Assembly: GCA_003134505.1 (NCBI GenBank) | Contig: PLBK01000015.1 | Location: forward strand, 71,276 to 135,275 | Length of the DNA: 64,000 bases | Direction: 5' to 3' | Source of the DNA: Actinomycetota bacterium | Lineage (GTDB): Bacteria; Actinomycetota; Thermoleophilia; Gaiellales; Gaiellaceae | In this document: positions 1 to 64,000 of the stretch, in pieces | How positions within the stretch are numbered: position 1 is the first letter of the stretch | Layout: each line of letters begins with the position of its first letter | Notes under the pieces: model-generated | What the model was told of the DNA's origin: nothing | Seen by the model: only the letters and a program-made list of their open reading frames with translations | The model's database searches: none | Translations under genes and position numbers: made by a program

Positions 1-711
1 TACGAGCGCGGCATCGTCTTCCGCCTCGGCCGGCTGTTCCCCGAGCCGAAGGGGCCGGGCCTGTTCACGCGGATCCCGATCATCGACCAGGTGATCAAGG
101 TCGACTTGCGGACGATCACGCTGATGATCCCTCCGCAGGAGGTGATCACGAAGGACAACGTCCCCGTGCGCGTGAACGCGGTCGCCTACTTCCGGATCGT
201 CGACCCGAACGCGGCGATCACGCAGGTCGAGAACTTCATGGTCGCCACCTCCCAGATCGCGCAGACGACCCTGCGCTCGGTGCTCGGCCAGCACGTGCTC
301 GACGAGTTGCTGTCGGAGCGCGAGAAGATCAACACGATCCTGCAGGGGATCATCGACGAGTCCACGGCGCCCTGGGGGATCAAGGTCTCGATCGTCGAGG
401 TCAAGGACGTCGAGATCCCGACTGACATGCAGCGGGCCATGGCTCGCCAGGCCGAGGCCGAGCGTGAGCGGCGCGCGAAGATCATCAACGCCGAGGGCGA
501 GTTCCAGGCGGCCGAGCGGCTCAAGGACGCAGCACTCGTGATCGCCGACCATCCGATCGCGCTGCAGCTCCGCTACCTCCAGACGCTGCTCGAGATCGGC
601 ACCGACAACTCGACCACGATCGTCTTCCCCGCGCCGATCGAGCTGCTGCGCCCGTTCCTGAGCGGGCCTGGCTCGACCGGATCGCCGGCGGGCACACCGA
701 AGGACGGATGA
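1..711 (+). CDS. SPFH/Band 7 domain protein (stomatin/slipin type), 5'-truncated by window edge
   Basis: The reading frame is open from base 1 ([11 protein letters not shown]...) to a TGA at 709-711, so the true start and any N-terminal membrane anchor lie outside the window. The visible 236 residues match the prohibitin/stomatin fold: '[10 protein letters not shown]', '[13 protein letters not shown]', a '[16 protein letters not shown]' strand, then a charged helix rich in Ala, Glu and Arg ([21 protein letters not shown]) that normally drives oligomerisation. Slipins form membrane-bound scaffolds, often paired with an NfeD protein, which is not visible here. The stop overlaps the next start by ATGA, implying translational coupling to the galT-like gene. 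The family call is firm; the specific role is unknown. Confidence 0.88.
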
Positions 712-1568
712 CGCCCGAAGTCGTTGCGGAGACCGAGCTCCGCAAAGATCCGCTCTCAGGCCGTCTCGTCGTCGTCGCCCCCGGGCGGTCGAAGCGGCCG
801 GGCGCGTTCCGCCGCTCCCCGCTCGAGGTGACGCCGGAGGAGCTCGAGTCGTGCCCGTTCTGCGCGGGGCGCGAGGAGCGGACGCCGCCCGAGACGCTGC
901 GGATCCCGATCGGCGCCGAGCGGTGGCAGGTGCGAGTCGTGCCGAACCTCTACCCCGCCTTCGAGGGCCAGGAGGTCGTCGTCCATACCCCACGCCACTG
1001 TCACTTCCTCGCCGAGCTGACGGGCGAGGAGATCGCCGCCGTCGCAGAAGCCTGGCAGGCGCGGGCGGCTGCCCGCGAGGGCTACCTGCACGCGTTCGTG
1101 AACGAGCGTTCCGAGGCCGGCGCGAGCCTCCCGCACACGCACTCGCAACTCGTCTGGTTCGACCGGCCGCCGCCCGAGGTCGAGCGCGAGCTCAGGCCCG
1201 GATACTGCCGTGTCTGCGACCCGCCAGGCGGGGCGGAACTCGTGATCGCCGAGCAGGGCGGCGTCGTCATGCGCGCCGCGTGGGCAGGACGCGTGCCGTA
1301 CGAGCTTCTCATCGCGCCGCTCGAGCACGAGAGCAACCCCTGGGAGAGCGACCTCCTCGAGCCGGCGCTCCGGCTCGCTGCAGAGGGTCTCCGCCGCCTG
1401 CACGGCATCGAGGGGCCGTGCCCGATGAACCTCTGGCTCCACGCCTCGGGCCACTGGCACGTCGAGGTCGTGCCCCGGCTGACGGTGCTGGCCGGCATCG
1501 AGCTCGGCGCCGGCTACTTCGTGAACCCGCTACCGCCCGAGGCGGCCGCGGAAGCATTGCGCACTTAG
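708..1568 (+). CDS. GalT-like nucleotidyltransferase (galactose-1-phosphate uridylyltransferase / DUF4931 type, HIT superfamily)
   Basis: This 286-residue protein has the GalT architecture: an N-terminal '[20 protein letters not shown]', a CxxC metal site (CPFC, about residues 48-51), 'VVPNLYPAF', and a histidine-triad-like active site '[12 protein letters not shown]' (about 141-152) where E. coli GalT has HPHxQ. The C-terminus carries '[12 protein letters not shown]', the second HIT-like metal strand. GalT exchanges UMP between UDP-glucose and galactose-1-phosphate. ADP-glucose or other sugar-1-phosphate adenylyltransferases share this fold, so the substrate is not certain. The ATG overlaps the upstream stop. 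It converges on gyrA with only 34 bp between the stop codons. Confidence 0.78.
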
Positions 1569-1602
1569 GCCAGCATTGCGCAGTTAAGCCAGCAGGGCGC
1601 AG

Positions 1603-1609
<7 letters not shown>
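1553..1609. repeat. Three tandem 19-bp repeats spanning the galT/gyrA convergent ends
   Basis: Copies at 1553-1571 (AGCATTGCGCACTTAGGCC) and 1572-1590 (AGCATTGCGCAGTTAAGCC) differ at two positions; a more diverged third copy lies at 1591-1609. The first copy contains the galT-like stop codon and the third contains the gyrA stop codon on the other strand. No hairpin or T-tract terminator is evident between the genes. Confidence 0.75.
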
Positions 1610-6559
<4,950 letters not shown>

Positions 6560-6584
6560 CTATTTGCGGGCTGATTGAAGTGTA

Positions 6585-7046
6585 TCAGAACGAGCGGCCG
6601 TCAGGGGTCCGTGCGAGGCCCAACGCAGCGGCTCGCGCGACCCGTTCACGGAGCTCCTCGTCGTCGATCGCGGCGGCGAGCGAGGCCGCGGCGGCGAGAG
6701 CCTCCGGGGACGGCACCGGGGTCTCGCGGCGCGTCGCTCCACCGGCAGCAGGCGGAGCCTCGGGCAGGTGGCCCTGGACGAATCGGAGCGTCTTCGGTGC
6801 CTGCTCTCCCAGCTCGGCGGCGAGCCGCTCGACGATCCGCGGCGCGAGCTGACCCAGCTCGAAGGCCCACACCGACGAGCTCGTGTGGACGTGGAGCGTG
6901 CCGTCGCGGGCCACCCGGGCGGGCCACGCGTTTCGGGCCACCTCCTCGCCGACCGCTCCGGGCCAGGCGGACACGATCCGGGGCATCGAGCCCTGGCCGT
7001 CGAAGCGGCCGAGCTGCCGCTCGACGAGGTGCTGGATCCGGTCCAT
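6585..7046 (-). CDS. dciA: DciA-family protein (DUF721), predicted replicative helicase loader/operator
   Basis: The 153-residue product has the DUF721 core 'IVSAWPGAVGEEVARNAWPARVARDGTLHVHTSSSVWAFELGQ', split here by line only: an alpha-beta KH-like domain over about residues 20-90, then a Pro/Ala-rich linker and a short helical tail. DciA is the ancestral partner of DnaB in bacteria lacking DnaC/DnaI, and in actinobacteria it characteristically lies between recF and gyrB, exactly as here. It is separated from recF by 13 bp containing a GGAG-type ribosome site. Family and context agree well; helicase loading is inferred from other species. Confidence 0.85.
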   Translation of the reverse strand: MDRIQHLVERQLGRFDGQGSMPRIVSAWPGAVGEEVARNAWPARVARDGTLHVHTSSSVWAFELGQLAPRIVERLAAELGEQAPKTLRFVQGHLPEAPPAAGGATRRETPVPSPEALAAAASLAAAIDDEELRERVARAAALGLARTPDGRSF

Positions 7047-7059
7047 CAGGCCGGCTCCG

Positions 7060-8121
7060 TCACGCCGCCCAGGCCCTTCCCGGCGTGACCTCGATCACCT
7101 GCGCAGGATCGGCCGGCAGCGCCTGCCGCGAAGTCGACGTGATCACCGTCTGGCCGCGTCCGGCGACGCGGGCGGCGAGGATCTCCCTCCGCCCGGGGTC
7201 GAGCTCCGAAAGCACGTCGTCGAGCAGGAGCAACGGCGGGGACGGCCGGCTCTCGGCGATCAGGTCGGACTCGGCGAGCAGGAGCGACAGGACCGCGAGC
7301 CGTTGCTCGCCCTGCGAGCCGAAGCTCCGCACGTCGCGCGACCCCGAAACGATCGCGATCTCGTCGAGATGCGGGCCGAGGCCGGTCGAACCCCGGTCGA
7401 GGTCGCGGTCGAGCCGCGCCTCGAGCGCGGAGGTCGAGAGGGGCTCGCCGCGATAGTCGAGGGAAACGTCCTCAAGGCCCAGCTCACCCGCCCGTTCGGC
7501 GAAGCCCGGCCCGAGCAGGTCGAGCACGCGCCGCCGCGACACGACCAGCTCCGTCCCGAGCTCGACGACCTGCTCGCTCCACGGAGTCACCGCGTCCCGT
7601 GTCGAGAGGCCGAGCCCGACCCTGCGCAGCGCCGCGTTCCGCTGGCCGAGCGCCTCGCCGTAGGCCGCGGGCACGCCGGCCTGCGCGGGCAGCAGGCGCC
7701 CGAGCGCGCGGTCGAAGTACGCACGCCGCACCGCCGGACCACCCTTGACGACGGCGAGCCTGTCCGGCGTGAAGACGAGCGTCGCCAGCTCGCTCCGCAG
7801 CCGCTCCGGCCGCTCGACGCGGGCACCGTTCATCCGCGCCTCCTTGCCGCCGCTGCGCTGGAGGACGACCTCCGTCTCGACTGCCACCGCGCCTCTCATG
7901 CCGTGCATGACGACACGGGCGGCCTCGGCACCGAAGCGGATGAGCTGGGCGTCGGCCCGGGTTCGCGGCGAGAAGCCCTGCGTCCCGACGTGGAGCGACT
8001 CGAGCAGGTTCGTCTTGCCCGCGCCGTTCGGGCCGACGACGAGCACGATGCCGGATGCGAGGTCGAGATCGAGCGCCGTGTACGACCGGAAGTCGCGAAG
8101 CGTGAGCGAATCGACGACCAG
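7060..8121 (-). CDS. recF: DNA replication and repair protein RecF (start codon non-canonical)
   Basis: RecF is an SMC-like ATPase that helps load RecA at gaps. Walker A 'GPNGAGKTNLLES', the ABC signature 'SQGEQRL' and Walker B 'LLLLDDVLSELD' are intact. The first ordinary start (GTG at 8046) would begin four residues before Walker A and remove the conserved N-terminal strands. Reading upstream in frame gives 'VVDSLTLRDFRSYTALDLDL', clearly RecF, back to a CTG at 8121-8119. No ATG, GTG or TTG occurs in frame before an upstream stop. I therefore place the start at CTG, giving 353 residues, the usual length. It lies 22 bp downstream of dnaN. A start-site sequencing error is the alternative. Confidence 0.9.
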   Translation of the reverse strand: MVVDSLTLRDFRSYTALDLDLASGIVLVVGPNGAGKTNLLESLHVGTQGFSPRTRADAQLIRFGAEAARVVMHGMRGAVAVETEVVLQRSGGKEARMNGARVERPERLRSELATLVFTPDRLAVVKGGPAVRRAYFDRALGRLLPAQAGVPAAYGEALGQRNAALRRVGLGLSTRDAVTPWSEQVVELGTELVVSRRRVLDLLGPGFAERAGELGLEDVSLDYRGEPLSTSALEARLDRDLDRGSTGLGPHLDEIAIVSGSRDVRSFGSQGEQRLAVLSLLLAESDLIAESRPSPPLLLLDDVLSELDPGRREILAARVAGRGQTVITSTSRQALPADPAQVIEVTPGRAWAA

Positions 8122-8143
8122 GCTATAGCGCCCAGCGACCGGC

Positions 8144-9241
8144 TCAGCCTGCCAGCCGGATCGGCATGATCAGGTACCAGAAGTCGCCGCTCGTCTCGGC
8201 GATCACGGCCGGCCGCAGCGCGTTGATCAGCTTCAGGGTCAGCTCGTCCTCGACGACCGACTCGATGCCGTCGCGCAGCCAGACGGGGTTGAAGCCGATC
8301 TCGAGAGGCTCGCCGCTGAACCCGATCGGCATCTGCTCGCGCGCCTCGCCGATGTCCTGCGTCTGGGCCGACACGGTCAGCTCGCCCTCGGCGAACCGCA
8401 GCCGCAGCGGCGTCGAGCGCTGCGCCATCACGGCCGCGCGGCGGATCACGTCGAGGAACTCATCGCGCGGCAGCTTCACCTCGTGCTCGAACGCCTCCGG
8501 CAGCAGCTGGCGGTAGTTCGGGAACTGCCCGTCGATCCGGCGCGTGGTCAGCCACGTGTCGCCGACTCCGAAGATCACGTGGTTGTCCAGCGTGCCGAGC
8601 TGGATCTCACCGGCACCGGCTGCGATGCGGCGGAGCTCGTCGAGCGCCCGGGCCGGCACGATCGCGTCCAGGTCGGGCGGAGAGCCCCCGACGGAGGTTT
8701 CCTTCACCGCCATCCGGTAGGAGTCCGTCGCAGCCATCACCAGGCTCGACCCCTCGAACCGCACCAGGATGCCGGTCAGCACTGGGCGCGACTCGTCGCG
8801 GCTCGCAGCTCGGCTCACCCGCGAGATCGTGTCGAGCAGCGGCTCCGCCTCAAGTGTCGACAGCGCCGAGGTCGCCGGGTCGGGCAGACGGGGGAAGTCC
8901 TCGACCGCGTACGTGCGCAGGCGCGACTCCGACGAGCCGCTCGTCACGTAGACGGTGCTCTCCTCGACACGGTGCTCGAGCACGACCTGCTCCTCCGGGA
9001 GCAGCCGCACGATCTCCGTCAGCAACCGCCCCGGAACGACGGCCGAGCCCTCGCCTTCCACGTTCCCGTCGAGCTTGGCCCGCAGCGAGAGCTCCATGTC
9101 CGTGGCCGCGAGCTCGAGGTGGCCGTCCTGCACCTGCAGCAGCACTCCCGCCAGGATCTGAACCGTTCCGCGTGTCGACAGGCCGCGCGACACGACACCG
9201 AGGCGCGCAGCCAGATCATCTCGCGAGCAAGTGATTTTCAT
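8144..9241 (-). CDS. dnaN: DNA polymerase III beta sliding clamp
   Basis: The ring-shaped processivity clamp for Pol III. The 365-residue product begins MKITCSRDDLAARLG and contains the three repeated clamp domains, with 'TDSYRMAVKE' in the middle and the conserved C-terminus 'YLIMPIRLAG' (family pattern YxxMPxRL). An ATG ten codons upstream (9271) is also in frame, but 9241 matches family N-termini and is preceded by a G-rich GGGGACGGGG stretch. It lies between dnaA and recF in the classic origin operon. Confidence 0.97.
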   Translation of the reverse strand: MKITCSRDDLAARLGVVSRGLSTRGTVQILAGVLLQVQDGHLELAATDMELSLRAKLDGNVEGEGSAVVPGRLLTEIVRLLPEEQVVLEHRVEESTVYVTSGSSESRLRTYAVEDFPRLPDPATSALSTLEAEPLLDTISRVSRAASRDESRPVLTGILVRFEGSSLVMAATDSYRMAVKETSVGGSPPDLDAIVPARALDELRRIAAGAGEIQLGTLDNHVIFGVGDTWLTTRRIDGQFPNYRQLLPEAFEHEVKLPRDEFLDVIRRAAVMAQRSTPLRLRFAEGELTVSAQTQDIGEAREQMPIGFSGEPLEIGFNPVWLRDGIESVVEDELTLKLINALRPAVIAETSGDFWYLIMPIRLAG

Positions 9242-9428
9242 CCCCGTCCCCACTACTAGTTCTGTTGTCATTCTTCTTTAAAAGATCGTAGTAGTCATAG
9301 GTAGTGTGGATGATGGGGATGACGCCCCGAAGCCATGACCCCGTGCGGCTTCGCGGCTGGGGACGCGGCTGGGGACGGATTGGCTGTTTCGCACAGGGGT
9401 TTCGCGGTCGGGTCCGAGATCGCCGAGA
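9242..9428. promoter_or_regulatory. dnaA-dnaN spacer with one near-consensus DnaA box
   Basis: This short spacer contains an AT-rich tract (about 9270-9300, unusual for this genome) and TGTGGATGA at 9305-9313, one mismatch from the reverse DnaA box TGTGGATAA. It probably holds the dnaN promoter. In many actinobacteria oriC lies here, but at under 200 bp with a single good box it looks too small to be the whole origin. Confidence 0.45.
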
Positions 9429-10775
9429 TCAGTGGAGTTGTCGGATCCTGGCGGTCAGTTCTTGCACAAGGCTGTACACAGACGGGTCCTCGCGGATCAG
9501 CCGCGCAATCTTGGACGTCGCGTGGATCACGGTGGTGTGGTCGCGGCCGCCGAACTCCTTGCCGATCTTCGGTAGCGAGGAGTCGGTCAGCTCGCGCGAC
9601 AGGTACATCGCGACCTGCCTCGGGTAGACGATGTTCTGCGAGCGCTTGTCCCCGCAGAGCTCGGTGAGCGAGAGCCCGAAGCGGTCGGCGACGGACTCCT
9701 GGATCGTCTTGATCGAGACCTGCTGGGCGCCACCCTGGGGGAAGACGTCCTTGAGGACGTCCTGGGCGAGCTCGACGGTCATCGCGCGGCCGGTCAGCGA
9801 GGAGAACGCGACCACGCGGGTGAGCGCGCCTTCGAGCTCGCGGATGTTGGTCGACACGCGGCCGGCGATGAAGGTGAGCACCTGCGGGTCGGGCACGTGG
9901 ATGCCGTCGGTCTTGACCTTCTTGCGCAGGATCGCGATCCGGGTCTCGAGGTCGGGCGGCTGGATGTCCGTGATCAGGCCCCACTCGAACCGCGACCGCA
10001 GCCTCGCCTCCAGCGTCGCGATCTCGCGCGGCGGTCGGTCCGAGGACATCACGATCTGGCTCCCAGCCTCGTAGAGCGAGTTGAAGGTGTGGAAGAACTC
10101 CTCCTGGATCCGCTCCTTGTGCTCGAAGAACTGCACGTCGTCGATCAGCAGCACGTCGTAGTTGCGGTAGCGCTGCTTGAAGCCCTCGATGCGCTTGTCG
10201 CGGAGCGAGTTGATGAAGTCGTTCATGAACGTCTCGCTCGTGATGTAGCGCACGGTCAGTGGGCTCGTGTGCTCGAGGACGTAGTGCGCGATCGCCTGCA
10301 GGAGGTGCGTCTTGCCGAGGCCGGTGCCGCCGTAGATGAACAGCGGGTTGTAGGCCTGTGCCGGCGCCTCCGCGACGGCGAGCGCCGCAGCGTGCGCGAA
10401 CCGGTTCGACGAGCCGATCACGAACAGGTCGAACGTGTACTTCGGGTTCAACCCGGGCAGCGTCTCGCGCGCGTGTGCCTCGTCGGGCGCCGCGACCGCT
10501 GCGCGCGAGAGCGACTCGTCGACCCGGAAGCGCACCGTCGTCTCCGACGAGCTGGCATCGCTGACAGCCGCTCTGACGAGACTCCCGAAATGGGTCTCGA
10601 TCCACTCCCGCGTGAAGTTGTTCGGAACGGCGACGAGCAGCTCGCCGTTCGAGATCGTCACCGGCCGGGCCTCGCCGAACCAGGTTCGGTAGGCAGAATC
10701 GTTCAACGCGCCCTTGAGCCGGCCGGCTACCTCGGACCAGAGCGCATCTGCAGTCACCCCAAGAGCTTGCTCCAC
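9429..10775 (-). CDS. dnaA: Chromosomal replication initiator protein DnaA
   Basis: DnaA binds DnaA boxes and opens oriC. The protein has domain I ([23 protein letters not shown]), a short domain II, the AAA+ domain with Walker A '[12 protein letters not shown]' and Walker B 'LLIDDVQF', and the domain IV helix-turn-helix signature '[11 protein letters not shown]'. I chose the GTG at 10775 ([13 protein letters not shown]), giving 448 residues. The open frame extends to 10826, but those codons have no family similarity. Two G-rich stretches lie upstream of the GTG. It diverges from rpmH across the candidate origin. Confidence 0.97.
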
Positions 10776-11087
10776 CCTTCTGTCCCCGCCTTCCTTACGC
10801 CTCGAAAGTGGGCGCGAGCATACCAATGTGCCTGCGGAGCGACAACGGCTCCGGAACGCCTCTTTCTCCCGACCGGTTTCAGACGTTTTGCAGGGGTTTC
10901 ACGCGCGTCCACACGGTTCTCCACAGGTGTGGAAAGTGTCGGATTTTCGGCGTTGACAACACCGCGCTCCGGCTCCGCGAGCCAAGTTCCCTCCGGCGCT
11001 TGATCCGCGGCGGGCTGTGGACAACTGCGAACCCGAATCGGCTCGTCTATACTTGCGAAACGGGCGCTCGGAGCGCCTCTTTCTACG
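10776..11087. other. Candidate oriC between dnaA and rpmH
   Basis: This 312-bp gene-free region separates the leftward dnaA cluster from the rightward rpmH cluster, which is where replication would have to diverge. It holds a DnaA box TGTGGACAA at 11016-11024 (one base from TGTGGATAA), TTCTCCACA at 10917-10925 (one mismatch), and weaker matches sharing the TCCACA/TGTGGA core at 10905-10913 and 10928-10936. The spacing and divergent gene orientation support an origin. No long AT-rich unwinding element is obvious apart from short T-rich runs near 10861-10900. Confidence 0.6.
11048..11053 (+). promoter_or_regulatory. Putative -10 element of rpmH operon
   Basis: TATACT lies 34 bp upstream of the rpmH ATG and fits a sigma-70-type -10 hexamer. 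No clear -35 is found at 17 bp; TGGACA at 11018-11023 is too far away. Confidence 0.4.
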
Positions 11088-11222
11088 ATGAAGAGGACCT
11101 ATCAGCCAAACGTGCGGAGACGGAAGCGCAAGCACGGCTTCCGCGCACGCATGGCCACTCGGGCAGGCAGGGCGATTCTGAAGCGTCGCCGGGCGAAGGG
11201 CCGCAAGCGACTCTCCGCCTGA
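11088..11222 (+). CDS. rpmH: 50S ribosomal protein L34
   Basis: This 44-residue, highly basic protein reads [20 protein letters not shown] onward and ends KGRKRLSA, the standard L34 sequence with the N-terminal KRTYQP and the [10 protein letters not shown] core. It is a structural protein of the large ribosomal subunit. It is the first gene of the rightward rpmH-rnpA-yidD-yidC-khpB series next to the origin. It is too short for most ORF thresholds, but identity is unambiguous. Confidence 0.98.
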
Positions 11223-11294
11223 TCCGTTCCTGCCGGCTCAAACTGAAGTCACGCACGCCACGCTCTCCCCGCCCGCGCTCCGCCCGTTCGCGAC

Positions 11295-11300
11295 TACTCT
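11295..11300 (+). promoter_or_regulatory. Putative -10 giving leaderless rnpA mRNA
   Basis: TACTCT is followed after 7 bp by the rnpA ATG at 11308, so transcription would begin at or next to the start codon. No Shine-Dalgarno sequence is present. Confidence 0.4.
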
Positions 11301-11307
11301 GCCGCGT

Positions 11308-11655
11308 ATGCATCGCCGCTACCGGCTGACGCGTTCGCACGACTTCGACGCCGTCTACCGGCGGGGTCGCTCGGTTTCGACCCGCTTCCTCGTCCTCTAC
11401 TGGTTCCCGCGCGAGGACGAGAGCGAGGAGCCGCGGCTCGGCCTGGCCGTGCCGAAGCGCGTCGGCTCGGCCGCCGACCGCAACCGCGCCAAGCGCCGTC
11501 TCCGCGAGCTGTGGCGGGCGCGGCTCGAGTCGATCCCGACCGGCTGCGACTACGTGCTCGTCGTGAGGCCGGGCTTCGTCGAGGCGGCGGAGAGCCGCGA
11601 TGCCGACTGGCTCGGCGAGCGCCTCGACGAGGTGCTCGGAAAGGCGAGCGCGTGA
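11308..11655 (+). CDS. rnpA: Ribonuclease P protein component
   Basis: The protein subunit of RNase P assists the catalytic RNA in 5' maturation of tRNAs. The 115-residue product starts [20 protein letters not shown] and contains the RNR signature '[10 protein letters not shown]' at about residues 56-65, the RNA-binding helix of the family. Length and position after rpmH are typical. Its TGA overlaps the yidD GTG (GTGA). Confidence 0.97.
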
Positions 11656-11855
11656 AGCACGTATCGTTCTTCCTGCGCGCGTTCTTCCCGTCTCCCGGCG
11701 TCGCGGGAGCGCCGACATGCAAGTACCACCCGAGCTGCTCGCAGTACGCGTCCGAGGCTCTCCGCCGGCACGGCTTCGTCAAGGGCTCGGCGAAGACGGC
11801 CTGGCGGCTCCTGCGCTGCAACCCCTGGAGTCTCGGGGGAGTGGATCACCCGTGA
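11652..11855 (+). CDS. yidD: Membrane protein insertion efficiency factor YidD
   Basis: A 67-residue product with the YidD (DUF37) hallmarks: '[15 protein letters not shown]' and '[23 protein letters not shown]'. YidD is a small peripheral membrane protein thought to assist YidC-dependent insertion. It starts with a GTG that overlaps the rnpA stop and ends overlapping the yidC GTG, so it is translationally coupled on both sides. Confidence 0.95.
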
Positions 11856-12673
11856 TCCTCGGCATCGCCGTCCTCGACCAGCTGGAGACCGTCCTCCGTC
11901 ACGTGCTCAAGTGGCTCGGGCCGCACGGCGCGATCGGGCTGCCGTGGGCCTGGGCGATCGTGGCCCTGACGGTGAGCGTCCGCATCCTGATCGTCCCGCT
12001 CGCCGTCAAGCAGATCCACTCGATGCAGGCCCTGCAGCGCTTCGCTCCGCAGATGAAGGAGATCCAGCAGAAGTACAAGGCGGACAAGCAGAAGCAGAAC
12101 GAAGAGCTGATGAAGTTCTACAAGGAGCACAAGATCAACCCGGCTGCCTCGTGCCTGCCGCTGGTCGCCCAGCTCCCGGTCTTCTTCTCGCTCTACTTCG
12201 TGCTGAAGCATCAGAGCACGTTCGTCCTCAAGGGCGACAACCTGAACTGGCTCGGCCTGATCAACATCACGCAGCACGCGACGGTCGGGTGGGGCCCGCT
12301 GCTGATCGTGATCTACGTCGCCAGCCAGCTCTCCTCGTCGTACTTCATGTCGACCACGGTGGACAAGAACCAGCGCGTCCTGCTGATGGTGCTGCCGGTC
12401 CTGTTCGTCCCGTTCATCATCCGCTTCCCGACCGGCCTCGTCCTCTACTGGGTGACCACCAACCTGTGGACGGTGGGCCAGGGCCTGATCACCCGCCGCC
12501 TGCTCCCCAAGCCGGCCGTGCCGGTGAAACGCACCTCTCGAACGCCTGCGCGTGAGGCACCTGCGCAGGAGGACTCCGGGGACGGGACGAAGGTCGCAAG
12601 CTTGCAGGCAAAGCCGGCCGCGCCTGCTGCCCCGCGCCGGGTGAAACGCAAGAAGAAGAGGACGCGGCGGTGA
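11852..12673 (+). CDS. yidC: Membrane protein insertase YidC/Oxa1 family
   Basis: YidC inserts and folds membrane proteins alone or with SecYEG. The 273-residue product has an initial hydrophobic segment, the cytosolic hairpin '[20 protein letters not shown]', the conserved '[20 protein letters not shown]' segment, further membrane helices with '[15 protein letters not shown]', and a basic tail ending KRKKKRTRR that may contact ribosomes. There is no large periplasmic domain, as in Gram-positive YidC. The start is GTG at 11852, overlapping yidD; the end overlaps the khpB GTG. Confidence 0.96.
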
Positions 12674-13389
12674 GCGACGAGGCCCCGCTCGTGGTCGAGG
12701 CCGAGGGCGAGACCGTCGGCGAGGCCAAGTGGGTGGGCCTGCGCGAGCTCGAGCGGCGCTACCCGGGCCTCGACCGCGAATCGGTCACCTTCGAGGTGAT
12801 CTCGGCCGGAGAGCGCGGGTTGCTCGGCGTCGGCACCTCGCCCGCGCGGGTTCTCGCGCGCTTCGATCCGGCCACTGCTCCGCCTGCACCGGCGGCGCAG
12901 CCGGCCACGCCCCGCCCGAGGATGGACGAGAGCGACCGTGCCGCCCTCGTCCGCGAGATGCTGGAAGAGATCGCCCGGGCGCTGGGCGCCGACTGCGCCA
13001 TCGACGTCGAGGAGGCGGGCGAGAGCATCGCGGCGACGCTCGACGGCCCCGACGTGGCGGTGATGATCGGAAAGCGGGGCAAGACGATCGACTCGATCCA
13101 GTACCTGATCGGCGCGGCGATGGCGTCCGCAGGGGGCGAAGCTCCGGGCCAGGTGACCGTCGATGCGGCCGGCTATCGTGACCGCCGCGAAGCGCGGCTC
13201 TCGGACCTTGCGGCGAGGTCGGCCGAGCAGACGCTGAGGACGGGACGCGCGATCAGCCTCGAGCCGATGACGTCGGTGGAGCGGAAGATCGTGCACATGC
13301 ACCTGAAGGACGCTCCCGGCATCGAGACGCACAGCGAAGGTGACGAGCCGAACCGCTACGTCGTTGTCTCGCCGGCCGGCACTGACTGA
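12670..13389 (+). CDS. khpB: RNA-binding protein KhpB/Jag (EloR) with Jag-N, KH and R3H domains
   Basis: The 239-residue protein has an N-terminal Jag domain (about residues 15-60, 'AKWVGLRELERRYPGL...RGLLGVG'), a Pro/Ala-rich linker, a KH-type domain with the 'GKRGKTIDSIQ' loop (about 137-147) and a C-terminal R3H domain ('YRDRREARLSDLA...SVERKIVHMHL'). KhpB binds small RNAs and mRNAs and affects cell elongation in firmicutes. Its place directly after yidC is conserved. The GTG start overlaps the yidC stop. Confidence 0.93.
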   Translation: MSDEAPLVVEAEGETVGEAKWVGLRELERRYPGLDRESVTFEVISAGERGLLGVGTSPARVLARFDPATAPPAPAAQPATPRPRMDESDRAALVREMLEEIARALGADCAIDVEEAGESIAATLDGPDVAVMIGKRGKTIDSIQYLIGAAMASAGGEAPGQVTVDAAGYRDRREARLSDLAARSAEQTLRTGRAISLEPMTSVERKIVHMHLKDAPGIETHSEGDEPNRYVVVSPAGTD

Positions 13390-13951
13390 CTGGCTCCGCG
13401 CCGTCGTCGAGACGCCGGGGCTGACCGCGCTCCGCGACCCCGCGGAAGCCCGGCGGGTGCTCGTGGACGATTCGCTGCGCGTTCTGCCCGTGCTCGCGCG
13501 CTTCGGCGATCCGATCGTCGACGTCGGCTCGGGCGGAGGCGCGCCGGGGATCCCGCTCGCGCTCGAGCTCCCGCACCGTGAGTTCGTCCTGCTCGAGTCG
13601 CAGCGGCGCAAGTGCCTCTTCCTCGAGCGCTGGGCGCCGCCGAATGCTCGCGTCGTGTGCGGCCGGGCCGAGGAGCAAGAGACGGACTGGGCCGGGGTGG
13701 CTCTCGCGAAGGCGCTCGCCCGGCCGCCGGTCGCGGTCGAGTGGTGCCTGCCGCTCGTGCGCCCCGGAGGGGCGGCGGTGCTGTTCGTCGGGCCGGCGGT
13801 GGACGTCGGAGCCGTGGCCCGCGCGGCCGCGCAGCTGGGCGGCGGCGAGCCGGAGGATCACGGCGGCCTGCTCGTCGTCCCGAAGCTCGGCCCGACTCCG
13901 CCGGGCTTCCCGCGCCGTCCGGGCATCGCCCGGAAGCGCCCGCTCGCCTGA
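13340..13951 (+). CDS. rsmG: 16S rRNA (guanine-527-N7)-methyltransferase RsmG
   Basis: RsmG/GidB methylates G527 of 16S rRNA, and its loss gives low-level streptomycin resistance. The SAM-binding motif 'IVDVGSGGGAPGIPLAL' and the preceding 'GLTALRDPAEARRVLVDDSLRVLP' match the family, as does 'LLESQRRKCLFLE'. At 203 residues or fewer it is slightly shorter than usual. The start is uncertain: the in-frame GTG at 13340 overlaps khpB by 50 bp, and the only later candidate is a TTG at 13364. No ATG occurs. Confidence 0.9.
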   Translation: MTSRTATSLSRRPALTDWLRAVVETPGLTALRDPAEARRVLVDDSLRVLPVLARFGDPIVDVGSGGGAPGIPLALELPHREFVLLESQRRKCLFLERWAPPNARVVCGRAEEQETDWAGVALAKALARPPVAVEWCLPLVRPGGAAVLFVGPAVDVGAVARAAAQLGGGEPEDHGGLLVVPKLGPTPPGFPRRPGIARKRPLA

Positions 13952-13997
13952 TCCAGGAGAGGAGCCGGGCGTCCGACCCCGAAGAAAGAATGTTCGA

Positions 13998-14753
13998 GTG
14001 ACCACCCGGATCTACGCCGTCGCCAACCAGAAGGGCGGGGTCGGCAAGACGACCACGGCCGTCAATCTGGCGGCCTGCCTCGCCGAGGCCGGCGAGAGTG
14101 CGCTCGTCATCGATCTCGATCCGCAGGCGAACGCGACCTCGGGGCTCGGCGAGCGCGCGAACGGCGTCTCGAGCTACGACCTGCTCGACGGCGTACCGCT
14201 CCGCGAACTGGCGAAGCCGACCCGGTTCCCGAACCTCCATCTCGTCCCGTCGAAGCCCGATCTGGCGGGTGCGGTGGTCGAGCTTTCGCGCCGAGACGAC
14301 GGCGAGAGCTTCCTCGCGCGCTCGCTGGCCGACGCCGACGAGCGGTATGCGTTCATCTTCCTCGACTGCCCGCCCTCGCTCGGGCCGCTGACCGTGAACG
14401 CGCTGGCCGCGGCCGACCGCGTGCTCGTGCCGGTGCAGGCCGAGTACTACGCGCTCGAGGGCCTGACGCAGCTCCTGCGCTCGGTCGAGCTCGTGCGCCA
14501 GCGGCTCAACCCGCGCCTGGCGCTCGCCGGCGTGCTGCTGACGATGGTCGACCGCCGGACGCGGCTCGCCGCGCAGGTGGAGGAAGAGGTGCGTCGGCAT
14601 CTCGGCGAGCTCGTCTTCGAGACGACCGTGCCCCGGTCAGTGCGGCTCGCGGAGGCGCCGAGCCACGGGCTGCCGGCGATCGCGTACGACCGGGCGTCGG
14701 CGGGCGCGCAGGCGTACTGGAAGGTGGCGATGGAGCTTGTCGAGCGCGCCTGA
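13998..14753 (+). CDS. parA: Chromosome partitioning ATPase ParA (Soj)
   Basis: A 251-residue Walker-type ATPase beginning VTTRIYAVANQKGGVGKTTTAVN, with the deviant Walker A 'KGGVGKTT', switch I 'DLDPQANATSGLG' and Walker B 'IFLDCPPSLGPLT'. ParA forms the DNA-bound ATP gradient that moves ParB-parS complexes apart near the origin. The GTG at 13998 fits the family N-terminus. The gene overlaps parB by 17 bp. Confidence 0.95.
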   Translation: MTTRIYAVANQKGGVGKTTTAVNLAACLAEAGESALVIDLDPQANATSGLGERANGVSSYDLLDGVPLRELAKPTRFPNLHLVPSKPDLAGAVVELSRRDDGESFLARSLADADERYAFIFLDCPPSLGPLTVNALAAADRVLVPVQAEYYALEGLTQLLRSVELVRQRLNPRLALAGVLLTMVDRRTRLAAQVEEEVRRHLGELVFETTVPRSVRLAEAPSHGLPAIAYDRASAGAQAYWKVAMELVERA

Positions 14754-15597
14754 GCCATCCGGGAGCGGCCGCCGCGGGCTCGGTCGAGGCCTCGAGGTGC
14801 TGCTCGGCGGTGCCGCGCAGGTCGACCTGGCGCAGCTCCCGGTCGACGCGATCCACCCCAATCCGCGCCAGCCGCGGCGCCGCTTCGACCACGAGGCGAC
14901 CTCGGGCCTGGCCGAGTCGATCCGCTCGCAGGGCGTTGTCCAGCCCGTGCTCGTCCGGCCCCGCGCCGCCGGCGGCTGGGAGCTGATCGCCGGCGAGCGA
15001 CGCTGGCGAGCTGCGCGGGAGGCGGGTGTCGCGACGGTGCCGGCGGTGGTGCGCCAGGCGGACGACCGCGACTCGCTCCTGCTCGCGCTGGTCGAGAACG
15101 TCGCTCGCGAGCAGCTGTCGCCGGTCGAGGAGGCCCGCGCCTACGCGGCGCTCATCGACGAGTTCGCACTGTCGCTCGGAGACGTGGCCGAGCGCGTCGG
15201 GCGGTCGAAGCCGTCCGTGTCGAACCGCTTGCGCCTGCTCGAGCTGCCCGACGACGTGCTGGGCATGGTCGAGCGCGGCGAGCTGACGGAAGGTCACGCG
15301 CGCGCGGTGCTCGCCGTGCCCGACCAGGAAGGGCGCCGCCGGCTCGCCCGGCAGATCGTCCGCCGCGGCCTGTCGGTGCGCGCCGCCGAGCGCGCAGCCC
15401 GCTGGGCCGGAGCGAAGCAGAAGCCCCGCGCGAAGGCAGCTCCGGTCGATCCGGCGCTCGCTGCGCGTGTCCGCGAGGCGTTCCGCAGGCTGACCGGCCA
15501 CGAGCCTCGCGTCACGGGCTCCCGCATCGAGATCGAGTTCGCCGACGAGCACGAGCTCCACGAGCTCGTCGAGGCCCTCGAGGCCGCGGCCGGCTAA
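14737..15597 (+). CDS. parB: Chromosome partitioning protein ParB (Spo0J), CTPase DNA clamp
   Basis: The 286-residue product starts at TTG 14737 with a TGGAG just upstream and has the family's 'RRGLGRGLEVLL' N-terminus, the 'NPRQPRRRF' arm, the CTP-binding 'GERRWRA' motif (about residues 86-92), 'ENVAREQLSPVEEA', and the helix-turn-helix 'LGDVAERVGRSKPSVSNRLRLLELP'. ParB loads at parS and spreads. The C-terminal dimerisation domain is short and acidic. A parS-like palindrome is noted at 34704-34723. Confidence 0.95.
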   Translation: MSSAPEPSGSGRRGLGRGLEVLLGGAAQVDLAQLPVDAIHPNPRQPRRRFDHEATSGLAESIRSQGVVQPVLVRPRAAGGWELIAGERRWRAAREAGVATVPAVVRQADDRDSLLLALVENVAREQLSPVEEARAYAALIDEFALSLGDVAERVGRSKPSVSNRLRLLELPDDVLGMVERGELTEGHARAVLAVPDQEGRRRLARQIVRRGLSVRAAERAARWAGAKQKPRAKAAPVDPALAARVREAFRRLTGHEPRVTGSRIEIEFADEHELHELVEALEAAAG

Positions 15598-15644
15598 GCG
15601 CCGCTGCGGAGCCGCCGGGCGGCGGCCCCGCGAGCGGCATGAGG

Positions 15645-16313
15645 CTACGGAACCAGGACCTCGACGGCGAAGTCGCGGTTGGCGACGCTGGCAGGGCTCG
15701 TGCTTCCCGTGAGCGTCCAGCAGCGGATGGTGATCGACGACGTGGTCGGCACCGGCGAGGCGTTCAGGCTCGTCGAGGCCCAGTCGTAGTTGTCCGTGTC
15801 GGCGGTGGCGAAGCTGGCGATCTTGTCCTTGCTCGTGGCGCCCGGGTACGAGCCGTTGAAGGTGACGTCGAAGCATCCGACGCCGCACGAGAGCACACTC
15901 GCCCCCGTCGTTCCCTGACCGCCGAAGCTGCGGATGCTCGGCGACGCGCCGACGCCGTTGACGTTCGCGAACGCGACCAGGCTGTTGTTGCCCGCGTCTC
16001 CCTTCGCGCCTGCTGCTCCGGCCGGCCCCTGGGCTCCTGCGGGCCCGGCGGGCCCAGGCGGCCCGGCCGGGATCTGGCCGGCGGCGAAGTCGGCCTTCTG
16101 GAGCGAGCCGTTCTTGACCCTGGAGCCGGTCACGGCGTTGGCCGCGATCTTCGGGTTGGTGACCGCGCCGTTCTTCAGTGCCGCCGTGTTGACGCTGTTC
16201 GGCGGCGCAGTGGCCGCGACCGCGGCATACCCGGTGCCGCCGAGTGCCACGAGGAGCGCAATCGACGCCACGATCAGTGCGGGTGAGGGCCGGAAACGCG
16301 CTAGACCTGCCAT
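15645..16313 (-). CDS. Secreted collagen-like repeat protein
   Basis: The 222-residue product has a signal-like segment 'PALIVASIALLVALGGTGYAAVAA', a central region of short repeats ('NSVNTAALKNGAVTNPKIAAN', 'GSRVKNGSLQKADF'), about ten G-x-y triplets ('GPPGPAGPAGAQGPAGAAGAK') and a C-terminal domain with a Cys pair (SCGVGCFD). From memory this belongs to a secreted family abundant in Thermoleophilia. Function is unknown. A strong AAGGGGG ribosome site precedes the ATG. It is the best lineage marker in the window. Confidence 0.8.
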   Translation of the reverse strand: MAGLARFRPSPALIVASIALLVALGGTGYAAVAATAPPNSVNTAALKNGAVTNPKIAANAVTGSRVKNGSLQKADFAAGQIPAGPPGPAGPAGAQGPAGAAGAKGDAGNNSLVAFANVNGVGASPSIRSFGGQGTTGASVLSCGVGCFDVTFNGSYPGATSKDKIASFATADTDNYDWASTSLNASPVPTTSSITIRCWTLTGSTSPASVANRDFAVEVLVP

Positions 16314-16356
16314 GGATCCCCCTTTTCCTTGCGGTTTGGTCTACTCGTCGCGAAGG

Positions 16357-17139
16357 CTACTGACGTGAAGGCTCGATCGCGTCCGGGCGAGCCGCATGGG
16401 AGACGACGGCTCGCTGGCGCTCGTCGAGAACCGGCCGCAGCTCCTCGGCCGCGAGAGCGAAGAGCTCGAGCGCTGCCGTGCAGCTCGCCTCGAAGCTCTC
16501 GCCGCTCGCGTTCAGCGCCGCCCGTTGCGCGTCGGCCCACGGTTCGCCCGACTCCTTCGCGACGAGGTCCCACAGGACGTTCTCGGTGCCGTACAGGAGC
16601 CGCCGGTGGATCGCCATGACCGGCGCAAGTCGGATCGCGAGCACCGATCGCTGGATCGCCGCCGTGATCCGATCGCCGGTCCGGAGGCTCCGCCGGAGCT
16701 TGACGACCTCCTCGGCGTATCCGGTGAGCTGCTCGGCGACCCAACCGTCGCAGGCTGCCTCGACCTCGCTCCAGGACCAGCCGAGCGCCTCGCGCTGGAT
16801 CGCGCCAGCGAGGCCTTCCGGATCGTGGAGCAGCACGGCAGCGCGCCAACCGGGGACGTGCGTGGCGAGATAGCCGGGGTCGTAGAGCCGCCGCCGCTGC
16901 TCCTCCGGGCTCGCCCAGCCGAGCGAGACGAGAAGCCCGTCCTGCTCCTCGAGCCGGTAGTGGGGCCCGTCGCCGACCACGGCCAGGTCGAGGTCCGAAT
17001 CTGCGTCGGCGGTCCCGGTGGCGCGGCTGCCGACGAGCGCCACGGCCCGCGCACCGCGCTTCGCGAGCTCTGCCGCGACTCTCCGGGCGGTCGCTTCCGG
17101 ATCGACCGCCTCGTTCATGCCCTGGCCATACGGTCCCAT
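16357..17139 (-). CDS. Nucleotidyltransferase-domain protein (MNT/pol-beta type)
   Basis: The N-terminal 'AVALVGSRATGTADADSDLDLAVVGD' carries the pol-beta-fold GS-x(n)-DxD motif with metal-binding aspartates. The rest is a helical domain ('EEVVKLRRSLRTGDRITAAIQRSVLAIRLAPVMAIHRRLLYGTENVLWDL') resembling kanamycin nucleotidyltransferase-type helical partners. Substrate is unknown; aminoglycoside, protein or nucleotide targets are all possible. I chose the ATG at 17139, which has GAGGTGG five bases upstream. Longer readings would run into tRNA-Ile. Confidence 0.65.
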   Translation of the reverse strand: MGPYGQGMNEAVDPEATARRVAAELAKRGARAVALVGSRATGTADADSDLDLAVVGDGPHYRLEEQDGLLVSLGWASPEEQRRRLYDPGYLATHVPGWRAAVLLHDPEGLAGAIQREALGWSWSEVEAACDGWVAEQLTGYAEEVVKLRRSLRTGDRITAAIQRSVLAIRLAPVMAIHRRLLYGTENVLWDLVAKESGEPWADAQRAALNASGESFEASCTAALELFALAAEELRPVLDERQRAVVSHAARPDAIEPSRQ

Positions 17140-17175
17140 GCGCCCACCTCGGGAGCGGTGGTGGTAGCGGCGAGG

Positions 17176-17249
17176 TGGGCGATCGTGGATTCGAACCACG
17201 GACCTCCGCCTTATCAGAGCGGCGCTCTAACCGACTGAGCTAATCGCCC
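17176..17249 (-). tRNA. tRNA-Ile (anticodon GAT)
   Basis: The minus strand folds as a complete tRNA: acceptor GGGCGAT/ATCGCCC, D-arm with GCTCAGTCGGTTAGAGC, anticodon loop CTGATAAG (GAT, isoleucine), and T-arm with GGTTCGAATCC. Discriminator A is at 17176; CCA is not encoded. Confidence 0.97.
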
Positions 17250-17330
17250 GCGGTCGGGGATTGTAGCCGCCCGCCGCCGCGACCGGCATGACGGGCGCGG
17301 CTCCTCTCCGGCCGGGACGCGAGCCGGGGG

Positions 17331-17349
17331 TCTGGGGGTGTCCCCCAGA
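17331..17349. repeat. Perfect 8-bp-stem hairpin (REP-like)
   Basis: TCTGGGGG (17331-17338) and CCCCCAGA (17342-17349) pair perfectly around a 3-base loop in the spacer between tRNA-Ile and the next gene. No T-run follows, so it is more likely a dispersed palindromic element than a classical terminator. Confidence 0.5.
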
Positions 17350-17402
17350 GCGCAGCGCCGGATCGGCGCCAGCTAGCTAACATCGCCCCGGGGACTCCGG
17401 GC

Positions 17403-17969
17403 ATGCAGGAGATGGTCATCTACGGCGTCAGCTTCGACCTGGTCGGCAAGCAGCCGATCGTTCTCCTCAAGACGGCCGACGGCAACAAGTTCCTGCCGAT
17501 CTGGATCGGCCACCCGGAAGCGGCGGCGATCCTGATGAAGCTGCAGGGCGCGGCCACCCCTCGGCCCCTGACGCACGATCTCTTCTCCGAGACGCTCAGC
17601 CAGCTCGAGGCGCACGTGACCAAGGTCTGTGTGACCGAGCTCCGGGACAACACGTTCTTCGCGACGATCACCATCCTGCAGGACGGTGGCGAGATCGAGG
17701 TCGACTCGCGGCCTTCGGACGCGATCGCGCTCGCCGTCCGGGCCGAGGCCCCGATCTTCGCCGACGACCGGGTGCTCGAGGAGTCCGCGATCGAATTCGA
17801 GGGGGAAGAGGTGAACGAGGAGGAGATCGTCGACGAGTTCCGCAAGTTCCTCGATCAGGTGACGCCCGAGGAGTTCGCGTCCGAGCTAGCGGAGGAGCAG
17901 GCCGAGCCGGACGACGAGGACGACGCCGGCGACGCCGAGCTCGACTCAGAGGAAGAGGAGCACGACTAG
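17403..17969 (+). CDS. Bifunctional nuclease (BFN/DUF151) domain protein
   Basis: The 188-residue product contains the DUF151 core: 'VSFDLVGKQPIVLLKTADGNKFLPIWIGHPEAAAI', 'LTHDLFSETL' and 'IEVDSRPSDAIALAVRAEAPIF'. Plant BFN proteins have RNase and DNase activity; in actinobacteria the family is common and its role is poorly known. The C-terminal 50 residues are extremely acidic (EEEIVDEF... to DSEEEEHD). A second ATG at 17412 (MVIYGV) is an alternative start. Confidence 0.85.
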   Translation: MQEMVIYGVSFDLVGKQPIVLLKTADGNKFLPIWIGHPEAAAILMKLQGAATPRPLTHDLFSETLSQLEAHVTKVCVTELRDNTFFATITILQDGGEIEVDSRPSDAIALAVRAEAPIFADDRVLEESAIEFEGEEVNEEEIVDEFRKFLDQVTPEEFASELAEEQAEPDDEDDAGDAELDSEEEEHD

Positions 17970-17972
17970 TCG

Positions 17973-18452
17973 CTAGTAGCGGCCCGCGTACTTGACGCTC
18001 ACGTGCTTCCCGCTCTTCGGGACCGTGAGCAACAGGTAGGGAAACGTGATCGTCGGTTCAACGATCTCGCCGAGCGCCGGCGTTCGCTCACGAACGAGGA
18101 CGTCGATGTTCCCGGACTGGGTCACCCTCACGACGTGCAGCGAGTACCCCGTGCTCGAGCGCGGCCCGACAGCGACCAGGATCACCTCGAGCCGTGAGAA
18201 ATCGACTCGGGGAGGCCTCGGGCGCGGCGGTAGGAGTGCGACTTCGAAGAGCTTCCCGAGCTTGGCCTGGTTCTTGACGATGCTGATGGTGGGTCGCGCC
18301 CAGCGTGCGGCTCCGACCTCGCTCGTGATGTCCGCCCAGGCGACCGGCTTTCTGACGAGCTTGCTCCCGGTCTCGAGGAATCCGACGATCGCCCCGACGA
18401 GAAGCAGCAGGGCTGCGGCGCCCGCGACGCGCGCTCTAAGAGTCCCTTTCAA
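17973..18452 (-). CDS. Exported PrcB_C-like domain protein
   Basis: The 159-residue product has an N-terminal membrane or signal segment (VAGAAALLLLVGAIVGFLE). The C-terminal half 'FSRLEVILVAVGPRSSTGYSLHVVRVTQSG' then 'VEPTITFPYLLLTVPKSGKHVSVKY' resembles the PrcB C-terminal domain, which in Treponema accompanies a protease. No protease partner is adjacent. It is convergent with the BFN gene (3 bp between stops) and may be cotranscribed with the L,D-transpeptidase just upstream. Confidence 0.6.
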   Translation of the reverse strand: MKGTLRARVAGAAALLLLVGAIVGFLETGSKLVRKPVAWADITSEVGAARWARPTISIVKNQAKLGKLFEVALLPPRPRPPRVDFSRLEVILVAVGPRSSTGYSLHVVRVTQSGNIDVLVRERTPALGEIVEPTITFPYLLLTVPKSGKHVSVKYAGRY

Positions 18453-18460
18453 GATGGACT

Positions 18461-19627
18461 CTAATAGACGTAAACGGTCTCGCCGTAGGGCTCGGAGTTG
18501 TACAGGCGCTCGATCACGAAGTTCGGCACCCGGATGCAGCCGTGTGAGGCCGGGTAGGGCGGCACGGACGGGTTCCCGTGGATCGCATAGCCGCCGGTGA
18601 AGTACATCGGCTTGTAGAGGATCCCGAGCGGGCTCGGGTCGTAGCCCGGGACCTTGCGGTAGATGGAGAAGCGGCCGACGGGCGTGAAGCGGCCCGGAAG
18701 CCCGGCGGTCGACACCGGCGAGATCAGCTTCACCTGGCCGTTGCGGACGACGTAGATGACCTGGTGGGCCTTGTCGACCTCGATGTGCGAGGCGGGCAGG
18801 AGGTAGCGCGGCTTGGGGATGAGTGGATGGTCGAGGTGCGCCCAGAAGGTCGCGTCGACGATGCCGGTGCGGTCGAGGTTCTCCACCTTCTCGAAGGCAT
18901 AGACGCTCTCGAGCACGTTGTAGTCGAACTCCTGGGTGCTGCTCGGCACCTCGTAGCCGAGTGCGCCGAGCCGGTCGAGCAATCCCGCCACCAGGGGGCT
19001 GCGCACGCCGAAGGTGAGGCTCGGCGGCCGCAGCGAGACGGGGAGCGTGCGCGAGACGGCGACGAAGCCCGGGCTGGGCAGGTCCTCGACGACGACCTGG
19101 AAGCTCTCGATCTCCGTGGTCCCCAGCTTGACGGCCGCGTCCGGTCCGAACACCTGCGCGAAGCTCTTGCCGCCCGACCGCTTCACAAGGACTCGTAGCG
19201 TGCCGGCGTAGGAGGGCGTCAGCCGTGCGTTCAGCGACAGCGGGCTGCCGGCGACGCGTGGCCCGACCAGCGTGGTCTCCAGGAACGGGACGATTCGCAC
19301 GGTGACGGGCGGCGACGCGACTCCTGCCGCCTCCGCCTGGAACGGGCCGGGCCGGGCGATCGCGACCTTGAAGCGGAAGCCGCCGCCGGCGCCTGTCGTC
19401 GCCGACGCCACGAAGACCGTGCCGCGAAGCAGGCGGACGTGCACTCCGCCTGCCGCCGGCGCGAGGCGGCCGACGAAATCGATCTCGTGCCCGTAGGTGG
19501 TCGTCCCCGGCCCCGCGAGCGTGAGAGCGGGGGGTGCCGGCGTGGTCGTCGGGGGCGGCGGGTCGTCCGGCCGGGCGGCGGCCGGGAAGGCGAGCACGAC
19601 GACCGTGAGGAGCAGGAAACGACGCAT
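18461..19627 (-). CDS. L,D-transpeptidase (YkuD) with Ig-like and peptidoglycan-binding-like domains
   Basis: The 388-residue protein has a signal peptide (RRFLLLTVVVLAFPAAARP), a Pro/Thr-rich linker, an Ig-like region, a peptidoglycan-binding-like helical segment ('VAGLLDRLGALGYEVP...ESVYAFEKV') and a C-terminal YkuD domain with 'YAIHGNPSVPPYPASHGCIRV', containing the catalytic cysteine. These enzymes form 3-3 cross-links or anchor proteins to peptidoglycan. It lies 8 bp upstream of the PrcB-like gene. Confidence 0.92.
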   Translation of the reverse strand: MRRFLLLTVVVLAFPAAARPDDPPPPTTTPAPPALTLAGPGTTTYGHEIDFVGRLAPAAGGVHVRLLRGTVFVASATTGAGGGFRFKVAIARPGPFQAEAAGVASPPVTVRIVPFLETTLVGPRVAGSPLSLNARLTPSYAGTLRVLVKRSGGKSFAQVFGPDAAVKLGTTEIESFQVVVEDLPSPGFVAVSRTLPVSLRPPSLTFGVRSPLVAGLLDRLGALGYEVPSSTQEFDYNVLESVYAFEKVENLDRTGIVDATFWAHLDHPLIPKPRYLLPASHIEVDKAHQVIYVVRNGQVKLISPVSTAGLPGRFTPVGRFSIYRKVPGYDPSPLGILYKPMYFTGGYAIHGNPSVPPYPASHGCIRVPNFVIERLYNSEPYGETVYVY

Positions 19628-19649
19628 GGGCGCGCAGGATAAAGGCAGA

Positions 19650-20294
19650 TCAGGTCGTCACGGCGAGCGTGAGCGCGATCGCGTTGAACACGGCGTGCAC
19701 GAGGACGCAGGGATAGAGGCTGTCGGTCCGCGCCCGCAGGTAGGCGAGGGCGGCTCCCAGCGCGACGAGAATCGGGAGCGCTTCGACGAGGCCGTGAGCC
19801 AGGCCGAACAGGATGCCGATCCCGACGATCGCGACGATCCTTCCGTACGGCTCGAGCAGGCTGTAGCCGAGCCCGCGGAAGGTCGCCTCCTCGACGAACG
19901 GCCCGACGATCGCGAGCGCGACGAAGCTGGCCGCGAACGCCGCCGCGTGCGAGGGCTCCCAGCGGGTGGGGGTCAGGCCCTGCTCGCGGTCGGCGTGGAG
20001 CACCGGATTGAGCACCGCCTCGAAGATGAGCACTGCGACGATCACGGCGGCCGCGACTCCGGCCGCTGTGCTCCACGATCGCGGCCGCCGGAGCGCCAGA
20101 AGCCTCCTGACGTCGTCCTTGCCGATCGCCAGCACGATCGCGAGGAAGATCCCGTAGTAGACGACCGACGCGAGCGACGTGCTCCAGTGGTAGACGGCGT
20201 TCCGATCGGTTTTCCCCTGCGTCGCGCGGGTTGTGTACCCGAGGAGGATCTGGGCGCCGACGAGGGTCAGCCAGGCAAGCAGCCGCCCGCTCAC
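19650..20294 (-). CDS. CPBP-family intramembrane metalloprotease
   Basis: A 214-residue membrane protein with the CPBP/Abi motifs: 'PFVEEATFRGLGY' (EExxxR), 'GIGILFGLAHG' and 'VLVHAVFNAIAL'. Family members are Rce1-like proteases, some giving bacteriocin self-immunity. The GTG at 20294 overlaps the stop of the upstream HAD gene, implying coupling. The longer open frame upstream to 20540 is only the shadow of the HAD gene. Confidence 0.88.
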   Translation of the reverse strand: MSGRLLAWLTLVGAQILLGYTTRATQGKTDRNAVYHWSTSLASVVYYGIFLAIVLAIGKDDVRRLLALRRPRSWSTAAGVAAAVIVAVLIFEAVLNPVLHADREQGLTPTRWEPSHAAAFAASFVALAIVGPFVEEATFRGLGYSLLEPYGRIVAIVGIGILFGLAHGLVEALPILVALGAALAYLRARTDSLYPCVLVHAVFNAIALTLAVTT

Positions 20295-20923
20295 GACCAA
20301 CCCTCGAACGCCGTCGCGAGCGGGGCGGGCGCGAACGCCAGCCCGGCGGCACGGGCACCCTCCTCGTCGATCTGCTCGTCGCCGACGTGCAGCGCTCGCT
20401 CCGGCCGGACGCCGAGCTCCCGCAGCGCGAGCTCGAAGATGGCCGGGTCGGGCTTTGACGCTCCGGCTCTCGCCGAGGTGACGACCGTGTCGAAGAGGTC
20501 GAGGAGGTCCGCGCTCTCGAGGTGCTCGGGGAGCGCGCAATCCCAGTTGGCGACGACGCCGAGGCGAAGGCCGCGTGCCCGGAGCGCGGCGACCGCCTCC
20601 ACCGCACCGGCGATCGGCTCGAACACGAGCGAGGCCAGGAAGTCGCCGACGAATCCTCCCGGCTCGAGCGGATCGCCGAGCGCTGCGAGGAAGACCTCGA
20701 CGCAGGCCCGCCTGAGGCCTGCGAGGCTGGCCGGGTCGCGCCCCTCTTGCGACCGCGGCCGGTAGTAGCCGACCTCGGCCCGGAACGCCCGGCCGACCTC
20801 GTCCTCCGACCGCTCGATTCCGCGAGCGGCGAGCGCTCCGCGCAGCGTCGGGACCGGGTCGATCAGGTGGAGCAGCGTTCCGTAGCCGTCGACGGTGACG
20901 GCGTCGAGCTCAGCGAAACGCAT
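20291..20923 (-). CDS. HAD-superfamily hydrolase
   Basis: The 210-residue product has HAD motif I in the form 'VDGYGTLL', motif II 'LGVVANWD', motif III Lys in 'AGASKPDPAIF' and motif IV 'HVGDEQIDEEGA'. Motif I is DxYGT, as in haloacid dehalogenase-like members and unlike the DxDGT phosphatases. Substrate is unknown. It lies in a chain with the substrate-binding lipoprotein (14-bp overlap) and the CPBP protease. Confidence 0.85.
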   Translation of the reverse strand: MRFAELDAVTVDGYGTLLHLIDPVPTLRGALAARGIERSEDEVGRAFRAEVGYYRPRSQEGRDPASLAGLRRACVEVFLAALGDPLEPGGFVGDFLASLVFEPIAGAVEAVAALRARGLRLGVVANWDCALPEHLESADLLDLFDTVVTSARAGASKPDPAIFELALRELGVRPERALHVGDEQIDEEGARAAGLAFAPAPLATAFEGWS

Positions 20924-21779
20924 CCGGATGCAGCAGGCGGGCGAGCTCGAGGAGACCCTGTCCGATCCCCGCCCCGGGAGCGAGCAGGCCGGCGTCTACG
21001 ATCACGAACCGGCCGGCCCGGACCGCGGCGAGCTTCTTCGTCTTCGGGTTCCGGCGCAGCTTCGCCAGGGTCGTGCCGCTGTCGGACGTGGCCACGTACC
21101 AGCCCGGGTCGAGCCGGGCGAGCGCGCCGGGGTCGAACGGCCCCACCTGCGTCGAGTCCCCGGCCACGTTGCGGGCGTGCGCTTCGCGGAGGAGGTCGCC
21201 GATCAGCGACTGGTCCGAGACGGTGACGAACAGACCGGTGTCCACGAAGACGCTCACGCCACGGGCGCCGGCGAGCCGCGCGTGGACGAGCGCCCGCTTC
21301 TTCTCGATCTCCTGCACGAGCCTGGCCGCGGCGGCCGGCCGGCCGGTGACCAGGCCGAGCTCGGTGATCGTCTGCTCCACGCCCGTGATCGAGTCGTCCG
21401 GGACCACGTACAGCTGCGCGCCGCGCCCGGCCTCCGCCGCCTGGCGGAGGCTCTGGTCGTCGGTGGTCGAGGAGGCGACGACCAGGTCGGGTCTGAGCGC
21501 GCGCAGCGCGGAGATCTCGACGGTGCCGTTCTGGGCGGTCGGCGTTCCGGCGATCTGCCGCCCCGCGCCGAGGTCGACGAGGATCCGCTCGACGCTCGGC
21601 GCGATCACCGCGATCCGCCTCGCCGGCCGCGGCAGGACGAGCGGCTTGCCTCCGCTCGACGACGCCACGGTGACGGGGTAGAGCGACGCGCCGGGGCCGG
21701 TCGGCTCGTTCCGCTCACCGCACGCCGTCAGGACGAGCAGGAGCAGCGCCGCAACGGCGAGGCTCGCTACGCGACCCAT
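20910..21779 (-). CDS. Substrate-binding lipoprotein of a cobalamin/siderophore-type ABC transporter
   Basis: The 289-residue product begins MGRVASLAVAALLLLVLTACGER, a lipoprotein signal with lipobox LTAC. The rest fits the helical-backbone BtuF/FhuD periplasmic-binding fold: 'PARRIAVIAPSVERILVDLGAGRQIAGTP', 'LRALRPDLVVASS' and 'DSTQVGPFDPGALARLDPGWYVAT'. No permease or ATPase gene is adjacent, so the ligand (B12, heme or iron chelate) cannot be told. It overlaps the upstream membrane protein by 13 bp. Confidence 0.85.
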   Translation of the reverse strand: MGRVASLAVAALLLLVLTACGERNEPTGPGASLYPVTVASSSGGKPLVLPRPARRIAVIAPSVERILVDLGAGRQIAGTPTAQNGTVEISALRALRPDLVVASSTTDDQSLRQAAEAGRGAQLYVVPDDSITGVEQTITELGLVTGRPAAAARLVQEIEKKRALVHARLAGARGVSVFVDTGLFVTVSDQSLIGDLLREAHARNVAGDSTQVGPFDPGALARLDPGWYVATSDSGTTLAKLRRNPKTKKLAAVRAGRFVIVDAGLLAPGAGIGQGLLELARLLHPDAFR

Positions 21780-23023
21780 TGCCACAGGGCCCACTGGGAG
21801 ACAGCCACGCCGAGCAGGATCCCGCTCACCGCCAGGATCGCCGTGTGGACGCGCGGGCGGCCACCGACCACGGCCAGCGCGAGGAAGATCGGGAAGAGGG
21901 CGAGCCCGAAGCGCGGCATCGACAGCAGCGGCCACTTGCTGCTCGGGACGCTGAGCGGGATCGCGAGGCTGACGAGGCAGTAGACGCCGTACACCGGTCC
22001 GAAGCGCCGCCAGGCGACCACACTCAGAAAGACGAACAGCACCAGAAAGGCGAGCGCCGACAGGTTGATCGCCGCCGTCCGGATCGGGTCCGAGTCCGCA
22101 AGCGGCACGGCTGTCCAGTAGCGGTGCGTGTGCGACCCGCTCGCGAGCTGCTCGATCCCGGCCCAGCCGGAGCGGAGCCCGTCCCAGATGCCGCCGAGCG
22201 GGCCGGCGTAGGAGAAATGGCGCTGCCAGTTCCCCTGCGAGTGCACGAATGCCCAGCCGTCTCCGGTCCGGGCTGCGAGGTAGATCGGGTAGCCGGCGAA
22301 CAGCCCGGCCGGGATCAGGACGCCGGCGAGGGCGCGTCGCCGGTCCGGGGACCGCCAGGCCAGGAGCAGGAGCGCGGGGAGTAGCGCGAGCCCCGCGATC
22401 CGGGTGAGCAGCGCCAGCCCGGCCACCGTCCAGGCCGGAAGCCAGCGCCCTCGCTCGGCGAGCCAGAATGCCGCCAGCGCCAGCAGCAGGAAGAGCGACT
22501 CGCTGTAGACGGCGATCAGGAACAGCGACATCGGGAACACGGCCAGATAGAGCACGGTGCGCCGAGCCCCGTCCACGCCGAGCCGCTCCTCGGCCACGCG
22601 GTGCAGCAGCAGGAAGGCGCCAAGGGAGGCGACCAGCGAGATCAGCAGCCCGGCGACCACGTAGTGGCCGAAGAAGACGCGACCGAGCCCGGCCACCGTG
22701 GCCGGATAGAGCGGGTAGAAGGCTGCGTCGGCGTGTGAGGCGGAGGCGTAGCCGTGCTCGGCGATGCGCAGGAACCAGACGCTGTCCCAACGCGCCCAGA
22801 CGTCGGTGATCGCGCCGAGGTCGTGCGTCAGCTTCGGATCGTCCCACCTGTCCGCGAGCGGATTGCGGTTCGGCTGGAACGTGAACAGGGCGAACAGCGC
22901 CGCCGCCCAGATCGCGCAGCGGCTCCAGAGCCAGATGCCGAACACGGGCGAGCGCGCCGCGACGGGCGGGGGTGTCTCGACGCCGCTCGCGCGACGCTCC
23001 CGAAGCCGTTGACCTCCGCTCAC
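21767..23023 (-). CDS. Polytopic membrane mannosyltransferase-like protein (PIG-V type GT-C)
   Basis: About 11 hydrophobic segments follow 'VWARWDSVWFLRIAEHGYAS', whose WDSxW motif and early luminal acidic residues are typical of PIG-V-like GT-C enzymes using polyprenyl-phosphate sugars. 'AAFYPLYPATVAGLGRVFFG' and 'YSESLFLLLALAAFWLAERG' also fit. The start is uncertain: GTG 23023 (VSGGQRLRERR) is chosen, but ATGs at 23104 and 23092 are in frame and would overlap the divergent PBP1A promoter. Confidence 0.75.
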   Translation of the reverse strand: MSGGQRLRERRASGVETPPPVAARSPVFGIWLWSRCAIWAAALFALFTFQPNRNPLADRWDDPKLTHDLGAITDVWARWDSVWFLRIAEHGYASASHADAAFYPLYPATVAGLGRVFFGHYVVAGLLISLVASLGAFLLLHRVAEERLGVDGARRTVLYLAVFPMSLFLIAVYSESLFLLLALAAFWLAERGRWLPAWTVAGLALLTRIAGLALLPALLLLAWRSPDRRRALAGVLIPAGLFAGYPIYLAARTGDGWAFVHSQGNWQRHFSYAGPLGGIWDGLRSGWAGIEQLASGSHTHRYWTAVPLADSDPIRTAAINLSALAFLVLFVFLSVVAWRRFGPVYGVYCLVSLAIPLSVPSSKWPLLSMPRFGLALFPIFLALAVVGGRPRVHTAILAVSGILLGVAVSQWALWQWVA

Positions 23024-23082
23024 GCCGCCCGGATCATAGTTTCGCTGCCGAAGGCTCCTCCCGGCGCCCGTCGTGACGTGCC

Positions 23083-23088
23083 CATAAT
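23083..23088 (+). promoter_or_regulatory. Putative -10, leaderless PBP1A transcript
   Basis: CATAAT is followed after 6 bp by the GTG start at 23095. There is no Shine-Dalgarno sequence. Confidence 0.45.
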
Positions 23089-23094
23089 CCATCT

Positions 23095-25164
23095 GTGAGC
23101 CCATCCCGCCAGCAGCGCTCAGCGGAGCTGATTGCGCTCCTCGACGGCCGCCGGCGCAGGCGCTCGAGGATCCAGCGTCGCCGGCGTCGCGCCACGCTCG
23201 TCGTCGTCGCGCTCGCGATCTGCGTCCCGCTCGGGCTCGTCGTGGCCGGCTTCACGACCGCCGAGGCCTTTCTCGGCAGCTGCAGCCTCAGCTCGCTGAA
23301 GCCGATCGACATCGGCCAGACCAGCTTCCTGTACGCGGCCGACGGCTCGCTGCTCGGCTCGATCCCGGCCCAGCGCCACCGGCAGCCGGTGCGGCTCCGG
23401 GCCGTCAGCCACTGGATGCAGAGCGCGACGGTGGCCGTGGAGGACAGGCGCTTCTACAGCAACAACGGAGTCGACTACGAGGCCATCGCCCGCGCCTTCT
23501 GGCGCGACGTCACCTCGCGGAAGGTCGTCCAGGGAGGCTCGACGCTGACGCAGCAGCTCGTGCGCAACCTCTACATCGGGAACACCGGGCGCACCTTCAG
23601 CCGCAAGGTGAAGGAGGCATGCCTCGCGATCAAGCTCGGCCAGAAGTGGACGAAGAAGCAGATCCTCGAGGCCTGGCTGAACAACGTGTACTTCGGCTCC
23701 AGCGCCTACGGGATCGAGGCCGCCTCCGAGGTCTACTTCTCCAAGCACGCCAGCGAGCTGAGCCTGAAGGAGGCCGCGCTCCTCGCCGGTCTCCCGCAGG
23801 CGCCCTCGAGCTACGACCCGTTCGTCGACCCCAAGGCGGCGATCGAGCGTCGTGACGAGGTCCTGCGCTCGATGCTCGAGACGGGGGCGATCAACGACTA
23901 CCAGTACCGGACGGTCATCAAGGACCGAAGCCCGCACCTGCGGCCGGGGAAGCTCTATTCGACGATCCGCGAGCCGTACTTCTTCAACTACGTGATCGAC
24001 GAGCTCGTCGCGGCCTACGGGGCGAACACGGTTCGCGAAGGCGGGCTGCAGGTCTACACGACGATCGATCCGCGCCTGCAGCGCGCGGCCGAGCACGCGA
24101 TCACCGACACGCTGAACCTGAAGACCGACCCGGCCTCGGCGCTCGTCGCCATCGACCCGCGGACGGGGGCGATCCGGGCCATGAACGCGGTCACGCCGGG
24201 CCAGGCCGGGAACCAGTTCAACCTCGCGGTACAGGCCCGCCGGCAGCCGGGCTCGACCTTCAAGGCCTTCGTGCTCACGGCGGCGGTCGCGCAGGGGATC
24301 AACCCGGCGTCGAGCTACTACGTCTCAGCGCCGTTCGAGTACCAGCCGAACCCCTCCGTGCCGGCCTGGAACGTCACGACGTACGACCACACCTACGTTG
24401 GCTGGATCTCGGTCGAGCAGGCGACGCTGCGCTCCGACAACACGGTGTACGCCCAGCTGACCCTCGACGTGGGCCCGGCGAACGTGGCCGCGATGGCGCA
24501 CAAGCTCGGAGTCCAGTCGCCGCTGGCCCCGGTGCCGTCGATCGGCCTCGGGACGCTGGGCGTCTCGCCGCTCGAGATGGCGTCCGCGTACGCGACCCTG
24601 TCCGCGGGAGGCATCTACTCGCGCCCGATGGCGATCACGAAGGTGGTCCTCCCGAACGGCAAGACGGACGGTGACGCGGGCTGGGGCAAGCCGGCGCGCA
24701 AGCGGGTCATCCCGGAAGGCGTCGCCTACGTCGTCACGAAGATCCTGGAGGAGAACGTGCTCTACGGGACGGGCACCGCCGCGTACTTCGGCCGCCCGGC
24801 GGCCGGCAAGACCGGCACGACGGACAACCACGCCGACGCCTGGTTCGTCGGGTACACGCCGACGCTGGACGCGGCCGTCTGGGTCGGCTACCCGCAGGGC
24901 GAGGTCCCGATGACGGACGTGCACGGGATCGCGGTCGCCGGCGGGACCTTCCCGGCGCAGATCTGGCACAAGTTCATGCAGCCGGCGCTCGGGTCGCTTC
25001 CGCCGCAGGATTGGCCCACCCCGAAGGTCCTGCCGACCTGGAAGCCGTTCCAGCGCGGAAAGTACGCGCTCAGCTACGTGCCGTCCTACCTGCAGCCGAC
25101 GACGACGACGACGACGACCGATACGGCGCCGCCGCCTCCGGGCCCGCCGGGGGGGCTGCACTGA
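23095..25164 (+). CDS. Class A penicillin-binding protein (bifunctional transglycosylase/transpeptidase)
   Basis: The 689-residue product has a short cytoplasmic basic tail, one membrane segment (ATLVVVALAICVPLGLVVAGF), a GT51 domain ('VEDRRFYSNNGVDYEAIARA', 'GGSTLTQQLVRNLYI') and a transpeptidase domain with the SxxK serine in 'PGSTFKAF', 'SDN' in 'LRSDNTVYAQL', and 'KTG' in 'AAGKTGTTDN'. It polymerises and cross-links peptidoglycan. GT51 normally has His in EDRxFxxHxG; here it is Asn (SNNG). The tail is a Thr run and a Pro/Gly-rich end whose DNA overlaps the convergent DUF2079 gene by 95 bp. Confidence 0.95.
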   Translation: MSPSRQQRSAELIALLDGRRRRRSRIQRRRRRATLVVVALAICVPLGLVVAGFTTAEAFLGSCSLSSLKPIDIGQTSFLYAADGSLLGSIPAQRHRQPVRLRAVSHWMQSATVAVEDRRFYSNNGVDYEAIARAFWRDVTSRKVVQGGSTLTQQLVRNLYIGNTGRTFSRKVKEACLAIKLGQKWTKKQILEAWLNNVYFGSSAYGIEAASEVYFSKHASELSLKEAALLAGLPQAPSSYDPFVDPKAAIERRDEVLRSMLETGAINDYQYRTVIKDRSPHLRPGKLYSTIREPYFFNYVIDELVAAYGANTVREGGLQVYTTIDPRLQRAAEHAITDTLNLKTDPASALVAIDPRTGAIRAMNAVTPGQAGNQFNLAVQARRQPGSTFKAFVLTAAVAQGINPASSYYVSAPFEYQPNPSVPAWNVTTYDHTYVGWISVEQATLRSDNTVYAQLTLDVGPANVAAMAHKLGVQSPLAPVPSIGLGTLGVSPLEMASAYATLSAGGIYSRPMAITKVVLPNGKTDGDAGWGKPARKRVIPEGVAYVVTKILEENVLYGTGTAAYFGRPAAGKTGTTDNHADAWFVGYTPTLDAAVWVGYPQGEVPMTDVHGIAVAGGTFPAQIWHKFMQPALGSLPPQDWPTPKVLPTWKPFQRGKYALSYVPSYLQPTTTTTTTDTAPPPPGPPGGLH

Positions 25165-26572
25165 TCCGCCGGAAGACGAGCACGCCGTCCTGCTCGAACA
25201 CGAGCCGCCAGCCCGGGTCGCGACGCAGGTCGGCGATGTCGGTCTCCATCGGCAGCGGCCCCGTGCTGTCAAGGTAGCTGCCGTTCGTCTCGTCGACGGC
25301 GACCCAGGTGGCGTCGTCGAGCCGGGGGAAGCTGAGGATGCGCCGCCTCGCGGACAGGTGCGCGCCGAGCGAGTTCGTGGCGCTGACGACGGCGCCGTCC
25401 GGGACGAGCGCCACCGCTCGTGCCGTGATCCGGTCGTGAGCGGTGATCCGCGTCGCGTTCTGCTGGAAGTTGTTCCCGCCCGGCAGCGAGGCCCAGACCG
25501 GGATCGCGCCGAGCCAGAAGTTCGAGAGCACGGCGAGCACGAGCACGGCGGGCCCGATCAGCGGCTTCACGCCGGGGCTCCGTCGCGCCAGCCGCGCCCC
25601 GCCGAGCACGCTCGCGATCACCAGCGGCGGGATCAGTCCGGCGGTGTAGTGGAAGTGGACGGACGCCTGGTAGGGGTTCTTGGACAGGACGTTGAGCGCC
25701 GCCTCCGGCAGCGCGGCGAGCAGCAGCACCGGTGAGAGCACCCACAGGAAGCCGAGCGGGACGAGCAGGTGCCCCAGGTAGTCGAGGTCGCTCTTCGAGA
25801 ACGCGTTCCCGAGCACGCGCAGCGGGTGCGTGAAGAGCGTCCGGAGGATGCCGCCGGGCGTGCCGCCGACCTCGCTGTAGCGCGAGTAGAACGCCGACGC
25901 GCTGCCGCTGAAGTGCGGCACGACGACCTCGACCGCGACCGCGGAGGCGGCCACTCCGGCGGCCACGATCCCGGCTCCCATCCGCCAGCGGCGTCGCGAG
26001 ACGAGGTACCAGACGCCGAAGCCTGCGACGACGAGACCGATCTCCTCCTTGCTGGCCATGGCTGCGAGCGCGAAGGCTGCGAAGGGCAGGAGCCGGTCCT
26101 CGTCCAGGTACCAGAACGCGTACAGGAGCAGCGGGCACGCGAACGCGACCGGGTGGAACTCGTTCAGCGTCAGCCACTCCGTGGCCGGGTAGAGGAGGTA
26201 GGCGAGCGAGAAGCCGAGCGCGGCGTGCTGCGAGTCGAGGTGCTTGCGGGCGAGCCAGAAGATCGGGACGGCACCGAGCGCGACGGCGATCGCCTGCACG
26301 GTCATCAGCATGTCCGGGCTGGGCCAGGCGAGCCACAGCGGCGCGAGCGCGGCCAGGATCGGGTCGAAGTGCGAGCCGAGGCGCGAGGTCTGCTCCCCGG
26401 CCAGGTTCGTGACCTCGAGGAAGTGGCCGTGCGCCGTCGCCCAGACGGCTTGCGTCATGTTGCCGAGGTCGAAGCGACCCGTGTTGAAGGCTCGCTGGCG
26501 GCCGATCGAGAGCGCCGTGAAGCCGACGGAGAACGCGGCGACGGCCAGCCACAGGATCGCCCTCGCTCTCAC
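25070..26572 (-). CDS. DUF2079 polytopic membrane protein
   Basis: The 500-residue protein has 10 or more hydrophobic helices and the DUF2079 pattern 'FDLGNMTQAVWATAHGHFLEVT', 'RLGSHFDPILAALAPLWL' and 'FHPVAFACPLLLYAF'. The family is GT-C-like and common in actinobacteria; activity is unproven. It overlaps the glycosyltransferase start upstream by ATGA-type coupling. Its Ser-rich C-terminus (SSSSSSS) is the antisense of the Thr run of PBP1A. Confidence 0.82.
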   Translation of the reverse strand: MRARAILWLAVAAFSVGFTALSIGRQRAFNTGRFDLGNMTQAVWATAHGHFLEVTNLAGEQTSRLGSHFDPILAALAPLWLAWPSPDMLMTVQAIAVALGAVPIFWLARKHLDSQHAALGFSLAYLLYPATEWLTLNEFHPVAFACPLLLYAFWYLDEDRLLPFAAFALAAMASKEEIGLVVAGFGVWYLVSRRRWRMGAGIVAAGVAASAVAVEVVVPHFSGSASAFYSRYSEVGGTPGGILRTLFTHPLRVLGNAFSKSDLDYLGHLLVPLGFLWVLSPVLLLAALPEAALNVLSKNPYQASVHFHYTAGLIPPLVIASVLGGARLARRSPGVKPLIGPAVLVLAVLSNFWLGAIPVWASLPGGNNFQQNATRITAHDRITARAVALVPDGAVVSATNSLGAHLSARRRILSFPRLDDATWVAVDETNGSYLDSTGPLPMETDIADLRRDPGWRLVFEQDGVLVFRRISAAPPAGPEAAAPYRSSSSSSSAAGRTARS

Positions 26573-27633
26573 GCGAGCGCCTCGAGCAGGCCGCGCCAGC
26601 GGGCTCCGAGCACGTCCTCGCTCGCGTGCTCGCGATAGGCGGCCAGGCCGCCGGCGGAGAGCCGCTGCGCCAGGCCGGGATCGGCAGCGAGCCGGCGCAG
26701 CGCCTCCGCGAGCGCCTCCGCGTCGCCCGGCGGCACGAGCAGGGCGCTCTCGCCCTCGACGAGCAGCTCCCGGGCTGCCGGCGTGTCGGCCGTGACGAGC
26801 GGCGTCGCGCAGGCGAGCGCCTGGAAGGCCTTGTTCGGGATCACTCGCGCCGCCTTGGCGGACGTGCCGAAGACGCCGAGCGCGCAGCCGGCGCGGTGCA
26901 GCTCTCCGGGCAGCCGCTCGTAGTCGACCCAGGGCACGTGCTCGACGTTCGCAGGCGCCTCGGCCAGCAGCGGCTCGAGCTGGCCGGAGCCGACGACGCG
27001 GAACGGGAGCTCCGGGGTGAGGCGGGCCGCCGTGAGAATCGTCTCCAGGCCGTGCAGGGGGATCAGCTTGCCCACGAACAGGCAGGTGAACGGCTCGTGT
27101 GGCTGCCAGCCGGGCGTGAAGACGCGTTCCTCGGCGCCGACGAGGCAGACGGCGACCTTGCCCGGCTCGAGGCCGGCCAGCGCGGCGAGATGGTCGGCGT
27201 GGGCCTGCGTGTCGCAGACGACGAGATCGGCCGAGCGGAGGGCGTGCCGGTCGACGAGCCCGAGCGCCCGCGCGGCCGCCGAGCCCTCCCGGAAGCGCCC
27301 TCTGTCCTCGACAAAGGTGTCCGCGAGCGAGACGAGCGGGTTGAACACGACCGGGGCACCGCGCGCCGCCCGGCGCGCCGCCGGCAGGTCGAAGTGCCCG
27401 GGGTAGCCGACGATCACCGCGTCGAACCGCTCGCGCGGGGAGCGTAAGAGCCGCGCCTCGGCGAGGGCGAGCCGGGCCGCGTCCCTGATCCCGGCCCGCC
27501 AGCTGTCACGCCGCCCGTCCCAGACGGCCTCGTGCCGCTCCCGCACCTCGACCCCGGCGCGCCGGAGGCACGAGATCACCTGCGCGTTTCGCGGATAGCT
27601 CCGGTCGTACGTCCCGAAGTAGAGAACTTTCAC
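26569..27633 (-). CDS. Glycosyltransferase family 4/1 (GT-B fold)
   Basis: The 354-residue product starts VKVLYFGTYDRSYPRNAQVI and ends with the GT4 C-terminal domain: 'FTCLFVGKLIPLHGLETILTAARL', 'KAFQALACATPLVTADTPAARELLVEGESALLVPPGDAEALAEAL', which includes the nucleotide-sugar-binding ExLxxG-like region. Acceptor and sugar are unknown. The GTG at 27633 fits the N-terminal strand; the open frame to 27696 has no similarity. It is probably coupled to the downstream DUF2079 gene. Confidence 0.88.
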   Translation of the reverse strand: MKVLYFGTYDRSYPRNAQVISCLRRAGVEVRERHEAVWDGRRDSWRAGIRDAARLALAEARLLRSPRERFDAVIVGYPGHFDLPAARRAARGAPVVFNPLVSLADTFVEDRGRFREGSAAARALGLVDRHALRSADLVVCDTQAHADHLAALAGLEPGKVAVCLVGAEERVFTPGWQPHEPFTCLFVGKLIPLHGLETILTAARLTPELPFRVVGSGQLEPLLAEAPANVEHVPWVDYERLPGELHRAGCALGVFGTSAKAARVIPNKAFQALACATPLVTADTPAARELLVEGESALLVPPGDAEALAEALRRLAADPGLAQRLSAGGLAAYREHASEDVLGARWRGLLEALA

Positions 27634-27709
27634 ACGGCCCAACGATTTGTCGGCCGCACGAAAGGCCCCCTCGCTTCTGCGCCGCAGGCGCTGCAAGCGG
27701 GGGGAATCC

Positions 27710-28654
27710 TCAAGTGCGCGTCAGGACTTCGTCGACCACTGCCTCGGAGCGGCTTCGCTCGTCCGACCGCTCCTCGTGAAGGCTCGTGATCATCTCGCCG
27801 ATCAGCCCGAGCGACAGCAGCTGGATCCCCACGACGACGAGCAGCACGCCGAGGATCAGCAGCGGCCGGTTGCCGATCGCGTGGCCCTGCGCCTTGAGCA
27901 GCGTCAGGTAGATCAGGCAGACGCCGCCGCCGAGCATCGTCAGCAGGCCGAGGCCGCCGAAGAGGTGCAGCGGCCGGTGGCGGTAGCGGCCGATGAAGGA
28001 CACGCTCAGCAGGTCGAAGAATCCGCGCAGGTAGCGCTCGAAGCCGTAGCGCGAGCGGCCGTGCGCGCGCGGCCGGTGGTTGACGGGCAGCTCGGCGATC
28101 CGGTAGCCGCGCTGGTGGGCCAGCACGGGCAGGAAGCGGTGCAACTCGCCGTACAGCGGCAGCCCACGGACGACAGTGGCGCGATAGGCCTTGAGCCCGC
28201 AGTTCATGTCGTGGAGGTGCACCCCGGAGACGAGCCCCACGCCCGCGTTGAAGACACGCGAGAAGGCCCGCCGCGTGAGCGGGTCCTGGCGCTTCGCCTT
28301 CCAGCCCGAGACCAGGTCGAAGCCTTCCTCGAGCTTGGCGAGCAGGCGCGGGATCTCGGCGGGATCGTCCTGGAGGTCGCCGTCGATGGTCACGATCACG
28401 TCGCCGGTCGCGTGCCCGAAGCCGGCGGCGAGCGCGGCCGCCTTGCCGAAGTTGCGGCGCAGCCGGACGACGCGGACGTTGTCGTGCAGTGCGTGCAGCC
28501 GCGTGAGCGCGGCGAACGAGCCGTCGGTCGACCCGTCGTCGACGTAGACGACCTCCCAGCCGGGCTCGAGGGGGTCGAGCGCCGCCTGCAGCTCCTCGTA
28601 GAGCAGCGCGACGCTCCGCTCCTCGTTGTAGACGGGCACGACGACGGAGATCAC
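27710..28654 (-). CDS. Family 2 glycosyltransferase, polyprenyl-phosphate sugar transferase type (ArnC/GtrB/DPM1-like)
   Basis: The 314-residue protein begins MISVVVPVYNEERSVALLYEE, with 'VVYVDDGSTDGSF', the metal-binding 'TIDGDLQDDP' and 'HDMNCGLKAYR', then two membrane helices ('HLFGGLGLLTMLGGGVCLIYL', 'LLILGVLLVVVGIQLLSLGLIGE'). Such enzymes transfer sugars from NDP-sugar to undecaprenyl or decaprenyl phosphate, feeding GT-C enzymes like the neighbouring PIG-V-like and DUF2079 proteins. It diverges from moeA. Confidence 0.92.
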   Translation of the reverse strand: MISVVVPVYNEERSVALLYEELQAALDPLEPGWEVVYVDDGSTDGSFAALTRLHALHDNVRVVRLRRNFGKAAALAAGFGHATGDVIVTIDGDLQDDPAEIPRLLAKLEEGFDLVSGWKAKRQDPLTRRAFSRVFNAGVGLVSGVHLHDMNCGLKAYRATVVRGLPLYGELHRFLPVLAHQRGYRIAELPVNHRPRAHGRSRYGFERYLRGFFDLLSVSFIGRYRHRPLHLFGGLGLLTMLGGGVCLIYLTLLKAQGHAIGNRPLLILGVLLVVVGIQLLSLGLIGEMITSLHEERSDERSRSEAVVDEVLTRT

Positions 28655-28660
28655 GGCCGA

Positions 28661-28666
28661 TAGCGT
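28661..28666 (+). promoter_or_regulatory. Putative -10, leaderless moeA transcript
   Basis: TAGCGT is followed after 8 bp by the moeA ATG at 28675, with no ribosome-binding site between them. Confidence 0.4.
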
Positions 28667-28674
28667 ATTCCGAA

Positions 28675-29853
28675 ATGGCTGGGCTGCTCACCGTGGACGA
28701 GGCGCTTCGGGCCGTGCTGGCGCGCATCCAGCCGCTGCCGACCGAGCGCGTGCCGCTCGCCGAGGCGTCGGGCCGCGTGCTGTCAGAGCCCGCGCGGGCG
28801 CTCTGCGACCTGCCGCCGTTCCCGAGCTCGGCGATGGACGGCTTCGCGGTGCGCGCCGCGGACACGCCGGGACGCCTTCCCGTCGTGGACCGCGTGGCCG
28901 CCGGCCGGCCGGCTTCCCGTGCGCTCGCACCCGGTGAGGCGATGGGGATCGCGACCGGCGGTGTCGTGCCGGAGGGAGCGGACGCGGTCGTCCCGATCGA
29001 GCGCGTCGTGGCCAGCGGCGAGCAGGTCGAGGTCCCGGATCCGGCCGCCGTGGGCGCCAACGTGCGTCCTCGGGGCGGCGACGTGCTCTCGGGTGCGGTC
29101 GTGGTCGATGCCGGCGCGAGGCTCGGCGCGGCGCAGATCGGGGCCCTGGCCGCCGCCGGGTTCGGCGAGGTCGAGTGCGCCCGCCGGCCGCGTGTGGCCG
29201 TGCTCACGACCGGGACGGAGCTCCGCCGGCCGGGCGAGCCGCTCGCGCCGGGTGAGATCTACGAGTCGAACGGTGCGATGCTCCGTGCGCTTCTCGCCGA
29301 GGTTGGCGCGATCGTCGAGCCGCTCGAAACGGTCGAGGACGACGAGGCCGCGCATCGCAGCGCGATCGAGCGCGGGCTGGAGCATGACGTGCTCGTCACG
29401 TCGGGCGGCGTCTCGGTCGGCCCGCACGATCTCGTGCGCCGGGTCGAGGCCGAGCTCGGGGTCGAGGAGGTGTTCTGGGGCGTGTCCGTGAGGCCGGGAA
29501 AGCCGCTCGCGTTCGGGGTGCGCGACCGGACGCTCGTGTTCGGGCTCCCGGGGAACCCGGTCTCGTCGCTCGTCTCGAGCGTGCTCTTCGTACTGCCGGC
29601 GCTGCGGGCGCTGCAGGGAGAGCGCGACCCGGAGCCGCGCTACGAGCACGCTGCGCTCGCCCGCGCGGTTCGGCCCGACCCGCGCCGCGACGAGCTCGTC
29701 CGCGCTCGCCTGACGGCGGACGGCATCGAGCCGCTCTCCGGCCAGGAGTCGCACATGATCGTCCGCGCCGCCGAGGCGAACGCGCTGATCTACGTGCCGA
29801 GCGGCTCCGAGGAGCTGCCCGCGGGCGCTGCGGTCCGCTACCTCCGGCTCTAG
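28675..29853 (+). CDS. moeA: Molybdopterin molybdenumtransferase
   Basis: MoeA inserts molybdate into adenylated molybdopterin. The 392-residue product has the family's 'LSVDEAL'-like N-terminus (LLTVDEALRAVLARI), 'PPFPSSAMDGFAVRA', 'GANVRPRGGDV', the MPT-binding 'VLTTGTEL' and 'TSGGVSVGPHDLV', and a C-terminal beta domain ('LSGQESHMIVRAAEANALIYVP'). moaC and mogA of the same pathway lie 6 kb downstream. Its TAG and the convergent sortase TAG overlap in one CTAG palindrome. Confidence 0.96.
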   Translation: MAGLLTVDEALRAVLARIQPLPTERVPLAEASGRVLSEPARALCDLPPFPSSAMDGFAVRAADTPGRLPVVDRVAAGRPASRALAPGEAMGIATGGVVPEGADAVVPIERVVASGEQVEVPDPAAVGANVRPRGGDVLSGAVVVDAGARLGAAQIGALAAAGFGEVECARRPRVAVLTTGTELRRPGEPLAPGEIYESNGAMLRALLAEVGAIVEPLETVEDDEAAHRSAIERGLEHDVLVTSGGVSVGPHDLVRRVEAELGVEEVFWGVSVRPGKPLAFGVRDRTLVFGLPGNPVSSLVSSVLFVLPALRALQGERDPEPRYEHAALARAVRPDPRRDELVRARLTADGIEPLSGQESHMIVRAAEANALIYVPSGSEELPAGAAVRYLRL

Positions 29854-30581
29854 CTCCGCTCTGCGGTCAGGTGGCCCGTGACCGAGATCGTGTAGGGCAC
29901 GCCGTGGCGCGGGATGACCTGGACCGGCCGGGCGTAGGCGATGTAGCGATGCGTCGCGAAGAAGCGCGGATGGCAGGCCTGCAGCGCGACCTGCTCGTAG
30001 CCTCGCGACTCGAGCCGGGACAGGTCGTCGGCCGGCACGATCACATGGCCGGTGATCCGGTAGACGAACGTGGCGTAGGGAAGCTCGAGCGTCACGCTGT
30101 CGCCGCGGCGCAGCGCGTCGATGTGCGCGAACGGCGCCAGATACGTCGTTCGATGGCCCGCTATGTAGATCAGCTGGCCTTCTCCGGGCAGGCGGGTGCC
30201 CGTGTACCAGCCGGGCCCCTTCTCCAGCGACGCCTCGTCGGTGCCCGTGACGACGATGATCGAAAGGCCGAGGCGCGGCACGCGCAGCCGCCCGAGTGGC
30301 TGGCCGACCTTGAGCGTGCGTCGGTAGCGCGCCGCCTCCTGTGCGATCAGGCGCTGCTCGGCGCGGACGTCGACGACGCGGTGGGTGGCGAGCTGCGCGG
30401 GCGGGTGGTACCCGGCGAAGGTCCTGTCGTAGGTCTCCGTCAGCTTGTGCTGCTCGTAGGTCGTGTACAGCGCGGTGATCGGGTCCTGCCACTGCCAGAC
30501 GACGAGCGCCCAGGCGAGCCCGAGCGCGCCGGCGCCGACAAGGACTGCCCCCGTGATCCTGACCGCCTGGCGCACGGACAC
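29850..30581 (-). CDS. Class E-type sortase
   Basis: The 243-residue product has an N-terminal membrane anchor (ITGAVLVGAGALGLAWALVVW), the sortase barrel strand 'PLGRLRVPRLGLSIIVVTG', catalytic His in 'IYIAGHRTTYLAPF', catalytic Cys in 'LQACHPRFFATHRYIAYAR' and the conserved Arg downstream. Sortases attach proteins with a C-terminal sorting signal to the cell wall. No LPxTG-type substrate is adjacent. The GTG start lies 4 bp after the upstream peptidase gene, so they are probably coexpressed. Confidence 0.9.
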   Translation of the reverse strand: MSVRQAVRITGAVLVGAGALGLAWALVVWQWQDPITALYTTYEQHKLTETYDRTFAGYHPPAQLATHRVVDVRAEQRLIAQEAARYRRTLKVGQPLGRLRVPRLGLSIIVVTGTDEASLEKGPGWYTGTRLPGEGQLIYIAGHRTTYLAPFAHIDALRRGDSVTLELPYATFVYRITGHVIVPADDLSRLESRGYEQVALQACHPRFFATHRYIAYARPVQVIPRHGVPYTISVTGHLTAERS

Positions 30582-30585
30582 CCGG

Positions 30586-32448
30586 CTAGCTCCCGTACTC
30601 TCGGCGGGCGAGCGCGGAGCGGCGCCGACGCCCGCGCACGCCGAGGACGACGGTCCGAACGCCGGTACGCAGCAGGCCCGGAGGCGTGCCCTCGGCTGCG
30701 CCGGGATAGGGCGCGTAGCGGCCGGTCGAGACGACGAGGAGCTGGGCGGCGGCGGCCACCCAGGCGAGCGCGAGCACGACGGCCACAATCGGTACGTAGC
30801 CGATGGCGGTCAACTCCGCAAGGTACCAGGGCGTATCCAGACCGAGCCGGAACCGTTTGGCGAGCAGGCCGAGCAGCAGCGCGGGGCCGATCAGGCCGGC
30901 CGCGAACACCATCGCGCGAACGAGCCGTGGGCGGTCGCGAACCTGCGGAAGCCACAGCCACGCATGCAGCGAGGGCAGAAACAGGATGAGGGCGTAGACG
31001 TTGGTGGCGATCACGAGCAACGAGATCAGGCCGAGCGCGAGCAGCGCGACCGTCTGCCCCGCGAGCTCCTCTTCGGCCGTGGCCGGTTGCGTGGGGGCGA
31101 GGCGGACGCGCGCCACGAGCCAGCCGGCCGCGGCCAGGAGCACGAAGGCGGTCACCGCGAGCCGTGGCCAGCTGCCGGCGGCGCTCGACGCGGGATCGAG
31201 CGGCACGGCCGCGCCGCCCGGAAAGGCGCCGAAGAACGCGAACAGCTCGAACAGCGCTCCCACTGACAGCCAGAAGCCGAGCCGCCGCCGCAAGGCGCGG
31301 AACGCAGGCCCGAGCGGGACGTGCCGGCGCCGGCAGCGGGCGAAAAGGTCGATGGAGCCGGCGCCGAAGGGGATCACCAGCGCGACCAGCACCAGCGCGA
31401 GCGCCCAGCCGTGCACGATCCGGTCGGCGACGTACACGTAGCTGCTCGTCCCCTGCGACAGCTCGAGCCCCTGGTCGAGCGAGGAGACGAGCCCCTGCGC
31501 TGCGCTGCCGACCTGTCCGAGGCGCCGCACATCGAACCGACCCGGTGCCGGGTCGGATCCGGGCCGGTCGCCGGCGGTCGTCAGCGTGATCGCCGAGATC
31601 TGATGCTCGAGGAAGGGCCACTGCTCGTAGAGGCTGAACGGGAAGGCGAGGTCGACGAGCTGGCCGAAGAGGCTCGTCCGGCCGGGGGAGCTGAGGGTCA
31701 GCTTCGTGACGCGGTCGACCGCCGAGCCGAGCAGCGTCGGGGACGGCGAGTGCGGCCCCGGTCCCGAGATCTCGATCCGGAGACGCCGGTTTGTGGCGAT
31801 CGTATCGAGGTTCACGACGGCGAGGACGTTCTCCGCCTCGGGGGAGTGCTCCACGAAGTGCTCGGCGCCGAGACCGCCGAAGGCCCCGCCGTCGGTGGAC
31901 AGGAAGACGATCGTGTGCTGCGGCTTGACGCCCGCCGCGCCACCGGTGTTGGTGTACGCGCGAGCGATCTCGATCAGCGCCGCCGTTCCCGACCGGTTGT
32001 CGCGATGGACGACGAGCCCCTCTCCGGCGGTGTCCCGGTGGGCCATGACCACGATCGTCTGCGGCGATCGCCCCGGCACGGTCGCGGCCACGTTCCGCAG
32101 CGTCACCCGGCCTTCGCCGGGGATCACGGCCGTGAACGTGTCCGTCGTGACCCGGAGACCGAAGGGCTGGAACTCGCCGGTGATCCAGGAGGCCGCGTCG
32201 GCGTCGAAGTTCGAGCCGGGGGTCCGGATCGGGTCACGCGCCCTGAGCGCGGCGGCGATCTCGCCTGCCGCGGGCCCGCTGAACGTCGGCGGCAGCGTCG
32301 TCGCCGGCAGCACCGTGGGCCGGGTGACCGTGAACGCGGCGATCACCAGCGGCAGCGCGACGGCGAGCCAGGCGACCCGGTAGAGGCGGCCGTTGACGGG
32401 CCGTCCGACCGAGCCCCGCCGTGCCCTGCGCGGTGGGGTTGGTGGCAA
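30586..32448 (-). CDS. M28-family peptidase-like membrane protein, possibly inactive
   Basis: The 620-residue product has an N-terminal membrane segment, an M28-like extracellular domain and about eight C-terminal membrane helices. Metal ligands are seen in 'VVMAHRDTAGEG' and 'HRDNRSGTAALIEIA'. The normally invariant Glu-Glu pair (DGEExGLxGS in aminopeptidases) is replaced: here the text is 'STDGGAFGGLGAEHF'. The catalytic base is therefore missing, and the protein may be a binding or pseudoenzyme form. It is likely cotranscribed with the sortase. Confidence 0.75.
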   Translation of the reverse strand: MPPTPPRRARRGSVGRPVNGRLYRVAWLAVALPLVIAAFTVTRPTVLPATTLPPTFSGPAAGEIAAALRARDPIRTPGSNFDADAASWITGEFQPFGLRVTTDTFTAVIPGEGRVTLRNVAATVPGRSPQTIVVMAHRDTAGEGLVVHRDNRSGTAALIEIARAYTNTGGAAGVKPQHTIVFLSTDGGAFGGLGAEHFVEHSPEAENVLAVVNLDTIATNRRLRIEISGPGPHSPSPTLLGSAVDRVTKLTLSSPGRTSLFGQLVDLAFPFSLYEQWPFLEHQISAITLTTAGDRPGSDPAPGRFDVRRLGQVGSAAQGLVSSLDQGLELSQGTSSYVYVADRIVHGWALALVLVALVIPFGAGSIDLFARCRRRHVPLGPAFRALRRRLGFWLSVGALFELFAFFGAFPGGAAVPLDPASSAAGSWPRLAVTAFVLLAAAGWLVARVRLAPTQPATAEEELAGQTVALLALGLISLLVIATNVYALILFLPSLHAWLWLPQVRDRPRLVRAMVFAAGLIGPALLLGLLAKRFRLGLDTPWYLAELTAIGYVPIVAVVLALAWVAAAAQLLVVSTGRYAPYPGAAEGTPPGLLRTGVRTVVLGVRGRRRRSALARREYGS

Positions 32449-32495
32449 GGGGGTCGAGATACCGTGGCTATAGTAGGAACCCGACCCGCGGGAAC

Positions 32496-33197
32496 ATGTC
32501 GACGACTGCCGCGACCATTCTCCTCGTTGACGACGAGGAGTCGATTCAGAAGCTGCTCACGTATCCGTTGGAGCGGGACGGCTACCGCGTCGTGCACGCG
32601 CGTGACGGCGACGAGGCGCTCCGGCGCTTCGACGAGGAGCCGATCGATCTCGTCGTCCTCGACGTCATGCTGCCGAAGCTCGACGGCCTCGAGGTCTGCA
32701 AGCAGCTGCGCTCGACGAGCTTCGTCCCGATCATCATGCTGACCGCCCGCGACGACGAGGTCGACAAGGTGCTCGGCCTCGAGCTCGGCGCGGACGACTA
32801 CATCACGAAGCCGTTCTCGATCCGCGAGTTCAGGAGCCGTGTCCGGGCGGCCCTGCGCCGAGCGGCGACACCGCAGCACGACTCGAGCGAGCCCGAGTCG
32901 ATTGCGGTGAACGGGCTGACGATCGATCCGGCGCGCCGCACCGTGGACATCGGCGGCCAGCCCGTCCAGCTCACCTACGTGGAGTTCGAGCTGCTGCGAG
33001 CCCTCGCCTCGCGCCCGGGCCGCGTGTTCACCCGCCAGGCCCTGCTCGAGGCCGTCTGGGGCGGCTCCGACTACCGCGACCCGCGGACGATCGACGTCCA
33101 CGTGCGTCACCTGCGGGAGAAGCTCGAGCGCGACGCGTCTGAGCCGGAGATCATCCTGACCGTGCGCGGTGTCGGCTACCGCTTCCGCGACCGGTGA
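32496..33197 (+). CDS. OmpR/PhoB-family response regulator
   Basis: The 233-residue product has a receiver domain with 'ILLVDDEESIQ', phospho-Asp in 'LVVLDVMLPKLDG', 'MLTARDDE' and Lys in 'YITKPFS', followed by a winged-helix domain ('LTYVEFELLRALASRPGRVFTRQALLEAVWG', 'RTIDVHVRHLREKLE'). TATAGT at 32470 is a possible -10, 21 bp upstream of the ATG. The stop overlaps the histidine kinase GTG, so they form one two-component system. Confidence 0.95.
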   Translation: MSTTAATILLVDDEESIQKLLTYPLERDGYRVVHARDGDEALRRFDEEPIDLVVLDVMLPKLDGLEVCKQLRSTSFVPIIMLTARDDEVDKVLGLELGADDYITKPFSIREFRSRVRAALRRAATPQHDSSEPESIAVNGLTIDPARRTVDIGGQPVQLTYVEFELLRALASRPGRVFTRQALLEAVWGGSDYRDPRTIDVHVRHLREKLERDASEPEIILTVRGVGYRFRDR

Positions 33198-34609
33198 ATC
33201 CGCTTCGCAGCGTCGGGGCCCGGCTGAGCCTCGCGCTCCTGCTTGTCGTGGCCGGCTCGCTGACGCTCGTCTACCTGGTCGTCATCCCGTCGCTGCAGAG
33301 CCGGCTGATCGACAGCAAGATCGCGCAGCTGCGGAGCTCGGAGTCGCGGCTGCTCGGCCAGTACAGCTCCGACTACCCGTTCTTCGCGACCGACGCGGCC
33401 GACGTCGTCAACGCGCGGGTCGTCCTCTTCCACGTCCTGGACCTGAACCCGCCCTCCCTCCAGTCGATCCAGGACTCCTTCGGAGGCCCGTCGTCGGTCG
33501 ACGTCGAGAACGACCCGGTCGCCTTGAGGGCAGCCGTCAGCGGTAATCTCGAGAAAGGGTCGGTCGACCGTCGTGACGGCCACTTCGCCGAGATCGCGTT
33601 CTCCGCGACCGACGGAAACATCATTCTCGTCTCGTCCGCGCTCGGCGACACGCTCGACGCGGTGGGCGTCGCGCGGCAACGCCTGCTGATCGCGGGCGGC
33701 ATCGTCCTGGCGCTCGTCCTCGTCCTCGGCTACTTCGCCGCCTGGATGTTCGCGCGGCGGATCCGCAGGCTCGAGCGGGCCGCCGAGCGGATCTCCAGCG
33801 GACGGTTCGACGATGCGATCGTCGATCGCGGACAGGACGAGATCGGCCAGCTGGCGCGGGCCTTCGAGCGCATGCGCCTGCGCCTGGCCCAGCTCGACCG
33901 CGCGCGCCGCGAGTTCATCGCCAACGCGTCGCACGAGCTGCGCACGCCGTTGTTCTCGCTCGGCGGCTTCCTCGAGCTGCTGGACGACGAGGAGCTCGAT
34001 CCGGCCACCCGTGACGAGTTCCTGGCGACGGCGCGCGACCAGGTCACGCGCCTGACGAAGCTCGCGACCGAGCTGCTCGACCTGTCGCGCCTCGACGCCG
34101 GCCAGATCGAGATCGAGCGCGAGCCGGTGTCGCTCGCCGGAACCGCGCGGCTCGTCGCCGACGAGTTCGCCGCCGTCGGCAAGCGGACAGAGCACACGCT
34201 GGCGGTCGACGCCGACGAGGACGCCGTCGCGCTCGGGGACGAGCAGCGGGTCGTGCAGATCATCCGCAGCCTGGTCGAGAACGCAGTCGTCCACACGCCG
34301 CCGGGCACGCGGGTGCTGGTGCGGGCGGAGCGGAGCCGTGCGGGCGTCTCGCTCTCGGTCGAGGACGACGGGCCGGGCATAGCGCACGAGCACCTCGGTC
34401 ACGTGTTCGAGCGCTTCTACCGCGGCGACGGCTCGCGGGCGTCGGGCAGCGGGCTCGGCCTCGCGATCGCGCTCGAGCTGGCGCGGGTCATGGGCGGGAC
34501 ACTCGAGCTCGAGAGCGTCGATGGGCGGACCGTGTTCAGGTTGACGCTGCCGTCCGCGGAGATGCCCGAGACGGGCACGCCCTCCCCGCTCGAGCCCGTC
34601 GAAGCTTGA
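33194..34609 (+). CDS. HAMP-domain sensor histidine kinase
   Basis: The 471-residue product has two membrane segments (SLALLLVVAGSLTLVYLVV near the N-terminus; 'GGIVLALVLVLGYFAAWMFA' at about 158-177) flanking an extracytoplasmic sensor region, then HAMP, the H-box 'FIANASHELRTPLF' with the phosphorylated His, and the ATPase boxes 'IIRSLVENAVVHTP', 'VEDDGPGI' and 'GSGLGLAIALELA'. Sensor ligand is unknown. An HtrA protease follows, suggesting but not proving a cell-envelope stress role. Confidence 0.94.
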   Translation: MNPLRSVGARLSLALLLVVAGSLTLVYLVVIPSLQSRLIDSKIAQLRSSESRLLGQYSSDYPFFATDAADVVNARVVLFHVLDLNPPSLQSIQDSFGGPSSVDVENDPVALRAAVSGNLEKGSVDRRDGHFAEIAFSATDGNIILVSSALGDTLDAVGVARQRLLIAGGIVLALVLVLGYFAAWMFARRIRRLERAAERISSGRFDDAIVDRGQDEIGQLARAFERMRLRLAQLDRARREFIANASHELRTPLFSLGGFLELLDDEELDPATRDEFLATARDQVTRLTKLATELLDLSRLDAGQIEIEREPVSLAGTARLVADEFAAVGKRTEHTLAVDADEDAVALGDEQRVVQIIRSLVENAVVHTPPGTRVLVRAERSRAGVSLSVEDDGPGIAHEHLGHVFERFYRGDGSRASGSGLGLAIALELARVMGGTLELESVDGRTVFRLTLPSAEMPETGTPSPLEPVEA

Positions 34610-34703
34610 CGTTTTGGCGAACGTTCCGAAGGGGCGCGACGAGGAGGGCCGGCCGCCGCAGTTCTGGGTCGCCGCCACGACGAGTGCGGTCGCTGAGCCT
34701 GTT

Positions 34704-34723
34704 CCGTTTCCACGTGGAAACGG
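34704..34723. promoter_or_regulatory. Perfect 20-bp palindrome, parS-like
   Basis: The half-site CCGTTTCCAC is followed by its exact complement GTGGAAACGG. The centre TTCCACGTGGAA shares the CACGTG core and one half of the Bacillus parS pattern TGTTNCACGTGAAACA. It lies between the kinase and htrA, about 19 kb from parB. It could be parS or an operator for htrA. Confidence 0.45.
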
Positions 34724-34733
34724 CCGCCGTGGC

Positions 34734-34739
34734 TACAGT
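34734..34739 (+). promoter_or_regulatory. Putative -10 of htrA
   Basis: TACAGT ends 9 bp before the GTG at 34749 and just downstream of the palindrome. It fits the window's leaderless pattern. Confidence 0.4.
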
Positions 34740-34748
34740 GGGTCGGCC

Positions 34749-35921
34749 GTGCGAACCGTTCTCGCCGCTCTCGCCTCGGCCGTCGCGGCTGCGCTGATCG
34801 CGCTGGGAATCGCCCACTGGAGCGGCTGGTTCGACGGCAAGGGGCGGATCGTGGTCGTTCCCGAGGCGGTCCCGGCGTCCACGGTCGCAGCGCCTGTCCG
34901 CGCCACGAAGCCGGTGCTCGGCAACGGCTTCGATCCGTCGGCGCTCTACACAGCGCGCTCGCCCGGCGTGGTCACGATCTACGCGGAGTTCGGCACCAGC
35001 GAGTCGCAGGGTTCCGGCTTCGCCGTCACGCGCACGGGCCTGATCCTGACGAGCTCGCACGTGATCACGGACGCCGGCAGCCAGACGCCCGGCTCACGCG
35101 TTACCGCCGCGTCGAAGGTCTACGTCGAGTTCGCCGACCGCGACCGCCTGCCGGCGCGCATCGTCGGCTGGGACGTCTTCGACGACGTCGGCGTGATCAA
35201 GGTCGATCCGAAGGTGCACCCGGTCCAGCCCGTGCCGCTCGGCCGGTCGAGCGCCGTTCGCGTCGGACAGCCCGTCGCAGTGATCGGCAGCCCCTTCGGC
35301 AACGAGAATTCGCTGGACGTGGGCGTCGTCTCGGGCATCCGCCGCTCGATCGACTCGCTGACCTCGACCTTCCGGCTCGCGGACGCGATCCAGATCGATG
35401 CTCCGATCACGCACGGGAACTCGGGCGGCCCCGTTTTCGACGCCACCGGCCGCGTGATCGGGATCGCCGCGCAGATTCGCACGGACACGGGCCAGGCCGA
35501 GGGCATCGGGTTCGCGGTCCCGATCGATTCGGCCCGCCGCTCGCTCACGCAGTTGGTCACCACGGGCAAAGTCGCCTATGCGTTCGCCGGCATCCGCACC
35601 GTGGATCTGACGCCGACGCTGGCGCGGAAACTCGGTCTCGACGTGCTGCGCGGCGCGCTGATCGTGAAAGTCGAGGCCGGCACCGGGGCCGCGCGGGCCG
35701 GTCTCCGCCAGGGCTCGGGCCAGCGGGTCGTCAACGGCGTCACCGTCCGTACGGGTGGCGACGTGATCCTGGCGATCGCCGGCCGTCCGGCCCAGACCGG
35801 CGAGGACGTGGCGCGGGTCGTCGGCCAGGAGCTGCGACCGGGACAGACGGTGACGTTCACCGTGCTCCGGCACGGGAAGCGTCTGAACGTCGGGGTTCGC
35901 CTCGGCGCACGGAAGCCCTGA
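34749..35921 (+). CDS. HtrA/DegP-like trypsin-family serine protease with PDZ domain
   Basis: The 390-residue product starts [21 protein letters not shown], a membrane anchor. The protease domain has His in 'LTSSHVIT', Asp in 'FDDVGVIKV' and Ser in '[11 protein letters not shown]'. A C-terminal PDZ domain follows ('[21 protein letters not shown]...[18 protein letters not shown]'). Such proteases degrade misfolded extracytoplasmic proteins. The open frame reaches upstream to 34614, but that segment covers the palindrome and has no protein similarity, so I chose the GTG. Confidence 0.93.
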
Positions 35922-35938
35922 GCGCGGCTGGTCGGCGC

Positions 35939-35944
35939 TAAGGT
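35939..35944 (+). promoter_or_regulatory. Putative -10 of moaC operon
   Basis: TAAGGT is followed after 7 bp by GTG at 35952, supporting that GTG over the one at 35943. Confidence 0.35.
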
Positions 35945-35951
35945 GCGCCGC

Positions 35952-36410
35952 GTGGGAGACGAGCGCCAGGAGCTCTCGCACGTGGACGCCGTCGGCCGCG
36001 TGCACATGGTCGACGTCGGCGCGAAGCCGGAGTCGCGGCGGCGCGCGGTCGCCCGGGCGCGACTGCGGATGGCGCCGGAGACGGCCGCACGTCTGCGGGA
36101 CCTGCCGAAGGGAGACGCGCTTGCGACGGCCGAGCTGGCCGGCGTCATGGCCGCCAAGCGGACGAGCGAGCTGATCCCGCTCTGCCATCAGCTGCCGCTC
36201 TCGGTCGTCCGGGTGAGCGCCGAGGTCGTGGGCGGTGGCGTCGAGATCACCGCGTCCGCCGAGACGGTGGCGCAGACCGGTGTCGAGATGGAGGCGCTGG
36301 TGGCGGCGTCGGTTGCGGCCCTGACCGTGTACGACATGGCCAAGGCGATCGACAAGGGGATGGTGGTCGAAGACGTGCGCCTCGTCGAGAAGACCAAGGA
36401 GCCGCTGTGA
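35952..36410 (+). CDS. moaC: Cyclic pyranopterin monophosphate synthase
   Basis: MoaC, with MoaA, turns GTP into cyclic pyranopterin phosphate. The 152-residue product has '[28 protein letters not shown]', '[21 protein letters not shown]' (the active-site region with His) and '[29 protein letters not shown]'. A GTG at 35943 is an alternative start. It begins a long run of coupled genes in which nearly every neighbour overlaps by about 4 bp. Confidence 0.95.
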
Positions 36411-36889
36411 CTGCCGCGGTGCTGACCGTCTCGGACGGGGTCTCCGACGGGACACGGGAGGACTCGAGCGGCGACCTCCTCCAGGGCCTGCTCGAGGCGG
36501 AAGGGCTCGACGTCGTCCGGCGGGTCGTGCCCGACGAGCGCGGCGAGATCGCCCGAGCGATCGAGGAGCTCGCGGACGAGGCGGTCGTCGTCGTGACGAC
36601 GGGCGGCACCGGGCTCGGGCCGCGGGACGTGACCCCGGAGGCGACGGCCGGCGTCCTCGATCGTCTCGCACCTGGTATTGCCGAGGCGATCCGCGCCGAC
36701 TCGATCGCGAAGACGCCGCACGCGTTGCTGTCCCGCGGGCTGGCCGGCGTGCGGGGGCGGACGCTCGTGGTCAACCTCCCCGGGTCTCCCGGCGGCTGCC
36801 GGGACGGCTTCGCCGTGCTCAGGCCCGCGCTCGCGCATGCGCTCGAGCTCCTGGCGGGGGAGCGGGACGTCGGGCACAGGCAGACATGA
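36407..36889 (+). CDS. mogA: Molybdopterin adenylyltransferase (MogA/MoaB family)
   Basis: The 160-residue product has '[20 protein letters not shown]', '[19 protein letters not shown]' and '[16 protein letters not shown]', the MoCF nucleotide and molybdopterin-binding motifs. It adenylates molybdopterin before MoeA inserts molybdenum. Distinguishing MogA from MoaB is not possible from motifs alone. The start is GTG overlapping the moaC stop. Confidence 0.92.
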
Positions 36890-37761
36890 CGGGAACGACC
36901 GACGGCGTGCTCATCTACCCGCGCCGCTTCGCCTCGCTTGTCAAGATCGAGCACACGCTGTTCGCGCTCCCGTTCGCCTACGTCGGCGCGTTCCTGGCGG
37001 TCGGCGCCGTTCCGAGCGCGCACAACCTGCTCTGGATCACGGTTGCGATGGTCGGCGCGCGGACGCTGGCCATGGGCCTGAATCGGCTGATCGATGCCGG
37101 CATCGACGCTCGCAACCCGCGTACGGCGGGTCGTGAGCTGCCACAGGGCTTGCTGCGGCCGTGGCACGTCGCCGGGCTCTGTCTCGTCGCGCTCGGCGTC
37201 TTCCTCGTTGCCGTCTACCAGCTCGACCCGATCGTGCGCTGGCTGTGGCCGATCCCGGTCGTGGGCTTCGTCGTCTACCCGTACCTGAAGCGGTTCACCT
37301 GGCTCTGCCATCTGTGGCTCGGCGCCGTCGACGGCCTGGCGCCGGTCGGCGCCTGGGTCGCGATCACGGGCAAGCTCCCCTGGCAGGCCTGGGTGCTCGG
37401 GGCGGCGGTCGCGGCCTGGGTGGCGGGGTTCGACCTGTTCTACTCGCTGTTCGACGCCGAGATCGATCGCGGCCAGGGACTTCACTCGGTCACGACCCGG
37501 TTCGGAGTCGGCGGAGCCTTCCTCGGCGCGCGACTCCTTCATGTGGCAACTGTGGCTTGTCTGTGCGCCGCCGGTGCCGGGCTGTCCGTCGGCGTTGCCT
37601 ACTGGCTCGGCGTGGGCGCCGTCGCGGGCCTGCTCGCCTACGAGCACGCCATCGTGCACCCGAACGACCTCCGCCGGCTGGACATGGCCTTCTTCGCCAT
37701 GAACGGCGTGATCAGCGTCGCGTTCTTCGGCTTCGTCCTCGTGGATGCGCTCGTCTCGTGA
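36886..37761 (+). CDS. UbiA-family prenyltransferase, MqnP/UbiA-like
   Basis: A 291-residue, roughly eight-helix membrane protein with both aspartate-rich motifs: 'NRLIDAGIDARNPRTAGR' (NxxxDxxxD) and 'DLFYSLFDAEIDRG' (DxxxD). It attaches a polyprenyl chain to an aromatic acid during quinone synthesis. 'KIEHTLFALPFAYVGAF' near the start is typical of the MqnP/UbiA group. Menaquinone via futalosine is likely in this lineage but not shown here, since no other mqn genes are in the window. Confidence 0.88.
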   Translation: MTGTTDGVLIYPRRFASLVKIEHTLFALPFAYVGAFLAVGAVPSAHNLLWITVAMVGARTLAMGLNRLIDAGIDARNPRTAGRELPQGLLRPWHVAGLCLVALGVFLVAVYQLDPIVRWLWPIPVVGFVVYPYLKRFTWLCHLWLGAVDGLAPVGAWVAITGKLPWQAWVLGAAVAAWVAGFDLFYSLFDAEIDRGQGLHSVTTRFGVGGAFLGARLLHVATVACLCAAGAGLSVGVAYWLGVGAVAGLLAYEHAIVHPNDLRRLDMAFFAMNGVISVAFFGFVLVDALVS

Positions 37762-38363
37762 CGGCCGTCGAGCCGCCGGTGATCCGGGCCCGCGGGCTCG
37801 GGAAGCGCTACGGCGACAAGCGCGTGCTCGCCGCGCTCGACTTCGAGATCGAGAGCAAGGGCTTCATGCTCGTCACGGGCCCGAACGGCTCGGGAAAGAC
37901 CACGTTGCTCCGCCTCTGCGCCGGCCTCGCGATCCCGACCTCGGGTGAGCTCGAGGTGACGGCGCCTCGCGAGACGATCGGCTTCGCGGGTCACGAGCCG
38001 CTTGTCTACCGCGAGCTGACGGCGATCGAGAACCTCGACCTGTACGGCCGTCTCTACCGCGTGCCCGAGCGCCGCGAGCGGATCGGCATGCTGCTCGAGC
38101 GCTTCGGCCTGTGGGAGGCGCGGAACGAGCGGGCGGGCTCCTTCTCCCGCGGCATGCAGCAACGGCTCTCGCTCTGTCGCGCGCTCTTGCACGAGCCGGC
38201 GCTGCTCGTGCTCGACGAGCCCTACAGCGGGCTCGACGACGCGGGCGCCGAGCTGCTCGACCGCGAGCTGGCCGAGCTCCGCCCGGGTGCGACGTTCCTG
38301 GTCGCCACTCACGACCCGGCGCGGCTCATGCCGCTCGCGAGCTCACGGCTCGGCTTCGCATGA
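37758..38363 (+). CDS. ccmA: Heme exporter ABC ATPase CcmA-like
   Basis: The 201-residue ATPase has Walker A 'GPNGSGKTT', signature 'GSFSRGMQQRLSL' and Walker B 'LLVLDEPYSGLD', with switch His in 'ATHDPA'. In system I cytochrome c maturation CcmAB uses ATP to release holo-CcmE. Identity as CcmA rests on the ccmB, ccmC and ccmD genes directly following. GTG start overlaps the prenyltransferase stop. Confidence 0.9.
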   Translation: MTAVEPPVIRARGLGKRYGDKRVLAALDFEIESKGFMLVTGPNGSGKTTLLRLCAGLAIPTSGELEVTAPRETIGFAGHEPLVYRELTAIENLDLYGRLYRVPERRERIGMLLERFGLWEARNERAGSFSRGMQQRLSLCRALLHEPALLVLDEPYSGLDDAGAELLDRELAELRPGATFLVATHDPARLMPLASSRLGFA

Positions 38364-39001
38364 GGCGCTACGCGGCCGACGTGGCTGTGCTCGCCCGCAA
38401 GGACCTGATGCTCGAGCTCCGGGCGCGCGACACGCTGCCGGCGATGCTCCTGTTCGTCATCTCTGCACTCGTCGTCTTCCACTTCGCGCTGCCGAGCCAC
38501 AGCTCCGACCTGGCCGCGAAAGGGCTGCTCTGGGTGGCGATCGTGTTCACGGCGCTCGTCGGACTGACGCGGGCGTTCGTGGCCGAGCGGGAGCAACGGC
38601 TGATCGACGGGCTCTTGCTGGCGCCCTGCGACCGGAGCGCGATCTGGCTCGCAAAGGCCATCTCCGTGCTCGCCTTCCTCGGCGCGGCCGAGGTCGTGGC
38701 GCTGCCGGCGTACGCGGCGTTCTTCTCCGGGATCGGCTGGAGCACGGTTGCCGCCGTCGCGCTCGCCGACATCGGCATCGTGGCCGTGGGGACGCTGCTG
38801 GCCGCGGTCGCCGCGGTGAGCCGAACGCGCGAGCTGATCTTGCCGCTGCTCTTCCTGCCGCTTGCGATCCCGGTCGTGATCGGCGGCGTGGGTGCCAGCG
38901 TCGTCGGCAGCCCGGGCCGGTACCTTGGCTTCCTGTGCCTCTACGACGCCGTGTTTGCGATCATTTCCTGGGCCTCCTTTGAGTACGTGGTCACGGAATA
39001 A
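38360..39001 (+). CDS. ccmB: Heme exporter permease CcmB
   Basis: A 213-residue protein with six hydrophobic helices, starting MRRYAADVAVLARKDLMLEL as CcmB does, and containing 'LTRAFVAEREQRLIDGLLLAPCDRSAIWLAK', the loop typical of the family. It is the membrane partner of CcmA. The ATG overlaps the ccmA stop, and the 3' end overlaps ccmC by 23 bp. Confidence 0.9.
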   Translation: MRRYAADVAVLARKDLMLELRARDTLPAMLLFVISALVVFHFALPSHSSDLAAKGLLWVAIVFTALVGLTRAFVAEREQRLIDGLLLAPCDRSAIWLAKAISVLAFLGAAEVVALPAYAAFFSGIGWSTVAAVALADIGIVAVGTLLAAVAAVSRTRELILPLLFLPLAIPVVIGGVGASVVGSPGRYLGFLCLYDAVFAIISWASFEYVVTE

Positions 39002-39665
39002 CCCGCTCACGGCCCTCGCCGTCGTGACGACAGTGCTGCTCGGCGGTGCGGTCGCGCTCATCTTCTTCTACGCGCCCGTGGATCAGGACGGGCTGAACCA
39101 GAAGATCTTCTACTTCCACGTGCCGATCGCGCTGACGTCGTACGCGTGCTTCGGCTGGGGCGCGCTGAAGGCCTTTCAGCACCTGTGGAAGCGCACGCCG
39201 GGCGCCGATCTCGAGAGCTACGTCGCGATCCACCAGGGCGTGATCTTCGGCGCCATGACCCTCGTCACCGGGTCGATCTGGGCCAAGGTCCGCTGGGGCG
39301 TCTGGTGGGTCTGGGGCGACGAGCAGCTCGTCCTCTTCCTCGTCCTGTTCCTCTTCTACTGCGCGTACTTCATGCTCCGCTTCTCGGTCGATCCCGGGCC
39401 GCAGCGGGCCAACCTCTGCGCCGTGTACGCGCTCTTCGGCGTCGTCCTCATCCCGATCAGCTTCCTCGCCATCCGGCTCGCGAACAGCTACATCCACCCG
39501 ACCGTGTTCACGAGCAACGGGCCGCAGATGGCCACGTCCCAGCTCGCAACCTTCTGCGTGGCCTGGGCGGCGATGCTCTCGCTCGCCTACTTCCTCTACC
39601 GGTTCGAGCTGGCGGGGAAGCGGCTCGACGCCGACCTCAAAGAGCTCCGAGAGCTCTTGGCATGA
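38979..39665 (+). CDS. ccmC: Cytochrome c/heme handling protein CcmC
   Basis: The 228-residue, six-helix protein contains 'QKIFYFHVPIALTSYACFGW' with the first heme-axial His region, and a tryptophan-rich WWD-like loop 'RWGVWWVWGDEQL'. The usual WGxWWxWD has an extra Gly before the Asp here. CcmC attaches heme to CcmE. The TTG at 38979 is the best start; longer readings to 38892 merely shadow ccmB. Its ATGA overlap with ccmD is conserved. Confidence 0.88.
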   Translation: MSTWSRNNPLTALAVVTTVLLGGAVALIFFYAPVDQDGLNQKIFYFHVPIALTSYACFGWGALKAFQHLWKRTPGADLESYVAIHQGVIFGAMTLVTGSIWAKVRWGVWWVWGDEQLVLFLVLFLFYCAYFMLRFSVDPGPQRANLCAVYALFGVVLIPISFLAIRLANSYIHPTVFTSNGPQMATSQLATFCVAWAAMLSLAYFLYRFELAGKRLDADLKELRELLA

Positions 39666-39859
39666 GCACCGAGGAGAAATACGTCGCGGCGGCGTACCTC
39701 GTCGTCTTCCTGTTCGTGCTCGTCTACGTGCTGATCATGGCCGCGAAGCTGTCCCGGCTCGGCCGCGACGTCGCCGAGCTGACGGCGCTGGCGCGGGAGC
39801 GCAAGCGGGCCGGGCAGGGCTCGACGGAGCAACCGCCGAAGCAGGTGAGAGTTGGCTGA
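39662..39859 (+). CDS. ccmD: CcmD-like small membrane protein
   Basis: A 65-residue protein with one membrane helix (VAAAYLVVFLFVLVYVLIMAAK) and a basic cytoplasmic tail, located directly after ccmC. This is the size, topology and position of CcmD, which stabilises the CcmABC-E complex. Sequence conservation in the family is low, so context carries the call. Confidence 0.8.
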   Translation: MSTEEKYVAAAYLVVFLFVLVYVLIMAAKLSRLGRDVAELTALARERKRAGQGSTEQPPKQVRVG

Positions 39860-40640
39860 GCTCCTGTTCTGGCCGGCGCTCCTCGCCTACAGCGAGGCGG
39901 CCGTCGCCTATGCTGGCAACGCACGCCGGCCGGGGCGAGCCGGGCGCTTCGCGACCTGGGGCGTCAGGGTCGGCTGGCTCGCGCAGACCGCGCTCCTCGG
40001 CGTGCAGGCCGAGAGGAGCGACGGCTTCCCCTGGGACACGTGGGCGGGCTCGCTCGACCTGTTCGTCTGGCTCGTCGTCACGGCCTACCTGTTCTGGGGC
40101 TGCCGCAGCCGGTTCCGGCTGCTCGGGCTCGCGGTCATGCCTCCCGCGGTCGGCCTGCTCTTCGCCGCCTGGCTCGGCGGCGCCACGAAGACGCACGTGA
40201 ACGATGCGTACTCGTCGGCGTTCCTGGCGCTCCACGTCGGGCTGGTCCTGGCCGCGTTCGCCGGGTTCACGCTCTCGGCCGGCCTGGCCGCGCTCTATCT
40301 CTGGCAGGAGCGCCGCCTGAAGCTCCACCGGGCGGGCGGCTTGCTCGGGCGGGCGCCGTCGCTCGTCACGCTCGATGCGCTGGAGGGACGCGTGGTCGCG
40401 TTCGCCGTCCCGGCGCTGACCGGCGGGATCGTCGCCGGCTTCGTCCGGCTGCGCTCCCACGGGGGTTCGGTCGACGCGCTGATGATCGTGACCCTCGTGA
40501 CCTGGGCCGTGTTCGCCGCCTATCTCGTCCTCCGCCACGGCCTCGGGTGGCGTGGCCGCCGCGCCGCCTATCTCGTCCTCGCCGGGTTCGCGCTCGTCGT
40601 CGTCGCGCGTCTCGGCCTGCCGCTCACCCATTTCGCATGA
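39852..40640 (+). CDS. CcsA/HemX-type cytochrome c assembly membrane protein
   Basis: A 262-residue protein of about eight hydrophobic helices, with 'ERSDGFPWDTWAGSLDLFVWLVV' (tryptophan-rich loop), 'SSAFLALHVGLVLAAFAGFTLSAGLAALYLWQERRLK' and further helices, matching the CcsA/HemX/CcmF heme-handling group. HemX in Bacillus lies next to hemA and regulates it; the same adjacency holds here. The start is TTG at 39852 overlapping ccmD. It is either an assembly factor or a HemA regulator. Confidence 0.8.
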   Translation: MAELLFWPALLAYSEAAVAYAGNARRPGRAGRFATWGVRVGWLAQTALLGVQAERSDGFPWDTWAGSLDLFVWLVVTAYLFWGCRSRFRLLGLAVMPPAVGLLFAAWLGGATKTHVNDAYSSAFLALHVGLVLAAFAGFTLSAGLAALYLWQERRLKLHRAGGLLGRAPSLVTLDALEGRVVAFAVPALTGGIVAGFVRLRSHGGSVDALMIVTLVTWAVFAAYLVLRHGLGWRGRRAAYLVLAGFALVVVARLGLPLTHFA

Positions 40641-41914
40641 ACCTGCTGCTGGTCGGCATCTCGCATCGCGTCGCACCGGTGGAGCTGCGCGAGCGCGTCG
40701 CTCTCGACGGCGACGAGGCAGCGGCGCTGGCCCGCGAGCTGGCGGCCGAGGGGTGCGAGGCGGTCTGCCTGTCGACCTGCAACCGCACGGAGCTCTACCT
40801 CGCGGGCGGGACGGCACCGGACGTGGCCGAACGGGCCGTGGCTGCGCTGGCCGAGCGGGCGGGGCTGGAGGAGGGCAGGCTCCGGGCGGTGCTCTACCGG
40901 CTCGAGGACGAGGCCGCCGGCATCCACCTGTTCCGGGTCGCGGCCGGCCTCGACTCGATGGTTCCGGGTGAAGGAGAGATTCTGGGTCAGGTGCGCGCGG
41001 CCTTCGAGGTCGGCCAGCCGGGCCCGCTGCTCGACCGGCTCTTCCGCCAGGCGATCCACGCGGGCAAGAAGGTGCGAACCGAGACCGCGATCGCCGAGAG
41101 CCCTGCGTCGGTCTCCTCGGCCGCAGCGGCGCTCGCGGAGCAGGTGTTCGGAGATCTGACCGGCTGCCGCGTGCTGCTCGTCGGGGCAGGCAAGATCGGC
41201 GAGCTGGCCGCACGCAACCTCGGCTCGCGCGGCGCCGAGATCGCGGTCGTCGCGAACCGGTCGCTCGAGAAGGCGCAAGAGCTTTCCGGCCGGTTCGGCG
41301 GTCGGGCGATCTCCCTCGAGGAGCTTCCGACCGCGCTCGCCGGGATCGACGTCGTGCTCTCGTCGACGAGCGCCTCGGGCCACGTGCTGACGCGGGAGGA
41401 CGTGGCGCGAGCGCTCCGTGACCGGAAGGGGCGGCCGCTCTTCCTGATCGACATCGCCGTGCCCCGTGACCTCGATCCCGCGATCCACGATCTCGACGGC
41501 TGCTACCTGTACGACATCGACGATCTCGAGAGCGTCGTCGCCGAGACTTTGGCCGGCCGGCGGCGCGAGGCCGGTCGCGCGGAGGCGATCGTCCTCGACG
41601 AGGCTGAGCGCTTCCGGGCCTGGGAGGCGTCCCGAGAGGTGGTGCCCGCGATCGCGTCGCTGCGCGCGCTGGCCGAGGAGATCCGGGAGAGCGAGCTCGA
41701 CCGCGCCCGAGCCCGGCTGGAGCGGCTGACGGAGGCGGAGCGACGCGCCGTGGAGGCGGTGACGTCGCGCATCGTCGACAAGCTTCTGCACGTGCCGACG
41801 GTGAAGATGAAGGAGGCCGCCGCCGGCGCGGATGGTGCCGTCTACGCGGACGCGCTCCGCCACCTCTTCGGTCTCGGTGACGATGCTGCTTCGAGTCGGC
41901 ACCCGCGGCAGTAG
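40637..41914 (+). CDS. hemA: Glutamyl-tRNA reductase
   Basis: HemA makes glutamate-1-semialdehyde, the first committed step of C5 heme synthesis. The 425-residue product has 'VGISHRVAPVELRER', the catalytic Cys in 'CLSTCNRTELYL', 'GEGEILGQVRAAFE', an NADPH-binding 'VLLVGAGKIGELAARNL' and the C-terminal dimerisation helix. Start ATG overlaps the upstream stop. The end overlaps hemC by 32 bp. Confidence 0.96.
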   Translation: MNLLLVGISHRVAPVELRERVALDGDEAAALARELAAEGCEAVCLSTCNRTELYLAGGTAPDVAERAVAALAERAGLEEGRLRAVLYRLEDEAAGIHLFRVAAGLDSMVPGEGEILGQVRAAFEVGQPGPLLDRLFRQAIHAGKKVRTETAIAESPASVSSAAAALAEQVFGDLTGCRVLLVGAGKIGELAARNLGSRGAEIAVVANRSLEKAQELSGRFGGRAISLEELPTALAGIDVVLSSTSASGHVLTREDVARALRDRKGRPLFLIDIAVPRDLDPAIHDLDGCYLYDIDDLESVVAETLAGRRREAGRAEAIVLDEAERFRAWEASREVVPAIASLRALAEEIRESELDRARARLERLTEAERRAVEAVTSRIVDKLLHVPTVKMKEAAAGADGAVYADALRHLFGLGDDAASSRHPRQ

Positions 41915-42716
41915 GCTCGCGCTCACGCAGGCCGAGCAGGCGGCGGAGCGGCTGCGGCGACCGGGGGTGGAGATCGCGCTCGTCCCGATCACGACCGCGG
42001 GCGACCGCGACCGGACGCGGCCGTTCGGCGAGATCGGAGGGCGCGGCGTCTTCGTCAAGGAGCTCGAGGAGGCGCTGCTCGCCGGCCGGATCGACGTCGC
42101 CGTCCACTCCGCGAAGGATCTGACCGCCACCGAGGTCGACGGCCTGGCGGTGGGGGCATATCTCCCCCGCGAGGATCCGCGCGACGCTCTCTGCGGTTCG
42201 GACGGGTTGCGGCCGGGAATGCGCATCGGCACCGCGTCGGTGCGGCGGCGCGCTCAGCTGCTCGCGCTGGAGCCCTCCCTCCGGGTCGAGCCGCTGCGCG
42301 GGAACATCGACACACGCCTGCGCAAGCGCGGCGAGCGGGGGCTCGACGCCGTGGTGCTCGCGGCCTGCGGGCTCGACCGGCTCGGGCTGGGAGCCGAGAT
42401 CGGGTACCGCTTCGAGCCCGGCGAGATGCTGCCGGAGGCAGGCCAGGGCGCCTTGGCGATGCAGGTTCGGCGTGGCGAGGAGCTCCTCGTCGCGGCGGCG
42501 GACGACGCGGAGACGCGTCGGCGGGTGGAGGCGGAGCGTCGCTGCGTGGCGGTCGTCGGCGCCGGGTGCCTCGCGCCGGTGGCTGCGCACCATGACGGCG
42601 ACGGCCTCGAGGGGCTGGTCGCAGACGAGGACGGCCGCTGGATCGAGCGCCGCCGCGGCGACGATCCCGAAGCGCTCGGCCGCGAGCTTGCCTCGGCCGC
42701 CTCGGCGCACGCCTGA
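41883..42716 (+). CDS. hemC: Hydroxymethylbilane synthase (porphobilinogen deaminase)
   Basis: The 277-residue product starts MLLRVGTRGSRLALTQAEQ and has 'VFVKELEEALLAGRIDVAVHSAKDL', 'GTASVRRRAQLLA', 'LRGNIDTRLRK' and the dipyrromethane-binding Cys in 'VVGAGCLAPVAAH'. It polymerises four porphobilinogens. The stop overlaps the hemD ATG by one base. Confidence 0.96.
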   Translation: MLLRVGTRGSRLALTQAEQAAERLRRPGVEIALVPITTAGDRDRTRPFGEIGGRGVFVKELEEALLAGRIDVAVHSAKDLTATEVDGLAVGAYLPREDPRDALCGSDGLRPGMRIGTASVRRRAQLLALEPSLRVEPLRGNIDTRLRKRGERGLDAVVLAACGLDRLGLGAEIGYRFEPGEMLPEAGQGALAMQVRRGEELLVAAADDAETRRRVEAERRCVAVVGAGCLAPVAAHHDGDGLEGLVADEDGRWIERRRGDDPEALGRELASAASAHA

Positions 42717-43354
42717 TGCGCGTGATCGTCACGCGGCCCGAGGGACAGGCCGGCGAGCTGGCCGACCGCCTGCGCGCGCTCGGGCACGAGGTCGTGCTCT
42801 GCCCGCTCGTGCGCATCGAGCCGCTCGGAGACGGGCCTGTCGACGTGTCCTCGTACGACTGGGTGATCGTCACGAGCGCGAACGGCGCACGGGAGCTCGC
42901 GCGGCGACTTCAGGGCCGCCCGCGCCGGCTCGCCGCGATTGGGCCTGCGACCGCCGCCGCGCTGGCCGACCACGGGCTCGTGGCCGACCTCGTCCCGCGA
43001 GTCTCGACCCAGGAGGGCCTGCTCGCGGAGCTGCAGCAGCCCGCGGGCAAGGTTCTGGTCGCGGCTGCCGAAGGGGCCCGCCGTCTCCTCGTCGACGAGC
43101 TCGGCGCGGACTTCGTCCCGCTCTACCGGACGGTCGAGCTGCGGCCTCCGGTTTCCCCGTCCGGCGACCTGGTCGTGCTCACCTCCGGGTCCGCGGCCCG
43201 TGCCTTCGCTGCGCTCGGGTTGGATCTTCCAGCGGTCTCGATCGGGCCGCAAACGACGGCTGCGGCGGAAGCGGCCGGCGTTCGCGTCGTCGCCGAAGCA
43301 GCCGACCACGACCTGGACGGGCTCGTGAATACGATCGCTAGGCTCGGGCCGTGA
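42716..43354 (+). CDS. hemD: Uroporphyrinogen-III synthase
   Basis: A 212-residue two-domain protein starting MRVIVTRPEGQAGELADRLRALG with 'YDWVIVTSANGARELARRL', 'LAAIGPATAAALADHG' and 'LTSGSAARAFAALG...SIGPQTTAAAEAAG', the sparse HemD motifs. It closes hydroxymethylbilane to uroporphyrinogen III. hemB, often next, is absent; a SAM hydrolase follows instead. Confidence 0.92.
   Translation: MRVIVTRPEGQAGELADRLRALGHEVVLCPLVRIEPLGDGPVDVSSYDWVIVTSANGARELARRLQGRPRRLAAIGPATAAALADHGLVADLVPRVSTQEGLLAELQQPAGKVLVAAAEGARRLLVDELGADFVPLYRTVELRPPVSPSGDLVVLTSGSAARAFAALGLDLPAVSIGPQTTAAAEAAGVRVVAEAADHDLDGLVNTIARLGP
43339..43344 (+). promoter_or_regulatory. Putative internal -10 for the SAM hydrolase gene
   Basis: TAGGCT within the hemD 3' end is followed after 6 bp by the GTG at 43351, so a leaderless transcript could start here independently of the hem genes. 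Confidence 0.35.
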
Positions 43355-44160
43355 TCATCACCTTCCTGACCGACTTCGGGCTGCAGGACGACTTCGTCGG
43401 CACGTGCCACGGGGTGATGAAGCGGATCGCGCCGGACGCGGACATCATCGACATCACCCACGGCATCGGCCCGCAGCAGGTGCTCCAGGGCGCACTCGTC
43501 CTCGCCGGCACGCTCCCGTACATGCCGGAGGGCGTGCACCTGGCGGTCGTCGATCCGGGGGTCGGCACCGATCGGAAGGCGCTCGCCTTGCGCGGTGCGG
43601 ACGGCCGGCTCTACGTCGGGCCGGACAACGGCCTGCTCGTGCCGGCGGCCGAGCGGCTCGGCGGGGTCGCCGAGGCGTGGGAGCTCGAGAACACGGCCTT
43701 CCGGCTCGAGCCCGTCTCCCGGACCTTCCACGGACGCGATCTGTTCGCCCCCGCGGCGGCGCATCTCGCGGCGGGAGTCGATCCGGCCTCGCTCGGCCCT
43801 GTCCTCGATCCGGCCTCGCTCGTCCGTCTCGACGTGCCGGTGGCCGTGATGGGCGACGGCTTCGTGCGAGCGCACGTGCTGATCGTCGACCGCTTCGGGA
43901 ACATCCAGCTCAACCTGACCACGGAGGACCTGTCCCGCGTCGGCATCGAGCCGGGGACGCGGGTGGAGATCGAGCTCGGCCTCCAGCGCTTCTACGCGTC
44001 CGCGGCCCGGACGTTCGCCGACGTGCGCGTGGGCGACATCGTGCTCTACGAGGACGCGTACGGGAACGTGGCGATCGCGATCAACGCCGGGAATGCGGCC
44101 GAGATGCTCGGTGCCCGTCCCGGGGACGAGGTCGGCGTCACCGTCCGTCCCGGGCCCTGA
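43351..44160 (+). CDS. S-adenosyl-L-methionine hydrolase (SAM hydroxide adenosyltransferase family)
   Basis: The 269-residue product starts with 'ITFLTDFGLQDDFVGTCHGVMKRI' and contains 'VVDPGVGTDRKALAL', 'VGPDNGLLVPA', 'TFHGRDLFAPAAAHLA' and 'DRFGNIQLNLT'. These are the Asp, Arg and His motifs of the DUF62 family (duf62/fluorinase relatives), which mostly hydrolyse SAM to adenosine and methionine. The fluorinase-specific insertion is not seen. Confidence 0.92.
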   Translation: MIITFLTDFGLQDDFVGTCHGVMKRIAPDADIIDITHGIGPQQVLQGALVLAGTLPYMPEGVHLAVVDPGVGTDRKALALRGADGRLYVGPDNGLLVPAAERLGGVAEAWELENTAFRLEPVSRTFHGRDLFAPAAAHLAAGVDPASLGPVLDPASLVRLDVPVAVMGDGFVRAHVLIVDRFGNIQLNLTTEDLSRVGIEPGTRVEIELGLQRFYASAARTFADVRVGDIVLYEDAYGNVAIAINAGNAAEMLGARPGDEVGVTVRPGP

Positions 44161-44226
44161 ACTCGCAGCGGGCCGCGAGAGACCTGGTGCTGTGCCGCGC
44201 CCGTCGAGCCGGTCGCGGCGGCGGAG

Positions 44227-44299
44227 TGGCGAGGGCCGGAGTCGAACCGGCGACACCACGGTTTTCAGCCGTGTGCTCTACCGACTGAGCTACCTCGCC
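44227..44299 (-). tRNA. tRNA-Phe (anticodon GAA)
   Basis: The minus strand folds as a tRNA: acceptor GGCGAGG/CCTCGCC, D-arm GCTCAGTCGGTAGAGC, anticodon loop CTGAAAA (GAA, phenylalanine), T-arm CCGGTTCGACTCCGG, discriminator A at 44227. CCA is not encoded. Confidence 0.97.
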
Positions 44300-44355
44300 G
44301 CGCCGCGGAAGTCTAGCGGCCGTGCTTTCCGCGGCCACGACTACGCTTCGTGGCG

Positions 44356-45267
44356 GTGGGCGGAGCGAATGGGACTGCGCCGGTTGCGATCATCGGAGCG
44401 GCGCTCGATCTGGGCCAGGGGCGCCGCGGCGTCGACATGGGCCCGTCGGCGATCCGCTACGCGGGGCTGGACGCGCGCATCGTCGAGCTCGGGCGGGTCT
44501 GTCACGACTGGGGGAACGTCGTCACGCCGGTGGCCGAGTCGATCGCCTTCGGCGACGAGCACGCGCGCTTCCTCGACGAGATCAAGGCGACGTGCGAGCG
44601 CATCGCCGACCTAGTCGCCCGGGCGAAGGAGCGGGGCTACCTGCCACTCGTTCTCGGCGGCGACCATTCGGTGGCGCTCGGCACGCTGGGCGGGCTCGCG
44701 CGCTCGGCCGGCCCCGGGGGAGCGCTGTGGCTCGACGCGCACGGCGACCTGAACCGGCCGGAGACGAGCCCGACCGGCAACGTGCACGGCATGGTGCTGG
44801 CGGCGGCGCTCGGCCTCGCCGGCCCGCTGTTCGAGGGCGAGAAGTGGCCGATCCCCATGGTCGATCCGTCCCGGGTCGCGCTGGTCGGCGTCCGGGCGCT
44901 GGACGAGGGCGAGCGCAACCTGCTCCGCCAGCTCGGGGCGCTCGTCTACACGATGAGCGACGTCGACCGGATCGGCGTCGAGCGCGCGATCCGCGAGTCG
45001 CTCGAGCACATCGCCGGCTCCGGCTTCGTCCACGTCAGCCTCGACATGGACGTCGTCGATCCCGAGGTGGCGCCCGGCGTCGGCACGCCGGTCCGGGGCG
45101 GCTTCTCCTACCGGGAGGCGCACTTCGCACTCGAGCTGGTCGCCGAGTCCGGCCTCGCGGGATCGCTCGAGGTGGTCGAGGTCAACCCGATCCTCGACCG
45201 GGAGAACGCGACCGGCCGGCTCGCGGTGGAGCTGGTCGCGAGCGCGCTCGGCGCCCGGATTCTCTAG
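44356..45267 (+). CDS. Arginase/ureohydrolase family protein
   Basis: The 303-residue product has all manganese motifs: 'VLGGDHSVALGT', 'LWLDAHGDLNRPETSPTGNVHGM', 'VSLDMDVVDPEVAPGVGTPVRGG' and 'VEVNPILD'. The 'TSPTGNVHGM' loop is arginase-like rather than agmatinase-like (arginases: SGNxHGM), so L-arginine to ornithine and urea is the best guess. TACGCT at 44342-44347 sits 8 bp before GTG 44356 and supports this start; GTG 44350 is also in frame. It shares a CTAG stop overlap with osmC. Confidence 0.88.
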   Translation: MGGANGTAPVAIIGAALDLGQGRRGVDMGPSAIRYAGLDARIVELGRVCHDWGNVVTPVAESIAFGDEHARFLDEIKATCERIADLVARAKERGYLPLVLGGDHSVALGTLGGLARSAGPGGALWLDAHGDLNRPETSPTGNVHGMVLAAALGLAGPLFEGEKWPIPMVDPSRVALVGVRALDEGERNLLRQLGALVYTMSDVDRIGVERAIRESLEHIAGSGFVHVSLDMDVVDPEVAPGVGTPVRGGFSYREAHFALELVAESGLAGSLEVVEVNPILDRENATGRLAVELVASALGARIL

Positions 45268-45704
45268 CCCGCGAGCGAGGCGTCGACGGTGATCTCGACG
45301 TTGCCCTCGAGCGCCTTCGAGACCGGGCAGTTGACCTTCGCACCGTCGGCTGCCTCCTTGAACGCCGCGGCGTCGACGCCCGGGACGTCGCCGCTCACGC
45401 GCAGCGCGATCTTGGTCAGGCGGAAGCCGGCGTCGGTCTTGTCGAACTCCGCGGTCGCGTGGGTCTCGAGGTGAGCCGCTGGGCTCCCGGCCTGCGCAAG
45501 CCCGTGTGAGAGCGCCATCGAGAAGCAGCCGGCGAGCGCGGCGGCGATCAGCTCCTCCGGGCTCGACCCGGCGGAGGCGTCCTCGGCGCGGGCACGCCAG
45601 CTCAGCGGGACCCCGCTGACGGCGCCGCTCCCGACCGAGACCGTTCCGGACCCGCTCATCAGGTCACCGTCCCACGTCGCCGATGCAGTGTGCTCAGCCG
45701 CCAT
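45264..45704 (-). CDS. osmC: OsmC/Ohr-family peroxiredoxin-like protein
   Basis: The 146-residue product has 'GSGTVSVGSGAVSGVPLSWRAR', catalytic Cys in 'EELIAAALAGCFSMALSHGLA' and second Cys in 'GAKVNCPVSKALEGNVEITVDA'. OsmC reduces organic hydroperoxides. I chose ATG 45704 because AAGGAGG ends 6 bp upstream of it; the ATG two codons earlier has no spacing. In the ancestral arrangement the gene overlapped the end of rarA and was presumably cotranscribed with it. The integrated element now separates them. Confidence 0.92.
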   Translation of the reverse strand: MAAEHTASATWDGDLMSGSGTVSVGSGAVSGVPLSWRARAEDASAGSSPEELIAAALAGCFSMALSHGLAQAGSPAAHLETHATAEFDKTDAGFRLTKIALRVSGDVPGVDAAAFKEAADGAKVNCPVSKALEGNVEITVDASLAG

Positions 45705-45774
45705 GCTCATCCTCCTTGTCGTTGCTCGCCTGCGGCCGATAGTACTTGCGGCCCTTGAGGTGGTAGGGCACTTC
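45694..45774 (-). pseudogene. rarA: Displaced original 3' end of rarA
   Basis: On the minus strand, in the rarA frame, this segment reads E-VPYHLKGRKYYRPQASN-DKEDEHGG then TGA at 45694-45696. Joined to the rarA body at the GA/TC crossover it makes a continuous C-terminus '...DELKSGTEVPYHLKGRKYYRP...'. GRKYYRP is the conserved RarA tail motif. The fragment is cut off from its gene by the 13.7-kb element. Confidence 0.85.
45766..45774. other. attL half-site of the integrated element
   Basis: GGGCACT (chromosomal arm, 45766-45772) followed by the presumed crossover dinucleotide TC (45773-45774). It is mirrored by TC-AGTGCCC at 59432-59440. The two ends share only CTTC. Confidence 0.8.
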
Positions 45775-45852
45775 GGTATTGACTTCCCGCGCCATCTACG
45801 CGTACATGAGGCGTAGGGCGGATGGGCCGCCCCACGCCGCAAGGGAGGATAG

Positions 45853-47376
45853 ATGGCCACGTTCGACATCTACGTCAGGATCTCGGCCGAGGGTGATCGC
45901 TCGCCCGCCGAGGTTGCGGAGCAGCTCGATCTCTACGAGGCGACGTGCCGCGAGTGGGCTGAGCGGAACGGAATCGAGGTCGGGGAGGTGGCGCGTGAAT
46001 CGAACGTCTCGGGCGCAGCCAAGATCGATGAGCGCGAACTGGGGCACCTGATCCGGCGCGTCGAGGCCGGTGAGTCGGCGGGCATCCTGACGCCGTATCT
46101 CGATCGCTTCGGCCGCGACACCGTCGAAGGGTGCTTGGCGTATCGCCGGATCAAGCAGGCGAGCGGTCGGCTCGTGTGCGTCTCGGACGGCATCGACTCT
46201 GACCGGCCCGGCGACGAGACGATCTTCCAGGTGCGGATGGTCTTCGCCGAGGACTACCTGCGCCGGGTGAACGCGAACTTCCAGGCGCGCATCGACCGGG
46301 CCGCAGCGGCGGGCGCGTACCTCGCCGGGTGGCCGCCTGTCGGCTACGACCGCGATGCCGAGGGTCGGATCACGCCGAACGCGAAGGCGAAGCCGCTCGT
46401 GCGCGAGGCGTTCCGGCGACGGGCGGAAGGCGTGACCGCCGAGGCGATCCGCGACTACCTGCGAGAGAAGGGCAACGGCATCGAGACCCGCGACGAGCGG
46501 AAGCCCGAGGGCAAGAAAGCGCTGCGCCCGTTCGACAACATCTCGAAGGGCGGCGTACGGCACATGCTCGCGAACCGCGCTTACCTCGGCGAGTCTCGCG
46601 TGCGGACGGAGCGGAAGGGCGAGCCGCGCACGATCCTGAACGCGCATCCGCCAATCGTGACCGAGGACGAGTGGGAGCGGGCGCGGGCGGCGGGCGGCCT
46701 GTATCACCCGCGCAACGGCCGATGGGCTTCGCGCTCTCGGCTGCGCGGACTCGTGCAGTGCCCGAACGGCCATCGGATGAAGGTCGGGGCCTCCGGTCGG
46801 CGTCCTGGCCCCGAGCCTGCGCGAGCCGCCTACATCTGCACGCATGAGACCTGCAACGCGCGGGCAGCGATTCTCGCCGAGCCACTGGACGAGTTCATCG
46901 CCGGGCTGCTGCAGATGGCCGTCGTCACCGACGTGCCCGAGGTGATCGCGGTGCTGGCGGGCGACGATCGCTACCAGCGCGCCCTGACCGCCGTCGAGGC
47001 TGCGAGAACGGAGCTGGACGCGTACATCGAGACGGTGAAGGTCTCCGACGTGGGCCGCGACAGCTGGATCCGAGGCAAGGAAGCCCGACAGGCCGCGCTC
47101 GACGCCGCTCGTGCTGAGCTACGAGCGACTCCAGCCCCGACGCCGTTCAGGAAGGCTGCTCGCGGTAGGGCGATGACGTTCGAGGAGGCGCTGCCGGGTC
47201 TGGAGCGAGACGAGTTCGCCCGGTTCGTGGATCGTGTGGTCGTGAGGCCGGTGGGCCGGGGCAAGCGGGTGCCCTTCTACGAGCGGCTGGAGGTGTACTG
47301 GGTCGGGGCCGAGGATCCAGCTGACCTGTCGCTGGCGATCCCGACCGAAGAAGTGCTCTACGAGGTGGCGGCATGA
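45853..47376 (+). CDS. Large serine recombinase (site-specific integrase)
   Basis: The 507-residue product has the resolvase catalytic domain with the nucleophile in 'YVRISAEGDRSP' and the Arg-containing 'LTPYLDRFGRDT', a recombinase domain ('GWPPVGYDRDAEGRITPNAKAKPLVREAFRRRAEG'), a zinc ribbon with CxxxH/CxxxxC-like residues ('VQCPNGHRMKV...YICTHETCNAR') and a C-terminal coiled-coil region. The Cys pair of the ribbon is partly replaced by His. It lies 79 bp from attL, as serine integrases usually do. AGGGAGG precedes the ATG. It would integrate and, with a directionality factor, excise the element. Confidence 0.95.
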   Translation: MATFDIYVRISAEGDRSPAEVAEQLDLYEATCREWAERNGIEVGEVARESNVSGAAKIDERELGHLIRRVEAGESAGILTPYLDRFGRDTVEGCLAYRRIKQASGRLVCVSDGIDSDRPGDETIFQVRMVFAEDYLRRVNANFQARIDRAAAAGAYLAGWPPVGYDRDAEGRITPNAKAKPLVREAFRRRAEGVTAEAIRDYLREKGNGIETRDERKPEGKKALRPFDNISKGGVRHMLANRAYLGESRVRTERKGEPRTILNAHPPIVTEDEWERARAAGGLYHPRNGRWASRSRLRGLVQCPNGHRMKVGASGRRPGPEPARAAYICTHETCNARAAILAEPLDEFIAGLLQMAVVTDVPEVIAVLAGDDRYQRALTAVEAARTELDAYIETVKVSDVGRDSWIRGKEARQAALDAARAELRATPAPTPFRKAARGRAMTFEEALPGLERDEFARFVDRVVVRPVGRGKRVPFYERLEVYWVGAEDPADLSLAIPTEEVLYEVAA

Positions 47377-47582
47377 GCGACGGACACCTCAGCCCGCTCC
47401 AGCGATGCTGGGTGCTGCTGGACGACCTGGAGGATCGCGTGCGCCGTGAAGGGCTTCAGGTGACCGCCGATGACCTGGCCCTGGCGAAGCGGTTCCTGAT
47501 GGAGCACGACGAGGAAGCCGATGCTGGGCGCTTTCCAGGCGGTGCGATGGGTGCCTCCTGGGGCGAGGGCAGCGTAGAGTAA
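47373..47582 (+). CDS. Small acidic protein coupled to the recombinase
   Basis: The 69-residue product (MSDGHLSPLQRCWVLLDDLE...) overlaps the recombinase stop by ATGA. It is predicted helical with no family recognised. Recombination directionality factors are small and often near the integrase, so that is one possibility, but nothing in the sequence proves it. A strong UUCG hairpin lies just downstream. Confidence 0.6.
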   Translation: MSDGHLSPLQRCWVLLDDLEDRVRREGLQVTADDLALAKRFLMEHDEEADAGRFPGGAMGASWGEGSVE

Positions 47583-47610
47583 AAGCCAGCCTCACTCCTC
47601 CTACAGGCTC

Positions 47611-47634
47611 CGCAGCTCGCTTCGGCGAGCTGCG
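47611..47634 (+). terminator. Hairpin with UUCG tetraloop
   Basis: CGCAGCTCGC and GCGAGCTGCG pair perfectly (10 bp) around TTCG. It lies 29 bp after the stop of the small acidic gene. There is no T-tract, so termination would need help, but as an RNA this is very stable. Confidence 0.6.
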
Positions 47635-47638
47635 TCGT

Positions 47639-47688
47639 GTTGACGGATAACCGGTCAACTCGTGCAGAGCGAATGAGGCGGATAACCG
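47639..47688. promoter_or_regulatory. Repeated operator-like motif upstream of the Cys-rich gene
   Basis: CGGATAACCG occurs at 47644-47653 and again at 47679-47688, 35 bp apart. The first copy lies inside an interrupted palindrome GTTGAC-9 bp-GTCAAC (47639-47659). The second ends 22 bp upstream of the next ATG, a place where a regulator would overlap the promoter. Confidence 0.5.
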
Positions 47689-47710
47689 TCACGGCAGATA
47701 CCCTGCGGGG

Positions 47711-48337
47711 ATGGCCGAGGGGATGCCGGAGCCGAGGTTCTCGACTCCAGAGGAGATCAGGCAGCTCCGAGAGGGGCGACTCCGCCAACAGCAGGCGGCG
47801 CGCGACGAGCAATGGCAGACGAGCGGCTGGGGCGCGGTAGGTGTCCGGTGGTGCAGCCGCTGCACGGAGAGGTTCGACGGCGCGGCTTACATCTTCGATG
47901 ATCCTTTCGGGCGGAGCTACCTCTGCGCGAAGTGCTTCAGGAAGGAGTGCAAGCGGGTGGAGCGGTTGCTCGCGAAGGTAGGAGGAACCGATGACGAGCC
48001 TGATGTCAGGAGGCGGCTTCGGACGCTGCACGACGCGGTGCCGCAGCCGTGCGTCGTCTGCGGGCGGCCGTTCGCCTGGGTCGGCGGTACGGGGCCTCGC
48101 GTGAAGCGGGACGAGAGCGTCGATCCCTTCGCGCTCTACTCGCTACCGCGTCCTCGCATCCATCTCTGCTCCGATGTCTGCCGCCGCGAGTGGCGCAACC
48201 GTAGGAGGCGCGTCCAGCACGCGGGCGGAGTCTGCGAGTGTGGCTGCGGCGAGTCGCTGCGCGGGATGCGCCGAGGCGCGAAGTACTTCTCGGGCGCGTG
48301 CAGGATGCGCGCTCTGAGGGCGCGGCGGGCGGCCTAG
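47711..48337 (+). CDS. Cysteine-rich, predicted multi-zinc-binding protein
   Basis: The 208-residue product has three Cys clusters: 'WCSRC' with 'LCAKC' (about residues 48-75), 'PCVVCGRPF' with 'HLCSDVCRREW' (about 113-161) and 'CECGCGESL' with 'SGACRM' (about 176-200). Spacings suit treble-clef or zinc-ribbon folds. The third resembles short zinc fingers common in phage proteins of actinobacteria. Function is unknown; nucleic-acid binding is plausible. An alternative ATG is at 47723. Confidence 0.65.
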   Translation: MAEGMPEPRFSTPEEIRQLREGRLRQQQAARDEQWQTSGWGAVGVRWCSRCTERFDGAAYIFDDPFGRSYLCAKCFRKECKRVERLLAKVGGTDDEPDVRRRLRTLHDAVPQPCVVCGRPFAWVGGTGPRVKRDESVDPFALYSLPRPRIHLCSDVCRREWRNRRRRVQHAGGVCECGCGESLRGMRRGAKYFSGACRMRALRARRAA

Positions 48338-48663
48338 ATGATCGGCTTGAAGATCGGGATCACGTAGACGACGTTCGAGCCGTCCTCCGCGGGCACCCGC
48401 ACGTCCGCGACGTGGCGGGAGGTCTCGGGTGGCGGTGGTGGGCGGCGCAAGCGCTCATGTCTGATGAGCACCGAGGCGCTTCTCCTACGGATGTCGGCGC
48501 GGGGATTCTGCAGCAGCTCGTGAAGGACTTCCACGGCGACCTCACCGCCATGCCGAGCGAGCGATTCCGCCGCGCGCAACCTCTCCATCGGCGACTTCGA
48601 CTGAAGTTGCAGGCGGAGGACGGCGAGGGCGGCCGACTCAGGGGCGGGCTGGCTCTCGCTCAC
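48334..48663 (-). CDS. Hypothetical protein with a HEAT-like helical repeat
   Basis: The 109-residue product has 'SPMERLRAAESLARHGGEVAVEVLHELLQNPRADIRRRSASVLI', which looks like one or two HEAT-type helix pairs, then a Pro-rich hinge and 'VVYVIPIFKPII'. It overlaps the upstream HTH gene by ATGA, so the two form a leftward pair. Its stop shares a CTAG with the stop of the Cys-rich gene. Function unknown. Confidence 0.55.
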   Translation of the reverse strand: MSESQPAPESAALAVLRLQLQSKSPMERLRAAESLARHGGEVAVEVLHELLQNPRADIRRRSASVLIRHERLRRPPPPPETSRHVADVRVPAEDGSNVVYVIPIFKPII

Positions 48664-49208
48664 CAGAACTGCAACCTGCCGACCGTGGCCAGCTCCACCT
48701 GTGGCTCGGCGTCCGGCTCGCGGCGGCCGGACGGATCGTGCGGAACCGTGGAGCCAAGGCGCGTGCGCTCACGGCGGTGGCCGTTGAGGGCGCGGCGCTC
48801 ATACTCTTCGGGGCTGATCCGGCCAAGGTCACGGTCTCGCATGTTCAAGAACTGGATGAAGCCTCGGTCGCCTGAGAGCAGCTCCTCCGTGACGGGCGGC
48901 CGATGCGACTTCGGCAGCGGGCCGTGCGCGGGCTGGCCAGGCTCGCGGTAGTCGGGATCGCCGCGAGCGACCCTCCGATTTCGCTCGACGGCTCGCTGGG
49001 TACCTTCGGCCTGGGCAAGCCTCGCTGCGTCCTCGGCCTCGCGCGGCTCGACCACCTGCTCGCGGTAGCGCTTGATCTTCGCGGCGGTGACGGAGCGGCT
49101 CAGCCCGAGCTGCGCGCCAACGGCCCTCACCGACTTCAGCCTGAGCCAAAGCCGATAGGCGTCCTCGTCCTCGATGCCCTTCGGCGCGAATTGAGCCTCA
49201 CGATCCAT
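48660..49208 (-). CDS. Helix-turn-helix protein of unknown function
   Basis: The 182-residue product (from ATG 49208, MDREAQFAPKGIEDEDAYR) has a clear HTH-like segment 'SVRAVGAQLGLSRSVTAAKIKRYREQVVE' at about residues 24-52, then a charged region and 'RPPVTEELLSGDRGFIQFLNMRDRDLGRISPEEYERRAL'. The layout resembles phage terminase small subunits or element regulators, but no terminase large subunit is present. The open frame upstream to 49364 is low-complexity and probably non-coding. Confidence 0.6.
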   Translation of the reverse strand: MDREAQFAPKGIEDEDAYRLWLRLKSVRAVGAQLGLSRSVTAAKIKRYREQVVEPREAEDAARLAQAEGTQRAVERNRRVARGDPDYREPGQPAHGPLPKSHRPPVTEELLSGDRGFIQFLNMRDRDLGRISPEEYERRALNGHRRERTRLGSTVPHDPSGRREPDAEPQVELATVGRLQFW

Positions 49209-49633
49209 GCCATGAACATAGCTCCATCGTCCGGCCCGTCCTGGGTCGCCGAGGCGGCCGAGGAGCCGGAGCGTCCCGCCCGCCCACGGCCTCCGTCCCG
49301 GCCCACGTCGGCCACGTAGCGATCGAGCGGCCCCACCGGCCCAGGAGGCGCTTTCCGACCACACGAGCCGCTACAGGGCCTCGGGCCTCAGGAGGCCGCG
49401 GAATCGGCCGCGAGAACTTCCTTTCCCCTGCACACGAGCTATTCCGGGTCGGACATAGCCAAGTAGGGCAGGTAGGGATGCCGATTCAGGCCGCCAACCG
49501 AGCCGATCGAGGCCAGCTGCCCGGCAGTGACGCAGGCGCATCGCGGAGGCGGTCGAGAGGGCGGCGGGCGGAATCCCCTCGCCGGACTAGCTCGCTGATC
49601 TGCCGATTTGCAGATCTTCCGGCTTGACCTTGT

Positions 49634-49760
49634 CGGCCCTCGTCGGCCCTCGCTTTTCGGCCCTTCCCGGCCCTTCGCGGCCCTTTCCCGACCCACTGTT
49701 CATGCGGTGTCGGCCCTTGTCGGCCCTGACCGGCCCTCTCCGGGGCACCTTGTCGGCCCT
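49634..49760. repeat. Nine-copy CGGCCCT array, mostly in 10-bp register
   Basis: Copies start at 49634, 49644, 49658, 49668, 49678, 49711, 49721, 49731 and 49754. Within blocks the spacing is exactly 10 bp, about one helical turn, so all copies of a block face the same side of DNA. A degenerate copy (CGGGGCA) sits in register at 49741. Ten is not a multiple of three, so this is not a coding repeat. Confidence 0.75.
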
Positions 49761-49768
49761 TTCTCGTA

Positions 49769-49787
49769 GGGGCTACGTAGTAGCCCC
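49769..49787. repeat. Perfect inverted repeat next to the array
   Basis: GGGGCTAC (49769-49776) and GTAGCCCC (49780-49787) pair around a 3-base loop, 9 bp past the last array copy. Confidence 0.6.
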
Positions 49788-49847
49788 GAGGGCCGGGAAG
49801 CCGGGCCGGGGCCGTGGCCGTCCTGTCGGTGGAACGAGATAAGCAGC

Positions 49848-49853
49848 TAAACT
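49848..49853 (+). promoter_or_regulatory. Putative -10 for the RepA-like operon
   Basis: TAAACT is followed after 8 bp by the ATG at 49862, fitting the leaderless pattern. Confidence 0.4.
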
Positions 49854-49861
49854 GTATCTCG

Positions 49862-50158
49862 ATGCCGCCTCGCCCGACCACCGCTCCGACGTTCCCGCCC
49901 GAGCTTGGCCCGCTGCCTCCGCCTGGCCCGATCGACGGCCTGCCGCGCCCGGCGAGCTTTCGCGTCGGCTCCGCCTCCACCCACGGCATCGTCTCCACGT
50001 ACTCGCGCGGCTGCCGTTGTCCGCACTGCACCTTCGCATGGCGCGAGTACCGCCGACCGCGAGTTCGAGCTTGGTCGCAACGGAAGGCGGCGGAGCGCAA
50101 GCTGGCCGAGGCCCGCCGTCTCGTCGCCGAGGCTGACCGGCAGGAAAGCGGCCAGTGA
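49862..50158 (+). CDS. Small CxC/CxxC-motif protein upstream of the RepA-like ATPase
   Basis: The 98-residue product has a Pro-rich N-terminus and 'STHGIVSTYSRGCRCPHCTFAWREYRR' (about residues 40-66). The HG-x(5)-Y-x(2)-GCRC-x(2)-C form recurs in small actinophage and element proteins and probably binds zinc. The tail is a basic helix. It overlaps the ATPase start by ATGA-type coupling (stop 50158, next start 50155). Function unknown. Confidence 0.65.
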   Translation: MPPRPTTAPTFPPELGPLPPPGPIDGLPRPASFRVGSASTHGIVSTYSRGCRCPHCTFAWREYRRPRVRAWSQRKAAERKLAEARRLVAEADRQESGQ

Positions 50159-51393
50159 CGTTCACGGCGGAGGAGGTCGAGCAGCAGCACGCGCTCGCGC
50201 ACCAGGCGCGGGCGGAGGCTCGTGCTGGGGCTGCGTTCGCGCAGGCTGCGGCCGAGGATCCGCTGCGGCTTCCCGACTTCTTCCCGCTGCTGCTCGCGGC
50301 CTACGACGATGAGCCGCTGACCGCCGAGGAGCAGGCGCAGCTTGCCGCCTACGAGAACGCGCTTGTCGAGGCAGAACGGCGGCGCGGCCTGCTCGGCCTG
50401 GTTGATCTCGCCGAGGTCATGCGCCACGGCTCGACCGAGCCGGAGATGCTCGTGCCCGACCTGCTCGTCCGGGGCCTGCACCACCTCATCTACGGCGCGA
50501 AGGAATCGGCGAAGACGTGGCTGCTGCTGTGGGCCGCCGCGCAGCTGCTCGTCCGAGGCGAGACCGTGCTGTGGGTGGACAAGGAGATGGGTCGAGGCTC
50601 GCTGGCAGACCGGCTGAAGACGCTCGCCGGGGCCGGGCGAGAGACGGCGATGGCGAACGTGGTCGAGGAGCACCTGGTCTACTGCGAGCACCCGACGATG
50701 GATCGGTCGGCCGAGTCGGTCGCGTTGTGGACGGCGCTGCTCCAGAACCGGCAGCCTGCCCTCGTCATCATCGATGCGCAGACTGAGGTGCTGGCCGACG
50801 CCGGGTTGAACGAGAACATCGGCACCGACGTGGAGCGATGGATGCAGTCGTACCTCACTCCTGCGCGACGGCTCGGCGTGACGACGGTCTTCCTCGATCA
50901 CACGCCGCTCGACTCGTCCGGTCGCGCCGTCTCGTCTCGTCAGAAGGGCGCGGCGGCAAAAGTCGAGCTTGAGGTCGTGAAGACGGCTCACTTCGACCGC
51001 GACACGGTCGGCCTCGTCACCGTCACGCGCAACAAGAACACGGTCTCCGCTCCGATCCCCGAGACGCAGGGCTTCCGCATCGGCGGCACTCCCTTCGTGC
51101 TGGAGCCGTCCGAGCTGCTGCTGCCGGGCGCAGCTGCGACGGCGGCCGGGGCCTACCTGCGAGTGCGGTCGGACATCCGGCTCCTGATCCAGCGCGCCGA
51201 GGAGCCACTCACGAAGTCGCAGATCACCGACTCGATCTCGGGCAAGGACTCGATCAAGCGCCGTGCGCTTGCCGACCTGGCGGGCGACCCGACCGAGCCG
51301 GTCGAGGCTCGTCCAGGCTCTCGCGTCGGATCGCTTCTTTACTCGTGGACGGGCGAGCCAGCGCCCGAGCCGCTGCCGGAGCCGGTCATCTGA
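50155..51393 (+). CDS. RepA-like AAA/RecA-fold ATPase
   Basis: The 412-residue product has a helical N-terminal region, then Walker A 'IYGAKESAKTWLLLWAA' (about residues 114-130), 'VLWVDKEMGRGSLADRL', Walker B 'PALVIIDAQTEV' and 'TTVFLDHTPLDSSGRAVSSRQKGAAAKVE', the KaiC/RepA/DnaB-like hexameric helicase pattern. The C-terminus has a possible winged helix ('LLIQRAEEPLTKSQITDSI'). In plasmids and phages such proteins unwind the origin, so the element may replicate autonomously. A repair or sensing role is the alternative. Start is GTG at 50155. Confidence 0.8.
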   Translation: MTFTAEEVEQQHALAHQARAEARAGAAFAQAAAEDPLRLPDFFPLLLAAYDDEPLTAEEQAQLAAYENALVEAERRRGLLGLVDLAEVMRHGSTEPEMLVPDLLVRGLHHLIYGAKESAKTWLLLWAAAQLLVRGETVLWVDKEMGRGSLADRLKTLAGAGRETAMANVVEEHLVYCEHPTMDRSAESVALWTALLQNRQPALVIIDAQTEVLADAGLNENIGTDVERWMQSYLTPARRLGVTTVFLDHTPLDSSGRAVSSRQKGAAAKVELEVVKTAHFDRDTVGLVTVTRNKNTVSAPIPETQGFRIGGTPFVLEPSELLLPGAAATAAGAYLRVRSDIRLLIQRAEEPLTKSQITDSISGKDSIKRRALADLAGDPTEPVEARPGSRVGSLLYSWTGEPAPEPLPEPVI

Positions 51394-51509
51394 TGCAACC
51401 CGTCATCACGCACGGCCTGGCGCTCCCGGCCTGACGTAGTTCCCGCAAAACGCGACAGACCGGGGACGACTGCCGACGATCACCGGCGTTTCTTATCCAG
51501 GGGTGAGAT

Positions 51510-52154
51510 TTACGCTGCCGGTGCGGGGCTGGGCGCGTCGGCTGCCCCGTTGCTGCGCCGGTAGATGAGGGCGCTCACGATCAGCGTCCAGACGGCGAGC
51601 GCGAAGAGCGTGAGCCAGCCGATCGGCGTGAGCGCCACGACTCCCAACACGATCGAGACCCAGCCAAGCCAGCGCGGCAACAGCCGGGAACGCTCGATCG
51701 CGAGACCGCTTGCCATGTACACCACGCCCAGTCCAGCGAGTAAAGCGCCCGTTGCCAGGTCGCTTTGGATCACGTTCAACGCCTGCGCTGCCCCCGATGT
51801 CAACTTCGCGGGAACGTCAGCAAGCGCGAACAAGCTCCCCGCAGCGAGTGCGCCAGCCGCGGCGAACAGCACGCCTCCGGCAAGGGCGACGGCCGCGAGT
51901 CGTTCGGCCACGGCTGACTGGCGCAGATAGCCGCGCAGCGAGCCGAAAAAGAACAGGCCGAAGAACAAGCTCAGCGTTATCAGGTAGGCCGCAGCAGTCA
52001 GTCTGCCGTTGTGCGAGTGGTAGTAGGAGATCACCTTCAGCCCGCTGGAATCGCTGTTGGGCGTGTTCCCCGACAACACGAAACCGACCGCCAACAACAC
52101 CACGAACAGAACGCCCGCCACCAACGACCCCAGACGACCCCACCGATCCAGCAC
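51510..52154 (-). CDS. Hypothetical six-helix membrane protein
   Basis: The 214-residue product has about six hydrophobic segments ('SLVAGVLFVVLLAVGFVLSG', 'LTAAAYLITLSLFFGLFFFGSL', 'LAAVALAGGVLFAAAGALAAGSLFAL', and others) with short loops and an Ala/Pro-rich tail. Similar proteins are widespread on actinobacterial chromosomes without assigned function, so it may be cargo. It is the only leftward gene between the RepA-like ATPase and the unknown cassette. Confidence 0.7.
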   Translation of the reverse strand: MLDRWGRLGSLVAGVLFVVLLAVGFVLSGNTPNSDSSGLKVISYYHSHNGRLTAAAYLITLSLFFGLFFFGSLRGYLRQSAVAERLAAVALAGGVLFAAAGALAAGSLFALADVPAKLTSGAAQALNVIQSDLATGALLAGLGVVYMASGLAIERSRLLPRWLGWVSIVLGVVALTPIGWLTLFALAVWTLIVSALIYRRSNGAADAPSPAPAA

Positions 52155-52526
52155 GCGCCGACCCTAACACTCCGACTCGAAAGCAACAAGACCAAGCAGA
52201 GGAGTTGCGGAACCCGGTCGAAGGGCCGCCAACTCCACCGGTCTGACACGTCCGTGCAATTGGGGCGTCCGGTTTCGGTTGCCGGCCTTCCACCAGATCG
52301 CGTCATCCGGCCGCCGAAGCAGCAAAGGCCGGTGGCGGTCACCGGCCCTCGCGCGAACGACCGTCGACAGGATCGCCGAGCGCATCACCGTCCAGTGGCT
52401 GCTCGGCGCTGCGGAGGGAGGACTCAGGCGCGGGAACCGGCTGAAGCCACTCGTGACGGCCGTGTCATCTCGCGTTCCGGCTTTATGGCCCGCGCCCTAC
52501 AGCGACTCTACCGCGACGAGTCACTA
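52155..52526. other. Non-coding spacer, nothing recognised
   Basis: This stretch lies between the start of the leftward membrane gene and the 20-bp palindrome. Its ORFs have no plausible start, composition or family similarity. It could hold the membrane gene's promoter, but none stands out. Confidence 0.5.
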
Positions 52527-52546
52527 CAAGTGACCTAGGTCACTTG
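52527..52546. promoter_or_regulatory. Perfect 20-bp palindrome upstream of the five-gene cassette
   Basis: CAAGTGACCT (52527-52536) is followed directly by its complement AGGTCACTTG. It ends 16 bp upstream of the -10-like TACAGT, so a dimer bound there would cover the -35 region and regulate the cassette. Confidence 0.65.
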
Positions 52547-52562
52547 TTCCGGGGCACGGCGG

Positions 52563-52568
52563 TACAGT
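52563..52568 (+). promoter_or_regulatory. Putative -10 of the five-gene cassette
   Basis: TACAGT is followed after 8 bp by the GTG at 52577, again suggesting a leaderless transcript. Confidence 0.45.
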
Positions 52569-52576
52569 CGTGTGAT

Positions 52577-52981
52577 GTGAACAGCTACGAGAAAAGGCTC
52601 TCCGAGATCGACGCCTTGGTCAAGGCCTTGCGCGGTCTCGGCCACACGGACGACGAGATCGTCGTTGAGCTGCGGAAGCATCTCCCCGGCCTCGCTGAGA
52701 AGCCGCCGCGCACCCTCGGCGAGCACATCCAGAAGTCGCTCATGAATCCCGGTACGCCGGTCATCTTCACGGACGGCCCTCGGGGAGACGGCGGCTCCGC
52801 CCACCATGAGATGACCGAGAAGACGCGCGGCGCACGCGCCAAGCGGGACGAGGACGATTCGGCTGAGGCGACGCGCAAGAGCGCACGCCGGGCAGAGGTC
52901 TCGGGCGCGCAGAGCATCATCGCGAAGGCGATCCGCGAGCCGGGCAAGGCGCACGTCCTCGGCGACGGGTACGCCTCATGA
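52577..52981 (+). CDS. Unknown cassette protein 1
   Basis: The 134-residue product starts VNSYEKRLSEIDALVKALRGLGHTDDEIVVELRKHLPG, a helical N-terminus, then a Gly-rich 'FTDGPRGDGGSAHHEM' and a very charged basic/acidic stretch (KTRGARAKRDEDDSAEATRKSARR) ending 'IAKAIREPGKAHVLGDGYAS'. No family recognised. I chose the GTG because TACAGT sits 8 bp upstream; the open frame extends to 52544, inside the palindrome. It is coupled by ATGA to the next gene. Confidence 0.65.
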   Translation: MNSYEKRLSEIDALVKALRGLGHTDDEIVVELRKHLPGLAEKPPRTLGEHIQKSLMNPGTPVIFTDGPRGDGGSAHHEMTEKTRGARAKRDEDDSAEATRKSARRAEVSGAQSIIAKAIREPGKAHVLGDGYAS

Positions 52982-53100
52982 CCACGGCATCACGCGGTCT
53001 CGTCCGCCTGACCAAGTTCTGGAACGGCCAGCACCTGACCTGCTTCGTCCACGAGGCTGAGGTCGCCGAGCGTCTAGCTCGCGGCTGGAGGCGGGCATGA
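52978..53100 (+). CDS. Unknown cassette protein 2 (40 residues)
   Basis: This tiny ORF encodes MTTASRGLVRLTKFWNGQHL then TCFVHEAEVAERLARGWRRA. It overlaps both neighbours by 4 bp (ATGA), which argues that it is translated. Positively charged ends and a 'WNGQHLTCFVHEAEVAERL' middle suggest a small folded or peptide-binding protein. No family recognised. Confidence 0.55.
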   Translation: MTTASRGLVRLTKFWNGQHLTCFVHEAEVAERLARGWRRA

Positions 53101-53702
53101 GCACGGCCCTGCGCGAGCGGGACGCTGTCGCGGTCGGATTTGACCACTCGAAGAACCTCTCGGAGGGCATGGAGTACGTCGAGGAGAACGGCATCACGAG
53201 CTGGCGCGAGATCGAAGGCTGGACTCCGCCCGAGCCGGAAGACGAGATCGAGCTGGACGTGATCCAGAACGACTGGCAGGAGCCGGGGCGGGACGAGCTG
53301 CTGGTCGCTGACCCGTACGCTGATCTTCCCGCCGAGAGCCGGCGACTTCATGAACGACAGCACGAGCTGACCACGCTCGCCGAGACCGTCTCCCTCTCGA
53401 AGCGGGCGCAGGCTGAGCTGGCCTCGATCCCCGTGAAGATCGCTGCGTTCCACAAGCAGGACGACGAGGCCCGCGCCGAGCGCGAGCGTCTGGGCGCCGA
53501 GCTGGGCGAGGCGCGCGAGCGGATCCTCACCGAGACATGGATTCCGGCTGCCGAACGATTCTGCGAGGCGAACGACCAACTGCGTGCGATCGACATCACG
53601 GCGCAGCGCCAGGGCGTCCGCCCGACTGGATCGGAGCGACCCGAGGTGCGCGCTCAGCACGATCACGATTTCCGTCTTCTACTGGCTCGACTCCGAGGCT
53701 GA
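53097..53702 (+). CDS. Unknown cassette protein 3, coiled-coil
   Basis: The 201-residue product has an acidic N-terminal half ('ITSWREIEGWTPPEPEDEIELDVIQNDW') and a long predicted coiled coil from about residue 80 to 145 ('ESRRLHERQHELTTLAETVSLSKRAQAELASIPVKIAAFHKQDDEARAERERLGAELGEARERI' in charged heptads). No family recognised. It may be a structural or adaptor protein. Confidence 0.65.
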   Translation: MSTALRERDAVAVGFDHSKNLSEGMEYVEENGITSWREIEGWTPPEPEDEIELDVIQNDWQEPGRDELLVADPYADLPAESRRLHERQHELTTLAETVSLSKRAQAELASIPVKIAAFHKQDDEARAERERLGAELGEARERILTETWIPAAERFCEANDQLRAIDITAQRQGVRPTGSERPEVRAQHDHDFRLLLARLRG

Positions 53703-53703
53703 C

Positions 53704-53940
53704 ATGGGTCGGCGAGGTTTCCAGATGGCTCCGCTGCACAAGGCGAGGCACTACCCTCGGGCGGTGGTTCGCGGGCGTCCCGCTTCGCCGTCGTTCGCCT
53801 CGGCTGAGCAGGGCATCGTGAAGGCTCGCGCCGAGCAGGGCGCGGACGGCATCCACCTCCACGTGACGGTCAAGCCCTCGCCAGTCAACGTCCACATCCA
53901 CGAGTACGACGGCACCGAGCAGGCGCTGGCTCATGCGTGA
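53704..53940 (+). CDS. Unknown cassette protein 4
   Basis: The 78-residue product (MGRRGFQMAPLHKARHYPRA...) ends with an amphipathic beta-like segment 'GIHLHVTVKPSPVNVHIHEYDGTEQALAHA' rich in His. It starts 2 bp after the previous stop and overlaps the next gene by 8 bp. No family recognised. Confidence 0.55.
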   Translation: MGRRGFQMAPLHKARHYPRAVVRGRPASPSFASAEQGIVKARAEQGADGIHLHVTVKPSPVNVHIHEYDGTEQALAHA

Positions 53941-54202
53941 GCTGACCGACATCCAGAAGAGCGTCCTCGGCGAGCTGTTCAAGGCGACGGGAACCGTCCG
54001 CCTGGACACCTTGGAGATGGACGAGATCTCCGGCGTGGACGCCGGGGCCAACCTCATCGACGGATGGATGGTTCTCAAAGCGCGCCACGCCGAGACGGGC
54101 CGTTTCGTGCCCGAGGGCCATCCCCGCGTGAAGCCAGAGGCCGGGATCTTCCGCCGCGCCACACCGGCTCAGCGCCGGTTCGGCGGCCGGTTCTTCAGCT
54201 GA
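53933..54202 (+). CDS. Unknown cassette protein 5
   Basis: The 89-residue product (MRELTDIQKSVLGELFKATG...) contains 'DEISGVDAGANLIDGWMVLKARH', faintly similar to the 'SLVDxPAN' segment of phage head-region proteins, and a basic tail 'RRATPAQRRFGGRFF'. The similarity is weak and could be chance. It closes the cassette; the opposite-strand nuclease gene begins its 3' end 130 bp further on. Confidence 0.55.
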   Translation: MRELTDIQKSVLGELFKATGTVRLDTLEMDEISGVDAGANLIDGWMVLKARHAETGRFVPEGHPRVKPEAGIFRRATPAQRRFGGRFFS

Positions 54203-54332
54203 CTTCCTTGCTTCCCGCGCCGGGCAGCCGTGCGAGCTCAGCATCGGCAGTTCCGGCAGAGCCTGTTCCGCTCGACGAACGCGCACGTCTTCTGCATCTG
54301 GTTAACCCTGGCGATAAGAGGTCGCTGACCAG

Positions 54333-55550
54333 CTACCTGACGGTCTCGCGATTCCCAGGGAGCACCGTCTTCTCAAAAGCGAGGGCGCGGTTGTACGTGT
54401 TTACACCTACTACCTTCCACTGCTCCTTGGTGGCGAGGTCCTTCCAGTCGCCGTCGTAGAGGATCTCGCGCATCCATAGACCGGCTCCCCGCAAGGGCAC
54501 CGGCACCAGTTTGAGACGGGAGAGATCGTAGTTGTTGTAGTACCACCCTCCGGCGTAGGGGAACAGATCGGCGAACAGATCCAAGGAACGTCGCGCCTGC
54601 TTCGAGGTGCAACATGCCTGCCGCCCGATCTTCTTGAACTCGCCGGCCTCGGCGTCGAGGCAAATCATCGCGCCGAAGCCCAGGAAGTACACCTGGAGGA
54701 CGGACGGCAGGTACCAGGCCTCGTCCTCCGCGATTGTCCGCACCATCTCGCGGAACGATGAGGGTGCCATCCGCGCCCACCGGCTCGACTCGTCCGCGAG
54801 TGCGGCACAGCGAGTCGCCGCGAAGGCGAGTTCGATCCGCTTCCGGTGCTCCAGATAGAAGCACGCCTGCATCTCGGCCGAGGTGCCGTCGAACATCGCT
54901 CGCCTGAACAGCTCACGTGCGCCGCCGCCGCCGCTGATCTCCGTCGCCATCGTCAACGAGATGTCTGGGGCCTCCTGGTAGAGCAGGTACAGGCGAACTG
55001 CCTGCCGCCACGGATCCGGCTCCAGCCAAACCCGCGAAAGGAGGTGCTGTAGCTGCTTCTTCACGAGACGGATGGTTTCGTACCGCTGCCACAGGTTCTT
55101 GTCGTTGATGACCTTGATGAAGGCGTCCTCGACGCGGTAGCAGCTCACCCACGCCTCCAGCACTTCATCTGGCGGCTCCAACTCGATCAACCCAGCCTCG
55201 GCGAAACTCCCCGCGATAGTCCTCGCATCCCGGTCAACGACCGCGATCTCGTGGCCGATCGCCAGCTGCACCTTCCGGGTGTGCAGCGGGTCGCTTGGAT
55301 CAGCGAGGAGCACTCCGCTGTCGATCCCGAGGTGGGTCTTGAGACCGAGCAACTTCCAGAGATCGCTGAAGCCACTCCGCCCGACCTTCGACTCGACGAG
55401 GACTGACTCCTCCTCACCACCGGGGAAGCGGTAGCCCAGAACGTCCAGCTCGAACGCCTGGAAGCTCTCGTCCAGCACGCGCCGGCGGACGTACCAGCCC
55501 GCTGCTTGCAGAGCAGCGGCAACGCTGCGCTCAAGATCTGCCCCGGTCAC
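54333..55550 (-). CDS. Predicted PD-(D/E)xK nuclease, large C-terminal domain of unknown function
   Basis: The N-terminal 60 residues fit a restriction-endonuclease-like core: Glu7 in the first helix, 'FELDVLG' with Asp36 and 'VLVESKVGR' with Glu53-x-Lys55. The remaining 340 residues are mostly helical with many aromatic residues ('AWYLPSVLQVYFLGFGAMICLD', 'GWYYNNYDLSRLKLVPVPLRGAGLWM') and match no family I know. It diverges from the HARE-HTH and methyltransferase genes, suggesting one antiphage or restriction module. Start is GTG or ATG at 55550; no strong ribosome site. Confidence 0.7.
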   Translation of the reverse strand: MTGADLERSVAAALQAAGWYVRRRVLDESFQAFELDVLGYRFPGGEEESVLVESKVGRSGFSDLWKLLGLKTHLGIDSGVLLADPSDPLHTRKVQLAIGHEIAVVDRDARTIAGSFAEAGLIELEPPDEVLEAWVSCYRVEDAFIKVINDKNLWQRYETIRLVKKQLQHLLSRVWLEPDPWRQAVRLYLLYQEAPDISLTMATEISGGGGARELFRRAMFDGTSAEMQACFYLEHRKRIELAFAATRCAALADESSRWARMAPSSFREMVRTIAEDEAWYLPSVLQVYFLGFGAMICLDAEAGEFKKIGRQACCTSKQARRSLDLFADLFPYAGGWYYNNYDLSRLKLVPVPLRGAGLWMREILYDGDWKDLATKEQWKVVGVNTYNRALAFEKTVLPGNRETVR

Positions 55551-55672
55551 GGATCAGGTGTAGCAGAGGGTTGGCTCGGGATCCCTCTTCTGGACACTTG
55601 ATGCGTGGGCGCTGGTTCCCGTAGTACGTGCGTGACCGGCCGCGCGAGGCGGCCCGCACTAGGAGGATCGAG

Positions 55673-55933
55673 ATGGCCACCAAGATCAGGATCACCGGCA
55701 AGCTGGCAGTCGCTCAGGTGCTCGCGGACGGCAAGCCGAAGAAGTCGAAGGTCATCTGCGCCGAGGCGGCAGCCATCGCCACCGAGCTGAAGGGCCGCAC
55801 TCCCGAGGCCACCCTGAGCGCCCTGCTCGCGACCGAGGCGAAGAAGGCGGACGGCCTCGTCGTCCGCACGAAGCCGGGCGAGTTCAAGCTCCGGCCGAAG
55901 CGGAAGGCCCGCGTAAAGGCCGTCGCTCCGTGA
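55673..55933 (+). CDS. HARE-HTH-like small protein
   Basis: The 86-residue product starts MATKIRITGKLAVAQVLADG after AGGAGG six bases upstream. 'LADGKPKKSKVICAEAAAIATELKGRTPEATLSALL' and 'GLVVRTKPGEFKL' resemble the HARE-HTH winged helix (HB1, ASXL, restriction endonuclease), a domain tied to DNA modification systems. TTGATG (55598) and TAGTAC (55622), 18 bp apart, are a possible promoter. It lies between the nuclease and the methyltransferase. Confidence 0.65.
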   Translation: MATKIRITGKLAVAQVLADGKPKKSKVICAEAAAIATELKGRTPEATLSALLATEAKKADGLVVRTKPGEFKLRPKRKARVKAVAP

Positions 55934-56025
55934 CGCGCTGCTGAGTCCGCCACGTCGAGGGCCGCCGATGAGGCGGCCTTCTCGTTGGCCGAGGCTCGGC
56001 CCAGGTGCCCCTCCGGCGCGACTCC

Positions 56026-56031
56026 TAGACT
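56026..56031 (+). promoter_or_regulatory. Putative -10 of methyltransferase gene
   Basis: TAGACTGG followed by the GTG at 56038 (6 bp after TAGACT). The same TAGACTGG-CCG arrangement precedes the gene at 58315. Confidence 0.5.
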
Positions 56032-56037
56032 GGGCCG

Positions 56038-57663
56038 GTGGAGCCGAACCAGCTGTTCTACGGCGACAACCTCGATGTGCTCCAGCGACACGTGAAGGAC
56101 GAGTCCATCGATCTCGTCTACCTCGATCCACCCTTCAAGTCGAACCAGGACTACAACGTGCTGTTCGCCGAGCACGGCACCCGTTCAACCGCGCAGATCA
56201 AGGCTTTCGAGGACACCTGGCGCTGGGACGAGGTGGCGGCGGCGGCCTACGAGGAGACCGTCGAGTCGGGCGGCGAGGTGGCGCAGGCGATGCGCGCCTT
56301 CCGCACGTTGATCGGCACGAGCGACATGCTCGCCTACCTCTCGATGATGGCCCCGCGTCTGGTCGAACTGCGCCGCGTGCTGAAGCCGACAGGATCGCTC
56401 TACCTCCACTGCGATCCGGCAGCGAGCCACTACCTGAAGCTCCTCCTCGACGCGATCTTCGGCCCGACGCGCTTCCGGAACGAGATCATCTGGAAGCGAA
56501 CCTCGTCCCACAGCAGCTCGAAGAAGTACGCCCCGATCCACGACACGATCCTCTACTACGGCAAGAGCGAGTCGGCGTCGTGGAACAGCCCTCGCGTGGA
56601 CTACGAGGAGGAGTATCTCGACCGCTACTACAAGTACGACGACGGAGACGGCCGCCTCCACTGGCGCGCCGACTTGTGCGCCGCTGGCACTCGGAAAGGG
56701 AGCAGTGGCCAGCCCTGGCGTGGCTTCGATCCGGCGGTCAAGGGGATGCACTGGAAGTTCAAGGTGGAGCGCCTTGATGAGCTTGATGCCGAGGGCCGGA
56801 TCTACTGGCCACCAGGAGGGACGGGCTGGCCGCAGTACAAGCGCTACCGCGAGGAGCTGAAGGGCAAGGTCATCCCGGACATCTGGGACGACATCAACCG
56901 GATCAACCCGGTGGGAGGCGAGCGGCTTGGCTACCCGACCCAGAAGCCACAGGCGCTACTGGAGAGGATCATCCAGGCGAGCACGCACGAGGGCGACACC
57001 GTGCTCGATCCCTTCTGCGGCTGTGGCACGACGATTGCCGCCGCGCAGCGCCTCCGACGCCGCTGGATCGGCATCGACATCACTCACCTGGCGATCAACC
57101 TCATCCGGCACCGCCTGCGGGACGCCTACGGGAACGACATCACGAAGGACTACCGCGTAATCGGTGAGCCAGTGACCGCAGACGAAGCGGGTGAGCTGGC
57201 GAAGGAGGATCCGTACCAGTTCCAGTGGTGGGCGCTCGGACTCGTTGGCGCGCGGCCCACGGAGCAGAAGAAGGGAGCGGACAAGGGCATCGACGGGCGC
57301 ATCTACTTCCACGACGAGGGGCCGGGAGGGAAGACGAAGCAGATCATCCTTTCGGTGAAAGCGGGCAGCACAAGCGTCCCTCACCTACGCGACCTTCGAG
57401 GCGTGATGGAGCGCGAGAACGCCGAGATCGGCGTGCTGATCACGATGAAGGGGCCAACGCAGCCGATGCGAACCGAGGCGGCGAGCGCGGGCTACTTCAC
57501 GTCACCCGGCTGGCAGACGAAGCACCCGCGCCTTCAGATCCTCACCGTCGAGGAGCTGCTCGATGGGAAGCAGATCGATTACCCGCACGTCACCGGCGTC
57601 ACCTTCAAGAAGGCCCCGAAGGCGAAGCCGAACGAGTTGGAACCTGAGCCGCTGTTCGAGTAG
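56038..57663 (+). CDS. DNA adenine-type methyltransferase fused to an Mrr-like nuclease domain
   Basis: The 541-residue product has 'YGDNLDVLQRH', motif IV 'LDPPF' (residues 30-33 DPPF) and, later, motif I 'LDPFCGCGTT' (from about residue 323), the beta-class order, preceded by 'YPTQKPQALLERII'. DPPF suggests N6-adenine methylation. The C-terminal part 'GADKGIDGRIYFHDEG...ILSVKAG...HLRDLRGVMERENAEIGVLITM' matches an Mrr-like PD-(D/E)xK domain with Asp419 and Lys441. The residue two before the Lys is Ser, where relatives have Gln or Glu. It probably both modifies and cuts or binds DNA. Confidence 0.85.
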   Translation: MEPNQLFYGDNLDVLQRHVKDESIDLVYLDPPFKSNQDYNVLFAEHGTRSTAQIKAFEDTWRWDEVAAAAYEETVESGGEVAQAMRAFRTLIGTSDMLAYLSMMAPRLVELRRVLKPTGSLYLHCDPAASHYLKLLLDAIFGPTRFRNEIIWKRTSSHSSSKKYAPIHDTILYYGKSESASWNSPRVDYEEEYLDRYYKYDDGDGRLHWRADLCAAGTRKGSSGQPWRGFDPAVKGMHWKFKVERLDELDAEGRIYWPPGGTGWPQYKRYREELKGKVIPDIWDDINRINPVGGERLGYPTQKPQALLERIIQASTHEGDTVLDPFCGCGTTIAAAQRLRRRWIGIDITHLAINLIRHRLRDAYGNDITKDYRVIGEPVTADEAGELAKEDPYQFQWWALGLVGARPTEQKKGADKGIDGRIYFHDEGPGGKTKQIILSVKAGSTSVPHLRDLRGVMERENAEIGVLITMKGPTQPMRTEAASAGYFTSPGWQTKHPRLQILTVEELLDGKQIDYPHVTGVTFKKAPKAKPNELEPEPLFE

Positions 57664-57724
57664 TGCATGGCTGCCATCCGGCCCGCCCAGTACGCTGAAG
57701 GCTCTACCCATGAGGGAGAAGTTC

Positions 57725-57886
57725 GTGACCGATAAGAAGATCGAGAAAATCGCGATGCCCGGCGAGACTTATGGCATCGGCGCTGACATCGTGAACAACG
57801 TCGTGAGCGGTGCCGTAGGTGGTGTCGCAGGCGCGGTCGCCAGTCAGGCGATGGGCAAGATCAAGTCCGGCAAGAAGGAGAAGTAG
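57725..57886 (+). CDS. Small Gly/Ala-rich membrane-active-like protein
   Basis: The 53-residue product (from GTG 57725, with GGGAG 6 bp upstream; ATG 57710 is an alternative) has 'IVNNVVSGAVGGVAGAVASQAM', a small-residue GxxxG-like hydrophobic helix, and a Lys-rich end 'KIKSGKKEK'. This composition recurs in holin-like, bacteriocin-like and toxin peptides, but no family is recognised. Confidence 0.5.
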   Translation: MTDKKIEKIAMPGETYGIGADIVNNVVSGAVGGVAGAVASQAMGKIKSGKKEK

Positions 57887-57896
57887 GGCCGCGAGG

Positions 57897-58274
57897 ATGT
57901 ACCGGATCGACTGGAACCTCTGGGCGAAGCTCGTGATCGGCTGCGAGGCGCTCCGGTCGATGATTTGGGCGCTCCAGAACGCGCATCGGGCCGACTTGTG
58001 GCTCGACCAGCACGTCTTCCAGCCCCTTTTGCAGCGCTTCTTTGGCCCAAAGGTCGTGGCCGACTCCGGCGTCAACGTTTTGACTATCACGCAGGGCGAT
58101 GAAGAGCTGCCCGTCATCGGGGACATGCCGTCCCCAGGCCGCTCGCCTTTCCAGCGCCGGACATACGGCTCCTTGATGCCGCCTCGACGGCCGGGCTTGA
58201 GGCTCGGCGGCTCGGCCACGTCCTCAGTCGTGGTGCATAGCCCGGTCGTCGGAGGGATCGTGCTCGGCAGCTGA
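57897..58274 (+). CDS. Hypothetical protein
   Basis: The 125-residue product starts MYRIDWNLWAKLVIGCEALR with a GCGAGG close to the ATG. It is aromatic and hydrophobic at the N-terminus, then has an 'ITQGDEELPVIGDMPSPGRSPFQRRTYGSL' linker and a C-terminus of small residues (VVVHSPVVGGIVLGS). It starts 11 bp after the previous gene. No family recognised. Confidence 0.5.
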   Translation: MYRIDWNLWAKLVIGCEALRSMIWALQNAHRADLWLDQHVFQPLLQRFFGPKVVADSGVNVLTITQGDEELPVIGDMPSPGRSPFQRRTYGSLMPPRRPGLRLGGSATSSVVVHSPVVGGIVLGS

Positions 58275-58302
58275 TCGCCTTCAGGTGACCGTCCGCCGCA
58301 TC

Positions 58303-58308
58303 TAGACT
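58303..58308 (+). promoter_or_regulatory. Putative -10 with TAGACTGG motif
   Basis: TAGACT followed after 6 bp by the ATG at 58315; matches the site at 56026. Confidence 0.5.
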
Positions 58309-58314
58309 GGCCGC

Positions 58315-58524
58315 ATGACCGATACTGCACCTCCGCCTCCTCCGGCTCCCCGCACGAAGATCCAAGCCGCCCGTCACTCGATCTCGAACGACTACTTCGA
58401 GCCTGCGACGGTGACGGGAACCTCGACTCACCTGGAGCAGCTCTACGTCGAGTTCACGTACGACGGCGACGGCGAGCCAGGGAAGCATCCTTGGCCGTCT
58501 GATGCGATCCGCGTCGAGGAGTAG
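58315..58524 (+). CDS. Small hypothetical protein
   Basis: The 69-residue product starts MTDTAPPPPPAPRTKIQAAR, a Pro run followed by 'HSISNDYFEPATVTG' and an acidic end (FTYDGDGEPGKHPWPSDAIRVEE). It has a good leaderless promoter. No family recognised. Confidence 0.55.
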   Translation: MTDTAPPPPPAPRTKIQAARHSISNDYFEPATVTGTSTHLEQLYVEFTYDGDGEPGKHPWPSDAIRVEE

Positions 58525-58534
58525 CGACCGCCTC

Positions 58535-58774
58535 ATGCTTCCGCCGCTCGATCTGAGTGTCCTCGACAGGATCGTGAAGCTCGCGGAGCGCATCCTGCAC
58601 GACGCCTACGAGATCGCCCTCGTCTCCATGGCGATCGACCGCTACCGCAACAGGGCACGGATCCCGGCTCCGGCCGATCAGCGCTCCGTGACCATCCAGG
58701 TACCAGCCGCACGCGCGGCCGCCGTTATGGGGAAGGCGACCGTGACCTGCGAGCTGACGCTCGTCGGTCGGTAG
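58535..58774 (+). CDS. Small hypothetical protein
   Basis: The 79-residue product (MLPPLDLSVLDRIVKLAERI...) is helical at first, then ends in a beta-like 'VTIQVPAARAAAVMGKATVTCELTLVGR'. An ATG at 58502 would add 11 residues and overlap the preceding gene. GAGGAG lies 13 bp before the chosen ATG. No family recognised. Confidence 0.45.
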   Translation: MLPPLDLSVLDRIVKLAERILHDAYEIALVSMAIDRYRNRARIPAPADQRSVTIQVPAARAAAVMGKATVTCELTLVGR

Positions 58775-58838
58775 CGCGTAGCTCGTCCTTTCGCTCTTAC
58801 GAGCACTCCGAGTTGTAAGCCCAGGGCCTCCGCCGTAG

Positions 58839-58844
58839 TACGCT
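58839..58844 (+). promoter_or_regulatory. Putative -10 of repeat membrane protein
   Basis: TACGCT followed after 7 bp by the GTG at 58852; TAGTAC overlaps it, with TTGTAA (58813) 17 bp further upstream. Confidence 0.4.
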
Positions 58845-58851
58845 CCGGCAC

Positions 58852-59295
58852 GTGTCTCGGCGCACGAAGATCATCATCGGCGTGGTCGGGGCTGTCGTGT
58901 TCATCGTCATCCTCGCGGCCGTTGCGAGTAGCAAGACGAAGACCGTGACCAAGACGAAGACCGTGACCAAGACGCGGATCGTCTACAGGACGAAGACCAG
59001 GATCGTCTACAGGACGAAGTCTGCCGTGACCTACCGCGTCCCAGGCGGCTGCACCTCGGCGATCCGCGATGCCAGGAACGCCTTCCTCATCATCCACGAT
59101 GCGTTCAAGGCAGTGCAGCCTTTCCCGACCTACGTTTACCAGGCGGCGCAGGCGGGTGCCGCGCAGGACTCGGCGAAGATCACGAGCATCGCGAACGAGA
59201 TGAACGCGGCGAACAAGAAGGTGGAATCGGACGCATCAGCGCTCGGTACGGCCGGTCTGCTCTTCAACGGCGATGCCTCGATCTGCAAGAAGTAG
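58852..59295 (+). CDS. Membrane-anchored protein with tandem KT/RIVY repeats
   Basis: The 147-residue product has one N-terminal membrane helix (IIIGVVGAVVFIVILAAVAS), then a basic repeat region: KTKTVT twice (18-bp DNA repeats at 58933-58968) and RIVYRTKT/RIVYRTKS (24-bp repeats at 58975-59022), then a helical domain with a Cys near each end (GGCTS..., ASICKK). The repeat region looks like a charged stalk. It is the last element gene, its stop directly abutting the new rarA stop. Confidence 0.65.
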   Translation: MSRRTKIIIGVVGAVVFIVILAAVASSKTKTVTKTKTVTKTRIVYRTKTRIVYRTKSAVTYRVPGGCTSAIRDARNAFLIIHDAFKAVQPFPTYVYQAAQAGAAQDSAKITSIANEMNAANKKVESDASALGTAGLLFNGDASICKK

Positions 59296-60651
59296 CTACT
59301 CCGGCCTGAGTCCATCGATCTTCTCGGCCGCGCTCGTCTCGCCCGCGTCTCGCAGGAAGTCGGCGACGGCCTTCAGGTTGATCCCCTGCAGGACGTTCGC
59401 GGGCTTGTAGTAGCGACCGCGTGAACTTCCTTCAGTGCCCGACTTCAGCTCGTCGGGGAGGTAGTCCACGTCGAAGCCGGCGGGATCCGAATGCGGGTAG
59501 ACGTACCCCTCGCCATGGCCGAGCTTCCTCGCTCCCGGGTAGTGGGCGTCGCGGAGCGACTTCGGCGGGCGCAGGTTGCCTCGCTCGCGCACGTCGCGCG
59601 TCGCGTCGGAGAGCGCACGCGTGACCGCATTCGACTTGGGCGCGCAGGCGAGGTAGATGGCCGCCTGCGCCAGGTTGAGCTTCGCCTCGGGCAGGCCGAC
59701 GTGCTCCAGCGCCTGGGCCGCCGCGACCGCGACGACCAGCGCCTGCGGGTCGACGTCGCCCACGTCCTCGGAGGCGAGGATGACCATGCGCCGCGCGACG
59801 AACCTCGGGTCCTCGCCGGCCTCCAGCATCGCCGCGAGGTAGTAGACGGCCGCGTCCGGATCGGAGCCGCGCATCGACTTGATGAACGCGGACGTGAAGT
59901 CGTAGTGCATGTCACCGGAGCGGTCATAGACGAGCGGCCGCTTGCGCGCCGCGTCCTCGACGTGCTCCGCGGCCATCGCCGTGCCCTCCGCCTCCGCGGT
60001 CTGGGCCGCGAGCTCGAGGATGTTCAGCGCCGAGCGCCCGTCGCCTCCGGCCCGCCGGGCGATCAACGCGGCGAGCCCGTCCGGAACGGCCACGTCCAGC
60101 ATCGCCGCCCCTCGCCGCACGACGAGCGCCGCCTCCTCGTCGGACAAGGGTTCCAGCTCGTACAGCTGCATTCGTGACATCAGCGCCGAGTTGACCTCGA
60201 AGTACGGGTTCTCGGTGGTCGCGCCGATCAGCGTCACCAGCCCCTCTTCGACCGCGGGCAGCAGCGCGTCCTGCTGGGCTTTGTTGAAGCGGTGGATCTC
60301 GTCGAGGAACAGGATCGTGCGCTGTCCCTGGGCGCCGAGCCGCTCCCGTGCCCGGGCGAGCACGGCCCGTACCTCGGCAACGGTGGCCGACACCGCCGAG
60401 AGCTCCTCGAACGCGGCGCCGGTCTGGGCCGCGACGATCCTCGCGAGCGTCGTCTTGCCGCTCCCTGGCGGGCCGTAGAACACGGACGAGACGACCCGGT
60501 CGCCTTCGATCGCGAGCCTCAGGGCCGAGCGCTCGCCGAGCACGTGCCGCTGGCCGACGAAGTCCTCGAGCGTCGCCGGGCGCGCACGCTGGGCCAGCGG
60601 CGCCGAATCGGGCATCCGCTCGCGCGCCGCGTCGGCGAAGAGGTCGCCCAT
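59296..60651 (-). CDS. rarA: Replication-associated recombination protein A (RarA/MgsA), with element-supplied C-terminus
   Basis: The 451-residue AAA+ ATPase has Walker A 'GPPGSGKTTLARI', Walker B 'TILFLDEIHRFN', sensor 1 'GATTENPYFEVNSALMSR' and the tetramerisation domain 'YDRSGDMHYDFTSAFIKSMRGSDPDAAVYYLA'. RarA acts at stalled forks. Codons from 59430 down to the stop belong to the integrated element and encode 'GSSRGRYYKPANVLQG...', replacing the native tail left at 45694. The new tail even resembles E. coli RarA's 'RYYFPTNRGLEGK', so function is probably kept. It diverges from tryptophan dioxygenase. Confidence 0.95.
   Translation of the reverse strand: MGDLFADAARERMPDSAPLAQRARPATLEDFVGQRHVLGERSALRLAIEGDRVVSSVFYGPPGSGKTTLARIVAAQTGAAFEELSAVSATVAEVRAVLARARERLGAQGQRTILFLDEIHRFNKAQQDALLPAVEEGLVTLIGATTENPYFEVNSALMSRMQLYELEPLSDEEAALVVRRGAAMLDVAVPDGLAALIARRAGGDGRSALNILELAAQTAEAEGTAMAAEHVEDAARKRPLVYDRSGDMHYDFTSAFIKSMRGSDPDAAVYYLAAMLEAGEDPRFVARRMVILASEDVGDVDPQALVVAVAAAQALEHVGLPEAKLNLAQAAIYLACAPKSNAVTRALSDATRDVRERGNLRPPKSLRDAHYPGARKLGHGEGYVYPHSDPAGFDVDYLPDELKSGTEGSSRGRYYKPANVLQGINLKAVADFLRDAGETSAAEKIDGLRPE
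59432..59440. other. attR half-site of the integrated element
   Basis: TC (59432-59433) followed by AGTGCCC (59434-59440), the complement of the GGGCACT arm at attL. Confidence 0.8.
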
Positions 60652-60659
60652 CGGCGAAG

Positions 60660-60665
60660 TATGCT
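60660..60665 (+). promoter_or_regulatory. Putative -10, leaderless tryptophan dioxygenase transcript
   Basis: TATGCT is followed after 6 bp by the GTG at 60672. The divergent rarA start is only 20 bp from that GTG. Confidence 0.4.
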
Positions 60666-60671
60666 CAGGAC

Positions 60672-61406
60672 GTGTCCAGGCGCGAGCAGACCGGCCTCGA
60701 GGACGAGCTCGGGCCCGTCCTTCCCGGCCCCGGCGCGAGCGACTACGAGCGCTACATCCGCACCGACGAGCTGCTCGCGCTGCAGAAGACGGAGGACGAG
60801 CGGGCGCACCACGACGAGCTGCTCTTCCAGGTCACACACCAGTCGTCGGAGCTCTGGCTGAAGCTCGCTTCGACCGAGATCGACACCGCGACCGCGCGGC
60901 TCGTTGGCGGCGACCTCCGGGCCGCGATCCGGCTGCTGCGGCGCACGATCTTGGGCATCAAGCTGATCACCGAGCAGCTCGACATGCTCGAGCTGATGTC
61001 GCCCTGGGAGTACACCTCGGGCGTGCGGCCCGAGCTCGGGCACGGCAGCGGCTTCGACTCACCCGGCTGGAACCACTTGCGGCGCGCCATCCCGGGGGCC
61101 GGCGAGGCGTTCCACGTGCTCCGCCGCGCCGAAGGCCTGTCGCTGGCCGACGTCTACCGTCGCGCGCGTACGCACGAGGATCTCTACGAGCTCGCGGAGA
61201 CGCTGACCGAGCTCGACGAGCGCGCGGGCGTCTGGCGCATCCGCCACCTGCGGGTGGTCGAGCGGATCATCGGCGGCGACGTGGTCGGCACGCAGGGCAC
61301 GCCGGTCGAGCTGCTGGCGGGGCTCGTCCATCGGAAGTTCTTCCCGGAGCTGTGGGACGTGCGCAACGAGCTGACCGGGCTGGCCAAGGCCGAGGAGGAG
61401 GGATGA
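60672..61406 (+). CDS. kynA: Tryptophan 2,3-dioxygenase
   Basis: This heme enzyme opens the indole ring of tryptophan to N-formylkynurenine. The 244-residue product contains 'YERYIRTDELLALQ', 'HHDELLFQVTHQSSELWLKLA' with the distal His, 'LMSPWEYTSGVRPELGHGSGFDSPG', axial-His 'RIRHLRVVERIIG' and 'GTQGTPVELL'. Other kynurenine genes are not in the window. The stop overlaps the methyltransferase ATG. Confidence 0.95.
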   Translation: MSRREQTGLEDELGPVLPGPGASDYERYIRTDELLALQKTEDERAHHDELLFQVTHQSSELWLKLASTEIDTATARLVGGDLRAAIRLLRRTILGIKLITEQLDMLELMSPWEYTSGVRPELGHGSGFDSPGWNHLRRAIPGAGEAFHVLRRAEGLSLADVYRRARTHEDLYELAETLTELDERAGVWRIRHLRVVERIIGGDVVGTQGTPVELLAGLVHRKFFPELWDVRNELTGLAKAEEEG

Positions 61407-62197
61407 GCTTCGAGGAGCTCAAGGAGCGGCAGCGGATCGCGTGGGGCGCCGCCCCGTTCGAGAAGATCGAGGGCTCGATCGCCGTCATGCACGACGACCT
61501 CGTCGGCAGGCTCGCGCCCCAGCCGGGCGAGCGGTGGCTCGATGTCGGCTGCGGCACGGGCGCCGTCTCGATGCGAGCGGCCCGGGCCGGCGCGGAGGTC
61601 ACGGGCGTCGATCTCTCGGAGGTGATGGTCGAGACTGCGAGCCGCCGCGCCCGGGAGGAAGGGCTGGCGATCTCCTACGCGACCGGCGACGCGGAAGAGC
61701 TCCCCTGCCCCGACGCGAGCTTCGACGTCGTGTCATCGTCGGTGGCCGCCATGTTCGCGCCCGACCAGGCTGCGGCGGCGCGCGAGCTCGCCCGCGCCGG
61801 CCGGCCGGCCGGTCGACTCGGGCTGACGGCGTGGCGACCCGGCAGCGGTGTCGCGAGGACGATGCAGGTCGCAGCCCGGTTCCAGCCGCCTCCGCCCGAA
61901 GGGGTGGGGAATCCGTTCGCGTGGGGGACCGAGGAGCACGTGAGCGCGTTGCTCGGCGAGTCGTTCGAGCTCGAGTTCCACGAAGGAGACGCCCCGCAGA
62001 CCGGGGAGTCCGGCGAGGCGCTGTGGGAGTACTTCCTGTCCGGCGTCGGCCCGACCCGGCTGCTCTACGACTCGCTCGACCCCGAGCGGCGCGAGGAGTA
62101 CCGCCGCGCGTCGGTCGAGCTCTACGAGCAGGATCGCCGGGGCGATGAGATCTACCAGTCGCGGCCATATCTCCTCACCCTCGGCCGCCGGAAGTAG
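61403..62197 (+). CDS. SAM-dependent methyltransferase (UbiE/Methyltransf_11 type)
   Basis: The 264-residue product has SAM motif 'WLDVGCGTGAVSMRAARAGAEVTGVDLSEVM', then 'TGDAEELPCPDASFDVV'. Acceptor unknown. The ATG overlaps kynA, and the stop shares a base with the peptidase GTG, so the three form an operon. The motif IV-like region reads 'SSSVAAMFAPDQ'. Confidence 0.88.
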   Translation: MSFEELKERQRIAWGAAPFEKIEGSIAVMHDDLVGRLAPQPGERWLDVGCGTGAVSMRAARAGAEVTGVDLSEVMVETASRRAREEGLAISYATGDAEELPCPDASFDVVSSSVAAMFAPDQAAAARELARAGRPAGRLGLTAWRPGSGVARTMQVAARFQPPPPEGVGNPFAWGTEEHVSALLGESFELEFHEGDAPQTGESGEALWEYFLSGVGPTRLLYDSLDPERREEYRRASVELYEQDRRGDEIYQSRPYLLTLGRRK

Positions 62198-63513
62198 TGG
62201 AGACCAGCTCGTTGCGCGAGGAGGTGACGAGCCTCCTCCAGCAGCTGATCCGCCTCGACACCGTCAACCCGCCGGGGAACGAGACGCAGGCGGCGGAGCT
62301 CCTGCGCGACTACCTGGAGCCGTTCGGGGTCGAGTGCGGGCTGTACGCGCGCGTGCCCGAGCGGGCGAACCTGGTGGCGCGCCTGCGTGGGACGGGCGGC
62401 GGGCCGCGGCTGCTGCTCCTGTCGCATACCGACACCGTGCTCGCCGACCCGGCCGAGTGGACGGTCGATCCCTGGTCGGGCGAGCTGCGCGACGGCCAGG
62501 TCTGGGGGCGCGGCGCGCTCGACATGAAGGGACAGGTCGCGGCGAGCGCGGTCGCGATCGCCTCGCTGGCCAGCGAGGGCTTCGAGCCGCGCGGCGACCT
62601 GATCTTCGCGGCCACGGCCGACGAGGAGGTGGGCGACGATCCCGACTACGGGCTCTCCTGGCTCTGCCGCGAGCACCCCGAGTCGGTACGCGCCGAGTTC
62701 GCTGTCAACGAGGGCGCCGGTGACCGGGTCGTGGTCGGCGGGCGGGTCTTCTACCTCTGCGCGACCGCGGAGAAGATGAGCTCGCCGTTCGTCCTGCGCG
62801 TGCACGGGCGGAGCGGGCACGCGTCGCTGCCGTCGATCGCCGACAACGCCCTCGTTAAGGCGGCCCGTCACATAGAGCGGCTGGCCGAGTTCGCGCCGGA
62901 GCCGCAGCTCATCCCGGAGGTCGAGGCGTTTCTCGCGGCCGTGTGCGGGTCGATCCCACCGGCGGGCGACGCGCTTGCGGCGGCCCGGAAGGTGGATCCG
63001 GCCGCAGCGGGGATGATCGAGGCGCTCCTCTCGCTGACCGTCTCGCCGACGATGATCACCGCGTCGCACAAGCGCAACGTGATCCCGGCGCTGACCGAGG
63101 TGACCGTCGACTGCCGCTTGCTCCCGGGGCAGACGCAGGCGGACGTCGAGCCGGAGCTGCGGAACTGGCTCGGCGAGGGCGACTACGAAATCGTCTGGAG
63201 GGCGGGCCAGGGCGGCACCCGCTCGCTGATGGACACGCCCCTGTGGGCCGCGGCCGAGTCGTTCATCGCGGAGGTCGAGCCCGGAGCCCGCGTGGCGCCG
63301 ATCTGCGTCGCCGGCTTCACCGACAGCCACTGGCTCCGCGACGCCTTCGGCACGGTCGCCTACGGCTTCTTCCCGGTCAAGAAGATGGACCCGGACCTGG
63401 CCGCCCGGCTCGTCCACTCAGCGGACGAGCGCGCCGAGGTCGACGACCTCGAGTTGGGCGTTCGCTTCCTGCGCCGCGCGGCGCAGACGATCGGAGCAGA
63501 GGAGCGCTCCTGA
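62197..63513 (+). CDS. M20-family metallopeptidase/deacylase
   Basis: The 438-residue product has 'LLLLSHTDTV' (zinc ligand His), 'WGRGALDMKGQ', 'ATADEEVGDD' (catalytic Glu pair) and 'NEGAGDRVV', and a C-terminal His in 'LVHSADERAEVDDL', with a dimerisation lid between. Possible substrates include N-acyl amino acids or dipeptides. In an operon with tryptophan dioxygenase, N-formylkynurenine hydrolysis is conceivable but unproven. Confidence 0.9.
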   Translation: METSSLREEVTSLLQQLIRLDTVNPPGNETQAAELLRDYLEPFGVECGLYARVPERANLVARLRGTGGGPRLLLLSHTDTVLADPAEWTVDPWSGELRDGQVWGRGALDMKGQVAASAVAIASLASEGFEPRGDLIFAATADEEVGDDPDYGLSWLCREHPESVRAEFAVNEGAGDRVVVGGRVFYLCATAEKMSSPFVLRVHGRSGHASLPSIADNALVKAARHIERLAEFAPEPQLIPEVEAFLAAVCGSIPPAGDALAAARKVDPAAAGMIEALLSLTVSPTMITASHKRNVIPALTEVTVDCRLLPGQTQADVEPELRNWLGEGDYEIVWRAGQGGTRSLMDTPLWAAAESFIAEVEPGARVAPICVAGFTDSHWLRDAFGTVAYGFFPVKKMDPDLAARLVHSADERAEVDDLELGVRFLRRAAQTIGAEERS

Positions 63514-63605
63514 CTAGGAGGGTCTAGCGAGACAGCCGGCGAACGGCACTTCTTGCGTAGTTACTACGGACGACCTGGTGGGAAGATCGGAGAAATCTTC
63601 TCGTT

Positions 63606-63785
63606 GTGCGGCTGGCGCTGAGCTACTCGTTCGAGGAAGAACGGGACGGCGAGGATTACGGTGCGGTCTGGACCTGGGATCAAGACGACCCGGACTACGC
63701 AACCGCCGAGGACCTGGGTTTGATGAAGCTCTCAGACGCAAAGGCGTACGCCGAGGAACGGGGCTACCCGTTCTACGGTCACTGA
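63606..63785 (+). CDS. Small acidic hypothetical protein (59 residues)
   Basis: From GTG 63606 the frame gives VRLALSYSFEEERDGEDYGA then VWTWDQDDPDYATAEDLGL..., ending AEERGYPFYGH. It is strongly acidic and aromatic, with codon use like neighbouring genes. A GGAG lies about 15 bp upstream. No family recognised; it may be real or a chance ORF. Confidence 0.45.
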   Translation: MRLALSYSFEEERDGEDYGAVWTWDQDDPDYATAEDLGLMKLSDAKAYAEERGYPFYGH

Positions 63786-63925
63786 GCGGTCGATTACGCC
63801 GCGAGTGGGACGGCTCGCGTATCGGGCGAGTGCCTGCGCGAGCAACGCGAGGATGCAGAGGTCGGCGTGGAGCGCAACGCGCCCTCGGCCTCGAAGGCAC
63901 GTGCGACTAGGCCGGACTCGTGTGC

Positions 63926-64000
63926 CTAGACAGGAACAGCGGTCAGGACGATGTTGTCGCGGTAGTGGCGGGTCGCCTGGTCGAACGGGCCGCCGCAGGT
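63926..64000 (-). CDS. Class F-type sortase, C-terminal fragment at window edge
   Basis: The minus strand from the window edge reads TCGGPFDQATRHYRDNIVLT then AVPV and TAG at 63926-63928. The T-C-GG-PFD sequence with 'HYRDNIVL' is the catalytic Cys and downstream Arg of class F sortases. The N-terminal part is beyond the window. Confidence 0.7.
   Translation of the reverse strand, partial: TCGGPFDQATRHYRDNIVLTAVPV

Follow-up and report, generated by a model that had tools for sequence, protein, structure and literature searches.

What purpose might be served by five small, mostly overlapping genes (g1–g5) that follow a perfect palindrome in the genome of an uncultured high-GC bacterium? The window, that is, the whole stretch of 64,000 nucleotides that was analysed, derives from a metagenome-assembled genome (81.7% complete, 2.2% contaminated), which is also the source of the second copy of the cassette described below. 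The initial annotation had proposed a new system, such as a defence, satellite or toxin module. From the sequence, and by analogy with SaPI CpmA/CpmB and P4 Sid, we hold with middling confidence that the cassette lies in a phage-satellite-like element, E1, and that it may be a phage-exploitation operon aimed at the capsid assembly of a helper.

The five small genes placed after the palindrome at the outset are indeed coding, and they are tightly packed: three neighbouring pairs overlap, by 4, 4 and 8 bp, and only g3 and g4 are separated, by a 1-bp gap (Table 1). All five display the codon-position GC pattern of genuine genes, with third-position GC of 78–88%; g1, g3 and g5 have independent support from homologues, and the case for g2 and g4 is made by composition and packing only. 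A longer version of g4, starting from a GTG at 53584, is possible. The AlphaFold2 model of g3 (pLDDT 73) comprises helices at residues 79–97, 102–171 and 182–200; it yielded no significant Foldseek match, and no relatives were found in the PDB. The initial verdict that no product belongs to a recognisable family needs some correction: g5 opens with a motif typical of the N-termini of a family of phage capsid-assembly proteins. For g4, no family match was obtained.

The palindrome is perfect, as first described, and measures 22 bp rather than 20 bp. No other perfect palindrome in the window is as long, and base composition predicts about 0.08 of this length or longer. Lying over the -35 region, it is a plausible candidate operator in E1, and its core, GTGA-N6-TCAC, is reminiscent of CRP/GlxR-type operators. 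The form AGTGAC-N4-GTCACT, with at most one mismatch, had no further occurrence in the 2.8-Mb genome, and the palindrome was found neither in 2.9 million viral contigs nor in the second element, E2. The -10 box reported alongside it was located as a putative TACAGT, 8 bp ahead of the GTG (52577) at which g1 probably starts, so that the transcript would be leaderless. Control by the palindrome does not generalise, as the paralogous cassette of E2 has another promoter and no palindrome. Elsewhere in the window, another perfect palindrome, of 20 bp (CCGTTTCCACGTGGAAACGG), was noted at 34704–34723, inside the start of a serine-protease-like gene.

The surroundings of the cassette were compared with those in relatives, where osmC or an agmatinase gene directly follows rarA, versus 13.7 kb between rarA and osmC in the window. 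The displaced 3' end of the native rarA lies beside osmC and agrees with the C-terminal pattern of the RarA proteins of relatives (LKG/RG-R-x-YY-x-P), and rarA itself runs into an element-encoded tail that, from the point of substitution on, is unlike that of every relative inspected. These two junctions delimit E1. Because the substitute C-terminus restores the GRYYxP motif of relatives, integration appears to replace, not remove, the end of rarA. We regard the mobility of E1 as close to certain.

Table 1. Features of the cassette and of element E1, in coordinates of the window.
Feature	Position	Strand	Details
Perfect 22-bp palindrome	52526..52547		ACAAGTGACCTAGGTCACTTGT; overlaps -35 region
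Putative -10 box	52563..52568	+	TACAGT, read from sequence
g1	52577..52981	+	134 aa, GTG start; GC3 0.87; paralogue L007:10465-10929
g2	52978..53100	+	40 aa; GC3 0.78; 4-bp overlaps; same slot as the 87-aa g2' of E2
g3	53097..53702	+	201 aa; predicted long helical hairpin or coiled coil; paralogue L007:11189-11833
g4	53704..53940	+	78 aa; GC3 0.82; missing from E2
g5	53933..54202	+	89 aa; phage capsid-assembly N-terminal motif DEISGVDAGANLIDGWMVLK plus RHAETGRFVP
Mobile element E1 (~13.7 kb)	about 45757..59445		rarA-osmC insertion relative to relatives
Displaced native rarA 3' end	45694..45759	-	LKGRKYYRPQASNDKEDEHGG, then stop; overlaps osmC start; left attachment site, crossover ~45754-45759
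Element-supplied substitute RarA C-terminus	59296..59448	-	right attachment site; GRYYKP restored, then novel tail
Large serine recombinase (integrase)	45853..47376	+	Pfam Resolvase 1.8e-17, Recombinase 1.9e-13; phrog_95 integrase 2.9e-59
Cysteine-rich zinc-finger-like protein	47711..48337	+	CECGCGESLRGMRRGAKYF; common to E2 (48% over 54 aa, E 4e-10; DNA 84% over 55 bp)
Small HEAT-repeat protein	48334..48663	-	Pfam HEAT_2 4.3e-07
HTH-like protein	48660..49217	-	putative; may be a regulator or an analogue of a small terminase; weak match to phrog_16311, E 0.008
RecA-like ATPase (AAA_25)	50155..51393	+	possible replication protein; Pfam AAA_25 2.1e-13
HARE-HTH-like protein	55628..55933	+	Pfam HARE-HTH 3.8e-05, slightly below curated cut-off; also in E2 (67% over 78 aa)
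End gene	57900..58274	+	RRTYGSLMPPRRPGLRLGGSA C-terminus; also in E2 (DNA 81% over 156 bp)

Searches with PHROGs and Pfam returned no terminase, portal, capsid, tail or lytic genes among the main ORFs of E1 and E2. The early suggestion of a satellite stands insofar as the cassette lies in an integrase-bearing mobile element without the phage structural genes searched for; the satellite role itself we infer. A terminase small subunit was considered as the identity of the minus-strand HTH-like and HEAT-repeat genes and was not supported by profile search. Downstream of the cassette, E1 encodes a 405-aa protein (54333–55550, minus strand) that had no family match and whose N-terminal sequence, FELDVLGYR...VLVESKVG, resembles a PD-(D/E)XK nuclease core when judged by eye; it is near a DNA methyltransferase and is a possible restriction or defence gene. 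The methyltransferase, of the N6/N4 type, is fused to an Mrr/NA-iREase-like C-terminal domain (56038–57663, plus strand). At the right end of E1, a 147-aa protein (58852–59292, plus strand) has a weak match to a superinfection-exclusion family (phrog_4980, E 6e-4).

When the cassette DNA was compared with its own genome, 57 bp of another contig matched at 93%; there, a paralogous operon (loci L002/L007) consists of g1', a slot-2 gene, g3' and g5' and is devoid of both g4 and the palindrome; the core of the cassette is accordingly g1, slot 2, g3 and g5. The 154-aa g1' is 37% identical to g1 over 54 aa (E 2e-5), g3' is 32% identical to g3 (E 2e-13), and g5' matches g5 with E 2e-16, whereas g2', which fills slot 2, has no significant similarity to g2. 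Element E2, which carries this operon, measures roughly 16 kb (L007 about 680–16630) and splits a gene assigned by eye to an NlpC/P60-like family. E1 and E2 are collinear in serine integrase, zinc-finger-like gene, cassette, HARE-HTH-like gene and end gene, with the HARE-HTH-like genes 72% identical in DNA over 275 bp. A further run of small genes in E2 (L007:4765–6840) was considered as another cassette and rejected, as profiles revealed no similarity to g1, g3 or g5; its last gene ends with TRDPAGRFASGGG, presumably a tail type of phage head proteins.

In three viral contigs and in two phages of Arthrobacter, the motif of g5, E-x-SGVD-x2-A-x4-G-[WF]-x3-K, opens a gene that lies 5' of the major capsid gene, either next to it or one gene away. 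A g5/g5' profile led to the 89-kb virus contig IMGVR_UViG_3300005529_000004 (G399; locus L013), in which a 319-aa protein starting with EVSGVDFGANLIDGWMIAK is 49% identical to g5 and the very next gene encodes a major capsid protein of the HK97 type (Pfam Phage_capsid, 1.1e-8; PHROG 1623, E 7.6e-67). In the two further viral contigs the motif opens a gene ahead of the capsid gene, one of the two proteins being a match to PHROG 13547 (E 2e-32). In the sequenced phages Wheelbite (gp23) and Ottawa (gp98), one other gene separates the gene that begins with the motif from that for the major capsid protein. g5' itself matches PHROG 13547 with E 2.4e-4, confined to profile positions 6–51. This PHROG has no name and is listed as of unknown function, with member proteins annotated as hypothetical; position and composition suggest that proteins of this type may be scaffolds. 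Those of Laroyevirus (gp23) and Ottawa (gp98) have the N-terminal motif in common with g5 and g5'. PHROG 13547 proteins differ in having about 270 aa with a helical C-terminal part, versus the 89 aa of g5, which lacks the long C-terminal part, and in being encoded near a major capsid gene, whereas no capsid gene was found in E1 or E2.

The E2 cassette has additional links to G399. A homologue of g2' is present in this virus (42% over 81 aa, E 2e-17), and the viral capsid-assembly gene is directly preceded by an unusual promoter, TTAAGGCGGGAC-N12-TAG, where the virus reads CTTAAGGCGGGAC-N12-TAGTGT. The sequence CTTAAGGCGGGAC-N12-TAG also precedes g1' in E2 and was found in no other of 2.9 million viral contigs, a rarity that is not an independent test, as the pattern was derived from the G399 and E2 sites. 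A slightly looser form has one site in the virus and one in the 2.8-Mb genome. When the upstream regions of G399 and E2 were aligned locally on their own, 10 of 2000 shuffles scored as well. The reverse strand of E2 likewise reads TTAAGG-N18-TAGTGT, giving a divergent pair at the cassette. For TTAAGG-N17-19-TAG, the genome contains four sites, this pair included, versus two when the pattern was reversed as a control; the virus contains one, before its capsid-assembly gene. Within the part of the virus that was read (about 40 of 89 kb), g1 and g3 had no match, which argues that the operon is not simply a cut-out of G399.

As g5 copies a signature with which viral shell-assembly proteins begin, E1 probably parasitises a virus by disturbing the building of its shell. 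Infection by a helper would switch the operon on: E2 would use its copy of the capsid-gene promoter of the virus, and in E1 a repressor would leave the palindrome or an activator would bind there. The g5 protein could compete, through the common motif, with the assembly protein of the helper, and helical g3, together with g1 and g2, might steer or block capsid assembly, with the outcome that the small element would be packaged, or the helper inhibited, at the expense of the latter. More tentatively, E1 and E2 may represent a new satellite family of an uncultured high-GC lineage, with a takeover operon unrelated to those of SaPI, P4 and PLE, in which a tiny g5-type mimic of the N-terminus of an assembly protein acts with a helical partner that reshapes the shell, and in which one element uses a copy of the helper capsid promoter, so that the late programme of the helper would time the takeover. 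If true, this would be an independent solution to capsid piracy, combining mimicry of a short N-terminal assembly motif with a borrowed helper promoter, and would suggest a role for PHROG 13547, whose genes in several phages lie beside the one for the major capsid protein. For the detection of helper-satellite pairs in metagenomes, both motif and promoter provide direct handles.

Among known systems, SaPI1 encodes CpmB; a short RIIK motif is common to CpmB and the scaffold of 80alpha, and the two proteins compete for the capsid protein (PMC5644958). E1 and E2 are like SaPI1 (CpmA-CpmB) and other PICIs in their length of about 14–16 kb, integrase, attachment site and cluster of small genes and, as regards SaPI1, in one small gene with a short motif of a phage assembly protein. 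They differ from them in that no sequence relation was found, the integrase is of the serine type, and the g5 motif is N-terminal and of another kind than RIIK. The defining traits of PICIs are att sites of their own, a lack of structural genes, a length of about 15 kb, a conserved integrase-regulator-replication order, often terS, and phage-induced packaging (PMC6092414). In E1 and E2, we found a serine integrase, no structural or lytic genes among the main ORFs, and sizes of 13.7 and about 16 kb; E1 is inserted at the rarA 3' end, with a displaced tail. The order of int, divergent regulators, xis, and primase or rep with ori was not observed, as no Rpr/Stl repressor, xis or primase was recognised and E1 has only the RecA-like ATPase. 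Given this mixed outcome, we term the elements satellite-like and not PICIs. In the P2/P4 system, the size-determination protein Sid of P4 is an elongated coiled coil of helices (PMC6893505), and g3 is likened to it by its predicted elongated, helical shape. Sid forms an external cage, is without sequence similarity, and belongs to an unrelated helper and organism. Mulch and Flayer, from Streptomyces, are also satellites of actinobacterial phages and, unlike E1 and E2, encode their own encapsidation machinery (PMC10690885).

The main rival explanation, which we consider unlikely, is that E1 and E2 are decayed prophages and the cassette is a functionless remnant of a head-gene region that has lost its portal, capsid and tail genes. 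Like E1 and E2, serine-integrase islands and decayed prophages have an integrase, insertion at a gene end and phage-like small genes, and a decayed-prophage origin would fit both the resemblance of g5 to the N-terminus of a longer phage protein and the presence of a virus-like promoter and a virus-like small gene in the second cassette. However, two independently inserted elements have kept the short operon and its gene order despite divergence of g1, g3 and g5 to about 32–46% identity, every reading frame is intact and has a normal distribution of GC over codon positions, and the part of the virus that was searched contains no match to g1 or g3. Furthermore, the E2 promoter precedes g1', versus the g5-like gene in the virus, and conservation of an operon in two elements, absence of the searched structural genes and a virus-type promoter set E1 and E2 apart from such remnants and islands.

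The motif and promoter evidence would apply equally to an anti-phage defence operon that senses or poisons the capsid assembly of an infecting phage and has no role in packaging, and the methyltransferase with its Mrr-like domain and the unrelated 405-aa protein with a nuclease-like N-terminus also point in this direction. We regard this explanation as improbable, given that PADLOC models matched the cassette to no known defence family and its proteins contain nothing like an effector or toxin domain. It is very improbable, in our judgement, that an integrative element unconnected with phages carries the cassette as cargo, the motif and promoter matches having arisen by chance or old gene exchange. 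In favour of this reading, the upstream alignment of G399 and E2 is, on its own, only moderately significant, and E2 carries many host-like genes; against it, motif, slot-2 homologue and promoter all point to phage genes, the latter two to one virus, and the TTAAGG-N18-TAGTGT arrangement is repeated on the reverse strand of E2.

Several results were counted against the satellite and capsid reading that we prefer. The g5 motif match spans only about 30 residues, the AlphaFold2 prediction for g5 (pLDDT 53) gave no fold, the E1 promoter is not common with the virus, no terS match was obtained, and the known copies are two, in one MAG only. In addition, E2 carries, amid phage-like genes, several apparently secreted, non-phage proteins without family match (L007:9559–10125, 12339–13376 and others), the gene of one of which sits downstream of the reverse TTAAGG promoter.

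Distribution was surveyed at several levels. Neither g5, the zinc-finger-like gene nor the end gene had a relative among 129 genomes of the order, in which the g5 profile recovered its own two copies and otherwise noise; for g3, the 103 genomes of the family and a sample of 399 from the class likewise contained none. Viral and genome collections scanned with g3 and the end gene, by single protein and by profile, yielded nothing, as did the genome collection with the g5 profile, and no significant match to g3 or g5 was returned when sequenced phages were searched by tblastn. One relative (G019) has, on a contig (C46) in which neither cassette nor integrase was found, a HARE-HTH homologue (L085:10269–10532) beside HTH regulators. 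Short DNA matches to the cassette occur on contigs C4, C44, C50 and C53, the first three of them within the charged coiled-coil stretch of g3.
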